Of a DNA stretch of 52,362 nt, positions 1 through 52,362 are shown piece after piece. Where the stretch lies: positions 1 to 52,362 of IMG/VR virus record IMGVR_UViG_3300028027_000073. One strand, written 5' to 3'. Made by a program: the position numbers and the translations under genes. How positions within the stretch are numbered: the stretch's first letter is position 1; the number at the start of each line of letters is the position of its first letter. This stretch comes from a virus. The notes beneath the pieces are model-generated. The model ran no database searches. It saw only the letters and a list, made by a program, of their open reading frames with translations, and had not been told where the DNA came from.

Positions 1-7
1 ACGTCAT
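1..7 (-). CDS. 5' end of a leftward gene cut by the window edge
   Basis: Read on the minus strand, an AAGGAGAT ribosome-binding site at about 13-21 is followed by ATG ACG at 7-2 and then the edge. Only Met-Thr is visible. The position matches that of the leftward gene starting at 38577 (Met-Thr-Glu), but the second codon differs (ACG against ACA) and the third begins with T instead of G, so it is not the same allele. It is probably the first gene of a leftward early operon belonging to a unit to the left. Product unknown. Confidence 0.5.
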
Positions 8-35
8 TTTTATCTCCTTTATTTAACGTAAAGCG

Positions 36-64
36 ATATTAACATGTATAAAAATTATAGTCAA
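36..64 (-). promoter_or_regulatory. leftward early promoter (PL-like), first border
   Basis: On the minus strand, TTGACT (64-59), a 17-base spacer and TAATAT (41-36) form a good sigma-70 promoter about 30 bases upstream of the ATG at 7. The second border has a promoter-like element in the same place (38638-38610). It diverges from the rightward promoter at 108-136. Confidence 0.6.
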
Positions 65-107
65 CTAATATAAAAGTCGGATAAATACCCCCCTATTAAA
101 ATACTTG

Positions 108-136
108 TTGACATAAAAATTGACTAGGAGTATAGT
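108..136 (+). promoter_or_regulatory. rightward early promoter (PR-like), unit A
   Basis: TTGACA at 108-113, a 17-base spacer and TATAGT at 131-136 form a near-consensus sigma-70 promoter 25 bases before the first rightward start codon (161). An equivalent promoter lies at 38661-38689 in unit B. It should drive the rightward early genes up to 5170. No operator or repressor gene was recognised beside it. Confidence 0.75.
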
Positions 137-160
137 GGCTGTTCTAGTTTAGGAGTGGAT

Positions 161-292
161 ATGAAGGTAGATAGATTTATGCGTATTATCACTAATGACA
201 GGCTACAAAAAAAGTTTACACAAAAGTTCTATTATGTGGTAAAGTGGTTTTTAGTAATATTTTGGGGATATTTTTTATGGCACATTCTTTAA
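161..292 (+). CDS. small membrane peptide, 43 aa
   Basis: First rightward gene of unit A. ATG at 161 has an AGGAG site at 151-155. The N-terminal half is polar and basic, and residues about 24-41 form one hydrophobic, aromatic-rich membrane segment (YYVVKWFLVIFWGYFLW). It overlaps the next start by 16 bases. Unit B has an unrelated 31-aa membrane peptide in the same first position (38716). No known family was recognised. A role at the host membrane early in infection is possible but is only inference. Confidence 0.6.
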   Translation: MKVDRFMRIITNDRLQKKFTQKFYYVVKWFLVIFWGYFLWHIL

Positions 293-474
293 AACATATA
301 TCAGTTATTCTTGCTGATCTTGTAAAAGAGCTTAAAGAAGATAATGACAAATGGGAGAAAGCAAATGAGTCAAAGACAACATTACGATCAAATAATGATG
401 GAGCAACACCAGAAGGAAGTATTAGAAACATTACATTATGTAACAGGGGAGAAGAAGATGAGCATACACAGTAA
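277..474 (+). CDS. hypothetical early protein, 65 aa
   Basis: Starts at ATG 277 with a GGGGA site a few bases upstream, inside the end of the previous gene. The N-terminus is a charged helix (ISVILADLVKELKEDND) that resembles the product at 39099-39272 in unit B (ISEILEDVWKELKELND). The two are therefore probably orthologues with diverged tails. It ends inside the ERF gene start region. Function unknown. Confidence 0.5.
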   Translation: MAHSLKHISVILADLVKELKEDNDKWEKANESKTTLRSNNDGATPEGSIRNITLCNRGEEDEHTQ

Positions 475-877
475 GTTAATGCAAGCAAGATTAAAGTTAC
501 AAACAGCAGACCTTAAAAAGTCTGGTCATAATAAATTTGCAGGATACAAGTATTTTGAGTTAGGTGATTTCTTACCTACTATTCAAGAGATTTGTAATGA
601 GGTAGGTATTTGTGGCACAGTAACATTTTATACAGACATTGCAGTTTTAACTATTACAGACATGGATGATGCTACACAATTTATTGAGTTTAAATGCCCT
701 ATGTCTTCAGCAGCTTTAAAAGGTTGCCATGATGTGCAAAATCTAGGTGCAGTTCAAACTTATTTGCGTAGATATTTATGGACTAATGCTTTTGAGATTG
801 TAGAGCATGATGCTATTGACGCTAGTGCAGGTGCTGTTATTAAAATGAAAGATACTAAAGCAGAGGACTTTATCTAA
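458..877 (+). CDS. erf: ERF-family single-strand annealing protein
   Basis: The 139-aa product matches the ERF superfamily of phage recombinases: N-terminal KSGHNKFAGYKYF followed by the FLPTI core and the AVQTYLRRYLW region. These proteins coat single-stranded DNA and anneal homologous strands, working with a 5'-3' exonuclease. I chose ATG 458 because it matches the unit B start (39269) and has an AGGGGAGAAG site. The same frame stays open upstream to 344. The C-terminus is about 40 residues shorter than in unit B, ending soon after EHDAIDA. Its stop overlaps the exonuclease start by one base, which indicates translational coupling. Confidence 0.85.
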   Translation: MSIHSKLMQARLKLQTADLKKSGHNKFAGYKYFELGDFLPTIQEICNEVGICGTVTFYTDIAVLTITDMDDATQFIEFKCPMSSAALKGCHDVQNLGAVQTYLRRYLWTNAFEIVEHDAIDASAGAVIKMKDTKAEDFI

Positions 878-1479
878 TGGAACAACGATCAGAAGAGTGG
901 TTTCAAGCAAGGCTCGGTTTGGTTACAGCCAGTCGTGTAGCTGATGTATTAGCAAAGATTAAGAGCGGTGAATCTGCATCTAGACGTAACTACAAAATTC
1001 AACTAGTAAGCGAAAGGCTTACAGGTGAAAGGCAAGAAACATATATTAATCAAGCAATGCAAGACGGTATAGATAGAGAGCAATTTGCTAGAGATAGATA
1101 TGTGCAACAATTCGGGGAAGTGGAAGAAGTAGGGTTTATTCAACACCCTACTTTGGAAGCTGGTGCTAGTCCAGATGGTCTTGTAGGTACAGATGGGATT
1201 ATTGAAATTAAATGTCCTATGGGAAGTACCCATACAGAAACATTGATGACACAAGATATTCCAAGTAAGTACATTCCTCAAGTCCAGTTTCAACTTTTGG
1301 TTACAGGTCGTAAGTGGTGCGATTTTGTAAGCTATAACCCAATGTTTCCAGAGCATTTACAGGTATTTGTAAAGCGTATAGAAGCAGATCCAGTGTATCA
1401 AAAAGAGCTTGAGTCAGAAGTAAAACAATTCTTGGAAGAAGTAGATACAATCATAAATAAACTTAAGGAGATTAAGTAA
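877..1479 (+). CDS. YqaJ-type (lambda exonuclease family) recombination nuclease
   Basis: The 200-aa product has the YqaJ PD-(D/E)XK core: RSEEWFQARLG at the N-terminus, then GASPDGL and, after a short strand, IEIKCP. These supply the catalytic Asp, Glu and Lys. Such enzymes digest the 5' strand of duplex ends to give the 3' tails used by the annealing protein, here ERF, whose gene overlaps by one base. Unit B has a YqaJ protein at the same place that is similar only around the catalytic motif, so this nuclease has been exchanged while its ERF partner stayed nearly constant. Confidence 0.88.
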   Translation: MEQRSEEWFQARLGLVTASRVADVLAKIKSGESASRRNYKIQLVSERLTGERQETYINQAMQDGIDREQFARDRYVQQFGEVEEVGFIQHPTLEAGASPDGLVGTDGIIEIKCPMGSTHTETLMTQDIPSKYIPQVQFQLLVTGRKWCDFVSYNPMFPEHLQVFVKRIEADPVYQKELESEVKQFLEEVDTIINKLKEIK

Positions 1480-1679
1480 TGTTTAATGATATAGAAAGGC
1501 AAATGTTAATTAAAGCGTCTAGTGGATTACATGCAGAAACATTTCATTCATTAGATATTGAAGAGCAAGAGAAGCAAATGGAAAAGTTAGATAAAGTTAT
1601 TGGTCAGTTAATTAAACGTAATCCTGATAACTTTACAGGTAGCACAGTAGCAAATTTTTATAAAACACAAGGAAAATAA
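1479..1679 (+). CDS. hypothetical protein, 66 aa
   Basis: A small, charged, mostly helical protein whose ATG overlaps the exonuclease stop by one base. It sits between the exonuclease and the SSB-like gene, so a role in the recombination module is possible. Unit B has no counterpart there: its exonuclease runs straight into ssb. No motif recognised. Confidence 0.6.
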   Translation: MFNDIERQMLIKASSGLHAETFHSLDIEEQEKQMEKLDKVIGQLIKRNPDNFTGSTVANFYKTQGK

Positions 1680-1680
1680 A

Positions 1681-1911
1681 ATGGCAGAATATGACAACAC
1701 AAACACGTTTACTTTATTTAAGAATGACAAAGGTGACAATCCTAAACGACCAGATTACACAGGTATTGCTAACGTAGATGGTATTGAATTTAGAATTAGT
1801 GGCTGGATTAGAGAAAGTGCTAAAGGTAAGTTTATTAGTGGATCTGTACAACTAAAAGATGGTGATGTTAAGCCTAAACAAGCAGCAGTAGATGAGGATG
1901 TTCCTTTTTAG
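1681..1911 (+). CDS. small protein with an SSB-like C-terminal tip
   Basis: The 76-aa product occupies the place of the true ssb gene of unit B (40394-40798). It has a compact beta-rich body (NTFTLFKNDKGDNPKRPDYTG, then GIEFRISGWIRES) and an acidic, phenylalanine-ending tail DEDVPF. The last six residues are identical to the tail of unit B SSB and like the tip by which bacterial SSBs bind partner proteins. It lacks a recognisable classical SSB OB-fold and is about half the usual length. I infer a single-strand-binding or SSB-mimicking function. Its stop codon lies inside the hairpin at 1894-1921. Confidence 0.65.
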   Translation: MAEYDNTNTFTLFKNDKGDNPKRPDYTGIANVDGIEFRISGWIRESAKGKFISGSVQLKDGDVKPKQAAVDEDVPF

Positions 1912-1921
1912 GAACACCCTC
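1894..1921. terminator. stem-loop between convergent SSB-like gene and pqqA
   Basis: Arms 1894-1904 and 1911-1921 pair over 10 of 11 positions with one A-C mismatch and a 6-base loop, and contain the SSB-like stop codon. Unit B has a stem with a different sequence but the same layout at 40783-40807. Neither side has a strong U tract, so it may protect RNA ends or end transcripts weakly where the rightward operon meets leftward pqqA. Confidence 0.4.
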
Positions 1922-1932
1922 TCTAAATGTTA

Positions 1933-2004
1933 TTACTTGTTCATAACGTACATAGTTACTTCAAAGCCAAAACGCATTTCAGTTGCTGATGGTGATGTCC
2001 ACAT
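1933..2004 (-). CDS. pqqA: PqqA, peptide precursor of pyrroloquinoline quinone
   Basis: A 23-codon gene opposite to its neighbours. The peptide starts Met-Trp-Thr, has Pro at 5, and contains RFGFEVTMY, which places Glu15 and Tyr19 exactly as in typical 23-24 residue PqqA. These two side chains are cross-linked by the radical SAM enzyme PqqE and become the cofactor PQQ. An AGGAG site lies 6-7 bases before the ATG. The copy in unit B (40823-40894) differs at only two residues although flanking DNA is mostly unalignable. No pqqB-F genes are present, so host enzymes would be needed. PQQ serves periplasmic dehydrogenases such as methanol dehydrogenase. Family assignment is strong; the role in infection is inferred. 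Confidence 0.9.
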   Translation of the reverse strand: MWTSPSATEMRFGFEVTMYVMNK

Positions 2005-2022
2005 AGTTTGCTCCTTGTTTAT

Positions 2023-2042
2023 GACATACAAAATTGTTTGTC
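2023..2042. promoter_or_regulatory. operator-like palindrome upstream of pqqA
   Basis: The 20 bases have the form GACA-N-ACAA-NN-TTGT-N-TGTC, 16 of 20 positions symmetric, 19-38 bases upstream of the pqqA start. Such a site could bind a dimeric regulator or be part of the leftward pqqA promoter. I see no convincing -10/-35 pair and unit B does not keep the palindrome. Confidence 0.3.
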
Positions 2043-2120
2043 TAGCAAATTATGCTGTTTTTGCAATACAAAAGCAAGTAAGAAATATTTATATTACCCT
2101 AATGAAAATACGGAGACATT

Positions 2121-2450
2121 ATGGAAGAGATTATAGATTTTGATGACAATAGTGTGTTGGCACATACCCCAGAAGGTAAATTGCTAACATGTATACTAAC
2201 GCAAGCAGTAGAAGATGCTTTATATAGACACGCACCTAATAAATCAGGTACTAAAAATATGAAGTATCATCATAAGATTAATTTTGAAAACAAAATAGAC
2301 GCTATTAAATGGTTGTTTACTAATAGCGAATTATTAGATTCATGTTGTTTTGTAGTAAACGTGCATAAAGATTCTATTAGAAAAAAGATAATAGATATTA
2401 TAGGTGCAGATGTTATTCATCCACTTGTGTATAATGTTTACAAACCATAA
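2121..2450 (+). CDS. hypothetical protein, 109 aa
   Basis: ATG at 2121 has a GGAGA site just upstream (2111-2115), and the stop overlaps the next start (TAATG). The sequence is soluble, with an acidic N-terminus and mixed charged segments, and no family was recognised. It is absent from unit B, where the cell-wall hydrolase directly follows the pqqA region. It is probably accessory early cargo. Confidence 0.6.
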   Translation: MEEIIDFDDNSVLAHTPEGKLLTCILTQAVEDALYRHAPNKSGTKNMKYHHKINFENKIDAIKWLFTNSELLDSCCFVVNVHKDSIRKKIIDIIGADVIHPLVYNVYKP

Positions 2451-2839
2451 TGGACATGCAACTGACAGAGCATGACGTTCATTGTATAGCTACAGCAGTC
2501 TATACAGAAGTCAATACACAATCACTACAAGAAAAACTAGGAGTTATTCATGTGATTGCCAATAGAATAAGGTCTAAAAGATTTGGCAAAGATGCTTGTG
2601 AGGTTGTATATAGTCGTGGGCAGTTCATAGGGGTAGAAAACTATGTAAATGGTAAGCAATCTAAACCCGATCAAAAAATGTTTTTAGAAACTCAATTACT
2701 GGTACTTGACACATTAGTTTTTAAGAAGTATGCTAACCCAGTTGCAAATAGCTTGTATTTTCATGATGATAGTATAGATATGCAATTTATTTGGAATAAA
2801 AAGAAAGTAGTCCACATAGGAAGGATGGTATTTTATTAA
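2450..2839 (+). CDS. SleB/CwlJ-like cell wall hydrolase
   Basis: The 129-aa product matches the compact hydrolase-2 domain (SleB/CwlJ family): HCIATAVYTEVN, then EKLGVIHVIANRIRS, CEVVYSRGQF and the C-terminal SLYFHDD region. Family members cleave peptidoglycan; the acidic residue in AVYTEVN is the likely catalytic Glu. There is no signal peptide, so access to the wall would need lysis or another route. The unit B homologue is at 40998-41387. It lies in the early operon, far from the lysis cassette, so a role other than final lysis is likely. Confidence 0.8.
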   Translation: MDMQLTEHDVHCIATAVYTEVNTQSLQEKLGVIHVIANRIRSKRFGKDACEVVYSRGQFIGVENYVNGKQSKPDQKMFLETQLLVLDTLVFKKYANPVANSLYFHDDSIDMQFIWNKKKVVHIGRMVFY

Positions 2840-3069
2840 TGAAACCGTTAGCATGGCTTGTAGAAGAGTTTGATAGCACAGGTAAACTTGTATGGTCTGG
2901 TCTTATGACTTCAGAACCTACGGAACTTTCATGGTTAAAAGACCTTAAATTAAAACTTCATAATGTTACGATAACACCATTAATACCAGATACCAAAAAT
3001 ATTGTAAAAGTAACTAATGTTAAAAAATATGATAGCAAAAAACTAACGGAGGCTTACGGTGGCAACTAA
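2839..3069 (+). CDS. hypothetical protein, 76 aa
   Basis: The start overlaps the hydrolase stop by one base (TAATG). The protein begins PLAWLVEEFDSTGKLVWS and continues with ITPLIP, a pattern shared with the 81-aa product at 41387-41632 in unit B (VAWLYEEFD...ITPLF). The pair is therefore a conserved small early family that always follows the hydrolase. No catalytic motif seen; function unknown. Confidence 0.65.
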   Translation: MKPLAWLVEEFDSTGKLVWSGLMTSEPTELSWLKDLKLKLHNVTITPLIPDTKNIVKVTNVKKYDSKKLTEAYGGN

Positions 3070-3796
3070 ACCAAATTTATTTATAGCAACACCAATGTAT
3101 GGAGGTTTATGTTATGGCACTTATTTAGAGTCTATGCTTAAACTGCAAGCATGGCTTAATGCTAAAGACATAGAAGCATACTTTTCATTTTTGTATAATG
3201 AAAGCCTTATTACTCGTGGTCGTAATACATTAGTGAATGACTTCTTAAAGGGTGACGCTACACACTTAATGTTTATTGATGCTGACATACAGTTTGAGGC
3301 ACAACACTTATTAAAGATGATTGACTCTGATGTAGAGATTATATGTGGCTTGTATCCTAAAAAAGAAATTAATTGGGGTGCAGTATCTTTTGCTATTGAA
3401 AAGAAAGTGCCACAGGATCAACTTAAATACTTTACTGGCGAGTATGTAGTAAATATGGTTGGCGATGTTGAGAAACAACTTGTGCCATTAGATAAGCCAT
3501 TTGAGATTAAACATGGTGGCACTGGATTTATGTTGATTAAACGTGAAGTATTTGAAAAGCTCAAAGACAAGTGTCCATCTTATACACATAACATGAATGA
3601 TGTAAATGATAACTCTGATTTAGGTGACAAGGTTACAGAATACTTTACCACTAGCATTGATGACCGAAATCATTTATTAAGTGAGGATTATCATTTCTGT
3701 AAACTAGCTAGGGATAATGGTATTAAGGTTTGGGGTGCAGCATGGGCACAACTAGGTCACACAGGCACTTATCAATTTAGTGGCAGGCTTGTATGA
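3059..3796 (+). CDS. GT-A fold glycosyltransferase
   Basis: The start is GTG 3059, chosen for the GGAGG site at 3048-3052. The 245-aa protein begins with a strand and loop PNLFIATPMYG, has a metal-binding DxD motif in MFIDADIQF at about residues 78-86, and a later GGTGFMLIKREVF segment, as in family 2-like phage glycosyltransferases. It probably transfers a sugar from a nucleotide sugar. Its stop overlaps the FkbM methyltransferase start by four bases, and the pair is missing from unit B. The acceptor (DNA, virion or host glycan) is unknown. Confidence 0.75.
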   Translation: MATKPNLFIATPMYGGLCYGTYLESMLKLQAWLNAKDIEAYFSFLYNESLITRGRNTLVNDFLKGDATHLMFIDADIQFEAQHLLKMIDSDVEIICGLYPKKEINWGAVSFAIEKKVPQDQLKYFTGEYVVNMVGDVEKQLVPLDKPFEIKHGGTGFMLIKREVFEKLKDKCPSYTHNMNDVNDNSDLGDKVTEYFTTSIDDRNHLLSEDYHFCKLARDNGIKVWGAAWAQLGHTGTYQFSGRLV

Positions 3797-4377
3797 TTAT
3801 ACCTAATGACATGATTAGCCATGTAGGTAAGATATTTCAAGGTGAATATGCTATAGAAGGTATAGGAAAAAGCCCTTATATTATAGACATTGGTGCTAAC
3901 GTAGGTGGATTTGCAGTATGGGCACATGAATACTTTGATAAACCAAAGATAGATTGCTATGAGCCTATAAAAGCTAACTATAGTTTATTAAGGCAAAATA
4001 CAGCAGGAACTGATATAGCTATTAGAAACTTTGCTATTGGTAAAGAAGATGGTGAGCGTATGATGTACTACGGATTAAATAACTGTGGTGAAGCTAGTAT
4101 GTTTCAAGGCAAAGAACAAAGAGCAGAAGGTGAAATGGTTAAAGTAATGTCTGCTAAACACTTGCCAGAGTGTGCCATCATGAAAATAGATACTGAAGGT
4201 GCAGAAATAGAGATACTAGAGAACTTGACTGTACAACCAGTAGTATTTCTTATAGAATTCCATAGTGCATGGAATAGAAGACGTATAGATGAATTATTGT
4301 ATGACTATACCTTGATAGATTGCACAATGCGTGGTTATAATTACGGAATCTTAAAGTACTTAAGAGGTAAATTTTAA
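3793..4377 (+). CDS. FkbM-family methyltransferase
   Basis: The 194-aa protein carries an S-adenosylmethionine-binding motif IIDIGANVGGFA near residue 32 and the FkbM signature MKIDTEGAEIEIL near residue 130. FkbM enzymes O-methylate sugars and related substrates. It overlaps the glycosyltransferase by four bases (ATGA), so the two probably act on one glycan. Both are absent from unit B, where the slot holds small genes (41622-42113). It is likely transferred accessory cargo. Confidence 0.82.
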   Translation: MIIPNDMISHVGKIFQGEYAIEGIGKSPYIIDIGANVGGFAVWAHEYFDKPKIDCYEPIKANYSLLRQNTAGTDIAIRNFAIGKEDGERMMYYGLNNCGEASMFQGKEQRAEGEMVKVMSAKHLPECAIMKIDTEGAEIEILENLTVQPVVFLIEFHSAWNRRRIDELLYDYTLIDCTMRGYNYGILKYLRGKF

Positions 4378-4389
4378 AAGGAGAATCAT

Positions 4390-4668
4390 ATGGATAATAT
4401 CAATCATCCAAAGCATTACTTGGTAGGTGGTATAGAAGCAATAGATGTTATTGAAAGTCGCTTGACAAAAGAAGAGTTTATTGGATACCTAAAAGGCTGT
4501 AAAATGAAATACGACTTACGCTACCCTTTTAAAGGCAAGTTTGAAGAAGATTTAGACAAGTCTGAATGGTATAAAAATAAACTATTAGAAATAGTTAAAG
4601 ATGAAGATGTTGTTAATCCACCAGAGGTTGCTGCTCAATTACAAAGACTAGAAATGGTTGATGATTAA
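4390..4668 (+). CDS. DUF3310 protein (T7 gp1.7-like)
   Basis: The 92-aa product has the DUF3310 pattern: HPKHYLVGGIEAIDVI, then EEFIGYLKGCKMKYDLRYPFK and a Lys-rich dimer-like region DKSEWYKNKLLE. In T7 the related gp1.7 affects nucleotide phosphorylation; most phage members are uncharacterised. An AAGGAG site precedes ATG 4390. The unit B orthologue (42116-42391) is highly similar. Its end overlaps the next start. Confidence 0.85.
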   Translation: MDNINHPKHYLVGGIEAIDVIESRLTKEEFIGYLKGCKMKYDLRYPFKGKFEEDLDKSEWYKNKLLEIVKDEDVVNPPEVAAQLQRLEMVDD

Positions 4669-5170
4669 CATTCCGATCAAGGATGAAATTGTTAGTCATT
4701 GTAGAAGTTTACTAAAAAAAACTAACTTTGGTAATAGAGGTGTTGCTGATGGCAATGCCTCTGAACAGTTAAGAGGTATTGTAGGTCAGTCTGTTGTTTT
4801 AGATTTTTTAGGATTACCATTCATTGAATCTAATGGATTTGATAATGGAATAGATTTTACATATAAAGATAAAACGTATGATGTAAAAACTATGGGAAGA
4901 AATTGTGAGCCAAAGCCATATTTTGTAAATAATCTAATTGGATTGCAAGATAAATACAAAGTAGATAGATACATATTTTGTAGTTTAAATAGAACCAATA
5001 TGATATTAACTATTTGTGGCTGGATAGATAAAAATGATTTTATTGAAAAAGCTAGTTTTTATAAAAAAGGTACTGTAAGAACTAGAAGTGATAATACATT
5101 TTTTCAAACAAAAGCTGATTTGTATGAATTACAAAACAAAGAATTGAATGATTTTAGTTTAATCGTCTAG
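4661..5170 (+). CDS. putative PD-(D/E)XK-type nuclease
   Basis: I use ATG 4661, which overlaps the DUF3310 stop. The 169-aa protein begins with a helix and the segment NFGNRGVADGNASEQLRG, followed by GFDNGIDFTYKDKTYDVKT. The Asp...Asp-Val-Lys arrangement on adjacent strands fits a PD-(D/E)XK nuclease fold. No family is certain. It is the last rightward gene of unit A and converges with the leftward gene ending at 5159, overlapping by 12 bases. Unit B has a different nuclease-like gene in this slot (42532-42888). Confidence 0.55.
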   Translation: MINIPIKDEIVSHCRSLLKKTNFGNRGVADGNASEQLRGIVGQSVVLDFLGLPFIESNGFDNGIDFTYKDKTYDVKTMGRNCEPKPYFVNNLIGLQDKYKVDRYIFCSLNRTNMILTICGWIDKNDFIEKASFYKKGTVRTRSDNTFFQTKADLYELQNKELNDFSLIV

Positions 5171-5326
5171 TTCTGGCACTTCTGAATAAACGGAAAGCCC
5201 ATCACCACTAATTTCAATGTGGCTTCCGTCATCTAACATTATAATAAGCACGTCTTCACCGTAATAGGCTTCTGCTTCTACTACCATTTTGCCTACCATG
5301 TGCTCACATAACTGTTGAATGTTCAT
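5159..5326 (-). CDS. hypothetical acidic protein, 55 aa
   Basis: I chose ATG 5326 with an AAGGA site upstream, nine bases after the exonuclease stop. The protein is acidic with the motif MLDDGSHIEISGDGLSVYSE. The unit B orthologue (42885-43061) keeps LDDDSMIEISGEELAIYGE, so it is a real conserved gene. It is the last leftward gene of the late strand. Function unknown. Confidence 0.7.
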   Translation of the reverse strand: MNIQQLCEHMVGKMVVEAEAYYGEDVLIIMLDDGSHIEISGDGLSVYSEVPELDD

Positions 5327-5334
5327 AATTTTCC

Positions 5335-6072
5335 TTATATGCTGATAACTGATTCTTTTGTAACTTGTTCTGATTTCACTGATCTGCTCCATTTACCACA
5401 TCCTTGACATTGGAATCGTTGATAGTGTCGTGATAAATTAACTGCTGAACCACGCTTTTGTAATTTGCTAGAACCGCAATTTGGACATACTGTATTTGCG
5501 GAATACGCATTGTGGTTAGGATGATTTTTAATCCATGCTTTAAACTTGTCATAAACTTTTTCAAGTAGTACTACATCGTTTTTATTGTACTCTTCCATAG
5601 TCTTCCAAGCTTTACGATCATCGTTCATACACTTAACCCACAATGTATGACCTTCATGTTCTGTTTTAGAACCTAAACCTAAAGCCTGTGATACATAATC
5701 TAGTTTGTTAGAAACAAACCTAAATTGTCTACGAGCTACTTGTAATAAATCTATCTGTTTGGCAGGTGCTGGAGGCGGCATACCTGCTAATAAGAATTCT
5801 TTGTGTAGTATGGGTATGTCAAACCTAGAACCGTTGTAATGGACTATAGCATCAGCTTCATCAAGAAGTTTATGCACAGAGTCTAGCATCTTTTGTTTGC
5901 CAGATTTTTGAATAGAATCAAACATGATTTTAGATTCACCGTACCACTTGGCTGCATAGCAAAGGGTATAAGATGATTCTAATAATTGATTTATAGAGAT
6001 GTTCTGGTCAAAGATACCCCAGACATGAGCAGTATTTGGTGCTACTTCTATATCAATAAGTAAAATTTTCAT
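5335..6072 (-). CDS. DnaQ/RNase H-like 3'-5' exonuclease with C-terminal zinc ribbon
   Basis: The 245-aa protein has DEDD exonuclease motifs: Exo I ILLIDIEVAP (Asp7, Glu9), Exo II HYNGSRFDIPIL near residue 78, and Exo III YNKNDVVLLEKVY near residue 160. The tail holds a zinc ribbon CPNCGSSKL...CQGCGKW. It resembles the YprB-type RNase_H_2 group, probably degrading or proofreading nucleic acid 3' ends. Unit B has a metallophosphoesterase in the same slot, a clear gene exchange. It is placed after the endolysin, at the end of the late strand. Confidence 0.82.
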   Translation of the reverse strand: MKILLIDIEVAPNTAHVWGIFDQNISINQLLESSYTLCYAAKWYGESKIMFDSIQKSGKQKMLDSVHKLLDEADAIVHYNGSRFDIPILHKEFLLAGMPPPAPAKQIDLLQVARRQFRFVSNKLDYVSQALGLGSKTEHEGHTLWVKCMNDDRKAWKTMEEYNKNDVVLLEKVYDKFKAWIKNHPNHNAYSANTVCPNCGSSKLQKRGSAVNLSRHYQRFQCQGCGKWSRSVKSEQVTKESVISI

Positions 6073-6099
6073 AATAACCTTTAGTTATAAGTTTACTTA

Positions 6100-6624
6100 T
6101 TATATACCAAGAAATAGTCTGCGTTCATCCAATCTTCTGTTTTGTAAGCCTTTTAGGACTTTACCACCAGCTCTACAATATTTAACTAGCGATTCCATAG
6201 CCGTTTCTTTATCGCCACGAAGCAACGCTTGACGGATGGTTGAACGCTGAAAGCATCCAAGACCCAGATTAAAGCAAAAGCTGACAAGAGCGTCAAACTC
6301 ATGTTGTCGTAAAGGCACGTTAGGTAACATCTTATGTACTCCCAACTCAAAACGGTTGAGGTCTCGTTTAAGAATTGCATCTATTTCCTCGTTAGTAAAT
6401 GTTTTGTTCCATTCAGGCGGTAATGTTTTTCCATCACCAATCAAATGACCAATTCCCACTGTCCATAGTTTTGCGGGACACTGGTATGGTTTGTTTCTAA
6501 CACCTTCATGATGTCGGATTAACTTAATTGCCTCTTTAGATACTTTCACGTTTCTTTTCCCAAGTGCGAGAACCAAAGTAAAAGCCAATAATACTTGCAG
6601 TAATAGCCATTTCTTCAGAGCCAA
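6100..6624 (-). CDS. GH24 endolysin (T4/P22/lambdoid-type lysozyme)
   Basis: The 174-aa protein begins with a hydrophobic signal or signal-anchor segment (residues 6-22) and continues with the GH24 active site: Glu40 in HHEG, Cys49 in QCPA and Thr55 in WTVGIGH, exactly the spacing Glu-8-Asp/Cys-5-Thr of the family. It cuts the glycan strands of peptidoglycan. The hydrophobic N-terminus suggests Sec export or SAR-type release. It overlaps the holin gene by 89 bases in another frame. Unit B has a near-identical copy, including a 207-bp block without differences (6223-6429). Confidence 0.92.
   Translation of the reverse strand: MALKKWLLLQVLLAFTLVLALGKRNVKVSKEAIKLIRHHEGVRNKPYQCPAKLWTVGIGHLIGDGKTLPPEWNKTFTNEEIDAILKRDLNRFELGVHKMLPNVPLRQHEFDALVSFCFNLGLGCFQRSTIRQALLRGDKETAMESLVKYCRAGGKVLKGLQNRRLDERRLFLGI
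6223..6429. repeat. 207-bp block identical to 43925-44131
   Basis: By direct reading, these 207 bases inside the endolysin gene match the unit B copy with no difference, while DNA on either side differs every 10-30 bases. It covers the active-site core and the following helices. It is the longest exact repeat I found and a likely spot for recombination, or for assembly joining, between the units. Confidence 0.85.
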
Positions 6625-7033
6625 ATACTTCTTGTGAAGCTACAACAAAGTCAACACCTGACCACATAGCCCATACCAAAGAAATAAGGTTGATAAGCAC
6701 TAACTCCCCTACAAAGATGAAAGCGACTACAGGTCTAACCATAGCGTTCCAGTTCTTAACTGTAGGGCTTGCATTTTCTACTAGCTTCTTATCGTGGTCG
6801 TATAATGCTTCACGTTCTTGTGCGTATGTTTGAACTTCTATTTGGTCTAGCTTAATAGCTTCTATCTTTTCTTGTGATATAAAGCCTGCTTTAGCTAATT
6901 CTAATTCACGTTCTGTTTGTAGTTTAGCCATTTCTCTTTCATGCTTTTGGTCACCTTTTTGCTGAAAGAAACCTAAAACACTGGGTAAGCCTGAAGTAGC
7001 AAAACCTAATATACCTGATAAAATACTTAACAT
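6536..7033 (-). CDS. holin, three-transmembrane type
   Basis: The 165-aa protein has a short hydrophobic N-terminus (LSGILGFATSGLPSVLGFF), a long charged helical middle (QKHEREMAKLQTERELELAK) and two C-terminal membrane segments (PVVAFIFVGELVLINLISL and AITASIIGFYFGS). This is the layout of the 3TM holin family (GTA_holin_3TM). It lies directly upstream of and overlaps the endolysin gene. It would permeabilise the inner membrane at lysis. The unit B copy is almost identical. Confidence 0.8.
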   Translation of the reverse strand: MLSILSGILGFATSGLPSVLGFFQQKGDQKHEREMAKLQTERELELAKAGFISQEKIEAIKLDQIEVQTYAQEREALYDHDKKLVENASPTVKNWNAMVRPVVAFIFVGELVLINLISLVWAMWSGVDFVVASQEVFGSEEMAITASIIGFYFGSRTWEKKRESI

Positions 7034-7393
7034 CTATAACTCCTTTGGATCAAAGCCATACATTTTGGCTACACGTTTTTGTAATTTAAGAAACAAGCCT
7101 TTATGACTTGTGTACTGCTCTGTTTTTGGTGAAACTGTATATACACACATATGCAATATTTCATGGCAAAGTGTAATTAACACAGGGTATAAGTGAGAAT
7201 GTCTTGCAGTAGATATAGTAATAACATGTGGCTCACCTTGTTCTGGTGGTTGATATTCTCCACATATAGCATTGTCATTTACGATAACAAAGTCTACTTT
7301 AGATGCTGGTGGTAATTTGTATTCATCAAATATAGGCATCTCTATAATTGCACTATAGAGGTTAGCTATATTATTTTCTGTAATGAATGTCAT
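7034..7393 (-). CDS. HExxH zinc metallopeptidase-like protein
   Basis: The 119-aa protein contains ITLCHEILHMCVY with His77, Glu78 and His81, the zinc-binding HExxH motif, and a later SHKGLF segment that could give a third ligand, like small SprT/WLM-type proteases. It lies between the coiled-coil membrane protein and the holin; the stop is one base from the holin start. The unit B copy keeps the motif. The target is unknown; capsid, host or lysis roles are all possible. Confidence 0.7.
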   Translation of the reverse strand: MTFITENNIANLYSAIIEMPIFDEYKLPPASKVDFVIVNDNAICGEYQPPEQGEPHVITISTARHSHLYPVLITLCHEILHMCVYTVSPKTEQYTSHKGLFLKLQKRVAKMYGFDPKEL

Positions 7394-7797
7394 TTTGATA
7401 ATGGGTTCATTGTGCTACGTTTAACAGTATTTAGTTTATCATCCATTGCGTTTACGGTTGCTTCTAATTCTTTACGCAGACCTGATACCATAGCTGAAGT
7501 CTCACGAGAGTTGGCAATAGCGTCTGAAGACTTTTCACTAGCTTTCATAATAGATTCAGATAGTTGGTATTGTCTTTCATTTATTGCTTTAACTTGTATT
7601 TCTAAACCATTTAATTTAGACTCTATGGGAGCTAAATCTAAACTGTCAACAGCTTCAATTGCCGTAACCATCTTGTTGTAAAAAGTTATGCCTGCGTATG
7701 CCGAGCCAGCTACTATTGGCAATGCTATTAAAATCAATTTCAGAAGTGCCGAGCTGGATAAGCTCAAGCTGAAGGTTTTGATTTTTTCCGAACTCAT
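7390..7797 (-). CDS. membrane-anchored coiled-coil protein
   Basis: The 135-aa protein has one membrane segment (LLKLILIALPIVAGSAYAGI, about residues 18-37) followed by a long predicted coiled coil. It lies in the lysis cassette, where such a protein could be a spanin-like or accessory factor, but no spanin partner with a lipobox is visible. Its first 143 bases overlap the end of the Cys-rich protein gene in another frame. It is nearly identical in unit B. Confidence 0.7.
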   Translation of the reverse strand: MSSEKIKTFSLSLSSSALLKLILIALPIVAGSAYAGITFYNKMVTAIEAVDSLDLAPIESKLNGLEIQVKAINERQYQLSESIMKASEKSSDAIANSRETSAMVSGLRKELEATVNAMDDKLNTVKRSTMNPLSK

Positions 7798-8728
7798 TGT
7801 TTATCTCCGTATCAAATTTAAATGCGTCTGTTATTTCTATTTGTTGTATAATAGGTTTGTTAAGTATTTCTAATGAAAGGACTATTCCAAAACCATGTAC
7901 AAGCTCTTTACCCTTTGGTACGTCAAGTTTAGGACTCTCCTTGCTCTCATTCTTTTGTTCAGTCTTTGGTGGGTCTTTTGGGCTGTCTTCTTTTGCTTTT
8001 GGCTCACTTTTAGTTTCTTGTTTTGGTTGTTCAACCTTAACAGGAGCTGACTCTACTTTAGGTGGTTCAGGTGCAGCTAATGGGTTTACTTCTGGAGCAA
8101 CAGCAGGTGGTGGTGCAGGAGGTGGATTATTTACAGGGTTAAGGGGTGAGCTAGGGCTAACTGGAGAACTCACGTTAGTGACGTTTGTAGCACTCTTAAC
8201 ACATGTATTGTTTGTTTCTACCCAACCATTCCATACAGGACTTCCATAAGGGTCTGGGCAAGATGAAATGTTAGTTTCTGTAATAGAACCTACATAGTCT
8301 GCTTGACAGGCTAGTTGCCTAGTTTCAACACTTGCCTGACACGTTGGAGGGTCTTGTGTGCAGTTGTTGCTAGTTTCTGTCCAAGCTGACCAGCTTTGCG
8401 TAGAACAACTAAAATTCCTGCTTTGATTAACAGCACCGCTATAGTGAGGTAACGTACAAGCTGTGGTTTGATTTTCAACCAAGTCTGAACAAGCAGGTGT
8501 TTGATACGCACCGCATATTGGGTCACTTGGGTTATAAGATACGCACCAATAGTCTTTAATTGCAATGATTGGATCAATGCCATGACATACGAGAGAACCT
8601 TGAAGCATATAGCCTTCAGGCGTTGGAGTATAGTTGCAATACCAAGCATAAGCATTATTTACCTTTGTTAATGATAGAAGTAGTAATAGGCTCGTCAGCA
8701 ACAAGCGGTATCGTGTATGTATCGCCAT
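7655..8728 (-). CDS. secreted Cys-rich protein with proline-rich linker
   Basis: I chose ATG 8728 because it begins a clean signal peptide (RYRLLLTSLLLLLSL...NAYA). The mature part has repeated Trp/Cys modules (SWSAWTETSNNC, VWNGWVETNNTC) reminiscent of thrombospondin type 1 repeats. It then has a Pro/Lys/Glu-rich linker of about 100 residues and a compact C-terminal domain. It is 357 aa long. It overlaps the genes on both sides in other frames. The protein is probably exported to the periplasm or envelope before lysis. The unit B homologue differs mainly in the linker. Confidence 0.75.
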   Translation of the reverse strand: MAIHTRYRLLLTSLLLLLSLTKVNNAYAWYCNYTPTPEGYMLQGSLVCHGIDPIIAIKDYWCVSYNPSDPICGAYQTPACSDLVENQTTACTLPHYSGAVNQSRNFSCSTQSWSAWTETSNNCTQDPPTCQASVETRQLACQADYVGSITETNISSCPDPYGSPVWNGWVETNNTCVKSATNVTNVSSPVSPSSPLNPVNNPPPAPPPAVAPEVNPLAAPEPPKVESAPVKVEQPKQETKSEPKAKEDSPKDPPKTEQKNESKESPKLDVPKGKELVHGFGIVLSLEILNKPIIQQIEITDAFKFDTEINNEFGKNQNLQLELIQLGTSEIDFNSIANSSWLGIRRHNFLQQDGYGN

Positions 8729-9161
8729 ATAGTTTCTTGAATATAGAAGGGTTACGTTCATACCAACCACGTTTAGCAGCATCACCAATAGAACCATTTA
8801 TAGGACATGGTGAGCCTGACTGTATCATGGCTTCAAATACTCTATCGTCTTGACACAAGATAGATACTGCTGCAACTTTAAGACCTAAATCATTAAGAGT
8901 TTTAGCCAGTTTAATGCGTTCACAATTAACGTCTTTATAGCCAGAGCCACCACTTAAGCCAAACAATGTACTAGATACAGAACCAGTAACAGGAACAATA
9001 CAAACGTCTTGGCTAAAAGCACTTATAGAAGGGCTAATGGCACTAGGTGGTGGTTGACCTTTATAGTTAATAGTAGTAGTATCAGCGTGTGCAGTATGAA
9101 CCATAAATAAAACAAGTAAAACAATAATTGTCCAACTAAATATTTTAGAAAATGTTTTCAT
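8655..9161 (-). CDS. secreted protein of unknown function, 168 aa
   Basis: A signal peptide (residues about 6-26, ending AHA) precedes a soluble domain with conserved cysteines (DVCIVPVTGS, DVNCERIKLAKTLNDLGLKV, CQDDRVFEAMIQSGSPCP). The unit B copy (46357-46869) has the same mature domain but an unrelated signal peptide, so the export signal has been exchanged. It precedes and overlaps the Cys-rich secreted protein; the two may act together in the envelope. Confidence 0.75.
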   Translation of the reverse strand: MKTFSKIFSWTIIVLLVLFMVHTAHADTTTINYKGQPPPSAISPSISAFSQDVCIVPVTGSVSSTLFGLSGGSGYKDVNCERIKLAKTLNDLGLKVAAVSILCQDDRVFEAMIQSGSPCPINGSIGDAAKRGWYERNPSIFKKLYGDTYTIPLVADEPITTSIINKGK

Positions 9162-9162
9162 G

Positions 9163-9321
9163 TTACATAAATTTATGAGTTAATAGAAATACAATCACAA
9201 AACCTGCTGTTCCTAATAGTATTTGTTCTAAACGTTTGAGTCTTGCATTTATTTGTTCATAGCGTAAAGCACATACTTCTTCGTGTGTACTCAATCTTGA
9301 TTCTACGTCTGACTTCACCAT
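9163..9321 (-). CDS. coiled-coil tail-anchored membrane protein, 52 aa
   Basis: A short gene with a charged helical part (RYEQINARLKRLEQILLG) and a C-terminal membrane segment (TAGFVIVFLL). This resembles small XhlA/holin-accessory type phage proteins. The unit B copy (46869-47027) is the same length and 44 or so residues match, which supports coding. An AAGGAT site precedes ATG 9321. It may help lysis, but the class is inferred from architecture only. Confidence 0.75.
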   Translation of the reverse strand: MVKSDVESRLSTHEEVCALRYEQINARLKRLEQILLGTAGFVIVFLLTHKFM

Positions 9322-9381
9322 CTTATCCTTTCGGAGCATTATATAAGTTTATAGGGGGTAGGTATAAATCGTGCCATTCAA

Positions 9382-11001
9382 TCATTGTTGATTTTGATAC
9401 ATTTTATCTAATTGTTGTAAGTATAAATCTGGCTCTAATAAACTTTGAGCCTCTTGTACTTTCTTAAGCTGTACACCTGCTTTAGCTGTTAAGTCAATAG
9501 GTGTTCCATATCTAGCTACTTTGCCACCAGCTTGAGTTAGCAATCCAGTAATTTTAGGCGATGTAATACCAATACCAAGTGCTGTTAATGGGCTTAATCC
9601 AGTACCAAATGCAATATTAAGTAACCCACCAGCACCACCCAAAGTACCAAGAACACTTTTTGGTTCAAAAGATTTCATAGATGCACCAGCAATTTCTGTA
9701 GATAAATCAATGCCAGTAGCCTTTTGCATTTTATCAGCAAGTGATAATTTAACACCAGTTTCATCACGAGTTGTTCTTAATAATTTTCTTAATGCTGTTT
9801 CTTGAGATGCTTTATTTCCACCAATAAGACCTCTGTCAATCTCTCTAATAGTTTCAATAGAGTTTTCGTAATCTGCCATTGCTTTTTTGTACTCTGGCAC
9901 TTCTTTAACAAGGTAGTTTTTTACACCATTACGAGTGGTGTCTATAACTCTTTGTGCTTGAGTCATCTTTACATCGTCTGGATACACAGCATCTATTCTT
10001 TGTTTTAAAAAGTCTAAACCAGCTGCTGTATGTAATTTAGGTTGAGATTCCCATGTATTAAGAATTTTCTCTACTTCATTAATTGCTGCTAATTCTTTAT
10101 CACCAACACTTACTTGACCTTTGTAAGTAATAGATTTTTTAGCATTATCAAAAGTTTCTCTAATTGGAGCAAAGTCTAATTTAGCTGGACTTGCAGCCCA
10201 TCCAGTATCTGTACCTTTAAATTGGCTTGATTTTTTAGCTGTTGAATATTGCAAATTTTTCTGTGCAATCATTTCTTGTAAACCAGCTTTTGCTTTATTT
10301 AATATTTCTATTGATTCTGTTTTTCCTACAATTTGATTAATTGCAGTATCAATACCAGCTTTAGAAGCTTCATATACTTTTTTAATAGCTTCACCACCAA
10401 CACCAGTTGTTAATCCTAGTATTGGAGGAAGACCAGCTTCTAGCACTTTACCGCTCATATATAATGGATTTGTTACTTTAGATAACTCTGAAAATCCTAC
10501 AGCAGGTGTAGTTACTTGCCTCTCTGTAAATGGAACTTTGCCTGTAACAGATGGAATTTTGTATGGCACAGCTTTAGATGCAATACCAGCACCTGTAGAT
10601 ATATCAAGCAATGCCTCTACTGGTCTTTCTTGAGCATATTGTTTAAATGATTCTGCACTTTGGTACGGTGCTGCAAATGCTCTAAACATTTCTTCTTGTC
10701 TAGATACTGGCATTTTTTCCAATACTTTTTCTGGAGAATACATTTGACCTAAACTTTTTCTTGCTGCTGCTTGTGCACCTCCAGCAAGAGTTTCACCAGC
10801 TGCATAACCAACTTGTGGTGCGTTAGTGATTACATTGTAGCCACCACGCAATATATCCAATAAGTTTTGAGGCACATTTGCACCAGCTTGTAAAAAAGAA
10901 AAGTTTGTTGGAACATCGGCTACAGCACCTGCTTTTAATGGACCAGATGTAGTAATGTCTGGAACTTTATTTTGCGTTAATTTATATAAATCTTCAGCCA
11001 T
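9382..11001 (-). CDS. internal virion (ejection) protein, 539 aa
   Basis: A long helical protein with Ala/Gly-rich hydrophobic stretches (AAGETLAGGAQAAARKS; LGTLGGAGGLLNIAFGTG) and no enzyme motif. It is the last of four consecutive virion genes placed as P22 gp7/gp20/gp16 or T7 gp14-16 are. I infer an ejection protein that crosses the envelope with the DNA. Unit B carries a protein with a different N-terminus and similar C-terminal architecture in the same slot (47037-48458). Confidence 0.55.
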   Translation of the reverse strand: MAEDLYKLTQNKVPDITTSGPLKAGAVADVPTNFSFLQAGANVPQNLLDILRGGYNVITNAPQVGYAAGETLAGGAQAAARKSLGQMYSPEKVLEKMPVSRQEEMFRAFAAPYQSAESFKQYAQERPVEALLDISTGAGIASKAVPYKIPSVTGKVPFTERQVTTPAVGFSELSKVTNPLYMSGKVLEAGLPPILGLTTGVGGEAIKKVYEASKAGIDTAINQIVGKTESIEILNKAKAGLQEMIAQKNLQYSTAKKSSQFKGTDTGWAASPAKLDFAPIRETFDNAKKSITYKGQVSVGDKELAAINEVEKILNTWESQPKLHTAAGLDFLKQRIDAVYPDDVKMTQAQRVIDTTRNGVKNYLVKEVPEYKKAMADYENSIETIREIDRGLIGGNKASQETALRKLLRTTRDETGVKLSLADKMQKATGIDLSTEIAGASMKSFEPKSVLGTLGGAGGLLNIAFGTGLSPLTALGIGITSPKITGLLTQAGGKVARYGTPIDLTAKAGVQLKKVQEAQSLLEPDLYLQQLDKMYQNQQ

Positions 11002-11009
11002 GTTTTATC

Positions 11010-12536
11010 CTAGAAATAATATAATTCGTTATTCATAATGTAATACTGTGCATTTGGATCTAATCCAGACGCTTTGGCTGGGAAACGTTTTTTAATATAT
11101 GGGTTTGCACCAGAATATACTTTAATTTCACCTTTGTCTGTTTTTACTTTTGTTTCTAATGGTAAAAATTCTGATTTTGGAAACTCAAAGTCATTACCAT
11201 AATCATTTGCATATCCTTGATTAAGGTTAGCTTTTGCAGCTTGAATAGTTTGTAATAACTCAACAACTACTCTTTTACCTTCTTCTGGAGGAAGACCTAA
11301 CTTAATTTTATTTAAAGAAGCAATAATTCTATCGCCTTCTTTTTCTGATAAATTTCCTGTTCCAGCTGCACCAGAAGGTGAAAGTGCTTTTAGTTTTTTT
11401 AATTCACTTACTAAAGACGCACCTTCTGTACTTGTAATAAGGTTATTTAATTTAAATGCAGAAGTTCCTTCTATACCAGCACGCTTACTTGCTAAAGGAC
11501 CAAAAGCATTATCAAAATCTTTATCTGTAATAATATCGTATACTGTTTTTTCAAAATTATTTAAACTTGTAAATGAATCTGTTAATCTTTTTTGAATTTC
11601 ACTTTGATTATCTTTTAACTGCTGTCTTGTAACTGCAGAAACATCTTGTCTATTTACAAATGGAATGGTAGATGTTGTTTTTGCAGCAGGAGTAGGATTT
11701 GCAGATACATTTGTTTGCGGAACTTTTGTTGTATTAACTGCAGCAGGTTGAGTTTGTTGCGTAACCTGTGGTTGCGTTACTGGTGCAACATTAGTTTGTG
11801 TAGCGGTAGTAACTTGTGGCTGAACAACAGGTTGATTTGCTTGACTCATTCTGTTTGCTCTATCTAGTTTAATTTGAGCAATAATTTTATCTGCAGATGG
11901 CAATTCATCAAGTGGAGCACTTGGTAATTTGGCTTTAAATTCAGCTCTAGGAACTGCTTGTTTTGACTTTTCTATAGAAGAAACAGCAATAGCGTCTTTT
12001 GCAATACGCACATCAGCCATATCTTGTGCAGATGGGCTTTGAGGATTAATACCAAGTTCTTGCATAATTGAAAGATCTTGTTTATCAATCTCTGGAAGAG
12101 GTCTAAATCTTTCTTGTGTTTTTTGTAGTCTTTCTAATGTGCCTTTTGGATCAATAAAAAAAGCATTTGCTAATTCTGGGTTATTTCTAATAGCGTCTGC
12201 TAAACCAGCTTCTGTTCTTTCAAAACCTTTTAATTCAAACTGACCCTTTTTAATATTTTGCATAAGGTTAGTTAATTCAGTAGTAGTCATAAGGTTTCTA
12301 GTAGCTGCATCTATAGGAGCTTGTCTTCCTCCAACAGCACCAGTAAATCCACCTAATGCAGCACCAGCAACACCTTTATTCCAATTAGAAGCAATACCAG
12401 TAGCTAAACCAAGACCAGTGCCAATAAGTTGTTGCGTCTTAAGTCTTTCCTGTTCTTCTGGAGATAAAAGACCTGCAACAGGGCTTTGTCTTGTAAGAAA
12501 TAATGTATCTAATAAACCTTGAAAATTATCTGCCAT
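11010..12536 (-). CDS. internal virion protein, 508 aa
   Basis: It starts FQGLLDTLFLTRQSPVAGLL and has a Gly-rich segment (LGLATGIASNWNKGVAGAAL) near residue 50, a helical part, a Gln/Thr/Pro-rich low-complexity linker near residues 240-290, and a helical C-terminal domain. Unit B has a shorter relative (363 aa) lacking most of the linker. Position suggests an ejection or internal core protein. No enzyme motif found. Confidence 0.55.
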   Translation of the reverse strand: MADNFQGLLDTLFLTRQSPVAGLLSPEEQERLKTQQLIGTGLGLATGIASNWNKGVAGAALGGFTGAVGGRQAPIDAATRNLMTTTELTNLMQNIKKGQFELKGFERTEAGLADAIRNNPELANAFFIDPKGTLERLQKTQERFRPLPEIDKQDLSIMQELGINPQSPSAQDMADVRIAKDAIAVSSIEKSKQAVPRAEFKAKLPSAPLDELPSADKIIAQIKLDRANRMSQANQPVVQPQVTTATQTNVAPVTQPQVTQQTQPAAVNTTKVPQTNVSANPTPAAKTTSTIPFVNRQDVSAVTRQQLKDNQSEIQKRLTDSFTSLNNFEKTVYDIITDKDFDNAFGPLASKRAGIEGTSAFKLNNLITSTEGASLVSELKKLKALSPSGAAGTGNLSEKEGDRIIASLNKIKLGLPPEEGKRVVVELLQTIQAAKANLNQGYANDYGNDFEFPKSEFLPLETKVKTDKGEIKVYSGANPYIKKRFPAKASGLDPNAQYYIMNNELYYF

Positions 12537-12538
12537 GA

Positions 12539-13276
12539 TTATCCTATCCTTTTAACTTGTAAAAGATTGCCAGCCATTGGACCAGATTGACCTTTTCTAA
12601 TTTGTTGGTTGCCCATTGCTACAGCTTCTTGTAATCTTTGTTTATCTGCTTGTTCATTTTTTTGTCTTATATCTAAAAGACTTTGACCACCACTTAATAC
12701 AGTCATTGGATTTTGTTGGGCATATGACATAGTATTAGAACCTAGATCAGAAAGTCTTTCTCCAAATGTTAATGGTGTATCTACAGCTATACGTCTAGGG
12801 TCTAATGTTAATGGGTTTGGTGTAGAAGAAAATGAAAATGGAATACCAGTAGCAGGTGCACCAGATGCAGCAAATCCCAATCCATCATCAGCGACATTAA
12901 GATATGGGCTAATGTTTATTCCTTGACCTGCACCACCAATTACATTTGTAGGAAGTGAAGTATTAAATGCTATATCATCTAAAGAATTTAATGCTAAATC
13001 GTCTACAGTATTTGCAACAGTAGGAGCTAACTGAACACCAGTTCCAGTAGCAGAAGGTAACGCACTTTTGAAACCTGAAAATAAATTACCACCAGCACCA
13101 CCTGCACCACCTAAAATACCGCCAGTAGCAGCACCTAGCAATGCACCTTTAATAGGGTTTCCACCCATTACACCAGAACCTACAGCTCCGATAGCTGCTG
13201 GAACTAAAATTTCTGGACCAAGAGAAGGTTGTAAAAAGTTCTTAATAATCCATACAGGATTAAAATACTTAAACAT
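12539..13276 (-). CDS. Gly/Ala-rich internal virion protein, 245 aa
   Basis: An N-terminal amphipathic segment is followed by a very Gly/Ala-rich hydrophobic stretch (about residues 28-68), then a polar variable region. The unit B protein (49568-50275) keeps the same glycine-rich pattern (AALGGATGGLFGGAG-like) with a diverged remainder. Membrane-active ejection proteins of short-tailed phages look like this. The start overlaps the stop of the upstream gene by one base. Confidence 0.55.
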   Translation of the reverse strand: MFKYFNPVWIIKNFLQPSLGPEILVPAAIGAVGSGVMGGNPIKGALLGAATGGILGGAGGAGGNLFSGFKSALPSATGTGVQLAPTVANTVDDLALNSLDDIAFNTSLPTNVIGGAGQGINISPYLNVADDGLGFAASGAPATGIPFSFSSTPNPLTLDPRRIAVDTPLTFGERLSDLGSNTMSYAQQNPMTVLSGGQSLLDIRQKNEQADKQRLQEAVAMGNQQIRKGQSGPMAGNLLQVKRIG

Positions 13277-14388
13277 TATTTGCCTACCTTTCCTACTACA
13301 TAGCAGATTGGTTCTAAAATAGCACGATAAATCATGCCATAATTATCACGTTTTTTACCTCTTTTTTGTTTCCAGATATCAGCAGTCCTATGTCTTGCGA
13401 TATGCTCTAAAACACCCCTTAAAATGCGTTGTAGGGCATTCTTTTTACCACTCTTATAAGCATAGTTTACTAATGGTAAGAATAGAGTGTGATAACCTTT
13501 TTCGTATGCTGGGTCTAAATCTTTAGATTGAGCTAACCAAATAGCGTTACGGAAGCTACCAAAGCCATATTCAGCATTCATAGCTGTACATACAATCTTG
13601 CCACCACCTGATTGAGTTGTTTTTGTAACTTGACCAACTGGAGCACCGTATGCAGCACCCAAGTAAGCTTGTAGTTTTGTGTATGGTTTGTTTTGTTCAA
13701 ATTCGTATCTAGCAATTTGATCTTCAAGAGCTTTTTGTGAGTAGTCTTCTCTAACTTGACCAACATTCATAAGTTGGTTAATATCTTGGAATCTAGCTTG
13801 AGCTAATTGAGGAGCTTGTAATGCAGCTGCTTCTTGTCTAGCACGTTCATTAGCATAGTTTTGATATGCAAGTTCACCCGCTTTGCCAGTCAAAGTTGTA
13901 GCTAAAGTATTAGCGGCTCTATTTTGTAAGTCTGCAGAAACATTAGATCCATAACGACCAGCCATAGATGCTGAACCTTGTGCTTGTTTGATAGCATCAT
14001 TGTAAGCTTGTGTAGCTGTTTGAACAGCTGGTTGCATAGCAGCTTGGAAATATGGGTTAGCACCTAAATATTGACCTTGTACAGTACCTAATTGTTGATT
14101 AAGTGCTGCACCTGTAAGAGGGCTTCCTGCTCTTGCTTGTGCTTCAGCTTGTGCTAATGCAGATTCTGTTTGAGCAGATGGGCTAACATATGTTTGACCA
14201 GCAAAATATTCAGGTGTAGTAGTTTGATATAAGTTTTTAGCTTCAGTTAATCCATACTCTACAAATGGTCTTACAGTAGGATCTAATTCGCTTTTGGTTT
14301 CAGATGTGCCGCCACCACCAGAACCTCCACCACCATAAAATGTAAATGACTGTACTAATTCTTGTACCCAATTGTGTAACTTAAACAT
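13276..14388 (-). CDS. virion internal/tail protein with conserved C-terminal domain, 370 aa
   Basis: ATG 14388 was chosen over upstream in-frame codons because it has an AAGGA site and aligns with the unit B start (51386). A short helix is followed by a Gly linker, the segment LDPTVRPFVEYGLTEAK, a long Ala/Gln-rich helical region, and a C-terminal domain with KIVCTAMN...YGFGSFR..IW and HIARHRTADIWK. All these segments are conserved in unit B. Such proteins sit beside the GNAT-like protein in many podovirus-like phages. Exact role unknown. Confidence 0.65.
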   Translation of the reverse strand: MFKLHNWVQELVQSFTFYGGGGSGGGGTSETKSELDPTVRPFVEYGLTEAKNLYQTTTPEYFAGQTYVSPSAQTESALAQAEAQARAGSPLTGAALNQQLGTVQGQYLGANPYFQAAMQPAVQTATQAYNDAIKQAQGSASMAGRYGSNVSADLQNRAANTLATTLTGKAGELAYQNYANERARQEAAALQAPQLAQARFQDINQLMNVGQVREDYSQKALEDQIARYEFEQNKPYTKLQAYLGAAYGAPVGQVTKTTQSGGGKIVCTAMNAEYGFGSFRNAIWLAQSKDLDPAYEKGYHTLFLPLVNYAYKSGKKNALQRILRGVLEHIARHRTADIWKQKRGKKRDNYGMIYRAILEPICYVVGKVGK

Positions 14389-14398
14389 ATCTAGTTCC

Positions 14399-14797
14399 TT
14401 AAAGTGTATATTCCCATGTTTGAGGTTTAAAACCCATCTGTCTTGCTTTACGTTCCCATCCACGTCTTTCGGAGTTAAACGTAACTTTAGTTTTACCGCC
14501 TTGTTTTGCTATTTGTTGAATCTCTTGAAATGCTTGTGTAAAGAGTGCCTCATCATTAATTAATGACCATGCAGCCCATACATGAAGCCTGTTTCCGATT
14601 GGTTGAAGTACTACGAATCCTACTGGTTTATTGTCTATTATTCCCATAAACAACATAGAACGTTGCTCATAGCAATCACAATATACATCTTCTGGTATAT
14701 ACTCGGTATGACCTTTAGACCTGACTATTTCTAATCCGTGTCTAATGTATTCCCAATGTTGACGTAAATTATCTTTAGGTATGTAATGTAAAATCAC
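14399..14797 (-). CDS. GNAT-like protein (T7 gp13-type position)
   Basis: The 132-aa product starts at GTG 14797, overlapping the upstream stop. It shows a GNAT-like order: an acceptor-side N-terminus (PEDVYCDCYEQRSMLFMG), a central strand pair, then KVTFNSERRGWERKARQMGFKP. The last part is typical of the degenerate acetyltransferases next to phage internal proteins. It may be structural rather than enzymatic, as T7 gp13 is. Unit B has two such proteins here. Confidence 0.65.
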   Translation of the reverse strand: MILHYIPKDNLRQHWEYIRHGLEIVRSKGHTEYIPEDVYCDCYEQRSMLFMGIIDNKPVGFVVLQPIGNRLHVWAAWSLINDEALFTQAFQEIQQIAKQGGKTKVTFNSERRGWERKARQMGFKPQTWEYTL

Positions 14798-15588
14798 GCT
14801 ACTATAATATATCCGTATGTTTTATCTGCTGTACTGTTTGCAAAGTGTTTTAATGTTGCACTACCTTTAGTTCTAGCACTTACATATACATTAGTAGATG
14901 CTGAAGTTGATACATAACTCATTGTAGTAATAACGCTTGGTGTAGCTGGTCTTGTTGGACTTGTACCTGCTGCATAATGTTCTATAGACACACCAGTATC
15001 AGATACTTTCCACATAAGTTCAACATAGTCACCTGCTACTAATTCTAAATAAAAGTTTAATGCACCAATAATATGGCTTGGGTCACCACCACCTCTTCTT
15101 GGTGATAAACCAAACCTACTGTTTGATGCTGCAATATCTGTGCCATTTTTTCTAAACCAAACTTCTGCGTCTTGAGAGTCGTTGGTTGTATTCTTAAACT
15201 GTATAGAAAACTCTAAATTATAAAGACCACTATTTCTTACATTAAGCCTAGAACTGTTTGACAAATAAACACCATTAGAAAAGTCAGTAGTGTTAAATGT
15301 AATTGTATAAGCTGCTGTTGTTGATGCAGCAGTCTGGTCAGTTGAGTCTTGAAACGCACCATAAGGAACAGTATCACTACCAGCAGCAGTACTAATAGGT
15401 GTTAGTAGTATTATACTATTATAACCTATTCTTTCATCATATATCGTGGTAGTTGTAGCATTTCCTGTAGCTAAAGTAATTTCACCAGTATTGTTAGATT
15501 TACCTTCTACAAGGTTATTTACTACTTCTGATATTTCACGTGGGTCTGCACCAGCGTAGTTGAGCTTACGGTACATATCACGAGCCAT
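14794..15588 (-). CDS. virion/tail surface protein, 264 aa
   Basis: The N-terminus (MYRKLNYAGADPREISEVVN) is helical and likely attaches to the tail. The rest is Thr/Ser-rich and beta-strand-like with FRKNGTDIAASNSRF and a jelly-roll-like ending (SATLKHFANSTADKTYGYIIVA). This looks like a small fibre or capsid decoration with a TNF/C1q-like fold, but that is inference. The C-terminal 62 codons of unit B at 52176-52362 are nearly identical. Confidence 0.6.
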   Translation of the reverse strand: MARDMYRKLNYAGADPREISEVVNNLVEGKSNNTGEITLATGNATTTTIYDERIGYNSIILLTPISTAAGSDTVPYGAFQDSTDQTAASTTAAYTITFNTTDFSNGVYLSNSSRLNVRNSGLYNLEFSIQFKNTTNDSQDAEVWFRKNGTDIAASNSRFGLSPRRGGGDPSHIIGALNFYLELVAGDYVELMWKVSDTGVSIEHYAAGTSPTRPATPSVITTMSYVSTSASTNVYVSARTKGSATLKHFANSTADKTYGYIIVA

Positions 15589-17015
15589 TATCTATTACCT
15601 TGTTGTTCTAAAGTAACGTCTATAGTAACTGCTGTAGTCCAACCACCTGTAGGAGTAACTTGAACTCTATAGTAACGACCAGCACTTCTAACAGATGCTC
15701 TATTTTCAGATGATGTTGCTACAGGTGTTGAATATACAACAGGGTCACTTAATAATTTACGACTTGCTACTGCAATATTACAAGAACCATTGTCAATCTG
15801 TGAACGCACTAATGTCATTACAGAGTCATAACCTTCTTCAATTTCACCTACAATTAAAGAAGCTGTAGAATTGGCACCTGTAAATGTCACTATTCTGTTA
15901 GTTGTAACTCCGCCTAATAGTAACTTACCACCTACCCAAATTCTATCATCTAAAGATGCAGGTAATGTGTCTAAAGAACCAAATACGTCTAATTCTTCTA
16001 ATGTAAATCCTGAAGTTGCTAATGATGCAATATATTTTGTTGTTGTTTGAGCAGAAGACCACTTACCAAGTTTCCAGTTGTAAATAAGGATAGAACGGTC
16101 ACCAGAAATGTTTGGATAATTCCACATAACAAGACTTCTTACTGGGTCTACAGCAGCAGATATAGTATCAATACTACCAGCGTTCATGTTATCGTAGAAC
16201 CATCTATCTACTTTTTCTTTGCCTATAGGTGTAATGTTTTGACCATCACATGAATAGAAACCATCATCTGATAAGAAGTATGTAATACCACCGTATTGTG
16301 CTACAGAACCACCTGTAACGCATCCAATACCTCTTGAAATATTGTCAAATTGGAAGAAATATGGCGAACCAATATAGGTCATGCGAGTAATACCACGTTC
16401 TAGTAGTATTAAACCAAATTCACCACCTGTAATATTTTGTATGTTGCCACCGTCACTAATTATTTGGAAGTCACTTTGTGATGCTGCACCAGAAGTCCAA
16501 TTAGTTTCGTCATTAATGTCAGACCATTGCACTTTGTTAGCGTTTGTACCACCATCTAGGTTAGCACAGACTACAAAGTCACGAACAGTTGTGATGTATT
16601 TAGCTATAGGAGCAGCAGCAGCTACGTCAGCAAATGCAGTAGATGTGCCTACAGTCCATGCTTGTACTTTAGAGGCATCATTAACTGCTAGTAATACGTT
16701 ACCAAATTGTGTAAAATACCATCTAGCAGAACCTGCATATCCACCAGCTTTAGATACATCATCTAGGTTAAGTGTAGCAGCATTAAACTTAAATAGTTTA
16801 GATGTGCCACCAGCAAAGACCTGTGTTAAATTGTTAAATTTAGCAGCGTGTATATTGGTAAGGGTTTCAGAACCAGCATTAGAGTAGTTAGCAGATAATG
16901 GAAATGCTCCATATCCAGAAGCTACAGGAATGACGTTTGTAACGTCTTGCATTGTACCTACAATACTAGGTTGGTCTGGTAACCATTCACCAAATGGTAT
17001 TCTTTTGACAGGCAT
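15588..17015 (-). CDS. tail hub / DNA stabilisation protein, P22 gp10-like
   Basis: The 475-aa product begins RIPFGEWLPDQPSIVG and continues with repeated beta-strand blades (LTQVFAGGTSKLFKFN; ARWYFTQFGNVLLAVND; VVCANLDGG...VQWSDINDETNW). This is the pattern of podoviral packaged-DNA-stabilisation or tail-hub proteins that plug the portal-adaptor channel. Size and location, between fibre genes and the internal proteins, agree. It supports a short-tailed virion. Confidence 0.7.
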   Translation of the reverse strand: MPVKRIPFGEWLPDQPSIVGTMQDVTNVIPVASGYGAFPLSANYSNAGSETLTNIHAAKFNNLTQVFAGGTSKLFKFNAATLNLDDVSKAGGYAGSARWYFTQFGNVLLAVNDASKVQAWTVGTSTAFADVAAAAPIAKYITTVRDFVVCANLDGGTNANKVQWSDINDETNWTSGAASQSDFQIISDGGNIQNITGGEFGLILLERGITRMTYIGSPYFFQFDNISRGIGCVTGGSVAQYGGITYFLSDDGFYSCDGQNITPIGKEKVDRWFYDNMNAGSIDTISAAVDPVRSLVMWNYPNISGDRSILIYNWKLGKWSSAQTTTKYIASLATSGFTLEELDVFGSLDTLPASLDDRIWVGGKLLLGGVTTNRIVTFTGANSTASLIVGEIEEGYDSVMTLVRSQIDNGSCNIAVASRKLLSDPVVYSTPVATSSENRASVRSAGRYYRVQVTPTGGWTTAVTIDVTLEQQGNR

Positions 17016-17449
17016 TACTCACCCCAATTTTGTGCGTTTAAAACCTCAATAAGAGCTTCTACAGTAGTTGATGCGTTAATATCAACTTCTAATCTGTTTG
17101 CTTCTGTAACGATTTGTGTACGTTTTAGAGTTACTTCTGCAGGTACTTCTACAGCACGTTCTGCTTTACGGATAATAACCCAGTCAGTTTGTGATAATAG
17201 TTTACCTGCTGTGTCTTTAACTTCAGCTACATATTGTGCTTTAAGTCCTACTAGGTCTTTAGGGTTGTTTACATCACCATCCCAATAAAATCTATCGTCA
17301 GCACGAACTGGGTCAGCTACCCACGTAATACCTACAGCGTTTTTTTCTTCTTCTGTAGAAAGGTTAAGCCAGTTAGCTGGATATTGGTTACCATTAGCGT
17401 CTTTAAAAGCTGTGCCTTCTGGGAGTCTGTTACCGTTTAATAAAAACAT
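17015..17449 (-). CDS. fibre-associated protein, 144 aa
   Basis: A small protein with FLLNGNRLPEGTAFKDANGNQYPANWLN at its start, then WVADPVRADDRFYWDGD and a helical, charged C-terminus. This order is typical of fibre-linked or tail-assembly proteins encoded next to phage fibres. It directly follows the large fibre gene. Chaperone or structural role is undecided. Confidence 0.55.
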   Translation of the reverse strand: MFLLNGNRLPEGTAFKDANGNQYPANWLNLSTEEEKNAVGITWVADPVRADDRFYWDGDVNNPKDLVGLKAQYVAEVKDTAGKLLSQTDWVIIRKAERAVEVPAEVTLKRTQIVTEANRLEVDINASTTVEALIEVLNAQNWGE

Positions 17450-17457
17450 ATTTTTCC

Positions 17458-19830
17458 TTATCTTGCGTTAGAGTTTTTGAATGGGTTTTCTGCAAATGCC
17501 ATGTATATCATAGTTGCTGCATTAGTATTAATATCTATATAAGAACTCCGTAATTTAAATCCATTGGATAAAATATCCCATGACAAATCAGTTGCTTCTG
17601 CATTAGACGCATTTGCTAGTAAATATGGGTTCACTACATTATATGTAGCACGAGATGTATCAAGCATATACCATGAACCTGTAGAGTCTGTTCTTTTAAT
17701 CATTACAAATTTAGGTCTAAATCCAAGATATACAAAAGTACCGTCAGCACTACCATTACCTGTGTAAGAACCAAACTTACTAAAGCCAGCTATTTCTGCC
17801 CAGCAATAGGCAACATAAGTGCGAGTGCTACCATTAACATCATTATTAGTTCCCACAGAAAATACTGTAGATGTTGGTGATGTATCGTTCCATAAAGTAA
17901 TTGATGACGCAGAAGCATTAGCAGCATTTAATTGAAGGTATTGAGTTGCACCAGTAGAACTATGATAAACTGCCCAATTATCAATTGCATTTCTAGTTTT
18001 AACAATTATCATTTTAGGTGCAACACCTAAACCATGTCCTACTGTTGCATTAGCACCTGTTCCTGTATAAGTCACTACACTAAACCCAGCAGTTGTACTT
18101 GCTCTTACTTGTGCTGATATAGTGCCACTAGTGTTAGTAACTGTAGATGCACTAGCTTGCCATTGCCAGCCTACATAAGTTTGCCCACTTTCGTTACTAG
18201 CTACGTCAGACCCAACAGAAAAACCATTTGAATTAAATGCAGTAAGAGTTCCTGATTGATTTGCCTCTGCAGCTGTTTCGTTACTAGAAATACGATTTAA
18301 AACTCCACGAATAGTATCAAATAACCAATGTGAACTATTTGAAGAACGTTCTTTAAACCATACTAAATCTGGTCTAAATCCTGCTGCATTAGTAATAGTT
18401 TGTGTTGTGCCATTGCCTGTATATAGCGTTGCATCCATAACAGTATTAGCTTTTTTGATAGTGCTATCAGGTAAATTAAATGTGTTTACTGCTGAAAAAC
18501 CTGTAGGCAATGCAGTAAATGGTCTTTGACCAAAGTTCCAATGTCCTGTAACAGTTGAAGCTGGATTATTTCCATTAGCAAAATAATATGTGCCAGCAGG
18601 AATACTAGAATAAGCTACACCTTGAGATGCACCATTTTTATAAAATGTAATTGTTCTTGCATCTGCATCAAAAGCAACCCCTATAACATCATTTAGTCCC
18701 CATGTTGCACCATAAGATGTTTGAGTATTATTATTAGCTTTAAAACCATTGCTATTTAAATATGAATATTCACCTGCATTTTGACCTAACCAAGAATGGT
18801 TTGGATTAATTGAGTCTAATGAAATACCAACATACATAGCTCCACCTGCTGGTGTTGTTCCTTGTGTCCATTCAGCATACCATTTACCAGACGTTATTCC
18901 ATATGTTGAATATGCTATTGAATTTGTAGCACCTGTAGCACTATATGATAAATTACCATTTGTTATGGTAACTGCAGAACCTTTCCATAAAGGATTAATA
19001 ACAGCATAATTACCAGTAGTAATACTTGTATTAGTAGGCACATCTTTCATTGAGTCATATGTTGTACCTGCTGTGATACTGATATTGTTAGTTACCCAAT
19101 AATTAGTATTACCACTAAAGTCTTTACCTAGACCTACGTTAGATGATGTAGTAAGTGCAGAGTTATCTGTAAATGGTAAGTAGAAACCGTTAGTACCGTA
19201 AGTGCCACTATATTTTTTAGGTATCCATGAACCTGTAACAGCGTCTGTAGAGCCGAATGATGATGGTGTTAGGGCTTGTCCGTCTACAAAGTTTACTTCA
19301 GCTAGGTAGCCGTCTAAATAAGAGCCGCTAAAATATTGCCCTATTTGATGTTGATTGGTAGCATTAACTAATAAATCTTGATTTTGTGAATATCCTCCAG
19401 CACCACCAAATGTATATGGAAATGTTTGTTGTATACCATTTACATATAATTTAACTCCATTAGCGGATGATGCTTGTGTTGTATCTACAACTAATACAAT
19501 ATGATACCAAGCAGATGGGTCACGAAATACAGCGGATGTAGCATAAGACCAATTTTGAACTCCACCACCAATATAGTGTTGAAACTGTATTAAGTCATTT
19601 GTAAAATAAAATGCTGTAGATTGATTTGAACCAGATGAACCACTACCAAATAAACCAAATGCAGTTGATGATGATAAAGTTCCTCTTTTTACCCATCCAC
19701 TCCAAGTCCATGTTTTTCTGTTAGATGCAGTTGCTGGTGTTCTTGATAAAAAAGCAGAAGCACTAGCTCTAAATCTTAAAGAGTTGTTGATGTTATATCC
19801 AGAAGCATTATTTCCTGCTATGTTAAACAT
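17458..19830 (-). CDS. large tail fibre with LamG- and SPRY-like lectin domains
   Basis: The 790-aa protein is the largest of the window. Residues about 15-200 form a concanavalin A/LamG-like domain (TWSGWVKRG; AWYHIVLVVDTT; KLYVNGIQQ; YLDGYLAEVNF). Residues about 300-440 look like a SPRY-type domain (GKWYAEWTQG; YVGISLDS; VIGVAFDADARTITFYKNG). The C-terminal 330 residues contain two repeated beta-rich modules (FRPDLVWFKERSS; FRPKFVMIKRTDS). It probably binds host surface glycans. Ser/Thr/Asn richness is usual for fibres. Confidence 0.7.
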   Translation of the reverse strand: MFNIAGNNASGYNINNSLRFRASASAFLSRTPATASNRKTWTWSGWVKRGTLSSSTAFGLFGSGSSGSNQSTAFYFTNDLIQFQHYIGGGVQNWSYATSAVFRDPSAWYHIVLVVDTTQASSANGVKLYVNGIQQTFPYTFGGAGGYSQNQDLLVNATNQHQIGQYFSGSYLDGYLAEVNFVDGQALTPSSFGSTDAVTGSWIPKKYSGTYGTNGFYLPFTDNSALTTSSNVGLGKDFSGNTNYWVTNNISITAGTTYDSMKDVPTNTSITTGNYAVINPLWKGSAVTITNGNLSYSATGATNSIAYSTYGITSGKWYAEWTQGTTPAGGAMYVGISLDSINPNHSWLGQNAGEYSYLNSNGFKANNNTQTSYGATWGLNDVIGVAFDADARTITFYKNGASQGVAYSSIPAGTYYFANGNNPASTVTGHWNFGQRPFTALPTGFSAVNTFNLPDSTIKKANTVMDATLYTGNGTTQTITNAAGFRPDLVWFKERSSNSSHWLFDTIRGVLNRISSNETAAEANQSGTLTAFNSNGFSVGSDVASNESGQTYVGWQWQASASTVTNTSGTISAQVRASTTAGFSVVTYTGTGANATVGHGLGVAPKMIIVKTRNAIDNWAVYHSSTGATQYLQLNAANASASSITLWNDTSPTSTVFSVGTNNDVNGSTRTYVAYCWAEIAGFSKFGSYTGNGSADGTFVYLGFRPKFVMIKRTDSTGSWYMLDTSRATYNVVNPYLLANASNAEATDLSWDILSNGFKLRSSYIDINTNAATMIYMAFAENPFKNSNAR

Positions 19831-20837
19831 TAAGCAACTCCTTGTGTACGACCTTGTTCATATAGATTTGTGCCATCACTTCTGAATGTAAAGAAGTCTT
19901 TAGCGTCAGCAGCAGTAGAAAGTGTAGGTGCTTCAGCTCTTTCCCATTTAAATACGCTATCCCATGATAATGTTCTTGAGCCTGTAGCATCTTGGTATAC
20001 TGCTAGACCATAATAAGCACCGTCTTTAAGATTTGTAGGTGCTCCTACTGTTCTGTTATCTGTTAAAGTAACTGTAGCTGTTTGACCCAAGTCTGTGTTC
20101 CATGCAATAGTTGAAGCGTCTGTAAGAGTAATAGGTAATGAATAACCTGTTCCTGTAACTGTAAGTGTACTTGTAAGTGTTAATCCTCCAGTAATAGAAT
20201 TAAGATTAACAATATAAGAATTACTACCAAATGTTACCACAAATTTAACTGTAACATTGCCAGAAGTAGAAAGACTTGTAGCACCTGTACAGATAAATGT
20301 ATTGGCATCACTAACTGAAGTTACTGTAGTAGAAGCGTCTACACCAGTACCAGATGTAAAGTCTAGGTAAATCTTGTCACCAGCTAAAAGACCATGAGAT
20401 GTTGCTGAAATAGTAATTGTTGTACCAGATTGTGAATAAGTAGCTGAAATACTATCACGACCAATATTAGCACTACCGTTTACATCTAGTGTTACTGCTG
20501 GAGATGATTTGTTGATACCTACACGATTGTTAGTAGCATCCAATCTTAATGTGCCACTATCAAAAGATAAACCATTAGGAATAGCAACTGTAGAAGCATT
20601 TAATGTAACTGCATCACCGCTAGCGTCACCAATTGTAGCACTTCCTGTAACAGATAAATTATTACCTACTGTGAAGTCTGAACCATCTAAACCTGCTTGC
20701 TGATTTTTAAGTTCAGCTAAAATTTCACGCATAGCATTATTAACGTCTGACGGAGCCATGCCCTCGCCAATATTAATACCATTTACGTTTGTGTTACTGG
20801 CTGCGGTAGATGAATATTCACTAATTTTTGTTGCCAT
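19830..20837 (-). CDS. tail fibre protein, 335 aa
   Basis: The N-terminus (GEGMAPSDVNNAMREILAEL) is the helical attachment segment seen in many fibre proteins. The middle is beta-rich, with a Ser/Thr-rich body. The C-terminus ([18 protein letters not shown]) is shared with the fibre at 21254-22819, so both probably trimerise or bind the same partner through it. The stop is one base from the start of the large fibre. Confidence 0.7.
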   Translation of the reverse strand: MATKISEYSSTAASNTNVNGINIGEGMAPSDVNNAMREILAELKNQQAGLDGSDFTVGNNLSVTGSATIGDASGDAVTLNASTVAIPNGLSFDSGTLRLDATNNRVGINKSSPAVTLDVNGSANIGRDSISATYSQSGTTITISATSHGLLAGDKIYLDFTSGTGVDASTTVTSVSDANTFICTGATSLSTSGNVTVKFVVTFGSNSYIVNLNSITGGLTLTSTLTVTGTGYSLPITLTDASTIAWNTDLGQTATVTLTDNRTVGAPTNLKDGAYYGLAVYQDATGSRTLSWDSVFKWERAEAPTLSTAADAKDFFTFRSDGTNLYEQGRTQGVA

Positions 20838-20840
20838 TTT

Positions 20841-21254
20841 TTATCCTTTTAATAACCATGTATTTGAACCTGCTGTAACTTCTGTCCATGTTTCAGGACT
20901 TGCTGTTACAGTAGTCCATGTGTCTGTGCCTTCTATTACTGTATCCCAGTTATAACCAAATCTTATTCCATTTGCAGTTAAATTAGCAGTTCCTATAATA
21001 CCTGCTGCTCTACGATATATAGCGACTGGAAATGCTGTTACTATGGCTTCAGCATATATTGACGCAAAACCAGAGTAAACCATACCACCTAATGCTGTTA
21101 ATGTTGCAATGCCTGTAATACTTGCAGAGCTATAAGCATCTGAAGAACCATCTGCTGTAACTATTGCATAAGTAGTAATGCTAGCATTAGCAAACTGTTC
21201 ACCAACAAAAGCTGTGCTAAATGGAGCTTGTGAAAACCCACTTAACCCAAACAT
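20841..21254 (-). CDS. small virion-associated protein, 137 aa
   Basis: It lies between two fibre genes. It starts FGLSGFSQAPFSTAF, continues with Ala/Thr/Ser-rich beta-like repeats, and ends with three short Thr-Trp repeats (DTWTTVTASPETWTEVTAGS). It is likely a structural piece of the fibre complex. No family recognised. Confidence 0.55.
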   Translation of the reverse strand: MFGLSGFSQAPFSTAFVGEQFANASITTYAIVTADGSSDAYSSASITGIATLTALGGMVYSGFASIYAEAIVTAFPVAIYRRAAGIIGTANLTANGIRFGYNWDTVIEGTDTWTTVTASPETWTEVTAGSNTWLLKG

Positions 21255-22819
21255 TATGCTACTCCTAAACTACGACCTTGTTCGTAAAGGTTTGTACCGT
21301 CTGAACGGAATACAAAGAAATCTTTAGCATTTGCAGCAGTTGATAATGTAGGAGCTGTACCACCAGCCCAATCAAATACAGCGTTCCATGTAATTGTTCT
21401 TGAACCTGTGCCATCTTGTATTACGCATAATGAATAAAATCCACCATTAACTAAACCTGTTGGAGCACCAAATGTTCTGTTACCAGCAATAGTTACTGTA
21501 GCTACTTGAGCTGCACCTACTGCCCATGAGATAGTTGCACCGTCTGTTAATGTTGCAGCACCAAAATATTGTTGTGCAGTAAAGTTAGTTGCTGTAGATG
21601 AAACTACATAATCTGTGCCTGCTGTAGCATTTGCTAAAGCACCACCACTATTTGCTTTTAAAATAGCTGTGCCAGAAGGTGGAGCTAAATAATCTGTACC
21701 TGCAGTAGCAGCAGTAAATGCAGAAGTACCATTTCCTTTTAAAACACCAGTAAGTGTAGTAGCACCTGTGCCACCGTTACCTACTGCTAGAGTACCTGTA
21801 ATACCTGTAGTTAATGGTAAATCTGTGCAACTTGATAAAGTTCCAGATGCAGGAGTTCCTAATGCAGGTGTTGTTAATACTGGTGATGTTAATGTTTTAT
21901 TTGTAAGTGTTTGACTTCCAGTTAATGTAGTAACTGTAGAGTCAATAGAAAATTGTGTTCCAGTAAGTGTTAATCCTGTACCTGCTGTATATGTACCAGC
22001 ACCAGAGAATTGTGTAAAATTAACTGCAGATGTACCAATAGTAGTTACTGGGTCTATAATTATCCAACCAGTATCATTATTAACTGTGCCATGCACTACA
22101 AAGAAAAAGTCACCACCATTTAATTCTGTTGTAGTATCAGCGTCAGTAGCTCTAGTTAATACTGTTCCACCAGTAGCCCATGTATAAATACCATTGTGAG
22201 CAGCATTTGCTTGGTTTTTAACAAGTACTCTATCGTTATTAACTAATGTATATCCGTCTAATACTGTAAGTGCTGTGCCTAATGTAAGTGTAGCACCTAC
22301 ACCAGATGTTCCATTGTTATAGGTTACAACTCCAGATAAAGCAGCAGTTGTGGCAGCAGATACTGCGTCATGCACATGAAGTCCAGTTATAGCAGCGTCT
22401 ACATATTGTTTTGTAGCTACTTCTAATGACGCAGTTGGATTGGCAGTAACAACAATAGAACCACCAGTAATAGATACGTTATCACTATTTTGACTTGCAA
22501 TAGTTCCAATAGCGTCTGTAGTAACTGATTTACCTGCTGGGTATGAACAGAATACATCTTTTGTACCTGCAGTAAATGTAACAGCAGAACCAGCGTTAGA
22601 TGATGCTAATACAGTTGTTCTAGCTAATGTGCCAGCACCTACCGTACCAATACCTACTTCCCATTCTGAACCGTTGGTAATAGTGTAATAAGTTGTGTTT
22701 GTGTTACCAATAGCAGCAGAGAATGTTTGGAACCCAGTAACAGCACCTGCAAGCGTGAGTGTACCTGTGCCTGTAGTGGTACTGGTTTCTCGTACCCTAT
22801 CTTTAACTACGAGAGCCAT
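21254..22819 (-). CDS. tail fibre protein, 521 aa
   Basis: An N-terminal domain ([20 protein letters not shown]) typical of phage fibre attachment regions is followed by a long Thr/Gly-rich beta-helix-like shaft ([37 protein letters not shown]) and a C-terminal domain ending [18 protein letters not shown]. That ending is shared with the fibre at 19830-20837. Probably a second receptor-binding or collar fibre. Confidence 0.7.
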
Positions 22820-22828
22820 GAGTTATCC

Positions 22829-23215
22829 TTACGCTAATGTTACTGAAAGATTACCAGTAGTGATTTTAAATATGTCACCTAAGTCAATAGTTTTGCTTGC
22901 ATCTAAAGGTGTATGGTAAAGAAGATTGCCACTTGTAAGTGCATCATTAATACCAATCCAACCTACAGTTCCCCATGAACCAGTTGCTGTTGGAAAAGTA
23001 ATGTCAGCATTGTTTGTAGTGACTCCACCTGAAGGAGCAGCAAAGGTGACAGCAGTTCTAGCGTAAGAGCCACCACTAACTTCTGTGCCACTACCTGCGT
23101 CTGTAGGGTCTGAAGTCCATAGTGATACGTATACTGCTGCTGGTGATGTATATGTTGTTGCTCTTAGAGTTGCATTTATAAGTGCGTTTTCTAAAAAGTT
23201 ACTAAATTCTGCCAT
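22829..23215 (-). CDS. tail/fibre base protein, 128 aa
   Basis: The protein contains VYVSLWTSDPTDAGSGTEV followed by SYARTAVTF and a strand-rich C-terminus. This is the hallmark of a common family of small phage tail proteins found beside fibres and adaptors. Most likely a structural tail or collar component; exact position in the virion is not known. Confidence 0.65.
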   Translation of the reverse strand: MAEFSNFLENALINATLRATTYTSPAAVYVSLWTSDPTDAGSGTEVSGGSYARTAVTFAAPSGGVTTNNADITFPTATGSWGTVGWIGINDALTSGNLLYHTPLDASKTIDLGDIFKITTGNLSVTLA

Positions 23216-23224
23216 GACTGTTCC

Positions 23225-23833
23225 TTATCGTGGTGTTACATTTAATGTAGTGTATGAATATGTTTGACCTAAGTCGCTTGTTTTAATATTTCCAATTGCT
23301 CTGTCGTATAATGCAGACCATGTTTGCACTCTAGCGTCATTCATAAGATATGGTTCTGCTTCTGCTAATGTTGCGTAAAGTAAAGCATCTGGATAGTATG
23401 CTAAATACAAGTTACTAGAAGTTGTGCTAGAAATAAATGTAGGTTGAGCATAATATAGAATTTGAATTGTGTAATCTGTATCTTGAGTAGGTGCAAATTG
23501 AAACTCTGTACCTAACATTGTAAAGTAATGTGAACGACCTGATAATGTTGTTTGTCCATTACGGAAGAATAAGTCAGGTGTTTGAAACTCTAAGATAATA
23601 GGTGGATTACCCTGAAAGTGCATCTCTCGTAACTCTAAAAAGTCATTAGGAAATGCTACCTTATTATCAGTAGGAGAAGTAGTAGCAACTTTTAACATTC
23701 TTTCTGTTCTTAAATCACGACTCATTCTTAGCTGTGCTAATTGTATAAAGTCTGGAATAATGCTACTTAAGTCTGTTCTAGCAAGATAGCTTTCTACCGT
23801 TGATACAAACGTAGTATAGTTTGTTAATGCCAT
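23225..23833 (-). CDS. head-tail adaptor, P22 gp4-like
   Basis: The 202-aa helical protein starts TTFVSTVESYLARTDLSSII and continues with FIQLAQLRMSRDLRTERM and a middle beta part, ending with helices (LLYATLAEAEPYL). This matches the adaptor (tail accessory factor) family that binds the portal ring in short-tailed phages. Its position between capsid genes and tail genes agrees. Confidence 0.7.
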   Translation of the reverse strand: MALTNYTTFVSTVESYLARTDLSSIIPDFIQLAQLRMSRDLRTERMLKVATTSPTDNKVAFPNDFLELREMHFQGNPPIILEFQTPDLFFRNGQTTLSGRSHYFTMLGTEFQFAPTQDTDYTIQILYYAQPTFISSTTSSNLYLAYYPDALLYATLAEAEPYLMNDARVQTWSALYDRAIGNIKTSDLGQTYSYTTLNVTPR

Positions 23834-23842
23834 TATTAATCC

Positions 23843-24355
23843 TTATTGTTTTTTTACTAATACGATACAACCATTATCTATCTTTACTTGTTTAGCTATA
23901 GTAAAGCGAGTGCTGAGATGTTTATTCCACCACTCTAAAGGTTGTTGTATGAGGTGTGCGTTTCTACCGTCTGGTAATATTTTTATTGCTGGACCAGTAT
24001 GTATTGTAAATAGTCCGTATTTATCTACTACTCTTTTTAAATCATCTAGTACGTTATCTAGTAATTCAGGTTCTATGTGTTCAAGAACATCTATACATGT
24101 TACAAATTCGTTTGGTTCTGGTGTTTGACTCCATAATGGGTTACTAGGTTCATAAGGAGTGTAAATTACTTCTGACTTAATGCTGTCTTTTAGTCTACAT
24201 TTACCTGCACCGTAGTCTAATAAACTTGTAATACCAAAACTTTGTATAACATCATCAACAATTGGTGCAAAGAATGTACTTGCTATCCCATATTCAGGAT
24301 TTTCATGCAGTTTTGCCTGCATTTCTCTATATTCGTTAGAGATTAAGCTGTTCAA
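23843..24355 (-). CDS. class I SAM-dependent methyltransferase
   Basis: The 170-aa product has motif I LLDYGAGKCRL and a later CIDVLEHIEPELL, the usual methyltransferase motifs. The apparent start is TTG 24355, inside the end of the upstream gene; ATG 24322 is an alternative. It is encoded with the TPR-glycosyltransferase between capsid and adaptor genes, so it may methylate a glycan placed on virion proteins. The substrate is unknown. Confidence 0.7.
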   Translation of the reverse strand: MNSLISNEYREMQAKLHENPEYGIASTFFAPIVDDVIQSFGITSLLDYGAGKCRLKDSIKSEVIYTPYEPSNPLWSQTPEPNEFVTCIDVLEHIEPELLDNVLDDLKRVVDKYGLFTIHTGPAIKILPDGRNAHLIQQPLEWWNKHLSTRFTIAKQVKIDNGCIVLVKKQ

Positions 24356-25658
24356 TGACTTCTTTCCATGTTCTATCGTCTTGATAAATTAGTCTCATGT
24401 GGCGATACCAAAGCATACTTGGTTGAGCATATCTCCATTGGTGGTATTTAGGTACCAAGCACCATGTTTTAACGCCCATAGCAGCACTACAATGTAAAGC
24501 TGTAGTATTGACCCCTAAAACCATATCGCAAGCTCCTATAAGAGCTGCTGTATCATCATAATCTTTTGCGTCTGACGCTAATTCAAAGTACTTAACACCT
24601 TCAATTTTGCTTTCTACGCTATAATCTAAGCTAACTAATTGTATATCTTTGCGTTTAAGTAGTGGCTGTAAGTCTTCTTCTGTAAGAACACGACCTTTAG
24701 AGTTTGTTCTAAACGTACCGCCTTTAGTAGTGATACCTATTACCGTCTTACCCCAAGGCTTAAACATGGACTTCCACATCTCAACCTTATCTGTATCAGG
24801 TACTAGAAAAGGAGTCCCAGGAAAAGATTTATTTGTTGTCCTGAAAAACTGAGGTACTCCACCAATTGCACATCTTGCATTAATTGTAGCGTCATCTACC
24901 CACTCCGCATCTTCATCTTTACGTGTTCCATGCACTTCTGCTTTAGGAAAGCTACGTTTAAATATTGTCTCTAAGCGTTTGTCGCACTCTATATATACTT
25001 TGTTGCTAATTGCTATAGCGTCTGGTATACATGATGCGTAAAATATCTCATCACCTAAACCTTGTTCACCATATATAACTAAATCTTTACCAGATGAACC
25101 ATCCCATTTAACTTCGTCTTTATAAACTATCTCTTTACGGAACTTGCCACCTAGTGACTTATCCCATTCTTTCCAACCTTGTTCCCATTCACCTTTGGCT
25201 AGGTAACTATGGGCTAGGTTTAATTGTGCGTGTAGCTCGTTAGGATTGCATTCTAGAGCCATCTTTGCAGACTTCTCTGCATCATCCCATCTTGACATCT
25301 GAACAAGTGAAGCTGAAGCGTTAGCATAAGCTAATGCATAGCTAGGGTCTAATTCTGCTGACTTTAAGAAGTATTTAATTGCATCATCAAACATATCCAT
25401 TTCATGGCATGCACGACCTAAAGATGTCCATAATGCTTTATTGCTTGGTGCTTCTTGTAATGACCTACGGAATAACTGATATGCAAATGCAGGCTTTTCA
25501 CCCATCAACCAAATGTATCCTAGAAAATGTAATGTAGCTGCATCATTAGGATAAACCATTAAGACTTCGTTAATAATAGGTAAAGCTACCTCATACTCTT
25601 CTTTCTGTATAAGGTCATGTATTGCTAACTGTACTTTCTTTAATTCTTCTTTATCCAC
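24336..25658 (-). CDS. TPR protein with GT9/GT41-like glycosyltransferase domain
   Basis: The 440-aa protein starts at GTG 25658 overlapping the upstream stop. Residues about 5-180 are tetratricopeptide repeats (AATLHFLGYIWLMGE; ALWTSLGRACHEMD; YALAYANASASLVQM; LHAQLNLAHSYLAKG). The C-terminal half has YGEQGLGDEIFYASCIPDA and a later donor-site-like region (GVNTTALHCSAAMGVKTW). This TPR-plus-transferase order resembles O-GlcNAc transferase-like proteins. It could glycosylate virion or host proteins. Confidence 0.75.
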   Translation of the reverse strand: MDKEELKKVQLAIHDLIQKEEYEVALPIINEVLMVYPNDAATLHFLGYIWLMGEKPAFAYQLFRRSLQEAPSNKALWTSLGRACHEMDMFDDAIKYFLKSAELDPSYALAYANASASLVQMSRWDDAEKSAKMALECNPNELHAQLNLAHSYLAKGEWEQGWKEWDKSLGGKFRKEIVYKDEVKWDGSSGKDLVIYGEQGLGDEIFYASCIPDAIAISNKVYIECDKRLETIFKRSFPKAEVHGTRKDEDAEWVDDATINARCAIGGVPQFFRTTNKSFPGTPFLVPDTDKVEMWKSMFKPWGKTVIGITTKGGTFRTNSKGRVLTEEDLQPLLKRKDIQLVSLDYSVESKIEGVKYFELASDAKDYDDTAALIGACDMVLGVNTTALHCSAAMGVKTWCLVPKYHQWRYAQPSMLWYRHMRLIYQDDRTWKEVIEQLNL

Positions 25659-25974
25659 GCTTTGTAGTCAACTTAAGATAAGGATAGTTTTCGTTTATTT
25701 CTTTTATGAGTTCTTTTGTTTGGCTAGGGTTATACATGTCTATACCCTTTTGCTTTAACTGCATTTCCACTACAGGTGGAATACTAGCAAAGTGCGCCCA
25801 TTCTTCTTTAACACCTTTATCCCATATTGCAGGGTTATCTCTTGCTTCTTTAATATTGTCTAACATGCCACTAATATCTTGTGTGCTAGTTAGGTAGTAT
25901 GTATCTTTAGCTGGGTCGTAGTCAAAGTACTGACTTACACCTGTTACGCTATTGTGGTCAAATAATATTGGCAT
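25651..25974 (-). CDS. conserved phage protein next to the capsid gene, 107 aa
   Basis: The protein begins PILFDHNSVTGVSQYFDYDP and contains YYLTSTQDISGMLDNIKEARD, a pattern I recognise from small proteins found beside podoviral capsid genes; function unknown. Its ATG lies only a few bases after the T tract of the post-capsid terminator and has no clear ribosome-binding site. It is probably expressed only from read-through transcripts. Confidence 0.6.
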   Translation of the reverse strand: MPILFDHNSVTGVSQYFDYDPAKDTYYLTSTQDISGMLDNIKEARDNPAIWDKGVKEEWAHFASIPPVVEMQLKQKGIDMYNPSQTKELIKEINENYPYLKLTTKRG

Positions 25975-25976
25975 AG

Positions 25977-26013
25977 TAAAAATAATAGAGGGAGAATTAA
26001 CTCCCCCTACTAT
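25977..26013 (-). terminator. intrinsic terminator after the capsid gene
   Basis: On the minus strand, ATAGTAGGGGGAG, a TTAATT loop and CTCCCTCTATTAT form a stem of about 13 pairs with two G-U pairs, followed by a TTTTT run. It starts about 15 bases after the capsid stop codon. This would cap capsid mRNA and lower expression of downstream genes, as T7 Tphi does after gene 10. Confidence 0.75.
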
Positions 26014-26027
26014 ATCACATCTAGTTA

Positions 26028-26981
26028 CTAAGCACCTGTGTTTTGCACTTTTGCATGTGCGTCAGGGTTCTGTACTACTAAAGCATATTCTGCTGTTAAT
26101 AGCCATTTTGTTGAGTCACCAGTCTTAGCAAGTTCTTCTTTGCTTAAAGGTCTGAGTGAAGCTAAACCAACATAGCCTGGGTCAATACATAAAACTGCTT
26201 CATTACGCATGAAACGGTCAAGTTTCACAGTATGATTACCGAAGTCAGAAACGTAAACGTCTGCTGCACCAGTAATAGTTGCTTGTGTTTTAGATTGTAC
26301 GTCTACAAACTTAGTAGCAATACCACTAAAACCAGAGAAACGTGATTTGTTAGTTGCTGACATAAGGATTGTTGATGGCTCGCCACCATCTGTCCAAGCT
26401 AATTGTAAAGCTGACTTTAAGTCTGCTTCAACGAACGTTACTGCTGTGCCGTCTGTAGGAGCTGCAACTGTTCCACCTGAAAAACCAGGTGTTGTGCCAG
26501 ATGTAGAACCTGTAGCTAATACTCGGTTAGTAATCCAAGACTCAATACCTGCAGATGTACGAGCTGTTGCTGCACCACCTGCTGAAGATGCTTGGTTACG
26601 TACGATAGCATATTCCATGTCACGTTTCATTTCTTTACCAGCTTTCATAAGTTGGTAAGCAACTTCAGACTTACGACCATACTTACGTACTACGTCATAT
26701 GTGTTTGAAATTTGAACTGTTTTGCGTGAGATTTGAGTATAGTTACCTAATACTGTTGTTGCTGCTAATGTTGCGAATGAAGCGTCATCACCTTCAACGT
26801 TTGCATTAGTTGTTGCTGCTGCTAATGCGTCTGTTTGCCATTGATGGTAAGTTTGACCTGCTGACATTCTTTTTGCCATTGATAACAATGGTGTGTCTTC
26901 TGGAGAAATATCAAAGATAATGTCTTCAAAAGACTCTGCTATACCTTTACCGGTATAACTATTGGTTGCTGATACTGCCAT
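26028..26981 (-). CDS. major capsid protein (HK97 fold, DUF5309/SU10-like)
   Basis: The 317-aa product matches short-tailed phage capsid proteins: IAESFEDIIFDISPEDTPLL at the N-terminus, then YHQWQTDALAAA, RKTVQISNTYDVVRKYGR and near the end LRPLSKEELAKTGDSTKW. It lies right after an acidic scaffold gene and before a strong terminator. An AAGGAAACC site precedes the ATG. It forms the icosahedral shell. Confidence 0.85.
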   Translation of the reverse strand: MAVSATNSYTGKGIAESFEDIIFDISPEDTPLLSMAKRMSAGQTYHQWQTDALAAATTNANVEGDDASFATLAATTVLGNYTQISRKTVQISNTYDVVRKYGRKSEVAYQLMKAGKEMKRDMEYAIVRNQASSAGGAATARTSAGIESWITNRVLATGSTSGTTPGFSGGTVAAPTDGTAVTFVEADLKSALQLAWTDGGEPSTILMSATNKSRFSGFSGIATKFVDVQSKTQATITGAADVYVSDFGNHTVKLDRFMRNEAVLCIDPGYVGLASLRPLSKEELAKTGDSTKWLLTAEYALVVQNPDAHAKVQNTGA

Positions 26982-27001
26982 GATTATGGTTTCCTTTTAA
27001 A

Positions 27002-27988
27002 TTAAAGCATGTTTTCTATAAGTTTTGTAGCTGCATCTGACTTACCTGTTTTACGTAATTGCTCACGTAGTTGACGGTGGTTAGAGTTAGCTTCCGCTTT
27101 AGTATCTTTAGAACCAGGTTTCACTACTGGTTTAGCACTTGATACTTTTTTCTTTACAGTAGAATTCTGTTGAAGTTTTCGCCATTGCATAGCGTCATGC
27201 AATACCTTTACGTGACGAGGGTCAACAATTGAGTTAAGTTCGGCATCTGAAAAACCATAATCCTTGCCAGTAGATAACAATGCTTGGTTAGTCTCAGGAC
27301 TCCAATTTGGTATCTCTTTTGCTAGAATTTCTTTTCCTTTTGCTATCTTCTCAGACATCAATTGCGTTTGCTTCTGAACGACTTGTTGCTTTTTGGCTTC
27401 AAACTGTGAAACAAGTTGACTACGTTCTTGCTGTAGTTGGTTGTATGTAAAGAAAAGTTTTTGTGCTTCCACAAAGTCATTATCAGACAATTGTTGCCAA
27501 TTCACGTTTGCATATTGGTTTAATTGTTGGTCTAATGATGTGATTTTTGCTACATCTTCAATTAAGACATTGTTAAGTTGCATCTGCTCTTGAAAGGCTT
27601 GCTCTTGAGCTTTTATACTCTCAGCATAGGCTTCTAGCTCTTTACGTTGTTCTGCTACTTGTTGTGTCTTTTGCGTGTAGTCTAAGCCTTGTTGAGCTAA
27701 TGCTACGACTTCGTCTAGTGGCTTCTCAACATCTTCACCATTGACTTTAAGTTTAAGGATAGCTGGAACTTCATCTTGCGACTGTTCTTCTTCCTCAACC
27801 TCTTCATCTGGCTCATCTGTTGCTTCTTCTGACTCTACTTCTTCAGTAGCTTCAGCCTCAGCTTTTAGTGGTGGTTGTTCTTTCTCTTCTTCTTGAACTT
27901 CAGGTGTAATTACATCTGATTCAATACTATCACCTAGCATAGCCTCTAATCGGCTTTGTGGTGACTGTTCTGGGACTTGGTCACTCAT
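27002..27988 (-). CDS. capsid scaffolding protein
   Basis: The 328-aa product has a very acidic first third (EEVESEEATDEPDEEVEEEE), a long Gln/Glu-rich coiled coil (about residues 95-215) and a basic C-terminal tail (LRKTGKSDAATKLIENML). This charge layout and the place just upstream of the capsid gene define a scaffold, whose basic tail contacts the coat protein. No protease domain visible. Confidence 0.8.
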   Translation of the reverse strand: MSDQVPEQSPQSRLEAMLGDSIESDVITPEVQEEEKEQPPLKAEAEATEEVESEEATDEPDEEVEEEEQSQDEVPAILKLKVNGEDVEKPLDEVVALAQQGLDYTQKTQQVAEQRKELEAYAESIKAQEQAFQEQMQLNNVLIEDVAKITSLDQQLNQYANVNWQQLSDNDFVEAQKLFFTYNQLQQERSQLVSQFEAKKQQVVQKQTQLMSEKIAKGKEILAKEIPNWSPETNQALLSTGKDYGFSDAELNSIVDPRHVKVLHDAMQWRKLQQNSTVKKKVSSAKPVVKPGSKDTKAEANSNHRQLREQLRKTGKSDAATKLIENML

Positions 27989-28013
27989 AGTTTTGTTTCC
28001 TTGAAATTAGACA

Positions 28014-28037
28014 ATAAAAAAGACTCCTAAGAGTCCT
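28014..28037 (-). terminator. probable intrinsic terminator upstream of scaffold
   Basis: On the minus strand, AGGACTC, a 4-base TTAG loop and GAGTCTT (7 pairs with one G-U) are followed by TTTTTTATT. The stem is short. It lies between the gene ending at 28120 and the scaffold start. It could trim read-through from terminase and portal unless antiterminated. Confidence 0.5.
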
Positions 28038-28081
28038 AAGTAGGCTTGTCCTTACCTAAATTCTTTGCCTGTCAAAACGGT

Positions 28082-28119
28082 TTTCATTCAAAATACTGGA
28101 AAACTACTTCTGAATGAAA
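28082..28119. repeat. inverted repeat in the 131-bp gap before scaffold
   Basis: TTTCATTCA at 28082-28090 and TGAATGAAA at 28111-28119 are perfect 9-bp arms separated by 20 bases, placed immediately after the stop of the 90-aa gene. It could be an RNA stem-loop or a processing site. A TTGACA on the minus strand lies just beyond it (about 28077-28072), but I see no matching -10. Confidence 0.4.
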
Positions 28120-28392
28120 CTAACCGAATACTTTAAATCTTGGCTTATCCGTTTGTATAGCTGCTAACTTACCTGTGTGCATCACGTCAGTAAGTTGTTT
28201 GTTAATTTGGTTTAATAACTGTAGTGCGATTACTAATTTGTTGTGTGTCTTCTCATCACCTAGTGGACTGTTAGCCATACTAGCAATAAGACTTTCACGA
28301 ACCTTATCCATAGCTTCTTTGTATAGAGGGTTATCTAATATCTGTGTTGCTTGTTCACCACGTTTAACTTCTTCTAATGACTTATCCGCCAT
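28120..28392 (-). CDS. hypothetical protein between portal and scaffold, 90 aa
   Basis: A helical, charged protein (EEVKRGEQATQILDNPLYKE; NKLVIALQLLNQINKQLTDV). Its ATG overlaps the portal stop by 11 bases. Small helical proteins in this position are common in podovirus-like phages and may be virion or assembly factors, but no function can be assigned. Confidence 0.7.
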   Translation of the reverse strand: MADKSLEEVKRGEQATQILDNPLYKEAMDKVRESLIASMANSPLGDEKTHNKLVIALQLLNQINKQLTDVMHTGKLAAIQTDKPRFKVFG

Positions 28393-30385
28393 ATATCATC
28401 CCTGATTGTGCTTTGATTTGTGCGATAGCTAAATCTGTCTCTGCTCTTAATTGTGCCTTGAAGCGTTCTAGTTCTGCTTGAGATGCTATCTTCTCACGTT
28501 CAATTATAACATCATTCTGTGAACGTACTTGTTCTTGTTGTAATTGTGCTTGAGCTTTTTGTTGTTCAATCTGTAACTGACCTTGAACCATAATCTCTGC
28601 TTCAGAAGGCTTGTCTTGTTGACCTTCTTGCTCAGGTGTATTAGCTGGATTAACCCAGAACTCTTCAGGGTTCTTAAAGCCTGCATTCTGTGTAAGTTTA
28701 GCAAGTGCGTTGTATATCTTTTCAGGGTTAGTTAAGCCAACAGCAATAGCTTCTTTTTGCATTTGTAAGATAGATGTTAAGTGAACCAATTGTTGGTCTT
28801 TATTACCAGCACCTAAGCCTACAGAGATAGATAAGTCTTTACGAGCTTTCCATTCTCTAGGGTCTACTTCTACCCATTTGTTACGTAGACGAATAATGTC
28901 TGGTTTAGTAAGTGTTGTTCTAACTAAGTGATGCACAAGTTTAAATAGTTCTTTAACACCTGTTTCTGCGAATGTTCTAGCTACTAACTCAATACGTTGT
29001 TGAGACGCATTCATAATCTGTGCTACACCGGTAGCTGTCTTGTTAAGACTGTTAGAGTCTAAGCCTTGGTTATAAGCTGTGATACCTGTTCTCTTTTCTT
29101 TCATAGAGTCCATGTATTCAACCATACCGAATGATGATGCTGGTAATGGTGGATGTGATAAAGGCATAATACCTGTACCTGGGTCACCATCTACACGAAC
29201 AATACCACCTGGTCTTGACGTTAGCATATCATCTAGGTTTACTCTGTCAGAGATAGCATAACGACCATTGTTAGCTAGATACATATTATCTAACTGACCA
29301 CGAATAAGAGTAGACTTAATGAGCTGAATGTCCATAGTCAAGTCAGCATAAGAACGACCAATATGTCTATGTGGCATTATCATAGGTGTGATACATGCAA
29401 AAGGTACATACTCACATTTCTCTTTATAAAGAACTGTGTTACCTAATACGACTACTCTATATCTTTCACCATCTAACTTAATGTATGTGTCTTTAACGAG
29501 TGCTTCTTGTGACTCAATAGCTCTATCATATTCTTCATCATAAATATCACGAGCATTAGACTCTTCTTCAAAAGTGTCTCGTAGGTCTGACATAATAGAC
29601 TTGATGTATTCTAATGGCTTGTCAAACGTTTCAGCAATGTCAGCTAACTGCATAACTTCTCTGTGTTGAACAAACTTAGCATCTTGTAGGTTAGGACCTG
29701 ATACCTCTACAGATATCATCATGTTTTCAGGTGCTACGTTATCAATGTATATTTCAGTCTTGCTTTCTGTAACCTTGAGCTTAACGTCATGTAACATAGG
29801 TTGCATAACTGTAGCTGGGTCAACACCATTCATAGCTGCTTGTTGATAGACAACATCCATGTTGACACTTGGGTCAGGGTAACCAGTATGCTCTAATACT
29901 TCTGTATTCTCATCTGAAGCCAACATTTGAAGTTGTGCGTCAGTAAGACCTTTATATTCATATTCTTCTACTTCTTCCTCTTCTTCAGAGTAAACCTTTA
30001 CATATCCGTTCTTAGATAGTAATGCGTCTTTAAACCATACATAGAATACTTTGAAACCTTCGTTCTTTTCCATAACGACATGGTTTACATAATCTGTTTC
30101 TTGGTCTGCTGCTTCTTGGTCTTCAGGACCTTTAGGGTCAAACTGAACAACCTTATCACCGGCTACAAAGACTTTTAAAAGCTGAGGGAGAGCTGACTCA
30201 ATAGTATCTTGAACGTCATACGATACAACTTGTGAACGACCTTCTTCTTCGTTACCGAATGGTTGTCCCAGGTAATAGTCAATCGCTTCTGCTCTATCAT
30301 TAGACAATGCACTATCATTTACACCATAGGCTATATTCTCTTGCGCCTCTATCTGTGCAATTATTTCCATGTCTTCTATATTCAT
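28382..30385 (-). CDS. portal protein, P22-like
   Basis: The 667-aa product begins with IEDMEIIAQIEAQENIAYG and contains RAEAIDYYLGQPFGNEEEGRS near residue 35, followed by VSYDVQDTIESALPQLLKVF, IGRSYADLTMDIQLIKST and a long Gln-rich C-terminal coiled coil. These are features of the P22-type portal family, including the extended barrel helix. ATG 30385 overlaps the terminase stop (TGATG). It forms the dodecameric DNA gate. Confidence 0.85.
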   Translation of the reverse strand: MNIEDMEIIAQIEAQENIAYGVNDSALSNDRAEAIDYYLGQPFGNEEEGRSQVVSYDVQDTIESALPQLLKVFVAGDKVVQFDPKGPEDQEAADQETDYVNHVVMEKNEGFKVFYVWFKDALLSKNGYVKVYSEEEEEVEEYEYKGLTDAQLQMLASDENTEVLEHTGYPDPSVNMDVVYQQAAMNGVDPATVMQPMLHDVKLKVTESKTEIYIDNVAPENMMISVEVSGPNLQDAKFVQHREVMQLADIAETFDKPLEYIKSIMSDLRDTFEEESNARDIYDEEYDRAIESQEALVKDTYIKLDGERYRVVVLGNTVLYKEKCEYVPFACITPMIMPHRHIGRSYADLTMDIQLIKSTLIRGQLDNMYLANNGRYAISDRVNLDDMLTSRPGGIVRVDGDPGTGIMPLSHPPLPASSFGMVEYMDSMKEKRTGITAYNQGLDSNSLNKTATGVAQIMNASQQRIELVARTFAETGVKELFKLVHHLVRTTLTKPDIIRLRNKWVEVDPREWKARKDLSISVGLGAGNKDQQLVHLTSILQMQKEAIAVGLTNPEKIYNALAKLTQNAGFKNPEEFWVNPANTPEQEGQQDKPSEAEIMVQGQLQIEQQKAQAQLQQEQVRSQNDVIIEREKIASQAELERFKAQLRAETDLAIAQIKAQSGMIYGG

Positions 30386-31641
30386 CAAACAATTCCTCTA
30401 TTTGTATATTGTATTTTCTCTTTGCTCCATGACTCGTTCTTCATAGACTCAATAGAGGTACATAAATATCTGAACGCATCTGCTCCATGGCTGTATTCGT
30501 CATGTAGTGGCGCACCAGGTTCGTTAGTTGCAGAGTTTATACTTCTGCGATAATTCTTTAAACATTCAACAAGTCTTTGTGCTGACTTATCAAAGTATAT
30601 ACGGTGAAAGTTCATACGTGCTAACTTAATACCAGACTCTATGTCTGCTTTAGGTACGATACGTATATCCCATCCTAACTTCTTCATAATATCTTCTGCT
30701 GATATGCCATGCTTAAAGTCTTTAGACTGTCCGTCATGTGGTAAGAACATTGTACCCCAGTTATAGGATAAGTTCTTTAGTTGTGCAGAATAGCTATCTA
30801 ATGTTCTGTGGTCATCTTCTATATAACCAATGATGCGTAAGTCTGATATACCTTTTTGGCATAGGATAACTGACATACTGTCGTTCCATCCTAAGTCCAT
30901 AACTACATGAACCTTCATCATAGGGTCATAAGGTACAGTTGTTATACGGTTACCTTCTTGTGCTTCACGTATCTCGTTAGAGTATATAGCACCATCTACA
31001 GCAGCCTTACAATCACCTTCCCAGATGTTTGCATAGTCAGGGTTAGTCTTTTCGCTATGTAGACGTTCTATCTCTAATACTTCAGGAAACCAAGGATTGT
31101 CAGTATAGTTTACCTTGACTACCTTAGCGTTCTCTGGTGGATTAACCACGAACCTAGTATATGTATCGTCTGTATCTATGTTAGGGTTAAATGAGACCCA
31201 TATCTCTGAATTAGGTTTACGTATCGTAGGAATAAGAATATCCCATGACTTTTTACTAACTGTTTGAGCTTCTTCTACCCATACTATGTCACAGCCCTCA
31301 AAAGACTTTATAGACTCAACAGTATTTGTAGCAAGACCAGTAAAGCTAAATGTACTACCGTTACGACCTCTAATCTCTGCTTCCAAGACTTCGTAGAAAG
31401 CTCCTAGACCTAAAGACTGTATTTGGTCATTAAGTAATGTATGTACTGACTGCTTGATAGACTTTTGTATCTCTCGTGCACATAAGACACGTGTTGGCTC
31501 ATTAGCTGCTTTTATAAGCAATGCTCTTGCCATAGACCATGACTTACCTGAACCTCTACCACCGTATGCTACTTTGTAACGGTGTGGCTCAAATAAGAAC
31601 TGTAACCTTTCAGGGAACTCAGCTATCGTTTGGTTTGACAA
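30385..31641 (-). CDS. terL: terminase large subunit, PBSX-type
   Basis: The 418-aa product has Walker A YGGRGSGKSWSMA near residue 26, Walker B CDIVWVEEAQ near residue 114, and nuclease motifs VVMDLGWNDS and EYSHGADAFRYL. The start is TTG 31641 inside the small-subunit gene, or a later codon; TTG is the best fit for the family start. It packages DNA into the prohead and cuts concatemers. The adjacent portal and small subunit genes agree. Confidence 0.88.
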   Translation of the reverse strand: MSNQTIAEFPERLQFLFEPHRYKVAYGGRGSGKSWSMARALLIKAANEPTRVLCAREIQKSIKQSVHTLLNDQIQSLGLGAFYEVLEAEIRGRNGSTFSFTGLATNTVESIKSFEGCDIVWVEEAQTVSKKSWDILIPTIRKPNSEIWVSFNPNIDTDDTYTRFVVNPPENAKVVKVNYTDNPWFPEVLEIERLHSEKTNPDYANIWEGDCKAAVDGAIYSNEIREAQEGNRITTVPYDPMMKVHVVMDLGWNDSMSVILCQKGISDLRIIGYIEDDHRTLDSYSAQLKNLSYNWGTMFLPHDGQSKDFKHGISAEDIMKKLGWDIRIVPKADIESGIKLARMNFHRIYFDKSAQRLVECLKNYRRSINSATNEPGAPLHDEYSHGADAFRYLCTSIESMKNESWSKEKIQYTNRGIV

Positions 31642-31876
31642 AGCTAATTCCTACACCAATGGGTATATCTCCACCATCTACACCGCTTATCTCTGTAGAT
31701 GATAGGTCAGGTAATGACTTACGTAATAGTATCTCTATTGCTTTCATGCGTGTAGGGGTAATTTCTTTTTCATCATCTACACCAAGTGCATGATTTTGCA
31801 AGACATTTACTAGCTGACTTGTCTGTATTTTTGTTCTTACTTCGTCTTGATGACGCTTTCTTAATCGTTCTGCCAT
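31619..31876 (-). CDS. terminase small subunit (probable)
   Basis: The 85-aa product is short for a small terminase. It is basic and helical at the N-terminus (RLRKRHQDEVRTKIQTSQL), with MKAIEILLRKSLPDL resembling the helical repeat found in such subunits. It directly precedes and overlaps the large subunit. An AAGGAG site lies upstream of ATG 31876. Assignment rests on context plus this pattern. Confidence 0.6.
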   Translation of the reverse strand: MAERLRKRHQDEVRTKIQTSQLVNVLQNHALGVDDEKEITPTRMKAIEILLRKSLPDLSSTEISGVDGGDIPIGVGISFVKPNDS

Positions 31877-31908
31877 AATATTGCAACTCCTTATAGGTTG
31901 GTTGCCCT

Positions 31909-33315
31909 CTATTGTCTGTTATCTTGTAATAACCCTGTGCCTAATGGTACGCCAACACCTACTCCAAACATTTGGTTACCAAATTTGTTAAATAAACTTG
32001 CTCTTTCTTCTGGTGTAGCATATTCGTATATATCTTTAATGCCAGCGTTATCTAAAATACCTTTAGCTTGTGGGCTTAAGTCTTTAGGTACAATTGCACC
32101 TTTAAACTCACCAATGTCTACTGCTCTTTGTGGTTTAATCTCAAAGTATCCTGTTGGCATAGATTTAAGACTATCTAAATATGCTGAAATATCTGCTTTT
32201 AAATTCTTTGGTGCATCTTTATAATAGTCATCTAATATGCTGTAGCTTCTTGTTTCTGCTATGTCTAGTATAGCATTGTCAGCATCAAATGATGGGTTTA
32301 CTTCTCTTAGTCTTTTAGTTAAGTCAAAGTAAGCGTCATTAAACTTTTCTTTAATTGGTGTAAAGTCGCTTTCACTTAGTATCTTATCTCTGCTGCCTTT
32401 AATTTCTGTAAGGTTTTTAAACTTAGGTGTTACTAATGCTCTTACATTACCTACACCATAATTCCAACCTTCTGTACTAGCTCCACCCTTCATTTCTTTT
32501 ACAACATTTTCTAATGTTACTGGAGCATATCTTCTATTGCCTGATGGTGTATATCCTTTGAATATTCTTTCTTGAACATTTACACCTGCTTCTGGTAATT
32601 TACTTTCAAAATTCATTAACCAGTTTTCGTATTCTTTTCTATTAGCACTTCTTAATTCATTTAACGTTGCATCAAATTTATAATTGTTTTCAATATTAGT
32701 TGGCAGTATGCCTTTTTCATCTAAAAATTTTGCAACATATAAATTATTATATTCTCTGTCTTTGTATTCATCAACAAGCCTACTAAAGTCTCTTTCAGGA
32801 TTAGGAACTTTATTTAGTGTATCACCTAACACGCCTTTTAAATTTTGTTGGCTTTTATAATCAATATTATAATCAATGCCTGGTGAACGTTTTGTGTAAG
32901 CATCTGACCTAAATACTGGATTTTTAGCAGATGGTATAGCCATTTCTTTAGAGCCAATTAAAGATATATCTCCAAAACCAGATAATGGTTCTGATACCTT
33001 ACTAATAGCTAATGATGGTACAGGCATACCGCCTAATCTGTTTGCTGCAACAAGTTTTTCTGGTGTAAGGTTATGTTGAACAATAAGTTCTTCACCTGCT
33101 CTAACACCTGGAACATATTGAGATAATAAACCACTTGTTACATCTTTAGCTTTTTTAGCACCTTTAGCTAATAGTCCTGCTGTTACATTACCTATATTGC
33201 TAGTAGATAAACCTAAATATGGGTCTTGCAAGTAAGATGGCATTTGGGCATAACCTTCTGCATATCTTTGTGCAGCAGGGAAGTTCCCTGATAGTATGTC
33301 CTGTAATGTAGCCAA
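31909..33315 (-). CDS. large protein with MuF/polyvalent-type domain, 468 aa
   Basis: Near residue 80 it has VQHNLTPEKLVAANRLGGMP followed by VPSLAISKVSEPLSGFGDIS. I recognise this module from MuF-like and large polyvalent phage proteins that carry effector or toxin domains into hosts. The rest is mixed alpha/beta without a known catalytic motif, with a Gly-rich end. The start appears to be TTG 33315 right after the upstream stop; ATG 33243 is an alternative. Placed upstream of the terminase. It is probably a virion-carried effector, which is an inference. Confidence 0.6.
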   Translation of the reverse strand: MATLQDILSGNFPAAQRYAEGYAQMPSYLQDPYLGLSTSNIGNVTAGLLAKGAKKAKDVTSGLLSQYVPGVRAGEELIVQHNLTPEKLVAANRLGGMPVPSLAISKVSEPLSGFGDISLIGSKEMAIPSAKNPVFRSDAYTKRSPGIDYNIDYKSQQNLKGVLGDTLNKVPNPERDFSRLVDEYKDREYNNLYVAKFLDEKGILPTNIENNYKFDATLNELRSANRKEYENWLMNFESKLPEAGVNVQERIFKGYTPSGNRRYAPVTLENVVKEMKGGASTEGWNYGVGNVRALVTPKFKNLTEIKGSRDKILSESDFTPIKEKFNDAYFDLTKRLREVNPSFDADNAILDIAETRSYSILDDYYKDAPKNLKADISAYLDSLKSMPTGYFEIKPQRAVDIGEFKGAIVPKDLSPQAKGILDNAGIKDIYEYATPEERASLFNKFGNQMFGVGVGVPLGTGLLQDNRQ

Positions 33316-34023
33316 TTATAACTCGCTTTCTTGTCCGTTTCCTTTTAGAGGATATATCATTCGTTTATAGCAGTCCCACCATTCTTGACTATAGTCTGTA
33401 TTCTGATAGTCTTTAAAGCACGGTGTGCCTAATGTGTGATGCACTAACTTAGCATCCTCGTTGTATTCGTATTCTGTTTCTAGCCAGTTCCATGTTTCAT
33501 CTAGCTTACCTACTTGTTCTTCTGGATACTTGAGCCATTCAAACCTGTGTAGGTATTTACCTGTTTGTTCTTGGACAAACTTAGGTGTTAATTGTTTATT
33601 TAGCCAATGTGAGCAGTTCCATAACATAACGCTTGACCAGTTCTTTTTAGGATAGTCTTCGTTCTTTGCACCTAAGTACTTCACAGGATGCTTTGTTGTA
33701 TAGTAATGCTTTACAACTTTAACGGCTTCGTCATTATCAAAGTTAGCTAGTATCTCTGCTATATCTGTTCTGCATATCATATCGCCATCTACGAATAGTG
33801 CGATACCTTTAAAGTTATTTAGATATGGCACTAGAAAGCGTGAATAGATAAATGCGTTACTACCGTCTGTATGTGTTTCTTTGTAGTCTTTTAAAGTGTT
33901 TAGTGCTAATGGTGTAAAACTTACCGGTATAGATGACTTCTCTATAACTGACTGGCAAAAGTTATGATAAGCAATTGGTTCTACTTTGCCATCATATCCT
34001 ACATATATATCTAGTTTTACCAC
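33316..34023 (-). CDS. GT8-like glycosyltransferase
   Basis: The protein has the DxD-containing ALFVDGDMICRTDIAEIL near residue 77, a SVMLWNC strand, and a C-terminal VHHTLGTPCF with a likely metal ligand, as in family 8-like phage transferases. GTG 34023 overlaps the preceding stop (GTGGTAA) and is preferred. It probably modifies a glycan or a virion protein. It is one of three glycosyltransferases in unit A. Confidence 0.7.
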   Translation of the reverse strand: MVKLDIYVGYDGKVEPIAYHNFCQSVIEKSSIPVSFTPLALNTLKDYKETHTDGSNAFIYSRFLVPYLNNFKGIALFVDGDMICRTDIAEILANFDNDEAVKVVKHYYTTKHPVKYLGAKNEDYPKKNWSSVMLWNCSHWLNKQLTPKFVQEQTGKYLHRFEWLKYPEEQVGKLDETWNWLETEYEYNEDAKLVHHTLGTPCFKDYQNTDYSQEWWDCYKRMIYPLKGNGQESEL

Positions 34024-34268
34024 TTTACTTTGTTTGCCCAAAAAGCGGCACTCATTTTTCCTTTAGCAATGTTCTTAGCGTGTCTTGCTTTAAATGACTT
34101 TGCTCTATCTGTATTTGTCTTGTCACCACTTACGCCTTTTTGTCCAAAGCGTATAAGTTTTTCTTGGTCACCATCTTTAGCTAAGACTGCATGTGACTTA
34201 GTAGGATGATTAGGCGTTCTCTTAGGTTTATTATAACCTGAAAATGTTTCCTTACCCTTCTTAATCAT
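34017..34268 (-). CDS. conserved basic phage protein, 83 aa
   Basis: Contains YNKPKRTPNHPTKSHAVLAK, then IRFGQKGVSGDKT and a C-terminal ARHAKNIAKGKMSAAFWANK. This family is common in short-tailed and temperate phages, usually near the terminase. The very basic composition suggests nucleic-acid binding or a virion role, but the function is unknown. It overlaps its neighbours (ATGA and GTGGTAA). Confidence 0.8.
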   Translation of the reverse strand: MIKKGKETFSGYNKPKRTPNHPTKSHAVLAKDGDQEKLIRFGQKGVSGDKTNTDRAKSFKARHAKNIAKGKMSAAFWANKVKW

Positions 34269-34420
34269 TTCTTTTTCTTAGCTGTCTTTGCTGATTGTTT
34301 AAATGCCATAGCAGTAGGTGCACCTTTAGAACCTACCTTACGCATCTTCTCACCTGAGCCAGCTTTAATTCTAGCTTTCTTGGCTGCAATGTTAGCGTAT
34401 AGACCTGGCTTATTTGCCAC
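34265..34420 (-). CDS. conserved basic phage protein, 51 aa
   Basis: GTG 34420 begins a peptide with NKPGLYANIAAKKARIKAGS followed by GEKMRKVGSKGAPTAMAFK, a well-recognised small phage family found beside the previous gene. Its stop overlaps the next ATG (ATGA). It is strongly basic; function unknown, perhaps packaged with DNA. Confidence 0.8.
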   Translation of the reverse strand: MANKPGLYANIAAKKARIKAGSGEKMRKVGSKGAPTAMAFKQSAKTAKKKK

Positions 34421-34541
34421 GTTTAGCTGCCTTTTTCATAGGCTTAGCTGCCATAGCTTTACCTGTTTTCTTTGCGTATTCTTTAGCTTCTTTTTTTCCC
34501 TTAGCATCGTAAGAGAATTTTTTCATTCCGACCATTGGCAT
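34410..34541 (-). CDS. Lys/Ala-rich basic protein, 43 aa
   Basis: The peptide FSYDAKGKKEAKEYAKKTGK is followed by an AAKPMKKAAKRGK tail, resembling short histone-like tails of small phage proteins. ATG 34541 has an AAGGAAAT site; internal ATGs at 34535 and 34526 are alternatives. It overlaps the next gene. Likely nucleic-acid binding, but not shown. Confidence 0.65.
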   Translation of the reverse strand: MPMVGMKKFSYDAKGKKEAKEYAKKTGKAMAAKPMKKAAKRGK

Positions 34542-34543
34542 AA

Positions 34544-34708
34544 TTATTTCCTTTTCTTTTTAGATATATTAGCTTCGCTGAGGGCGATTGCTATTGCTTG
34601 TTTTGGATTTGACACTTTCTTTGATGACTTACCTACATTTAAAGTTCCTGCTTTAAATTCCTTCATTACCTTGCTGACCTTTTTCATTGATTTGGTCTTT
34701 GCTTTCAT
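34544..34708 (-). CDS. DUF6496-like basic protein, 54 aa
   Basis: It contains VMKEFKAGTLNVGKSSKKV, then NPKQAIAIALSEANISKKK. This pattern (a short helix, then QAIAIALSEA and a Lys tail) is the DUF6496 family, frequent in phages and bacteria. Function unknown. It is one of four consecutive tiny basic genes upstream of the glycosyltransferase and terminase. Confidence 0.75.
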   Translation of the reverse strand: MKAKTKSMKKVSKVMKEFKAGTLNVGKSSKKVSNPKQAIAIALSEANISKKKRK

Positions 34709-34817
34709 TATCTTTCCTTAACTTGATAAATCGGTGGTCATATCTGCAATCATTACATAGACTATACTCGGTGAAGTCAAATGGTTCACCACATTGTTCG
34801 CAAATAGATAGTTTCAT
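34653..34817 (-). CDS. small zinc-ribbon protein, 54 aa
   Basis: The sequence LSICEQCGEPFDFTEYSLCNDC holds two Cys-x2-Cys pairs and so probably binds zinc. It is the first gene of the late operon. ATG 34817 immediately follows the T tract of the terminator and has no visible ribosome-binding site; the gene overlaps the next by 56 bases. It may be a late regulator, but no family was recognised. Confidence 0.5.
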   Translation of the reverse strand: MKLSICEQCGEPFDFTEYSLCNDCRYDHRFIKLRKDNESKDQINEKGQQGNEGI

Positions 34818-34819
34818 AA

Positions 34820-34860
34820 AAAGAAAAAGCCCAACCAAGGAGAGAGTATGGTCAGGCTTT
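34820..34860 (-). terminator. intrinsic terminator after the late promoter (tR'-like)
   Basis: On the minus strand, arms at 34860-34849 and 34837-34826 form 12 continuous pairs (two G-U) around an 11-base loop, followed by TTTTTCTTTTT. It lies about 50-75 bases downstream of the strong promoter at 34906-34934 and upstream of every late gene. This is the position of lambda tR', which Q must overcome. Confidence 0.8.
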
Positions 34861-34905
34861 TGTGGGATTACGTTATTAACGGACAGGAGTTGTCCAACAA
34901 ATAGC

Positions 34906-34934
34906 ATTATAGCAAACTTTGTAATTATGTGCAA
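34906..34934 (-). promoter_or_regulatory. strong late promoter (pR'-like)
   Basis: On the minus strand TTGCAC (34934-34929), a 17-base spacer and a perfect TATAAT (34911-34906) lie six bases after the stop of the Q-like gene. The transcript leader contains a GGACA/TGTCC hairpin and the CGTTA/TAACG palindrome, then the terminator. This Q gene, promoter, terminator, late genes order equals lambda. Confidence 0.8.
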
Positions 34935-34939
34935 CCACT

Positions 34940-35269
34940 TTATGCGTTTATTCGTCTTTCTGCTATTGTCAGTAAATTATCGTATGCCATGTCTAATTGC
35001 CAGTAAAAGGCTAATGGTGGTTTAGCACCTAAGTATTTAGCATAGATAGCGTCTTGTTGTCCTTGTTCTAAGCTATGTATGATAGCGTGTATAGTTCTAA
35101 TATTAGACATATCTTGGGCAGAACACATCTCTTCAAACGCTTCTGAAGTTGACTCACCACCGGATGACATACCTATGCTTTTAGAGGGGTATCCTAGTTT
35201 ATGGGTATCATGTTTCATCCATAAGCTCCAATCCTCAAGGATGGATAATAAGCGTTCCATACTAATCAT
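34940..35269 (-). CDS. Q-like late antiterminator
   Basis: The 109-aa protein matches the short lambdoid/phage-82-type antitermination Q pattern: ILEDWSLWMKHDTHKLGYPS, then SIGMSSGG and a C-terminal helical part (IIHSLEQGQQDAIYAKYLG, LLTIAERR). Q proteins load onto RNA polymerase paused just after the late promoter and let it pass terminators. Its gene ends six bases before that promoter, which strongly supports the role. The start overlaps the upstream stop. Confidence 0.75.
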   Translation of the reverse strand: MISMERLLSILEDWSLWMKHDTHKLGYPSKSIGMSSGGESTSEAFEEMCSAQDMSNIRTIHAIIHSLEQGQQDAIYAKYLGAKPPLAFYWQLDMAYDNLLTIAERRINA

Positions 35270-35612
35270 ATTGTGTTAGCGTATAAGCTACGCTTTGCCC
35301 AAATGTTTCTTGTGTAGTTCTTTGTTGAAGGTTATGTTTAGCATCATCTGCGTTATGACTGATAACACCTTTTATCTGGTCTTCTGTGAAGTTTGCTGTG
35401 TGTCCAAATATACCTTGTAGCGGATGTGGCTGTGGAATGTAATAGTGCATAAGTCTATTATCTTTATCTTTGAATGCGTGTATATCACCTTCCATCTTCA
35501 TGGTGACAAGCAAGTTTTTAATAGTATTGTAATTGCCATCTACATGTGCTGCTATATCTTTTATAGCTTTAGGCTCTGTAAGGTAAGCTAGTATTTTATT
35601 TCTGGTATTCAC
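35262..35612 (-). CDS. winged-helix DNA-binding protein
   Basis: The 116-aa product has an N-terminal winged-helix pattern (ILAYLTEPKAIKDIAAHVDG, TIKNLLVTMKMEGDIHAF) with a helix-turn-helix and a wing strand. The rest is polar. It is encoded just before Q in the leftward early operon and overlaps both neighbours. It is probably a transcription regulator, target unknown. Confidence 0.65.
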   Translation of the reverse strand: MNTRNKILAYLTEPKAIKDIAAHVDGNYNTIKNLLVTMKMEGDIHAFKDKDNRLMHYYIPQPHPLQGIFGHTANFTEDQIKGVISHNADDAKHNLQQRTTQETFGQSVAYTLTQYD

Positions 35613-35926
35613 GATACATCCTTAATTTTACAATGCCATTTTTTCTTATCGTCTTGATGCCAACCATGTACATGAATAGTCCAACCAGCTTCACGAACAT
35701 GTCCTACGTTTTCATGGTCACCTATCTTCTTTACTCTAGCTGACATATTACCTGCTGTGGTTGTTTGTACCGCTAATACTTCTTTACCTTTTAAAGCTAG
35801 TAAATCTATAAAGCCAAACAAGTCCTGTCTTATCCTTGCAAAACTATTCCAATGTTCTACTACTGCTACTGTGTATCCTTCTTCTCGTAATTTTTTAAGA
35901 CTTAACTGCGTTGGGCTAGTTGCCAT
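35609..35926 (-). CDS. PD-(D/E)XK-fold protein with altered active site
   Basis: I use ATG 35926. The 105-aa protein contains EHWNSFARIRQDLFGFIDLL followed by a strand ending VLAVQTTTAGN. The fold and the Asp match small VRR-NUC/resolvase-like nucleases, but the usual Glu-x-Lys is Gln-Thr-Thr, so catalysis is doubtful or the family differs. Common in phage nin-type regions. Confidence 0.6.
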   Translation of the reverse strand: MATSPTQLSLKKLREEGYTVAVVEHWNSFARIRQDLFGFIDLLALKGKEVLAVQTTTAGNMSARVKKIGDHENVGHVREAGWTIHVHGWHQDDKKKWHCKIKDVS

Positions 35927-36125
35927 CAAATTGACTTTCGTTAGGTTTAGATATTCCGTCTATAAATCTTTTCTCTATATCACCGGTAGACTTATTAAGT
36001 TCGTATTCATAAGCATGTGGTGATACGTCATCACTATTCTTTTTCTTTTTGAATATCTTGTCCCAGTTGTCTTGTGCTTCTTGTTCAGAAATTAACAATG
36101 GTCTTCTTCCAGAACCTTTACCCAT
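35916..36125 (-). CDS. conserved small phage protein, 69 aa
   Basis: It begins GKGSGRRPLLISEQEAQDNW, a start I recognise from many small phage proteins in the replication to Q interval; the rest is charged. Starts right after the DUF1364-like gene. Function unknown. Confidence 0.7.
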   Translation of the reverse strand: MGKGSGRRPLLISEQEAQDNWDKIFKKKKNSDDVSPHAYEYELNKSTGDIEKRFIDGISKPNESQFDGN

Positions 36126-36419
36126 TTATTTTACTCCCAAATGTCCGTTAGTAAATAACCAACCTATAGTTTTTCTATGTGCTTCTTCCCATGCTGCTAT
36201 TCTATCATGTTTATCTAGCATCTTATCATTATCTATCATGTGGTGGCATTGGTGGCATAAGAAAGCTATACGATAATCGTGTCCCTTTATACCTGTTCCC
36301 TTACCATCACGTAGTTGGTTAGAGTGTGCAGATACTACAGTTCCGTCTTGCATAGAACACATCATACATGGTGCTCCATCTGCTAGTTTAAGTAGTTTAG
36401 GATTACGATAATTCATCAT
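36126..36419 (-). CDS. DUF1364-like HNH-type nuclease
   Basis: The 97-aa product begins NYRNPKLLKLADGAPCMMC and has a later FLCHQCHHMID, giving Cys-x2-Cys and Cys-x2-Cys-His zinc sites and a His-rich core typical of DUF1364/HNH nucleases encoded with NinB. It may cut structured DNA during recombination. It overlaps ninB by 17 bases. Confidence 0.75.
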   Translation of the reverse strand: MMNYRNPKLLKLADGAPCMMCSMQDGTVVSAHSNQLRDGKGTGIKGHDYRIAFLCHQCHHMIDNDKMLDKHDRIAAWEEAHRKTIGWLFTNGHLGVK

Positions 36420-36774
36420 AGTCCCACATCCAACCTAAATTAGTTTGTGCCCAAATTTCTATTGAGTTTTGGTATTCCGTCATGTCAGATGTTGTTAGTT
36501 TTGTCGTTGACTTTATAAGCTCTACTGGCATACCTGCAATTTCTGTTTGGTATCGTAAAAACTTATATCCCATAAGCTCATGTAATTTATCTTTTTCAAT
36601 ACCTGTATGCTGAGATATGCTTGTATATAATTGCCATAGTCTTTCATTTTGCTCATGACTTCTGTTTAATTTAGCATCTGATACTGTTACTCTCCAACGC
36701 TTAGTAAAGTCAAGACTTTTTAACTTCTCTACAAACATTGGTAAATTGTCTTTTGTTAAACTCCACTTCAACAT
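36403..36774 (-). CDS. ninB: NinB recombination protein
   Basis: The product carries the NinB signature: WRVTVSDAKLNRSHEQNERL followed by WQLYTSISQHTG, DKLHELMGYKFL and late SIEIWAQTNLG. NinB binds single-stranded DNA and assists phage recombination in lambda. ATG 36774 with a GGAT-type site is chosen; the frame stays open to 36810. Confidence 0.85.
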   Translation of the reverse strand: MLKWSLTKDNLPMFVEKLKSLDFTKRWRVTVSDAKLNRSHEQNERLWQLYTSISQHTGIEKDKLHELMGYKFLRYQTEIAGMPVELIKSTTKLTTSDMTEYQNSIEIWAQTNLGWMWDYDELS

Positions 36775-36892
36775 TATTATATCCTTTACTTTTAAATGTT
36801 CTTCCATCAATCAAAGTAGCTTTATATACCATATCCTTATCCCATTTAGCTACAGCCTTAATAAATTTATTAGCATCATTTTCATCACTCAT
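36710..36892 (-). CDS. hypothetical protein, 60 aa
   Basis: ATG 36892 overlaps the helicase stop by four bases (ATGA), the usual coupling in this operon. The protein is charged (FIKAVAKWDKDMVYKATLID) and ends in a basic tail that overlaps the ninB start by 65 bases in another frame. Function unknown; reality is likely from the coupling. Confidence 0.5.
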   Translation of the reverse strand: MSDENDANKFIKAVAKWDKDMVYKATLIDGRTFKSKGYNNVEVEFNKRQFTNVCREVKKS

Positions 36893-37806
36893 CTTGGTGG
36901 ACTCTCGTTATATCGTAAACCTTTTTGGTCAAACCAAAAGTTAAATGAACCTTCCCATTGTGCATTACGCTGCTTCTGAACAAAGACTTTACAATCAGGA
37001 ATAATCTTTAACTCAGCTTCAGAAGTCTTACCTTCTTCTATTAATCTTTCTTTAGACCTATTACGCCATACACAAATAATATTATCACATAAGTTACGAA
37101 TATGCGAACTTCCCATAATGTTTGTAGCATCTGGTATCTCTTCTTCTGACTTCATTTTTCTTGTATGTGCAACTAAAAAAACTGCAATGTTAAGGTCTCT
37201 AACAGTTACAGCTAATTTATCTACAAACATTTTTTGAGCCTCTAAAGACTCTTCAGATATATCTGACATTTTCATAAGGCTATCTATAACAAATACTTCT
37301 ACTCCTAAAATATGTTTGCCATAGTAAAGCGTAGCTATCATATCCTGTGATGTAGTTTGTTGGTGCTGGTCGTAAATATATAACTTGTCTTTTGCACGTT
37401 CACAAAACTTGCGTATGTAATCGTCTGTAGGCTCTGGTGAACCTAATGCTTGGGTACATAGTCTCGCCAAAGATAATACCGGACGCATTTCTAGGCTTGC
37501 CAGTAGACATTTAGTGCCTTGCTTCATCATAGATAATATCACTTGTGACAACCAGAGGCTCTTCCCATGACCTGAGACGCCCGTTAAAATATTTAGCTCA
37601 TTCCTAACACGGAACTTATCTTCCGTCTTAACCCAGCCAAGCGATTTGCCACTATGAATTTCCTCACCAAAATACTTGACCAAGTCATCAGCAAATATAT
37701 CCGTACTCTTAACTTTAAACTCTGCATGTCCATACCCCTCATTATAAAATTCTTGAACTGTTGATTGGCTAACTGTTAGTTTATCTATTACTTCACCTAT
37801 GTTCAC
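36889..37806 (-). CDS. DnaB-like replicative helicase
   Basis: Walker A TGVSGHGKS (about residues 75-83), SLEM after the next strand, Walker B VEVFVIDSLMKMS, a sensor segment VFLVAHTRK and NIMGSSHIRNLCDNIICVWRN fit the RecA-like DnaB/Twinkle helicase core. At 305 aa it lacks a full N-terminal domain. GTG 37806 overlaps the stop of the initiator (TAGTG). It would unwind DNA at the phage origin, loaded by the O-like protein. Confidence 0.82.
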   Translation of the reverse strand: MNIGEVIDKLTVSQSTVQEFYNEGYGHAEFKVKSTDIFADDLVKYFGEEIHSGKSLGWVKTEDKFRVRNELNILTGVSGHGKSLWLSQVILSMMKQGTKCLLASLEMRPVLSLARLCTQALGSPEPTDDYIRKFCERAKDKLYIYDQHQQTTSQDMIATLYYGKHILGVEVFVIDSLMKMSDISEESLEAQKMFVDKLAVTVRDLNIAVFLVAHTRKMKSEEEIPDATNIMGSSHIRNLCDNIICVWRNRSKERLIEEGKTSEAELKIIPDCKVFVQKQRNAQWEGSFNFWFDQKGLRYNESPPR

Positions 37807-38423
37807 TAAATGCCACCTTCCCAAACCTTACGAACTTGTTGAACATCCCCGTCGTTCCATCTCTCCTGATTAAGAAGCGTTAAAGGGGCTGGCGAGAAAC
37901 CATCTCTCCATGATTGAGTATCTTTCATCTTCTTTACATACCCTATCACTTCATCTGCTATACCGTCAAGATTTTTATTAGCCCATCTTTCCATACATGT
38001 TTTCTTGTTGACTTTACGAACATTAGGATAACTTTCCCAAAATTCTTCAAACCTATTGGTCGTTTTAACGACATATATATCTTCTCTTATCTTCTCTTCT
38101 CTTCTCTTCTCTATCCTAACAGTCTCATAGTTTTCTACTAGTAATCCTCTAGTAAATAGTTCTTTTACTATTTTTTCAACAAAATCAATAGGATAATGAA
38201 GTCTAAAAGCTATTTCAAAGTTGTCAGGTAACACACCATCACTTTCAGAACCAAGACACCACAACTCTACTAAAACAGCTTTTTGTTCAAAAGATAGTCT
38301 ATGAATTTCAATGTTGTTTATGTAATCCGTACCATAAAATTTAAACCACGTCATCTTTTTTTGATAACGTGGGTTCTTAGGATTGTAGAGATTAAACTTT
38401 TCCCAGTTCTTAATCTTGTACAT
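37806..38423 (-). CDS. O-like replication initiator / helicase loader
   Basis: The 205-aa product has an N-terminal winged helix (LSFEQKAVLVELWCLGSESD then NFEIAFRLHYPIDFVEKIV) like phage replication initiators, a charged RREEKIRED linker, and a C-terminal domain with FEEFWESYPNVRKVNKKTC ending with SPAPLTLLNQERWND. That part is common in replication proteins of this type. ATG 38423 follows a GAGG site. Its gene contains a repeat that may be the origin. Confidence 0.78.
   Translation of the reverse strand: MYKIKNWEKFNLYNPKNPRYQKKMTWFKFYGTDYINNIEIHRLSFEQKAVLVELWCLGSESDGVLPDNFEIAFRLHYPIDFVEKIVKELFTRGLLVENYETVRIEKRREEKIREDIYVVKTTNRFEEFWESYPNVRKVNKKTCMERWANKNLDGIADEVIGYVKKMKDTQSWRDGFSPAPLTLLNQERWNDGDVQQVRKVWEGGI
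38059..38112. other. candidate replication origin inside the initiator gene
   Basis: A perfect palindrome GTCGTT-TT-AACGAC at 38059-38072 adjoins an ATATATAT stretch and a run of 5-bp TCTTC-type direct repeats (38081-38112; purine-rich on the coding strand). In lambda the origin lies within O as iterons next to AT-rich DNA. The similarity of layout is suggestive only. Confidence 0.35.
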
Positions 38424-38577
38424 TAGTTGCCTCATTTCCAATCTTTAAACCTTTTTTAAGTATAACTCTTATAAAGCCATACTCTCTCTCATTTAATTCA
38501 AATCCTCCATCATTTAATTTACCTTCAGCCACTCCAAATATTGCATGAATAGCTACTAATGCGTCTCTTTCTGTCAT
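38410..38577 (-). CDS. hypothetical first gene of the leftward early operon, 55 aa
   Basis: ATG 38577 has a strong AGGAGAG site. The protein is small with ALVAIHAIFGVAEGKLNDGG followed by ELNEREYGFIRVILKKGL. It overlaps the initiator gene by 14 bases. Function unknown; position is like that of early regulators. Confidence 0.65.
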   Translation of the reverse strand: MTERDALVAIHAIFGVAEGKLNDGGFELNEREYGFIRVILKKGLKIGNEATNVQD

Positions 38578-38609
38578 AATGCTCTCCTGTTGGTTAATAA
38601 TGCCAAAAA

Positions 38610-38638
38610 AGATTAACATAAGTAATTCTAGTTGTAAA
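38610..38638 (-). promoter_or_regulatory. leftward early promoter (PL-like), unit A/B border
   Basis: On the minus strand TTTACA (38638-38633), a 17-base spacer and TAATCT (38615-38610) align with the better leftward promoter at 64-36, including the ATGTTAAT block before the -10. The -10 is weak. Confidence 0.45.
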
Positions 38639-38660
38639 CTAATTATTTGCTAGAAAATAC

Positions 38661-38689
38661 TTGACAGGTGTTTTTTATGAGTTTAGAGT
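38661..38689 (+). promoter_or_regulatory. rightward early promoter (PR-like), unit B
   Basis: TTGACA at 38661-38666, a 17-base spacer and TAGAGT at 38684-38689, 27 bases before ATG 38716. It corresponds to the promoter at 108-136. It should drive unit B genes to 42888. Confidence 0.65.
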
Positions 38690-38715
38690 TCAATTGTCAA
38701 CTTTAGGAGAGACAC

Positions 38716-38811
38716 ATGAAAATTTCAACAATGATAGCAGTAGCAGTACTATTTTGGGTTTATGTAGCTTCATGCCTTTGGGTTATGGGCAAATTAGCGG
38801 GAGCAATATAA
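38716..38811 (+). CDS. membrane peptide, 31 aa
   Basis: ATG 38716 has an AGGAGAG site. Almost the whole peptide is one hydrophobic segment (MIAVAVLFWVYVASCLWVM). Its stop overlaps the next start (TAATG). It takes the slot of the 43-aa membrane peptide of unit A without sequence likeness. Function unknown. Confidence 0.6.
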   Translation: MKISTMIAVAVLFWVYVASCLWVMGKLAGAI

Positions 38812-38921
38812 TGGAAAGACATTTAGACCCAGACGCTTATTTAGATGAAATGGATAGACTTGACAGATTGGAAGAAGAAGCCCAATATAAACTTGAGCAA
38901 CAGGAGAAACATGATGACTAA
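38811..38921 (+). CDS. acidic helical peptide, 36 aa
   Basis: Translationally coupled to the previous gene (TAATG). It is highly charged (LDEMDRLDRLEEEAQYKLEQ) and probably a single helix or coiled coil. No counterpart in unit A. It may pair with the flanking membrane peptides. Confidence 0.5.
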   Translation: MERHLDPDAYLDEMDRLDRLEEEAQYKLEQQEKHDD

Positions 38922-39114
38922 TTGGGGATGGGATAAAGATAGACATAATACCTGGTATAACCAATGGCATTATAAAACACCTAGAAGTTATCGTGAAAGA
39001 TATGGTGTTGACTATAAACATGACGATACAGAGCATGAAGAACATATAACAACAAATATCTTGACTGTCATATTAGTTTTAATTATAGTGGGGATGTTAT
39101 GTCTACAGAACTAA
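38914..39114 (+). CDS. tail-anchored small protein, 66 aa
   Basis: An AGGAG site at 38902-38906 favours ATG 38914 (ATG 38911 is possible). The N-terminal 45 residues are polar and rich in Trp, Tyr, His and Asp (WYNQWHYKTPRSYRERYG), followed by a C-terminal membrane segment (ILTVILVLIIVGMLCL). No counterpart in unit A; function unknown. Confidence 0.6.
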   Translation: MTNWGWDKDRHNTWYNQWHYKTPRSYRERYGVDYKHDDTEHEEHITTNILTVILVLIIVGMLCLQN

Positions 39115-39272
39115 AACCTATATCTGAAATACTAGAAGATGTTTGGAAGGAATTAAAAGAACTTAACGATAGATTTGACGAAAGGGAGAGAGCAAATGGA
39201 AGACCAATTTTACCAGGAAGTGATGCAGGAATTGCACGAGATGGAAACCAAACAACAGGAGAGAATAAATGA
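39099..39272 (+). CDS. hypothetical early protein, 57 aa
   Basis: ATG 39099 lies in the end of the previous gene; the stop overlaps the ERF start. The charged helix ISEILEDVWKELKELNDRFD corresponds to that of 277-474 in unit A. Function unknown. Confidence 0.55.
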   Translation: MSTELKPISEILEDVWKELKELNDRFDERERANGRPILPGSDAGIARDGNQTTGENK

Positions 39273-39282
39273 GCATTCATAA
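39196..39282 (+). CDS. possible overlapping peptide, 28 aa
   Basis: A GGGAGAG site precedes ATG 39196. The peptide (DQFYQEVMQELHEMETKQQE in its core) lies in a second frame across the previous gene and into erf. In unit A the frame upstream of erf gives a similar stretch (EQHQKEVLETLH), fused in frame with erf. Weak but repeated. Confidence 0.25.
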   Translation: MEDQFYQEVMQELHEMETKQQERINEHS

Positions 39283-39811
39283 AAAATTAATGCAAGCAAG
39301 ATTAAAGTTGCAAACAACAGACCTTAAAAAGTCTGGTCATAATAAATTTGCAGGATATAAGTATTTTGAGTTAGGTGATTTTTTACCTACTATTCAAGAA
39401 ATTTCTAATGAGGTGGGTATCTGTGGCACAGTAACATTTTATACAGATATAGCAATTCTTACTATTACAGACATGGATGATGCTACACAGTTTATTGAGT
39501 TTAAATGTCCTATGTCTTCAGCAGCTTTAAAAGGTTGCCATGATGTGCAAAACTTAGGTGCAGTTCAAACATACCTTCGTAGGTATTTATGGACTAATGC
39601 GTTTGAGATAGTAGAACATGACGCAATTGATGCTGCTAAACCTATAGAACCAGAAGAAGTTGAAATGACTGAGTCTCAATTAAGTAAATTTAAAACACAA
39701 TTAGAAGAAGCATTAAAAGAAGGTAAGCTAAAAGAAGCATTCTTTAAACTACCAGAAAATGTTAAAACTCAATTACGGGATTATGCTAATGAACTTAAGA
39801 AGTCTGCATGA
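39269..39811 (+). CDS. erf: ERF-family single-strand annealing protein
   Basis: The 180-aa product is nearly identical to the unit A ERF over its first 125 residues and then has a C-terminal extension of about 55 residues with two helices (QLSKFKTQLEEALKEGKLKE; VKTQLRDYANELKK). Such tails often mediate partner contacts. The partner exonuclease is a different one from that in unit A, so the tail may match it. Overlaps the exonuclease start by four bases. Confidence 0.87.
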   Translation: MSIHKKLMQARLKLQTTDLKKSGHNKFAGYKYFELGDFLPTIQEISNEVGICGTVTFYTDIAILTITDMDDATQFIEFKCPMSSAALKGCHDVQNLGAVQTYLRRYLWTNAFEIVEHDAIDAAKPIEPEEVEMTESQLSKFKTQLEEALKEGKLKEAFFKLPENVKTQLRDYANELKKSA

Positions 39812-40410
39812 GTCATTTAACCGACAATAGACGTCATAATATTATTACAGCTAGCAATGCTTGGTCTGCTGTGTATGAGAGACAAAAATTATGGCGTCAA
39901 ATGACTTTAAGAGAAGCTCCATTTGAAGGCAATGAAATGACTGAATGGGGTAATCTTAACGAACATCTTGCTATTTGTGAGTTTGAAAAAGCTATGGGAG
40001 AGATTACTGAAACTGGTAATAAGTTAATTGTTCATCCTGATTTACCATTAGGTGCAAGTCCAGATGGATTCTTAAATAGGCTGCCAATAGAAGCAAAGTG
40101 TCCTTATAGCCAAGAGTTTTATGGTATGATTCCAGACCGTTATTATTTCCAAACACAGTTACAAATGGAAGTATGTGGTGCTCCAAGATGTTATTTTGTA
40201 GTGTGGACACCAAAAGGAATTACTATACAAATTATTGAAAGAAGTAAAGAATGGTTTGACTGGTATAAACCTTTAGCGTTAGAATTTATGAAGTTTGTAG
40301 AAGATGATGTAGAGCCTACTCGTTGGAAACGCAAACCCATATTTGATATAGATTTGAAAGAAGATAAATTATTATTTCCAAAGGAGCAACAAGATGGCAT
40401 CAGTAAATAA
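39808..40410 (+). CDS. YqaJ-type exonuclease, distinct from that of unit A
   Basis: A 200-aa protein with [20 protein letters not shown] at the N-terminus, [13 protein letters not shown], then the catalytic [18 protein letters not shown] and [15 protein letters not shown]. Family and length equal the unit A enzyme but the sequence outside the active-site region is unrelated. It processes ends for ERF. It overlaps the SSB start by 17 bases. Confidence 0.85.
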
Positions 40411-40798
40411 AGCAATTATCGTAGGTAATTTAGGGAAAGACCCAGAGGTTAAATTTTTAACTAATGGTGACGCTGTGTGTAGTTTTAGTATTGCTACTAC
40501 TGACAGTTGGAAAGATAAAGCAGGTCAAAAGCAAGAAAAAACAGAATGGCATAACATTGTTATGTATAGAAAGTTAGCTGAAATTGCTGGTGAGTATCTT
40601 AAAAAAGGCAGTCCAGTATACGTTGAAGGTGCTTTACAAACTCGTAAATGGACTAATAAAGAAGGTCAAGATAAATATACAACTGAAATTGTAGCAAACA
40701 GTATGCAAATGTTAGGCGGTAAAACTTTACAACAAGAACAAAATAATACTAGAAGTGGTCCTGCTATTGAAGGGGCAGATGAGGACGTGCCATTTTAA
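40394..40798 (+). CDS. ssb: single-stranded DNA-binding protein
   Basis: The 134-aa product is a classical [55 protein letters not shown] and [16 protein letters not shown] form the OB-fold, followed by a short linker and the acidic DEDVPF tip. An AAGGAGCAAC site precedes ATG 40394. It protects single strands and recruits partners. Unit A has only a 76-aa substitute. Confidence 0.92.
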
Positions 40799-40807
40799 AG
40801 CACATCC
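40783..40807. terminator. stem-loop between ssb and pqqA
   Basis: Arms 40783-40790 and 40800-40807 pair at seven of eight positions with one C-A mismatch, spanning the ssb stop. Position and mismatch place agree with the stem at 1894-1921 though the arm sequences differ. No strong U tract. It lies between convergent ssb and pqqA. Confidence 0.35.
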
Positions 40808-40822
40808 CCATTAGCATGATAA

Positions 40823-40894
40823 CTATTTGTTCATTACGTACATAGTTACTTCAAAGCCAAAACGCATTTCTGTAGCTGCTGGAGTTGTCCACAT
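40823..40894 (-). CDS. pqqA: PqqA, peptide precursor of pyrroloquinoline quinone
   Basis: A 23-codon gene with an AAGGAT site before ATG 40894. It has the same RFGFEVTMY core with Glu15 and Tyr19 as the copy at 1933-2004, differing only at residues 4 and 6 (Thr for Ser, Ala for Ser). Of the eight base differences, five are silent or in the stop codon. It lies in the same slot and orientation as in unit A, after ssb and before the hydrolase. A TATAAT lies upstream on the minus strand (about 40951-40946) but without a good -35. Confidence 0.9.
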   Translation of the reverse strand: MWTTPAATEMRFGFEVTMYVMNK

Positions 40895-40997
40895 GGTATT
40901 TATCCTTAAGTAATATATTATGCTTAATTGCACAATATAATGGAATTATACGCTTATGTGGGTTTGCTAGACACCAGATAATCATTAAAGGTAGATA

Positions 40998-41387
40998 ATG
41001 GATATACATATTTCAGAACATGATGTACATTGTATAGCGACTGCTGTTTATACAGAAGTCAACATGCAATCACTAGAAGAAAAACTAGGGGTTATTAATG
41101 TCATTATGAACAGAGTTAGGTCTAAACGATTTGGTCGTGATGTTTGTGAGGTAGTTTATGCTAGGGGACAGTTCATTGGTATAGAAAACATGATGAAAGC
41201 TAAAGAAAAGAACATAGACCAAGAAACACTATTAAAGACTAAGTTACTTGTAATAGATACATTATTCTTTAAAAAGCATGCAAATCCTGTAGGGAATAGT
41301 CTATACTTTCATGACGATAGCGTAGATATGAAATATATCTGGGACAAGAAACCAAACAAAAAAATTGGAAGGATGGTGTTTTACTAA
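40998..41387 (+). CDS. SleB/CwlJ-like cell wall hydrolase
   Basis: The 129-aa orthologue of 2450-2839, with HCIATAVYTEVNMQSLEEKL, then GVINVIMNRVRSKRF, CEVVYARGQF and LYFHDDSVDM. An AAAGGTAG site precedes the ATG. The conserved acidic residue in AVYTEVN is kept. In unit B it directly follows the pqqA region because the 109-aa gene of unit A is missing. Confidence 0.8.
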   Translation: MDIHISEHDVHCIATAVYTEVNMQSLEEKLGVINVIMNRVRSKRFGRDVCEVVYARGQFIGIENMMKAKEKNIDQETLLKTKLLVIDTLFFKKHANPVGNSLYFHDDSVDMKYIWDKKPNKKIGRMVFY

Positions 41388-41632
41388 TGGCTAAAAAAGA
41401 ACCTGTAGCATGGCTTTATGAAGAGTTTGATATTAGGTCAGGTGACCTTAAAGCATCTTATTTGTGGTCGTTTCATCCTAAAGAATTGTCATATTTGAAT
41501 GATTTAAAAGGTTCAACACATCATATAAAAATAACACCATTATTCAGAGGCGAAAAAATAGAAGAATACAAGTCAATGAATAAGTACTCAGAAGAAACAC
41601 AAAGATTAATTGAAAGCAATAATGGACTCTAA
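41387..41632 (+). CDS. hypothetical protein, 81 aa
   Basis: Starts by TAATG overlap with the hydrolase. VAWLYEEFDIRSGDLKASYL followed by ELSYLNDLKGSTHHIKITPL parallels the 76-aa protein at 2839-3069. A conserved small partner of the hydrolase gene; function unknown. Confidence 0.65.
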   Translation: MAKKEPVAWLYEEFDIRSGDLKASYLWSFHPKELSYLNDLKGSTHHIKITPLFRGEKIEEYKSMNKYSEETQRLIESNNGL

Positions 41633-41768
41633 ACCACTTACCCAAGAAGAAATTATAAAGGTATATAAAGAAGCATTTGGATACGGTAGTCAAGTAATAA
41701 CGATTGACAAGATATTTAAGTTTGCTAGACTTATAGAACAATTGCATGGAGTAAAAGATGTACACTAA
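41622..41768 (+). CDS. hypothetical protein, 48 aa
   Basis: ATG 41622 overlaps the previous stop. The peptide contains EEIIKVYKEAFGYGSQVITI and FKFARLIEQLHGV, a form seen in small phage proteins of unknown role. Overlaps the next gene. Unit-B specific. Confidence 0.6.
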   Translation: MDSKPLTQEEIIKVYKEAFGYGSQVITIDKIFKFARLIEQLHGVKDVH

Positions 41769-42021
41769 ACTAGACGACCAAAGACAAGCAAAGTTTGTTA
41801 TAAACTATATTACTGCACATCCTGGTTGCAGCATTAAACAAATTGTGCAAGAATGTGTCATTTCAAGGTCAAGGTTAAAATACCTAGAAAGTCAAGAATA
41901 TTTGATTTTGCCTAAATGGACTTATAGCAATGAACTAGATAAACGATTTAAGAATAGAAAATACGTATCTGTAACTGTAGGTAGGGAGTATGGAAAATGG
42001 GACGAGCAGAAAAGGTATTAG
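41758..42021 (+). CDS. possible helix-turn-helix protein, 87 aa
   Basis: FVINYITAHPGCSIKQIVQE followed by RSRLKYLESQEYLILP resembles a winged-helix DNA-binding domain with a recognition helix. The C-terminus is basic. It lies where unit A has the glycosyltransferase and FkbM genes. It may regulate early genes; this is inference. Confidence 0.5.
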   Translation: MYTKLDDQRQAKFVINYITAHPGCSIKQIVQECVISRSRLKYLESQEYLILPKWTYSNELDKRFKNRKYVSVTVGREYGKWDEQKRY

Positions 42022-42113
42022 ATGTAGTAGTATGGTTGTTGATTGTTGGTGGTATGGGTTGGTTTGCTTATGGTTGTTATGAACTTATTGATTTATTTTT
42101 TCTAAGGGGATAG
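41997..42113 (+). CDS. membrane peptide, 38 aa
   Basis: ATG 41997 lies in the end of the previous gene. A central hydrophobic segment (VVVWLLIVGGMGWFAYGCY) is flanked by charged ends. A GGGAGTATGG stretch may serve as ribosome-binding site. No family known. Confidence 0.55.
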   Translation: MGRAEKVLDVVVWLLIVGGMGWFAYGCYELIDLFFLRG

Positions 42114-42115
42114 AT

Positions 42116-42391
42116 ATGGTAGATATGGTAAATAGACCTCCACATTATTTAGTGGGCGGAATTGAAGCAATAGATGTAATTAAGAGTCGTTTAACTAAAG
42201 AAGAATACATTGGGTATCTTAAAGGCTGTAAGCTCAAGTATGACTTACGCTATCCGTTTAAAGATAATCCACAACAAGATTTAGACAAGTCTGATTGGTA
42301 TAAAAATAAGCTATTAGAAGTTACTAAAGACGAAGATGCTGTAAACCCACCTGAAGTAGAAGCTATCTTAGAAAGATTTGATGATGAATAA
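42116..42391 (+). CDS. DUF3310 protein (T7 gp1.7-like)
   Basis: The 91-aa orthologue of 4390-4668, with RPPHYLVGGIEAIDVIKSRL, YIGYLKGCKLKYDLRYPF and SDWYKNKLLEVTKDEDAV. An AAGGGGA site lies before ATG 42116; ATG 42125 is possible. Probable role in nucleotide metabolism by analogy with T7 gp1.7. Confidence 0.85.
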   Translation: MVDMVNRPPHYLVGGIEAIDVIKSRLTKEEYIGYLKGCKLKYDLRYPFKDNPQQDLDKSDWYKNKLLEVTKDEDAVNPPEVEAILERFDDE

Positions 42392-42539
42392 AACCTATTG
42401 GGTATTTATTGTGGTATTAGCTGCATTAGCTATTTGGGGAACAGAAAGAGCTATGGCTCAAACTACGACTATACTAGCACCAGATGGTTCTGTAACTGTC
42501 TGTCAGGTTGGTAGTAATGGTGTGATTATTTGTGTCTAA
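42384..42539 (+). CDS. secreted peptide, 51 aa
   Basis: A signal peptide (WVFIVVLAALAIWG...AMA) is followed by a short mature part QTTTILAPDGSVTVCQVGS and NGVIICV, with two cysteines that may form a disulfide. ATG overlaps the DUF3310 stop; its own stop overlaps the next GTG. No counterpart in unit A. It would be exported early in infection. Confidence 0.6.
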   Translation: MNKTYWVFIVVLAALAIWGTERAMAQTTTILAPDGSVTVCQVGSNGVIICV

Positions 42540-42888
42540 TGGTATGCGTAATAGTCAAGCTACTCATGTAGATTTTGGCTTTTTGCGTGGAGCAATAAAA
42601 AGTAATCCTAAAGTAATACCTGTAAATTTAGACATGGTATATGAACATAAGGGTCATTTTTTATTTGCAGAATGGAAACGTGAAAACGAACAAATTAGTG
42701 AAGGGCAAAAGATACTATTAAGAAACCTAGCAAAACTACATACAGTATTGCTAATTATTGGACATAGTGATGAAACATCAACCGAAGTAAAAGATTTTTA
42801 TTGGGTTCGTGGGCTATATATGACTCATGTTGGAAAGGGTATAGACTCATTAAAAGATTATATAGATGATTGGTGGAACGAATATTAA
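42532..42888 (+). CDS. putative PD-(D/E)XK-type nuclease, 118 aa
   Basis: GTG 42532 overlaps the previous stop (GTGTCTAA). VNLDMVYEHKGHFLFAEWKR supplies an Asp...Glu-x-Lys arrangement typical of small PD-(D/E)XK proteins, followed by a helix (EGQKILLRNLAKLHTVLLII). It is the last rightward gene, converging with the gene ending at 42885. Unit A has an unrelated nuclease-like gene there. Confidence 0.55.
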   Translation: MSNGMRNSQATHVDFGFLRGAIKSNPKVIPVNLDMVYEHKGHFLFAEWKRENEQISEGQKILLRNLAKLHTVLLIIGHSDETSTEVKDFYWVRGLYMTHVGKGIDSLKDYIDDWWNEY

Positions 42889-43061
42889 TCATCCATAGGT
42901 GTTAATTCACCATAGATAGCTAGTTCTTCACCACTTATTTCTATCATGCTATCGTCATCTAATGTGATAACTATAGTGCTATCGCCATGTAATGCTTCAC
43001 AAGATACAATCACTCTTCCTAACATGTGATTACAGATAATTTCTACTTCTGACCGTTGCAT
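42885..43061 (-). CDS. hypothetical acidic protein, 58 aa
   Basis: Orthologue of 5159-5326. ATG 43061 is preferred. It ends with LDDDSMIEISGEELAIYGEL and is conserved despite exchange of the gene just upstream. Function unknown. Confidence 0.7.
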   Translation of the reverse strand: MQRSEVEIICNHMLGRVIVSCEALHGDSTIVITLDDDSMIEISGEELAIYGELTPMDD

Positions 43062-43068
43062 AATTGTC

Positions 43069-43773
43069 CTAAGAAACATGACCATTCCAACGCCCATTTT
43101 CTTTTAATACCATAGGCATTAGCTTTGGTTGACCGTTAATAATAACTCCACAACCTACAATGAAACGACTCTTAAAGTTTTTAGCATAGTCAAATGCCAT
43201 AGACTTTTGATGTATTAAACATCCTACTTGCATACCCCAAATAAGAGCATCTGGGTTACTGTAATAACCAATACTGAATTTAGTATGATAGTGACCCTGC
43301 ACCGTATTCATTCCATACTGCTGGGCTACCTTTAAAACGTCAGCAGATAAACCATGAGTAAAGAAACATCTAGAGTTATCACTTAAGGTTATGGTGTGGT
43401 CATCTACCCATTCCCAGCCTTTGCCAACGCCTAAGAACTCATTGTAATGCTTTAGATATGCTTTAGGCATACCATACTTTAATGCTCTACGATAAACTAA
43501 AGAGCTATGGTTAGAATGAACTAAAACCATCTTAGGGAATATCTTTTCTAGTTCTTTGACATGCTTCTTAGACTCTTCTAATTCATGTCCAGCAGAGTAT
43601 AAGTCTGGGTTATGTTCGTGCATAGAGATAGCGTGTTGGTCTAGCTCATCACCTATGTTGACTATATGGTCAAACTTGTATTTAGTCTTTAATGCTTTGA
43701 GAAACGCAAATGCGTCAGGATGATGATATGGAATATGTAGGTCAGATATGACTAGAACTGATTTATATTTCAA
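43069..43773 (-). CDS. calcineurin-like metallophosphoesterase
   Basis: The 234-aa product shows the metal-binding motif series: VISDLHIPYHH (Asp11, His13), IVNIGDELDQH, a modified GNH motif VLVHSNHSS, FFTHGLS and VQGHYHTKFS. Such enzymes hydrolyse phosphodiesters, often nucleic acids or nucleotides. It takes the slot held in unit A by the DnaQ-like exonuclease, between the endolysin and the small acidic protein. Confidence 0.88.
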   Translation of the reverse strand: MKYKSVLVISDLHIPYHHPDAFAFLKALKTKYKFDHIVNIGDELDQHAISMHEHNPDLYSAGHELEESKKHVKELEKIFPKMVLVHSNHSSLVYRRALKYGMPKAYLKHYNEFLGVGKGWEWVDDHTITLSDNSRCFFTHGLSADVLKVAQQYGMNTVQGHYHTKFSIGYYSNPDALIWGMQVGCLIHQKSMAFDYAKNFKSRFIVGCGVIINGQPKLMPMVLKENGRWNGHVS

Positions 43774-43801
43774 ACTACTCTCCTAGGGTTAAGATGCTTT
43801 A

Positions 43802-44326
43802 TTATAACCCTAAAAACAATTTGCGTTCATCTAATCTTCTGTTTTGTAAACCTTTTAATATCTTACCACCAGCTTTACAATATTTAACTAACGACTCCAT
43901 AGCCGCTTCTTTATCGCCACGTAACAACGCTTGACGGATGGTTGAACGCTGAAAGCATCCAAGACCCAGATTAAAGCAAAAGCTGACAAGAGCGTCAAAC
44001 TCATGTTGTCGTAAAGGCACGTTAGGTAACATCTTATGTACTCCCAACTCAAAACGGTTGAGGTCTCGTTTAAGAATTGCATCTATTTCCTCGTTAGTAA
44101 ATGTTTTGTTCCATTCAGGCGGTAATGTTTTGCCATCACCAATCAAATGACCAATTCCTACTGTCCACAGTTTTGCGGGACACTGGTATGGTTTGTTTCT
44201 AACACCTTCGTGATGACGTAGTAACTTGATAAGTTTATCAGATACTTTCACGTTTCTTTTCCCATGTACGAGAGCCGAAATAGAAACCAATAATAGATGC
44301 AGTAATAGCCATTTCATCTGAACCAA
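43802..44326 (-). CDS. GH24 endolysin
   Basis: A 174-aa protein nearly the same as that at 6100-6624, with the active site HHEG, QCPA and WTVGIGH in the same spacing. The N-terminal hydrophobic export segment differs (WLLLHLLLVSISALVHG), so this end has diverged while the catalytic core is identical over 207 bp. ATG 44317 is an alternative start. Overlaps the holin gene by 89 bases. Confidence 0.92.
   Translation of the reverse strand: MVQMKWLLLHLLLVSISALVHGKRNVKVSDKLIKLLRHHEGVRNKPYQCPAKLWTVGIGHLIGDGKTLPPEWNKTFTNEEIDAILKRDLNRFELGVHKMLPNVPLRQHEFDALVSFCFNLGLGCFQRSTIRQALLRGDKEAAMESLVKYCKAGGKILKGLQNRRLDERKLFLGL
43925..44131. repeat. 207-bp block identical to 6223-6429
   Basis: Second copy of the exact repeat in the endolysin gene. 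The first difference on each side is one base outside the block. It lies 37,702 bases from the first copy. Confidence 0.85.
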
Positions 44327-44735
44327 ATACTGCCTCTGAAGCTGTTACAAAATCTACACCTGTCCACATAGCCCAACCTAATGAGATAAGATTAATAAGC
44401 ACTAACTCACCTACAAAGATAAATGCTACTACAGGTCTAACCATAGCGTTCCAGTTTTTAACTGTAGAACTTGCATTTTCTACTAACTTCTTATCATGGT
44501 CGTATAATGCTTCACGTTCTTGTGCGTATGTTTGCACTTCTATTTGGTCTAGCTTAATAGCTTCTATTTTTTCTTGTGATATAAAACCTGCTTTAGCTAA
44601 TTCTAATTCACGTTCTGTTTGTAGTTTAGCCATTTCTCTTTCATGCTTTTGGTCACCCTTTTGCTGAAAGAAACCTAAAATACTAGGTAAACCTGAGGTA
44701 GCAAAACCTAATATGCCTGATAAAATACTTAACAT
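44238..44735 (-). CDS. holin, three-transmembrane type
   Basis: A 165-aa orthologue of 6536-7033 with the same hydrophobic N-terminus, charged helix and two C-terminal membrane segments; only about ten residues differ. Same overlap with the endolysin. Expected to permeabilise the inner membrane. Confidence 0.8.
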   Translation of the reverse strand: MLSILSGILGFATSGLPSILGFFQQKGDQKHEREMAKLQTERELELAKAGFISQEKIEAIKLDQIEVQTYAQEREALYDHDKKLVENASSTVKNWNAMVRPVVAFIFVGELVLINLISLGWAMWTGVDFVTASEAVFGSDEMAITASIIGFYFGSRTWEKKRESI

Positions 44736-45095
44736 CTATAACTCCTTTGGGTCAAAGCCATACATTTTGGCTACACGTTTTTGTAATTTAAGAAACAAGC
44801 CTTTATGACTCGTGTACTGTTCTGTTTTTGGTGAAACTGTATATACACACATATGCAATATTTCATGACAGAGTGTAATTAACACAGGATATAAGTGAGA
44901 GTGTCTTGCAGTAGATATAGTAATGACATGTGGTTCACCTTGTTCTGGTGGTTGATATTCTCCACATATAGTATCGTCATGCAATACTATGAAGTCTACT
45001 TTAGATGCAGGTGGTAGTTTGTATTCATCAAATATAGGCATCTCTATAATTGCACTATAGAGGTTAGCTATGTTATTTTCTGTAATGAATGTCAT
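44736..45095 (-). CDS. HExxH zinc metallopeptidase-like protein
   Basis: A 119-aa orthologue of 7034-7393 with the same LCHEILHM zinc site. Differences cluster in one short loop (VLHDDTICGEY against VNDNAICGEY). Its start overlaps the upstream stop. Confidence 0.7.
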   Translation of the reverse strand: MTFITENNIANLYSAIIEMPIFDEYKLPPASKVDFIVLHDDTICGEYQPPEQGEPHVITISTARHSHLYPVLITLCHEILHMCVYTVSPKTEQYTSHKGLFLKLQKRVAKMYGFDPKEL

Positions 45096-45499
45096 TTTGA
45101 TAATGGGTTCATTGTGCTACGTTTAACAGTATTTAGTTTATCATCCATTGCATTTACGGTTGCTTCTAATTCTTTACGTAGTCCTGATACCATAGCAGAA
45201 GTCTCACGTGAGTTGGCAATAGCGTCTGAAGACTTTTCACTAGCTTTCATTATAGACTCTGATAGCTGATATTGTCTTTCATTAATAGCTTTAACTTGTA
45301 TCTCTAAACCATTTAACTTAGACTCTATAGGAGCTAAGTCTAAACTGTCAACAGCTTCAATTGCCGTAACCATCTTGTTGTAAAAAGTTATGCCTGCGTA
45401 TGCCGAGCCAGCCACTATTGGCAATGCTATTAAAATCAACTTCAGAAGTGCCGAGCTGGATAAGCTCAAGTTGAAGGTTTTGATTTTTTCCGAACTCAT
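45092..45499 (-). CDS. membrane-anchored coiled-coil protein
   Basis: A 135-aa protein differing by about one residue from that at 7390-7797, with one membrane segment and a coiled coil. The first 143 bases are dual coding with the Cys-rich protein gene, which may explain the low divergence. Confidence 0.7.
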   Translation of the reverse strand: MSSEKIKTFNLSLSSSALLKLILIALPIVAGSAYAGITFYNKMVTAIEAVDSLDLAPIESKLNGLEIQVKAINERQYQLSESIMKASEKSSDAIANSRETSAMVSGLRKELEATVNAMDDKLNTVKRSTMNPLSK

Positions 45500-46427
45500 T
45501 GTTTATCTCCGTATCAAATTTGAAAGCATCTGTTAATTCAATTTGCTGTATAATAGGTTTGTTAAGTATTTCTAGTGAAAGAACTATTCCAAAACCATGT
45601 ACAAGCTCCTTACCTTTTGGCACGTCAAGTTTAGGACTATCCTTGCTATCATTCTTTTGTTCAGCCTTTGGTGGGTCTTTTGGGCTGTCTTCTTTTGCTT
45701 TTGGCTCGCTTTTAGCTTCCTGTTTTGGCTGTTCAACCTTAATGGGAGGAGGGCTAGATAAAACAGGCTCACCAGGGCTATTTGTAGGTAGCCCAGCAGG
45801 AGGTGGTGGAGCTGCAACAGGTGGTGGGTTATTTACAGGGTTAAGGGGTGAGCTAGGGCTAACTGGAGAACTCACGTTGGTGACGTTTGTAGCACTCTTA
45901 ACACATGTATTATTTGTTTCTACCCATGCTCCCCATACATCATTACCATAAGGGTCAGGACAAGATGAATTTCTAGTTTCTGTAACTGAACCTACATAGT
46001 CTGCTTGACAGGCTAATTGTCTAGTTTCAGTACTTGCTTGACACGTTGGAGGGTCTTGCGTGCAATTGTTGCTAGTTTCTGTCCAAGGTGACCAAGAGTT
46101 TGAAGAACAACTATAAGTCCTGCTTTGATTAATAGCACCGCTATAATGAGGTAACGTACAAGCTGTGGTTTGATTTTCAACCAAAGGAGAACAAGTAGGT
46201 GCTTGATACGCACCGCAAATTGGGTCACTTGGGTTATAAGATACGCACCAATAGTCTTTAAGTGCAATTTGTGGGTCAATGCCATTACATACGAGAGAAT
46301 CTGGAAGCATATAGCCTTCAGGCGTTGGAGTATAGTTGCAATACCAAGCATAAGCATTATTTCCTTGTAGGGATAGAAGTAGTAATAGGCTCGTCAAGAA
46401 CAAGCGGTATCGTGTATGTATCGCCAT
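45357..46427 (-). CDS. secreted Cys-rich protein with proline-rich linker
   Basis: Orthologue of 7655-8728, starting at ATG 46427 with a signal peptide ending NAYA. The Trp/Cys modules (SWSPWTETSNNC, VWGAWVETNNTC) and C-terminal domain are conserved; the proline linker is different in sequence and length. This points to a flexible spacer between two functional ends. Confidence 0.75.
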   Translation of the reverse strand: MAIHTRYRLFLTSLLLLLSLQGNNAYAWYCNYTPTPEGYMLPDSLVCNGIDPQIALKDYWCVSYNPSDPICGAYQAPTCSPLVENQTTACTLPHYSGAINQSRTYSCSSNSWSPWTETSNNCTQDPPTCQASTETRQLACQADYVGSVTETRNSSCPDPYGNDVWGAWVETNNTCVKSATNVTNVSSPVSPSSPLNPVNNPPPVAAPPPPAGLPTNSPGEPVLSSPPPIKVEQPKQEAKSEPKAKEDSPKDPPKAEQKNDSKDSPKLDVPKGKELVHGFGIVLSLEILNKPIIQQIELTDAFKFDTEINNEFGKNQNLQLELIQLGTSEVDFNSIANSGWLGIRRHNFLQQDGYGN

Positions 46428-46869
46428 ATAGTTTCTTAAATATAGAAGGGTTACGTTCATACCAGCCACGTTTAGCAGCATCACCTATAGAACCGTTTAT
46501 AGGGCATGGTGAACCTGACTGTATCATGGCTTCAAATACTCTATCATCTTGACAAAGGATAGATACTGCTGCAACTTTAAGACCTAAGTCATTAAGAGTT
46601 TTAGCTAATTTAATACGTTCACAATTAACGTCTTTATAGCCAGAGCCACCACTTACGCCAAACAATGTACTAGATACAGAACCAGTAACAGGAACAATAC
46701 AAACGTCTTGGCTAAAAGCACTTATAGAAGGGCTAATGGCACTTGGTGGTGGTTGACCTTTGTAGTTGATAGTAGTTGTATCTGCTGCTCTAGCATCCAT
46801 AGATAATGCTAATAACATACCTATTGACATACCTACGAGTAATGCTATTAAGTTTCTTAATGCTTGCAT
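46357..46869 (-). CDS. secreted protein of unknown function, 170 aa
   Basis: The mature domain is almost identical to that at 8655-9161, but the signal region (LIALLVGMSIGMLLALS...ARAA) is unrelated to that of unit A. A replaced N-terminal export signal on an unchanged domain indicates recombination at the gene start. Function unknown. Confidence 0.75.
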   Translation of the reverse strand: MQALRNLIALLVGMSIGMLLALSMDARAADTTTINYKGQPPPSAISPSISAFSQDVCIVPVTGSVSSTLFGVSGGSGYKDVNCERIKLAKTLNDLGLKVAAVSILCQDDRVFEAMIQSGSPCPINGSIGDAAKRGWYERNPSIFKKLYGDTYTIPLVLDEPITTSIPTRK

Positions 46870-47027
46870 TATTTCATTCCATTGGTTAGTAGATAAACAA
46901 TAACGAAACCTGCTGTGCCTAATAAGATTTGTTCTAGGCGTTTAAGTCTTGCGTTTATTTGCTCATAACGTAACGCACATACTTCTTCATGCGTACTTAA
47001 ACGTGCTTCTACGTCTGTCTTGACCAT
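46869..47027 (-). CDS. coiled-coil tail-anchored membrane protein, 52 aa
   Basis: Orthologue of 9163-9321 with the identical core RYEQINARLKRLEQILLGTA and a membrane segment. Stop and next ATG share one base. Probably an accessory membrane protein of the lysis or virion region. Confidence 0.75.
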   Translation of the reverse strand: MVKTDVEARLSTHEEVCALRYEQINARLKRLEQILLGTAGFVIVYLLTNGMK

Positions 47028-47036
47028 TACTGTTCC

Positions 47037-48458
47037 TTACTGTGAGAGAAGACCAGGATACTGGTTATTTAATTCAAATTGTTGTTCTATAAGTTGTCTT
47101 GCTAAAGTATTTCTAGCATTATTATCTAAAAACATACCTAAACCTTGATTTTGTTTTTTGTATAGTTCTAATGCTGCTTTACCTTTAATTTTAGGAGAGT
47201 CTAATAATGATTGTGCAAAACCAAGAGCTGCACCAGGGATACCGCCTAAAGCTCCACCAGCACCAGTTTTTGCAGTAGCACCAAGACCCATTAAATCTCT
47301 ATTTTCAATACGACCTACAGCTTTTTGAAGATTAGGTTGCAGTTCTTTTAATGAACCATATTGTGCATTAATAGCTTTAAGTTCTGGCATAAATCCTTCT
47401 AGTGATGTTTTTGCTACATCTGCCATAGCTCTATAAGCATCTTCTTTTGCAATGGATGGTTTTGTAGGTGCTCTTCCAAAATCAATACGTTTATAAGCGT
47501 CTGATTTAAAATCTTGAAGTTGTTGTGGTGTTACAGAAGTAATTTTATTTTGTTTTAAGTATGTTTTAAACTGCTTTTCAATATCATTAATTTCTTTAAT
47601 ATCTTGTGCTGCTTCAATTTTAAAACCACCTGATTTTTTCTTAACATCTTTAAGACTTTCTAATACTTTTGTAGCTGGAATTTTAATGTTTTGGTCGGTA
47701 GCGTTAGTAATTAAATTATCCATTTTATCGCCAAGGTCAGTAAGTTTAGATTGAACTTTACCTAATCCTGAATAATCTAATGGTATTTGATTTTTAAGTG
47801 CAGTTTCAGTTATTGATGCTCTGTCTGCTGGAGATAAAGTAGTACCCCATTTAGCTGCACTTTCATACATCATAGGTGCTACAGTTTTAGGAATTACTTT
47901 TGATGCACCATACATAGTAGTATTAGCTGCTAGATTTAATGGGTCAATTGCTGTTCCTGCTTTAGCAACCTGTTCTAATCCAGCAGATACTTTTGTTCCT
48001 AATTTAGATAATGATGCAACTTTAGCAGCACCAGAAGCTCCACCTGTAACAAACATAGATATATCACTTAATATACTTGCTGGATTGTTTTGCAATTCTT
48101 TTAAAAAAGCATCTTTACTACCATATTTATTAGAGTAATAATCACCTAAAGCATCTGCATATTTTTCATGAGATTGCACACCATCTGTAGCTTTTTCTGC
48201 AATACCCAATGCTAAATTACCAATACCTTTTAGTGTTTGAATTGGTTGTGTAATTGCACCAATTACATTTTTACCTTCTTCAACAATGCTTCCAGGAAGA
48301 TTTTTTAATGCTTCTTTTCCTGAAAATTGAAACTTAGATGCTTCTTGTTGTTTAGCAGCTTGGTATGCTTGAGCAATAGTTTCAAACTCAGGTGTTCCTT
48401 GTTTGTCTTGATTTTTAATAATCCATTGTGCGTAATCTGAAGCTGAACTAGCCATCAT
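47037..48458 (-). CDS. internal virion (ejection) protein, 473 aa
   Basis: Occupies the slot of 9382-11001. It starts ASSASDYAQWIIKNQDKQGT and has LSDISMFVTGGASGAAKVAS, then helical regions (MDNLITNATDQNIKIPATKV) and a Gly/Ala stretch near the end. Similar layout to the unit A protein (helices, a DIS(T/M)...GA motif, late Gly-rich stretch) but low identity. AAGGA site upstream; ATG 48455 is an alternative. Confidence 0.55.
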   Translation of the reverse strand: MMASSASDYAQWIIKNQDKQGTPEFETIAQAYQAAKQQEASKFQFSGKEALKNLPGSIVEEGKNVIGAITQPIQTLKGIGNLALGIAEKATDGVQSHEKYADALGDYYSNKYGSKDAFLKELQNNPASILSDISMFVTGGASGAAKVASLSKLGTKVSAGLEQVAKAGTAIDPLNLAANTTMYGASKVIPKTVAPMMYESAAKWGTTLSPADRASITETALKNQIPLDYSGLGKVQSKLTDLGDKMDNLITNATDQNIKIPATKVLESLKDVKKKSGGFKIEAAQDIKEINDIEKQFKTYLKQNKITSVTPQQLQDFKSDAYKRIDFGRAPTKPSIAKEDAYRAMADVAKTSLEGFMPELKAINAQYGSLKELQPNLQKAVGRIENRDLMGLGATAKTGAGGALGGIPGAALGFAQSLLDSPKIKGKAALELYKKQNQGLGMFLDNNARNTLARQLIEQQFELNNQYPGLLSQ

Positions 48459-48474
48459 ATATCCTTATTGAGGT

Positions 48475-49566
48475 TTATTTTCTATTTAAAATTTGGTCTG
48501 CTTGATTAAATATTGCTTGATTTGGGTTATTAGCACCACCTCTATTTTGTGTATTAGCTGTAAGCTCATCAAATCTTTTCTTAACGTTATCGCTAACTGC
48601 TTGACCAAGTGAGTTATCATAATTAGCAAGACCTTCGTAACTAAATGTACCTGATTGAATATTTTTTCTAGCCCAATCAGAAAGTTTAGCATTACGAATT
48701 GCATTAGCTTCTGCAATTTGAACCATAACATCTCTACCTTCTTTAGAAGTTGCAAGACTTGGAAACGCAGCTTTATACGCACCAAACTCTAAGTCAGAAG
48801 TAGAACCACTACCAGGTGTTCTAATTTCTGTAGCACCTTTAGTAGCAATAGCATCAATAACTTGATTAACATTAGCAGTTGGAGTATTAATTCCTAAAAA
48901 GTTTTGTAAGTTAGCAGTTAATTTAATTGCACCACTACCTTGTTGATTTCCAATTAATGAGCTAATAGTTCTTGTGTTATTTGCAATACTTCTAGCAGAA
49001 TTAGTACTTCCAACCAACCCTTCTAATGTACCTTTATCAACATCAAGAAGAACCTTATTAGGGTTAGGCATTTGATTAGTAATATTAGTTTTAGGAGCTT
49101 TAAGATTAGCCATTTTTGTAGCCCAATCTTGAAATGAACCTGTAAATCCTTGAGTTTTAGCATACTCATATTCACGAACATCATTAGGAACTACTTTTAA
49201 ACGGTCTAATTCAGCGTCTCTAAGTTCTTTTTGAATTTTAAGTTTATTCATTTCATTTTCTGTAGCTTGTGTATATGGCGTTTGTGCAGCTTGCATACCA
49301 CCTAAATATGATTTACCAAGAATAGCACCTAAGCCAATATTTTGGTTTTTAGGTTGTGCTAAATATGTTGCACCTGCACCTAAAATGCCAGATAGTAAAG
49401 ATTGATTTCTAAGTTTATCTTGTTGAGCTTGATTTAATAAGCCAGGAACTGCAGGAGTTTCTCCTTGAGCAGGTGTCCCAGTTAAGTAATCAGGAAGTCT
49501 AGCTCCAAATATATTCATACCACTAAACAAATTTCCTAAACCACTATTTGTGTCAAATAATGCCAT
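48475..49566 (-). CDS. internal virion protein, 363 aa
   Basis: Slot equivalent of 11010-12536. LLNQAQQDKLRNQSLLSGIL followed by GAGATYLAQPKNQNIGLGAI resembles the unit A start; it lacks the Gln/Pro-rich linker. The middle has a repeated LxxxNTRTISSLIGNQ-type helical section. No enzyme motif. Confidence 0.55.
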   Translation of the reverse strand: MALFDTNSGLGNLFSGMNIFGARLPDYLTGTPAQGETPAVPGLLNQAQQDKLRNQSLLSGILGAGATYLAQPKNQNIGLGAILGKSYLGGMQAAQTPYTQATENEMNKLKIQKELRDAELDRLKVVPNDVREYEYAKTQGFTGSFQDWATKMANLKAPKTNITNQMPNPNKVLLDVDKGTLEGLVGSTNSARSIANNTRTISSLIGNQQGSGAIKLTANLQNFLGINTPTANVNQVIDAIATKGATEIRTPGSGSTSDLEFGAYKAAFPSLATSKEGRDVMVQIAEANAIRNAKLSDWARKNIQSGTFSYEGLANYDNSLGQAVSDNVKKRFDELTANTQNRGGANNPNQAIFNQADQILNRK

Positions 49567-49567
49567 T

Positions 49568-50275
49568 TTATCTTCCTCTAAATCCTGTTGTTTGCAATTG
49601 TTGTTGTAATCTTAAAAGTTCTTCTTCTGTTAAAGGTATAGTTGTATTTAAGTTTGGTAAACCTATTTCATTACCCCTTTGTTGTAATGGATTAGGTGCA
49701 ACATTTTGTAAAGTAGATGATGGGTTAGTATTAAAGTTAGGAGCCACAAGATTAGGATTACCTTGTCTAACTCCAGTTTGAGCAGATGTATCTATTGGAG
49801 TTCTTGGAGGATTAGCAGCTTCATAACCTTTCATGCCTAAACCTAACTTATCCATAGTAGACATATTATTAAAACCTTCTTTAATATTGCCACCTATATT
49901 TCCAAATGTATCAGTAATATTTGACCCTAATGTTTCTAATGCAGATGGTGGAGTAAAGTTAAGTCCTGTACCAATATTAGTGGCAGCATTACGTAATGCG
50001 TCAGCACCTGTTACAAAACTTGCACCTGAAGCTGCTGGAGCAGAAGATAATAGTGATGAAGCTATTTGACCGTTAGAGCCCACAAGACCTGATACTCCTG
50101 CTGTCCCTGCTCCAGTACCGCCTGCACCGCCTGCAAATCCACTACCAATGCTACCAGCACCGCCAAATAAACCACCAGTAGCACCGCCAAGTAATGCACC
50201 CATAAATGGATTTTTACCCATAGCAGCAGATGTTGCTGCACCAATACCAGCACCTATTAATAGAGGTGGTCCCAT
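49568..50275 (-). CDS. Gly/Ala-rich internal virion protein, 235 aa
   Basis: Counterpart of 12539-13276. An N-terminal Gly/Ala-rich hydrophobic stretch of about 65 residues is followed by a polar, Asn/Pro-rich part. Likely membrane-active ejection protein by position and composition. Confidence 0.55.
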   Translation of the reverse strand: MGPPLLIGAGIGAATSAAMGKNPFMGALLGGATGGLFGGAGSIGSGFAGGAGGTGAGTAGVSGLVGSNGQIASSLLSSAPAASGASFVTGADALRNAATNIGTGLNFTPPSALETLGSNITDTFGNIGGNIKEGFNNMSTMDKLGLGMKGYEAANPPRTPIDTSAQTGVRQGNPNLVAPNFNTNPSSTLQNVAPNPLQQRGNEIGLPNLNTTIPLTEEELLRLQQQLQTTGFRGR

Positions 50276-50276
50276 A

Positions 50277-51386
50277 TTATTTACCTACCTTACCTGCTAC
50301 ATAGCAAATTGGTTCAATGATTGCACGATAGATACGACCTAATGTATCTCTACGTTTACCACGCATTTCTTTCCATAAGTCAGCAGTTCTATGTCTTGCA
50401 ATATGTTCTGAAACTTTACGAACAAGTTTACGAACAAATGTTTGTTTATCACTAAATGCAAACGCAACAACTGGTAAGAATAATTTATGGTATCCTTTTT
50501 CAATTGTTTTAGCATTAGGCATATTAGCTGAATGTTGTAACCAGATAGCTTGTCTAAAGCTACCAAATCCGTATGCTTTGTTCATTGCTGTGCATACTAT
50601 CTTACCACCACCAGACTGAGTAGTAGTAGATACTGAGCCTGTAGGAGCACCATAAGCTGCACCAAGATAAGAAGATAGTTTTTGATATGGTTTGTTTTGT
50701 TCAAAGTTAAATCTATCAATATCAGCTTGTAATGCTGTTTTTTGATAATCTTCTTGAGTCTTACCTACATTCAGAAGTTGTTGAATGTCACCATAATCAG
50801 CAGCAGCTAATGCAGGAGCACCCATAGAAGCAGCATCTTGTCTGCCACGTTCAGTAGCGTAATTAGTATAAGCTAATTCACCATACTTATTAGCTAGTGT
50901 ATTAGATAATGTATTAGCAGCACGATTTTGAATATCAGCAGAAACACCAGAGCCATAACGACCAGCTCTAGATGCACCAGATTGTGCAGCCATAATAGCA
51001 TCATTATAATTTTGTGTAGCACCTTGTGCAGCACCTGCTAGAGCTTGGTTAAAGTATGGGTTGTTTTGTAAATAAGCACCACCAATAACATCTTGTTGCT
51101 GACGTTGAGCTGCAGGAAGTAAAGGATTTCCAGCTAATGCACGATTTTGAGCAGATTGTAATGCTGTTTGTGTTTGTGCAGAAGGACCTACATAAGTTTG
51201 ACCACCATAGTATTGTGGTGTATCTGTTTGATAAAGACTTTTAGCTTCATTAAGACCATATTCAACAAATGGTCTAACAGTAGGGTCTAATTGATTTTGA
51301 GTTTGAGATGAGCCACCTCCACCACCACCTTTGTAGAATGTAAAGTTGTCTACTAAATTAAATAGCCAGTTATTAAGATTAATCAT
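50277..51386 (-). CDS. virion internal/tail protein with conserved C-terminal domain, 369 aa
   Basis: Orthologue of 13276-14388. The Gly linker, QLDPTVRPFVEYGLNEAK, RAGRYGSGVSADIQNRAANT, NKPYQKLSSYLGAAYGAP and the C-terminal KIVCTAMN and HIARHRTADLWK segments are retained, others vary. The start agrees with the start chosen in unit A. Confidence 0.65.
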   Translation of the reverse strand: MINLNNWLFNLVDNFTFYKGGGGGGSSQTQNQLDPTVRPFVEYGLNEAKSLYQTDTPQYYGGQTYVGPSAQTQTALQSAQNRALAGNPLLPAAQRQQQDVIGGAYLQNNPYFNQALAGAAQGATQNYNDAIMAAQSGASRAGRYGSGVSADIQNRAANTLSNTLANKYGELAYTNYATERGRQDAASMGAPALAAADYGDIQQLLNVGKTQEDYQKTALQADIDRFNFEQNKPYQKLSSYLGAAYGAPTGSVSTTTQSGGGKIVCTAMNKAYGFGSFRQAIWLQHSANMPNAKTIEKGYHKLFLPVVAFAFSDKQTFVRKLVRKVSEHIARHRTADLWKEMRGKRRDTLGRIYRAIIEPICYVAGKVGK

Positions 51387-51793
51387 GTTATTCGTTTCTC
51401 CACTATAATGTATCTGTTTTCAAATCCGTAAGCACGCTTCCAAAGCCTAGCTACTGCTTCAAATGCTGCTCCCTGTATCTTTGTGCCACCATTGGCTTTA
51501 ACCCATAATTCAAATTCACTAAAACCTTGCTTATCTGTTTTGCCACCAATAGCTGTTATAAATGCTACTCTGTCGTTAGGATAGTTAATCCACTCTATGG
51601 TCATAGCACATTTAATTATTAAATCTTCTTCTGTACCTACACACAATACTTGTCTACCTTGTGCAAGCAATACTTTAAGTTGGTCAAGGTCATACTCACC
51701 ACCAGAATGAGCCATAGCTCTATCTAGCATGATTTCTACTTTGTCCCATGTTTGTTGGATGTGTGATGTAGGAACTACATAAAACTTTAGCAC
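51383..51793 (-). CDS. second GNAT-like protein, unit B only
   Basis: A 136-aa protein with VPTSHIQQTWDKVEIMLDRA at the start and AFEAVARLWKRAYGFENRYI at the end, the same layout as gp13-type GNAT-like phage proteins but hardly similar to its neighbour. It overlaps both flanking genes. Unit A has no equivalent, its internal-protein gene following the single GNAT-like gene directly. Confidence 0.6.
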   Translation of the reverse strand: MLKFYVVPTSHIQQTWDKVEIMLDRAMAHSGGEYDLDQLKVLLAQGRQVLCVGTEEDLIIKCAMTIEWINYPNDRVAFITAIGGKTDKQGFSEFELWVKANGGTKIQGAAFEAVARLWKRAYGFENRYIIVEKRIT

Positions 51794-52176
51794 TCAAACC
51801 TCCATGTATATGGTTTAAATCCTAGTTTAGGTGCAATTTTTTCAAAGCCTTTACGATAAGAACTAAATGTTATTTCTTTAGCGTTCATCTTATGTGCTAT
51901 TTCTACTATCTCTGTTAAACCTTCTGATAGTATGTCATGTGAGTTACTGTAAGCAGCCCATACATGAAGTGAGTTATTTATAAGTTGCGTTATAAGATAG
52001 CCTATAAAGTAACCGTCTTTAATACCTAAATATAGTTGAGCTTTTCCTACTTTAATATCACAATAGGCATCTTCTGGTATCCAATCACCACCTAGTTCGG
52101 ATATTTCACCTAAACTTGGTTTTATTTGGTTCCAGACTTGTTTTAATTCGTTTGGATTTATGTATTTTAATTGCAT
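51787..52176 (-). CDS. GNAT-like protein (T7 gp13-type position)
   Basis: The 129-aa orthologue of 14399-14797: WIPEDAYCDIKVGKAQLYLG, NNSLHVWAAYSN, EITFSSYRKGFEKIAPKLGF. ATG 52176 overlaps the fibre stop (TAATG). It may be structural or an acetyltransferase. Confidence 0.65.
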   Translation of the reverse strand: MQLKYINPNELKQVWNQIKPSLGEISELGGDWIPEDAYCDIKVGKAQLYLGIKDGYFIGYLITQLINNSLHVWAAYSNSHDILSEGLTEIVEIAHKMNAKEITFSSYRKGFEKIAPKLGFKPYTWRFEC

Positions 52177-52362
52177 TATGCTACTATAATATATCCGTAT
52201 GTTTTATCTGCTGTATTGTTTGCAAAATGTTTTAGTGTTGCACTACCTTTAGTTCTAGCACTTACATATACATTAGTAGATGCTGAAGTTGATACATAAC
52301 TCATTGTAGTAATAACGCTTGGTGTAGCTGGTCTTGTTGGACTTGTACCTGCTGCATAATGT
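52176..52362 (-). CDS. virion/tail surface protein, C-terminal part, cut by window end
   Basis: The visible 61 codons match the end of 14794-15588 with only a few base changes, ending KTYGYIIVA. The 5' part lies outside the window, so unit B continues to the right. Confidence 0.7.
   Translation of the reverse strand, partial: HYAAGTSPTRPATPSVITTMSYVSTSASTNVYVSARTKGSATLKHFANNTADKTYGYIIVA

Follow-up and report, generated by a model that had tools for sequence, protein, structure and literature searches.

Is a leftward reading frame of 23 codons plus stop in a viral record a true gene for PqqA, the PQQ precursor peptide, and what could a phage do with such a peptide in the absence of PQQ enzymes? 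The question arose from the IMG/VR record IMGVR_UViG_3300028027_000073. The whole stretch of DNA analysed, 52,362 nucleotides, is termed the window.

Identification of pqqA in the window

The frame on the minus strand (copy A, Table 1) encodes the peptide MWTSPSATEMRFGFEVTMYVMNK. A preliminary description of this DNA had recognized a 23-codon leftward gene with the PqqA signature Trp2, Pro5, Glu15 and Tyr19 and with its own ribosome-binding site. The signature is exact in the translation, and an AAGGAG motif, a strong Shine-Dalgarno site, is located 6 nt before the ATG. Lack of a match to a PqqA model would have refuted the assignment; copy A scored 38.8 bits against the Pfam PqqA model PF08042 (curated cut-off 21.1) and 34 bits against the NCBIfam model TIGR02107 (cut-off 20), passing both, while none of the 14 control genomes matched in the Pfam search. 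The glutamate and the tyrosine of the ExxxY motif, the source of atoms of PQQ, are present as E15 and Y19. A clear consensus sigma-70 promoter was not found upstream of copy A or of the second copy described below. The frame on the opposite strand (1892-2143, plus strand) was considered as a coding alternative and not adopted; the sequence variation falls at the third positions of the pqqA frame.

The gene lies alone beside a gene for a single-strand DNA binding protein, in a direction opposed to the recombination block, and the record also encodes terminase, portal and capsid (major head protein). One criterion of an auxiliary metabolic gene is a host-derived metabolic gene in a true viral genome, and pqqA satisfies it: phage genes accompany it in the record, cultured phages carry it in their complete genomes, and a peptide identical to host copies occurs. 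Elsewhere in the window, two neighbouring genes with frames of 335 and 521 aa share 300 bases at ~69 % identity (19825-20123 and 21249-21547); they are perhaps related tail genes.

Table 1 Features at the two pqqA loci of the window
Feature	Position	Strand	Evidence
pqqA copy A, MWTSPSATEMRFGFEVTMYVMNK	1933..2004	-	translation; Pfam PF08042 38.8 bits; TIGR02107 34 bits
Shine-Dalgarno AAGGAG, 6 nt 5' of copy A ATG	2011..2016	-	sequence
Single-strand DNA binding protein, convergent neighbour of copy A	1681..1911	+	PHROG 18154, E 1.7e-14
Erf-like annealing protein and YqaJ/RecE-type exonuclease (recombination block adjoining pqqA)	344..1479	+	PHROG 155, 149
Endolysin-like gene, other side of pqqA	2450..2839	+	PHROG 938, E 1.2e-13
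pqqA copy B, MWTTPAATEMRFGFEVTMYVMNK	40823..40894	-	38.1 bits; part of 14798-52362 genome; independent contig
Shine-Dalgarno AGGA for copy B, spacing 8	40903..40906	-	sequence
Single-strand DNA binding protein, convergent neighbour of copy B	40394..40798	+	PHROG 44, E 2e-56

Two related phage genomes in one record

A second pqqA (copy B) had escaped the preliminary description, as had the composite nature of the record. The product of copy B is letter for letter the commonest peptide found in host Methylophilaceae. Alignment of the window with itself revealed that 1-14980 is collinear with 39254-52362 at about 69-98 % identity. An independent viral contig of 35.5 kb aligns first with 42886-52362 and then with 14798-40946, at 99.4-99.8 %; it joins 52362 to 14798 in an unfused arrangement and presents a single-copy genome with copy B only. 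Judged from these alignments, two related phage genomes of ~37 kb have been fused in the record. Since the independent contig joins 52362 to 14798, the region 14798-52362 is one circularly permuted genome of ~37.5 kb with copy B, and 1-14797 is the corresponding arm, in diverged form, from a related phage with copy A. Parts of the Manatee Spring phage MW202481, which has a single pqqA, match this arm at about 81-92 % identity. The window thus has two pqqA copies because the record fuses two related phages. A true duplication within one phage was ruled out by the single-copy independent contig with copy B alone: the copies belong to separate phages.

Occurrence in cultured phages and metagenomes

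The PqqA peptide was compared by tblastn with 50,697 phage records. Full-length or near full-length peptides were present in nine named records of Methylophilales or Methylophilaceae phages (P19250A, Venkman, MEP301, MEP401, MEP402 and four Melnitz strains) and in MW202481; among the matches, real phage PqqA was confined to methylophages and one related metagenomic phage. Two other matches were discarded. The match in E. coli phage ERS-1 was a chance hit inside a long unrelated frame, and the Acinetobacter 'phage' MD-2021a resembles host DNA, its contig CAKLQF020000010 having ppk and pqqABCDE and the look of a host chromosome. An alphaproteobacterial PqqA query had no match in the named phages.

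All six cultured pelagic Methylophilales phages that we found carry pqqA; later isolates may exist. The LD28 phage P19250A is the sixth isolate with the gene, beside five OM43 phages. Three earlier OM43 isolates were counted in the 2023 paper that added MEP401 and MEP402 (PMC10580990). The peptides of the cultured phages are all above the Pfam cut-off, and a purine-rich ribosome-binding site precedes each gene. That pqqA would be too short for most gene callers was borne out: in no cultured phage is it annotated as PqqA, the locus being either blank or overlain by a 'hypothetical protein' on the opposite strand, and a PHROG family for the peptide was not found. Melnitz (L248, 3961-4056 (-)) and MW202481 (L249, 2067-2195 (-)) have such an annotation opposite pqqA, which is probably a spurious gene.

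Metagenome loci were gathered with degenerate DNA patterns. The GFEVTMY pattern matched at least 120 IMG/VR contigs; all 120 listed were PqqA peptides, and the gene is present in well over 120 contigs. Fifty viral records, preselected by a PqqA pattern match, were tested against the Pfam PqqA model and all passed. The preliminary description would have been contradicted by a lack of conservation in related phages; pqqA was found in relatives as well as in these contigs. Among relatives identified through the window terminase, it was present in 6/6 of at least 35 kb and in 15/24 overall, the nine without pqqA being contigs of about 30 kb or less. With the Venkman-type terminase, five of six long contigs had the gene. 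With the MEP401-type terminase it was found in two of ten contigs, and one contig of 42.8 kb lacked it; many contigs of these two sets are fragments. The gene is therefore frequent, not universal, among methylophage contigs. It occurs in Kyanoviridae (Melnitz), Zobellviridae (MEP401/402) and other unrelated groups, and its neighbour genes vary between phage groups; pqqA has thus been acquired on more than one occasion or passes from phage to phage.

A broad pattern for other PqqA types retrieved three peptides of alphaproteobacterial type on phage contigs, together with some chance matches that are not PqqA. These three loci (L289, L290, L300) have the EVTSY form; their IMG/VR contigs lack PqqE, and two of these contigs measure 53-71 kb. 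They suggest that phage pqqA extends beyond methylophages.

Absence of PQQ enzymes and proposed role

The preliminary description rightly stated that the phage carries the substrate peptide without the PQQ enzymes: neither PqqE nor, by tblastn, any of PqqB-E was found in the window. PqqE was absent from all 50 viral records with PqqA, many of which are fragments. A tblastn search of the viral pqqA loci with PqqB, C, D and E as queries found none, whereas the same search matched 16-23 host loci, and no PQQ enzyme is listed near pqqA in complete cultured phage genomes. A complete viral PQQ pathway, i.e., pqqB-E in the phage, is not given. A PQQ alcohol dehydrogenase was detected in one of 50 tested viral records with pqqA, and the other 49, many of them fragments, were without it. 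The one positive record, of 72 kb (G015; L392, L393, also L046), combines pqqA with a frame of 628 aa for a full PQQ-dependent alcohol dehydrogenase. In host Methylophilaceae, orphan or tandem pqqA copies were observed (L177, 4355-4389 (-); L142, L145, L207), and about 20 of 120 fetched host loci were near pqqB-E.

We hold it to be highly probable that pqqA is a true auxiliary metabolic gene of planktonic Methylophilaceae phages, supplying precursor peptide for host PQQ synthesis. This rests on the observed identity, conservation, peptide selection, absence of the enzymes and spread over unrelated methylotroph phages. The phage gene would be translated from its own ribosome-binding site, host PqqD would bind the peptide, host PqqE would cross-link Glu15 to Tyr19, and the remaining host Pqq enzymes would complete PQQ. 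The cofactor would then serve the PQQ-dependent methanol dehydrogenase that feeds the energy metabolism of the host. Infection may shut down host expression, and in that case stable enzymes would persist and the peptide would run out. One PqqA peptide is used per PQQ made. As PqqA is consumed one-for-one and the enzymes would persist, a phage would need to supply the peptide only. Of the readings considered, an increase of PQQ for methanol dehydrogenase in infected cells has the best support; expression during infection, processing by host enzymes and an effect on PQQ and phage yield are all inferred, without experimental proof of the function.

Biochemical studies have established that PqqE cross-links the glutamate and the tyrosine of PqqA and that PqqD is a peptide chaperone; of the five pqqA copies of a PQQ producer grown on methanol, three are separate from the pqq operons (PMC9851590). 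Cell extract converted 70-80 % of added PqqA to PQQ (cited in PMC9851590). In Acetobacter, over-expression of pqqAB, a part of the pqq cluster, increased PQQ by 29 % (PMC7936290). The same study counts against the role, as over-expression of pqqAB lifted PQQ far less than that of the whole cluster (PMC7936290). Hosts that already possess several pqqA copies may not be limited in substrate, which also counts against it, as do the lack of expression data, the missing clear promoter and the absence of the gene from some relatives.

Selection on the peptide and alternative explanations

A phage peptide could also act as a decoy or regulator that loads host PqqD and PqqE, or signals, and thereby lowers or redirects PQQ synthesis. 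The phages have no PqqE, and an enzyme-free mimic of the substrate could compete with the host peptide; PQQ output would then follow phage dosage. A decoy, however, need not keep all substrate residues, and these are kept including the cross-linked pair. A pattern restricted to the N-terminal half yielded at least 120 matches, 119 with complete sequence, and Glu15 and Tyr19 were present in 119/119 of the complete sequences listed, although the pattern did not demand them. Several phage peptides, among them that of copy B, are moreover letter for letter a host peptide. We regard a decoy or regulator as unlikely.

A neutral hitchhiker, newly taken from the host, would be small, would resemble host peptides and would be patchy among close relatives, all of which applies to pqqA. 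The codons left free by the pattern, however, had a pN/pS of about 0.085 (106 distinct viral sequences); the host copies had 0.126, several of those codons being fixed by the fetching pattern. A ribosome-binding site was kept in 136 of 143 distinct viral pqqA loci, compared with 8.9 expected from shuffles, and the gene is present in every one of the six relatives of the window type of at least 35 kb. Broken copies were not frequent either: the sole incomplete match among the 120 listed for the N-terminal pattern (L259) ended inside the pattern, with no further sequence returned. Neutral carriage is thus very improbable. For this small open reading frame, ribosome-binding site and purifying selection were seen; its expression is inferred.

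Still less credible is a host fragment that serves as attachment or recombination site, or a locus constrained as DNA or RNA rather than as peptide. The similarity between the window and P19250A indeed ends at the borders of pqqA (1933-2008), like that of a short shared cassette. A tyrosine integrase was, however, absent from 22/22 long records including the window, in a search whose control was positive in 14/14 genomes, and an Rfam search of the window had no match. Heterozygosity was 0.38 at third codon positions versus 0.07 at first and 0.05 at second positions, so that synonymous sites vary freely. Strong purifying selection acts here, and what it preserves is the peptide rather than the DNA. 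Contamination by mis-sorted host DNA does occur, with MD-2021a as the sole case found, yet it is practically excluded here, having been refuted already by the complete genomes of cultured phages with pqqA; in the window, ssb, Erf, exonuclease and endolysin genes flank the gene in a record with terminase, portal and capsid.

Significance and comparison with known systems

Supply of the precursor peptide to the host thus remains our preferred reading. The preliminary description considered that phage pqqA might be unreported. This did not hold in general: the gene was reported in passing, together with methanol dehydrogenase, in a T4-like virus of Lake Baikal (PMC7678222), and it appears in a list of virus-encoded genes (PMC13188868). 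It stood for cultured phages and for the spread of the lone substrate gene, for which no report was found in the open-access literature searched; pqqA goes unmentioned in the genome papers of MEP301, Venkman, MEP401/402 and Melnitz. Within that literature, the new finding is that the substrate-only form of pqqA is both common and conserved, and that it has gone unnoticed in isolated phages.

It is likely that planktonic methylotroph phages of several unrelated families repeatedly acquire and retain a single part of the pathway to a ribosomally made cofactor, its consumable precursor peptide, that cofactor supply through a substrate peptide alone is a general way to run methylotroph energy metabolism in infection, and that it was overlooked in isolates since so short a gene is passed over by callers and lacks a PHROG family. 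In coastal seas and in lakes, the OM43 and LD28 methylotrophs are abundant consumers of methanol. Should their phages routinely supply PqqA, a peptide of 23 residues would be the means by which viruses act on aquatic methanol oxidation. Whether a phage supplies no more than the substrate that a cofactor pathway consumes can be tested cleanly in cultured phage-host pairs, i.e., Venkman or Melnitz on H5P1, MEP301 on HTCC2181 and P19250A on IMCC19250. Culture media used for OM43 have included PQQ as an additive (PMC9004378). Blindness to small genes hides auxiliary metabolic genes.

The window gene shares with the PqqA family (PF08042/TIGR02107) the sequence, the length, the N-terminal half with Trp and Pro, the EVTxY core and the spacing of the cross-linked Glu and Tyr; it differs in being encoded by a phage, alone and away from pqqBCDE. 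Phage auxiliary metabolic genes such as cyanophage psbA place a fast-consumed part of a host energy pathway on the phage. Phage pqqA is alike in this respect, but the psbA protein turns over, whereas PqqA would be a consumed cofactor precursor peptide, a role that is inferred. The orphan pqqA genes of Methylophilaceae chromosomes encode the same peptide, often outside the operon, as in LSUCC0665 (L177), which has no pqqB-E neighbour, and in the strain of PMC9851590; they differ in being chromosomal. Another close system is the Lake Baikal viral population VP_266 (PMC7678222), likewise a Methylophilaceae phage with pqqA and a proposed support of methanol oxidation. It is T4-like and carries methanol dehydrogenase, in which it is resembled by the 72-kb record with pqqA and the alcohol dehydrogenase, whereas the phages of the window have genomes of ~37 kb.

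Follow-up and report, generated by a model that had tools for sequence, protein, structure and literature searches.

The window analysed here, a 52 362-nucleotide virus contig from IMG/VR with a G+C content of 36%, probably carries a lambda-type late switch operated by a Q-like antiterminator, in a phage for which neither an integrase nor a repressor was detected. This reading is drawn from the parts of the locus, their conservation and the predicted Q21-like fold of the protein, and it leads us to infer a short transcript, read-through of the terminator and a requirement for Q. The promoter–terminator unit that follows the Q-like gene is confirmed, at the level of sequence, as real and conserved. 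What is new here is a conserved cis-feature that is predicted to lie in the transcript and not in the −35/−10 spacer, where published loading sites are found.

Organization of the late-control locus

The switch locus lies on the minus strand of the window. Read leftwards, it comprises genes for a replication-initiator-like protein, a DnaB-like helicase, NinB/Orf and YbcO, three small genes and the gene for a 109-residue protein, which stands between the nin-type genes and the late operon, as is characteristic of a Q21-type antiterminator. The features are as follows.

37806..38441, minus strand: replication-initiator-like gene (phrog_270, E 1e-10)
36889..37824, minus strand: DnaB-like helicase gene of the early-right operon (phrog_239, E 6.4e-45; phrog_19, E 1.6e-21)
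36403..36810, minus strand: NinB/Orf-like gene, upstream of Q (phrog_72, E 1.1e-18; PF05772, 22.1 bits, cut-off 23.8)
36126..36419, minus strand: YbcO-like nuclease gene, upstream of Q (PF07102, E 5.4e-6, 26.8 bits, cut-off 29.9)
34940..35269, minus strand: putative Q-type antiterminator gene, 109 aa (PF06530, E 7.3e-4; predicted fold)
34906..34934, minus strand: predicted late promoter, TTGCAC-17-TATAAT with an extended −10 (TGC) (sequence; relatives have a promoter at the corresponding position)
34881..34895, minus strand: leader hairpin, GGACA-ACTCC-TGTCC, about +5 to +19, one more U-G pair possible (fold, conservation)
34867..34874, minus strand: conserved AACGTAAT, T of CGT at about +30, 11 nt past the hairpin (conservation)
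34825..34861, minus strand: intrinsic terminator (tR'-like), 13 pairs, 11-nt loop with ACTCTCTCC, U tract to 34818 (fold)
34653..34817, minus strand: first gene past the terminator, 54 aa, CxxC...CxxC, zinc-ribbon-like (weak zinc-ribbon matches below cut-off)
30385..31641, minus strand: terminase large subunit, presumed late operon (phrog_3717, E 3.7e-66)
28382..30388, minus strand: portal protein, presumed late operon (phrog_1216, E 2.6e-146)
26028..26981, minus strand: major head protein, presumed late operon (phrog_1328, E 3e-99)

The 109-codon reading frame (35269–34940) stops at TAA and is followed by the five bases AGTGG, then by TTGCAC (34934–34929) and, after the 17-nt spacer, by TATAAT (34911–34906). 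A first-pass annotation of this DNA had already proposed a promoter at this place; the arrangement is real and lies on the minus strand, but the gap is five bases and not the six given there. The same annotation had described a 12-pair terminator ahead of the first late gene, which is indeed present (34861–34825) but has 13 pairs. By sequence and fold the locus therefore has the pR'–tR' order, with a promoter after Q and an intrinsic terminator before the first late gene. From the promoter spacing, a transcription start at about 34899 is predicted. The leader RNA folds with a z score of −4.1, the terminator alone with −16.4 kcal/mol (z −5.3) and the hairpin with −6.3 kcal/mol (z −2.2). The ATG of the 54-aa gene (34817) follows the U tract directly, no ribosome site being visible, and a CxxC zinc-ribbon-like protein holds the same place in clade D.

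The late structural genes that could be recognized (terminase, portal, scaffold and coat) all lie downstream on the same strand, and the portal, scaffold and coat genes are of podovirus-like type, as had been proposed. The further claim that all late genes lie downstream holds for the structural genes only. A cell-wall hydrolase gene (PF07486, E 5.4e-16) at 2450–2839 is on the plus strand beside the early genes for Erf and an exonuclease, outside the minus-strand operon, so that some late-type gene is located elsewhere. The related phage ctXG6705 likewise has a lytic transglycosylase at the corresponding place.

Identity of the 109-residue protein

The 109-residue protein is best described as a putative Q-like antiterminator, by a weak family match, its predicted fold and the place of its gene. 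The match to PF06530 (Phage_antitermQ) scores 19.9 bits, which is under the Pfam cut-off of 26. Among 24 family members, four matched PF06530 and two matched Sigma70_r4_2 at E <= 0.01, with a best PF06530 E value of 3.6e-4. Comparison with seven enterobacterial Q proteins using hhalign gave a probability of 8.3% (E 0.004) over the N-terminal part only, and neither an NCBIfam profile search nor a PDB sequence search with the protein returned a relevant match.

The AlphaFold2 model of the protein has a pLDDT of 80.9, and its best VIA-align match is 6p18_Q (Q21; Z 6.8, 96 residues aligned, r.m.s.d. 5.5), followed by sigma region 4. The model of a clade-B member (pLDDT 76.0) is best matched by 6jnx_P, from a Q-engaged complex (Z 6.9, 84 aligned, r.m.s.d. 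4.3), and here sigma region 4 domains tie with the phage 21 Q. For both models many sigma region 4 domains rank after Q21 and the Z scores are below 8; a Foldseek search by itself returned nothing at E <= 0.001. The models agree with the published description of 21Q as sigma-region-4-like (PMC6606751). Three Q families have been named (PMC7171158). In view of the sub-threshold PF06530 score, the Z scores below 8, the null Foldseek result and the hhalign probability we call the protein Q-like and do not file it as a PF06530 member.

Conservation of the promoter–terminator unit

A scan of 3.5 kb found 11 promoter-like sites where 12.6 were expected, i.e. no excess, although the late promoter was the best of the 11 (10 of 12 matches plus TG). 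The terminator search of the same scan limited loops to 8 nt, which is why the terminator at 34861–34825 was not listed. Promoters followed by a terminator within about 100 nt are rare: a scan of both strands of the 52 kb gave this place and one more, a plus-strand site whose promoter is weak. The real evidence for the unit is its conservation.

Relatives were collected as tblastn-confirmed loci from viral contigs. Loci were scored when they extended at least 150 nt past the Q stop, using motif patterns fitted per clade, so that very different units would be missed. On this basis the unit, made up of promoter, hairpin region and terminator, follows Q in 74 of 74 scored loci of a first large set (80 loci, six too short) and in 77 of 77 of a second (80 loci, three too short). 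It is present at the 12 window-type Q loci of a 41-locus set, in which three loci were too incomplete to score and two too short, at both EBPR-type loci (2/2), and at nine of the 12 loci examined in a further set (six of clade D, one of E and two of B). Lineages in which Q shares only 34–60% identity also carry it. At ten loci a methyltransferase-like gene is inserted between Q and the promoter, and the unit is kept beyond the insert. This gene, seen in L010 after position 1892 and in nine similar loci, encodes 229 residues, overlaps the Q stop and was recognized by eye from an SPPY motif, one copy having been translated; it ends in ..RINA, as Q does, so that the promoter context is restored after the insert. 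In L028 (5390–5990) the late promoter and its terminator are separated by an inserted ORF that, judged by eye, resembles an HNH homing endonuclease; the insertion point is ..TAATAACGTA, and that motif flanks the ORF on both sides.

The exception is the Venkman type. Its Q is 49% identical, yet there is no promoter–terminator unit beside it in any scored locus (24 of 24 in the 41-locus set and three of three in the further set, 27 of 27 altogether; L082 and L199–L224), and the late genes of Venkman are on the other strand. A promoter and hairpin upstream of Venkman gp2 were considered as an equivalent and dropped, since the pattern occurs in one of 18 records and the homologous promoter of a relative lacks the hairpin. 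Venkman infects marine Methylophilales and has a short tail in the microscope (PMC8163748).

Conservation is uneven within the unit. The −35/−10 spacer is the least conserved part in both clades: the mean pairwise identity in clade A, to which the window belongs, is 0.52 for the spacer, 0.78 for the stretch that runs from +1 to CGTAAT and 0.95 for the terminator, and in clade B it is 0.49 for the spacer and 0.83 for the leader. Clade-B terminators vary in sequence while keeping the stem. Three terminator versions occur among 38 distinct clade-A leaders, and the terminator loop (34838–34848) with ACTCTCTCC is constant in all 38, which is more than a terminator needs. These leaders were gathered by the loop motif itself, but the Q-anchored list shows the constant loop too. 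A search of both strands of the window for a second 9-mer copy of the ACTCTCTCC loop, as a target, found none. A stretch similar to the loop, CTCTCC(GTA), stands ahead of the terminator in clade D and in many leaders of clade B.

The transcribed hairpin and the CGTA element

A hairpin at about +3/+5 to +19/+21 is found in clades A, B and D and in the EBPR lineage, and at +4 to +17 in clade E. The arms differ among these five lineages (GGACA/TGTCC, GGGCA/TGCCC, TGGG/CCCA, GGG/CCC and GGGC/GCCC). The stem is broken or reduced to three pairs in L035, L037 and L226 of clade A and in L133, L171, L196 and L198 of clade B. In most clade-A and clade-B rows the hairpin is separated from the T of CGT by 10–11 nt, and CGTA is similarly spaced from the hairpin in D and in the majority of clade B. 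The spacing in hairpin-stabilized pauses such as those of his and trp is close to this value.

The covariation of the hairpin is modest. A GC–AU exchange occurs at one pair in clade A and in clade B. For A4, three of five covariation measures beat all 500 column shuffles and the other two were reached by 123 and 496 of the 500; for A3 no measure rose above the shuffles (61 to 322 of 500 reached it). Pairing in the true register was 72.9% for A4 against at most 41.7% when slid, and 84.2% for A3 against at most 39.2%, an excess that is partly expected because the structure was read from the same rows. Chance values for the hairpin within single lineages range from 0.003 to 0.11. A search of the leader against Rfam gave no match. 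A covariance model of the leader (R1) found a single clear copy in the window, but it was trained on a set that includes the window's own leader and so contributes little; the leader of ctXG6705 itself (L083) reached only E 0.8.

The small palindromes that the first-pass annotation noted in the leader fared differently. GGACA-ACTCC-TGTCC (34895–34881) is retained as the hairpin, whereas CGTTAATAACG is not conserved as a palindrome and only its AACGTAAT end is kept. The suggestion that such a palindrome may be the site of Q loading or pausing agrees with the conservation of the former.

Proposed mechanism and alternative explanations

In the proposed switch, the early-right operon (replication genes, nin-like genes and Q) would produce Q, and host RNA polymerase would start at the promoter immediately after Q. 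Without Q the polymerase would stop at the terminator about 75 nt further on and yield a short RNA; Q would load on the polymerase in the leader, allowing read-through of the terminator and leftward transcription of the structural genes. As to where Q loads, the constraint on the transcribed part makes the hairpin region the most likely loading or pausing element. We tentatively favour, at somewhat short of even confidence, loading at a transcribed element over loading at a spacer DNA site with a sigma-dependent −10-like pause. The element would be the hairpin at about +4 to +20, and polymerase would halt near CGTA, about 10 nt beyond the stem.

Known Q-type loading relies on a DNA site within the −35/−10 interval together with a −10-like pause (PMC6606751). 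The loading element of AlpA (PMC9371919) and the putative element of GafZ (PMC11150451) also lie between −35 and −10, so that the same Q switch could be loaded here as in lambda or phage 21, with both elements too degenerate to see and the hairpin secondary. We consider this rather unlikely. In both clades the spacer varies more than any other part of the unit, and a −10-like hexamer occurs at +1 to +20 in eight of 23 distinct initial transcribed sequences (ITS) of clade A, below the null mean of 17.0. In clade B the hexamer is present in 31 of 31 distinct ITS (null 18.5), with GATAGT/TAGTCT at +6/+8, so a sigma-dependent pause is possible in that clade but is not a shared feature. The earlier proposal of a lambda late-control layout accordingly stands for the Q-type protein and for the order of promoter and terminator, but the locus is not evidently lambda-like in its loading step: no conserved site was seen in the spacer, and the −10-like pause is not conserved in the window's clade.

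The conserved inverted repeat invites other explanations. It could be a DNA operator at +5 to +19, bound by a Cro-like regulator or a Q dimer, and most clade-A leaders do contain the perfect inverted half-sites GGACA/TGTCC. An RNA is tentatively favoured because G-U pairs at several positions would break the symmetry of a DNA site (in A3, G-U in 5/20 and U-G in 5/20 at two pairs) and because the inner bases in clades B and D are conserved yet asymmetric; we regard the operator as improbable. About equally improbable, in our view, is that the hairpin takes no part in antitermination and serves only to guard the late mRNA, or the short RNA, against decay at its 5' end. Stem-loops near the 5' end stabilize mRNA, and the hairpin begins 2–4 nt from the predicted 5' end, but in A, B and D conservation extends to the bases of the loop and to the spacing from CGTA, which is beyond the needs of a protective stem. 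That the gene before the unit is unrelated and the terminator is freed by a competing fold or a ligand, as in RNA-only attenuation, would account for a hairpin preceding a terminator. The two neither overlap nor pair in the fold, there is no Rfam match, and the unit accompanies Q at every scored A- and B-type locus; as clade B retains the hairpin even where one terminator stem has been replaced by another, we judge such attenuation very unlikely.

Comparison with known systems

A close parallel is phage 21 (pR'/tR', PF06530), whose small, sigma-region-4-like Q is the best structural match to the predicted models; as in the window, the gene lies just before the late operon with a promoter and then an intrinsic terminator. 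The window differs in that its Q is below the Pfam cut-off, no conserved spacer element was seen, no −10-like element is conserved in its clade and a transcribed hairpin is. Lambda shares the order of replication genes, nin-type genes, Q, promoter, terminator and late genes, but its Q belongs to another family (PF03589), and lysis genes come first among its late genes, where the window has a zinc-ribbon gene and packaging genes. The lambda tR' is also further downstream of its promoter than the terminator of the window.

Pseudomonas phage vB_PaeP_YA3 has NinB, NinG and an antitermQ gene, followed by a predicted promoter with a terminator 224 nt away, and its authors proposed the same late-switch mechanism (PMC7326022). 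YA3 is temperate, with repressor genes, and the prediction concerns one genome, with no leader comparison in the available text of that account (PMC7326022). EBPR podovirus 1 (JF412294) has a Q homologue of 34% identity, a promoter, a GGGC/GCCC hairpin at about +5 to +20, a terminator, TerS and TerL; unlike the window it is GC-rich and lacks CGTA, and its Q homologue is annotated only as hypothetical. AlpA of Pseudomonas aeruginosa is similar in that it is an antiterminator loaded at the promoter and acts on a terminator lying just downstream, which it overrides.

Enterobacterial PF06530 leaders (six phages) and DLP12 were rejected for a comparison of hairpins, because the promoter could not be placed confidently. 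Phage H66 was also set aside, its record having no PF06530 match and, by eye, no promoter–terminator unit in the short gap before TerS. Existing annotation already gives MW202481 a 'phage antitermination protein Q' and Venkman an 'antitermination-like protein'. In the open-licence PMC literature we found no description of such a leader element or of Q in lytic podoviruses; the available text of PMC9004378 and PMC6624301 had no bearing on the leader.

Lifestyle and contig structure

Searches of the window with PF00589, PF00239, PF01381 and PF00717 gave no match, so that no tyrosine integrase, serine recombinase, or HTH_3 or S24 repressor was detected, in agreement with the original description of a phage without repressor or integrase. 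The combination of integrase and CI-type repressor that marks a temperate lambdoid phage is therefore absent from the window as searched. A scan of bacterial genome contigs found no relative of the Q-like protein, and hence no prophage form was seen. These results support, but do not prove, a lytic life.

Positions 39254–52362 of the window repeat 442–14980 at 71–98% identity with an offset of about 37–39 kb (for example, 6097–9321 against 43799–47027, 90% over 3251). It seems that a single circle of about 38 kb was walked on into a second strain to give this contig; given this repeat of the left part at the right end, 52 kb is probably not the real size of the genome.

Implications

Taken in its broadest form, the proposal would be that a Q-fold antiterminator of a large, widespread, aquatic and apparently lytic phage clade is loaded by a 5'-end RNA hairpin and a hairpin-type pause about 10 nt further on, in place of the promoter DNA site and the sigma-dependent pause. 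As a whole we regard this as doubtful. The clade-A hairpin has a 5-pair stem and a 5-base loop, the same size as lambda boxB, and RNA-hairpin loading, if true, would form a bridge from the Q class, which is loaded on DNA, to the N/put class, which is loaded on RNA; loading of a Q-fold protein in the leader would then be another route to the same nozzle mechanism. The terminated transcript, whose ACUCUCUCC loop is constant in clade A, might also act as a small RNA. The leader, of about 80 nt, is a compact, ready-made test case, and the unit offers a way to locate late promoters, and the points at which operons start, in many aquatic phages that are uncultured.

Follow-up and report, generated by a model that had tools for sequence, protein, structure and literature searches.

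Why would a virus carry, at the same place in two diverged genomes, a gene for a 23-residue peptide of a bacterial cofactor pathway, and what would switch such a gene on? The question is raised by the window analyzed here, a stretch of 52,362 nucleotides that constitutes an IMG/VR virus record and contains two copies of pqqA. A preliminary description had argued from these copies that the peptide, not the DNA, is conserved and that its slot is a stable home for the gene across diverged phages.

The two copies belong to two units of the window. In unit B, a genome of approximately 38.8 kb is traversed a second time, in diverged form; compared between laps (window 38400-52362 against 1-15000), unit B consists of mosaic repeat pieces that are 68.7-98.4% identical to unit A, and the last 183 bases of the contig are 98.4% identical to unit A 14798-14980. 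The genome of phage P19250A is circular and measures 38.7 kb. The window is probably a chimeric circular assembly that continues from one phage into the genome of a relative occurring alongside it, and the tandem arrangement of units A and B is probably not biological. On this reading, its pqqA copies offer a fair comparison between two different phages. Downstream of the slot in unit A (3059-4377) lie two genes for which unit B showed no counterpart at this position; the first belongs to a PHROG family of unknown function (phrog_1574), and the second is methyltransferase-like (phrog_8156).

Identity of the two pqqA copies

In unit B, pqqA occupies 40823-40894 on the minus strand, runs from an ATG at 40894 down to a TAG (23 amino acids plus stop), and is translated as MWTTPAATEMRFGFEVTMYVMNK. 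The unit A gene (1933-2004, minus strand) is translated from 2004 down to 1933 as MWTSPSATEMRFGFEVTMYVMNK and, as the preliminary description had it, shares slot and orientation with the unit B copy. Identification as pqqA is upheld by model matches, with both window peptides above the curated cut-offs of TIGR02107 and PF08042. The unit B peptide matches these models at E = 5.6e-10 and E = 3e-10, respectively, with scores of 38.8 bits against a cut-off of 20 (TIGR02107) and 40.3 against 21.1 (PF08042); the unit A peptide matches TIGR02107 at E = 1.8e-8. A degenerate PqqA pattern found no match in 100 shuffles, so chance does not account for the gene. PHROGs contains no family matching PqqA, which is one sign of the ease with which annotation overlooks it.

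The window peptide resembles the PqqA family (TIGR02107, PF08042) in length, WxxP start, GFEVTMY core, and the presence of Glu15 and Tyr19, and it differs in being phage-borne, in a record that holds no other pqq genes. The Glu and Tyr that PqqE cross-links stand four residues apart, as E15 and Y19 in both window copies; the pair is numbered 16 and 20 in Methylorubrum PqqA (PMC10906245). Compared codon by codon, the copies share 21 of 23 residues and differ at eight bases, exactly as first counted. The residue changes fall in codon 4 (two bases, Ser/Thr) and codon 6 (Ser/Ala), and the remaining differences are silent (codons 7, 8, 20, and 23) or lie in the stop (TAA/TAG). The flanks are likewise unalignable, as had been described, with an ungapped identity of 16-48% per 25 nt and a longest common word of 8 nt in the 120 nt upstream of the two copies.

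Selection on the peptide and stability of the slot

The unit B slot is bounded by ssb (40394-40798, plus strand; phrog_44, E 2e-56), which converges on pqqA, and by an endolysin-like gene (40998-41387, plus strand; phrog_938, E 1.8e-14). The latter provides an unbiased anchor that is independent of pqqA. It has 37 relatives in IMG/VR, and 35 loci with enough upstream sequence served as usable slots. At 34 of the 35, pqqA is intact and keeps its slot and orientation; in the sole broken slot (L161, 1840-1900), ssb and pqqA are each cut short and joined to one another, which, judged from the sequence, suggests a chimeric junction more than gene decay.

Homologues selected by this anchor (16 distinct sequences, among them the two window copies) give a dN/dS of 0.07, the check that the preliminary description had called for, and indicate strong purifying selection. 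A larger set of 152 distinct viral sequences gives 0.071 (pS 0.55, pN 0.07), and none of the five other frames, which contain stops in some or nearly all of the 152 sequences, is under comparable constraint. Because some of the larger set was retrieved with patterns in which certain residues are fixed, selection is tested more cleanly by the anchored set. Patterns that fix Glu15 and Tyr19 are also circular with respect to their conservation, and a scan that leaves both free was therefore added, together with the endolysin-like and terminase anchors. Both residues are kept in all 152 distinct viral copies, including those from the free scan. The many frameshifts or changes at Glu15 and Tyr19 that had been named as evidence against a conserved peptide are not seen: neither residue is altered in 152 copies, and one slot (L161) in 35 is broken. 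One terminase-anchored locus has the core EIRLGMEITAY, in which both Glu and Tyr are retained. A phage pqqA with a differing core (L575), MWTTPAATEIRLGMEITAYVMNR, has a box of the same type upstream and may reflect a second origin of pqqA.

The idea of the slot as a stable home holds within the window's phage lineage; across phages in general it does not, as MEP401, MEP402, and Melnitz house the gene elsewhere. The contrast between a conserved peptide and unconserved DNA needs correction as well. Within the lineage, promoter, leader, and Shine-Dalgarno sequence are approximately as conserved as the codons (consensus frequency 0.92-1.00 versus 0.98), and a host-type operator, described below, is also retained at fixed spacing across unalignable lineages.

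Distribution among phages and hosts

A tblastn search over 50,697 phage records recovered pqqA from P19250A, Venkman, MEP301, MEP401, MEP402, and four Melnitz records, as well as from a Manatee Spring phage of unknown host and two Acinetobacter records. One Acinetobacter record was inspected, and its context is ppk and pqqBCD. In this record (CAKLQF020000010.1, “Acinetobacter phage MD-2021a”; L130), ppk and pqqA, pqqB, pqqC, and pqqD lie in a row with a radical SAM gene. The record seems to be bacterial DNA that was submitted as a phage.

The phages that bear pqqA (P19250A, Venkman, MEP301, MEP401/402, and Melnitz) differ in tails and gene contexts. In the window lineage, P19250A, Venkman, and MEP301, the gene lies close to ssb or recombination genes; in MEP401/402 it adjoins other genes, and in the T4-like Melnitz it is found beside tRNA-Leu. 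Nine cultured-phage records of this host group contain the gene, and in every one it goes without the pqqA label: either it is unannotated, or its place is covered by an unrelated hypothetical ORF; in Melnitz and the Manatee Spring phage, the hypothetical ORF is antisense to pqqA. Two such deposited antisense proteins (L124, 2067-2195; L129, 2961-3056) are probably spurious. The main text of the papers on MEP301, MEP401/402, and Melnitz does not mention pqqA. Among terminase-anchored long contigs, the gene is present in 10 of 11 from the window lineage, 6 of 13 of P19250A type, and 2 of 10 of MEP401 type, and no degenerate pqqA was detected at E <= 10 in seven pqqA-negative contigs. These counts indicate that phage pqqA is common but not universal; universality among methylophages is rejected by the P19250A-type and MEP401-type contigs.

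On the host side, a search of 84,980 species genomes used the core EMRFGFEVTMY. Among the matches listed, labels are mostly Methylophilaceae, and the exact peptide of the window is the commonest form. All nine candidate host genomes carry pqqA, in 1-5 copies each, and PqqE exceeds its cut-off in eight of the nine; Lake Washington Methylophilaceae have 3-12 pqqA copies per genome (PMC4109929). The window contains no PqqE. With PqqE in the hosts and none in the window, the phage appears to supply the substrate rather than the enzymes. This is a host-type gene on a phage genome, identical in peptide to that of hosts, flanked by ssb and endolysin genes, and present in cultured phages, and the window's phages are presumed to infect Methylophilaceae.

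A PQQ box shared by hosts and phages

De novo motif searches were run separately on 55 phage and 42 host upstream clusters that are unalignable with one another. Both converge on a single element, here called the PQQ box. Its phage form is T[AC]ATG[AG]TTTTC and its host form the palindrome CTMATGAWWWTCATKAG; the log likelihoods are approximately four times those of shuffled sets. At a threshold of at least 8 bits, the host-trained matrix recovers 41 of the 55 phage clusters, compared with 2% for both random phage segments and shuffles (p = 6e-26), and it matches upstream of 2.6% of other phage ORFs. Eight terminase-anchored loci were left out of training; seven score at least 8 bits and the eighth 7.5. 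Intergenic sites of at least 17 bits that were examined in three host genomes all precede pqqA or pqqB, the latter confirmed by TIGR02108. A search of three host genomes for a wider regulon returned further matches that are almost all within coding sequence or weaker. At host loci L585-L619 (genomes G001, G002, and G007), copies of pqqA, as well as pqqB, are preceded by the box, which frequently occurs in duplicate at a distance of 23 nt.

In the window, the unit A box (2097-2116, minus strand; TCTCCGTATTTTCATTAGGG) scores 16.9 bits with the host matrix and is the best site of the whole window with the mean matrix of host and phage. The unit B box (40970-40989, minus strand; TTTAATGATTATCTGGTGTC) scores 13.8 bits with the mean matrix and 9.7 with the host matrix and is the third best site. 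Downstream, on the minus strand, unit B has a -10 element, TATAAT (40945-40950), that begins 39 nt after the box start, and a Shine-Dalgarno sequence, AAGGA (40903-40907), that is invariant in 20 distinct lineage leaders; TATAAT and AAGGA together are reported as invariant in the lineage. Unit A has a -10 of CATAAT (2049-2054, minus strand) at 62 nt. Scans for sigma-70 promoters and terminators around both copies found nothing, with no consensus -35 at either copy, and this lack of a match prompted an activator-type reading of the promoter. In unit B, the -10 lies in an inverted repeat, TATAAT-TCC-ATTATA (40936-40950), that is kept in many relatives and might serve as an operator or as a divergent -10.

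The spacing is shared as well. The -10 begins 62 nt after the box start in hosts and either 39/40 or 62/63 nt after it in phages, unit B exemplifying the shorter register and unit A the longer. The two phage registers differ by 23 nt, the exact distance at which host boxes tend to be doubled. For the -10 offsets, p = 3e-11 in phages and 9e-19 in hosts, values that are indicative since hexamer hits were treated as independent and offsets were picked after seeing the data. A dimeric regulator next to RNA polymerase would be the natural reading of this geometry. We infer activation from the position of the box; repression would fit the palindrome equally. With a host box at host spacing upstream, phage pqqA can be counted as a candidate member of a host PQQ regulon, a grouping newly defined here, with exceptions in MEP401, which has no clear box (3.3 bits), in MEP402, whose box is weak, and in Melnitz, which has a strong box and no -10 at the usual spacing.

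Proposed role and alternative explanations

We propose, as the probable explanation, that this is a genuine phage pqqA, an auxiliary metabolic gene that feeds the host PqqDE enzymes and is wired into the host PQQ regulon. Phages of Methylophilaceae (LD28/OM43-type methylotrophs) would make the 23-residue precursor, host PqqD and PqqE would cross-link its Glu15 to Tyr19, and host PqqF/G, PqqB, and PqqC would complete PQQ, the cofactor of methanol dehydrogenase; no other pqq gene would be needed on the phage. One molecule of PqqA is consumed per cofactor. Given this use and the several gene copies that hosts maintain, one small gene could raise supply. Transcription would start from a promoter in which a host-type palindromic PQQ box replaces the -35 position, such that phage pqqA would be switched by the same putative regulator as host pqqA and pqqB. 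From this position behind an apparent host PQQ switch, the virus probably keeps host methanol oxidation supplied during infection. The sequences themselves establish the gene's identity, the selection on it, the match of its peptide to that of hosts, its recurrence among unrelated phages, and the box with its spacing; the proposal predicts that pqqA is expressed, that the regulator binds the box, that PQQ is raised, and that the phage benefits. With somewhat less assurance, we also favor the broader view that unrelated Methylophilaceae phages repeatedly capture pqqA together with the host PQQ box, placing the precursor under the host regulator, and that the box defines a PQQ regulon of pqqA copies and pqqB.

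The most serious alternative leaves the function of pqqA in place and has it transcribed from ordinary phage promoters, the box being inherited host upstream DNA that is nonfunctional in infection. Short upstream regions can travel with a captured gene, and MEP401 manages without a clear box. Nevertheless, we consider this explanation unlikely: boxes persist at the host -10 spacing across upstream clusters that are otherwise unalignable, they precede few other phage ORFs (the 2.6% given above), and the consensus -35 is missing from both copies.

Two further explanations deny the gene its metabolic role. The peptide might be a decoy that binds host PqqD/PqqE unprocessed, lowers PQQ, and shuts down methanol oxidation, as a lone substrate could, by inference, compete for these proteins with their other clients. 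In a decoy, loss or alteration of the cross-link residues would be expected, whereas these are always retained and the peptide equals, letter for letter, the commonest form of host PqqA among the matches listed, which makes this scenario very improbable. Slightly less probable still is that DNA rather than peptide is kept, as an attachment site or structured RNA overlapping host pqqA. Some copies are indeed highly identical to host pqqA DNA, with seven sequences exactly shared; yet changes concentrate at synonymous sites, the ORF is complete with its own Shine-Dalgarno sequence and promoter, and the subset of window ORFs scanned with PHROGs includes no integrase.

Relation to known systems and significance

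Phage-borne pqqA has already been reported. Lake Baikal virus VP_266, assigned to Methylophilaceae, encodes PqqA beside methanol dehydrogenase (Coutinho 2020, PMC7678222), and pqqA/E/D are reported from reservoir viruses (PMC13188868). Like the window, these cases present pqqA as a viral auxiliary metabolic gene. They are single metagenome reports, whereas the window pqqA stands alone, recurs in further phage lineages, some of them in culture, and is preceded by a host-type operator. The Lake Baikal paper also states that P19250A is without such genes (PMC7678222); contrary to this, P19250A carries pqqA by sequence. The closest precedent in logic is that of cyanophage genes placed under host PhoBR via Pho boxes, for which PhoB binding was shown by gel shift (PMC10976474). 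The arrangement of a phage gene behind a host operator is the same, but regulator, box, hosts, and metabolism differ, and binding at the PQQ box is predicted here from sequence. The literature searched yielded no published description of a PQQ box or of PQQ regulation in these bacteria. As far as that literature extends, the breadth of pqqA in cultured methylophages, the PQQ box, and its sharing between host and phage are new.

Methylophilaceae are abundant methanol users of fresh and coastal waters. If the proposal is true, many phages of these bacteria provide PqqA, from which the methanol dehydrogenase cofactor is made, by means of a gene that standard annotation misses because of its size. 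The long-standing question of a benefit of such genes to the phage then becomes unusually testable, since pqqA is only 72 bp, the enzymes are known, phage-host pairs are in culture, and a short box would predict when the gene is on. The PQQ box would, in turn, provide a handle on PQQ regulation in Methylophilaceae.
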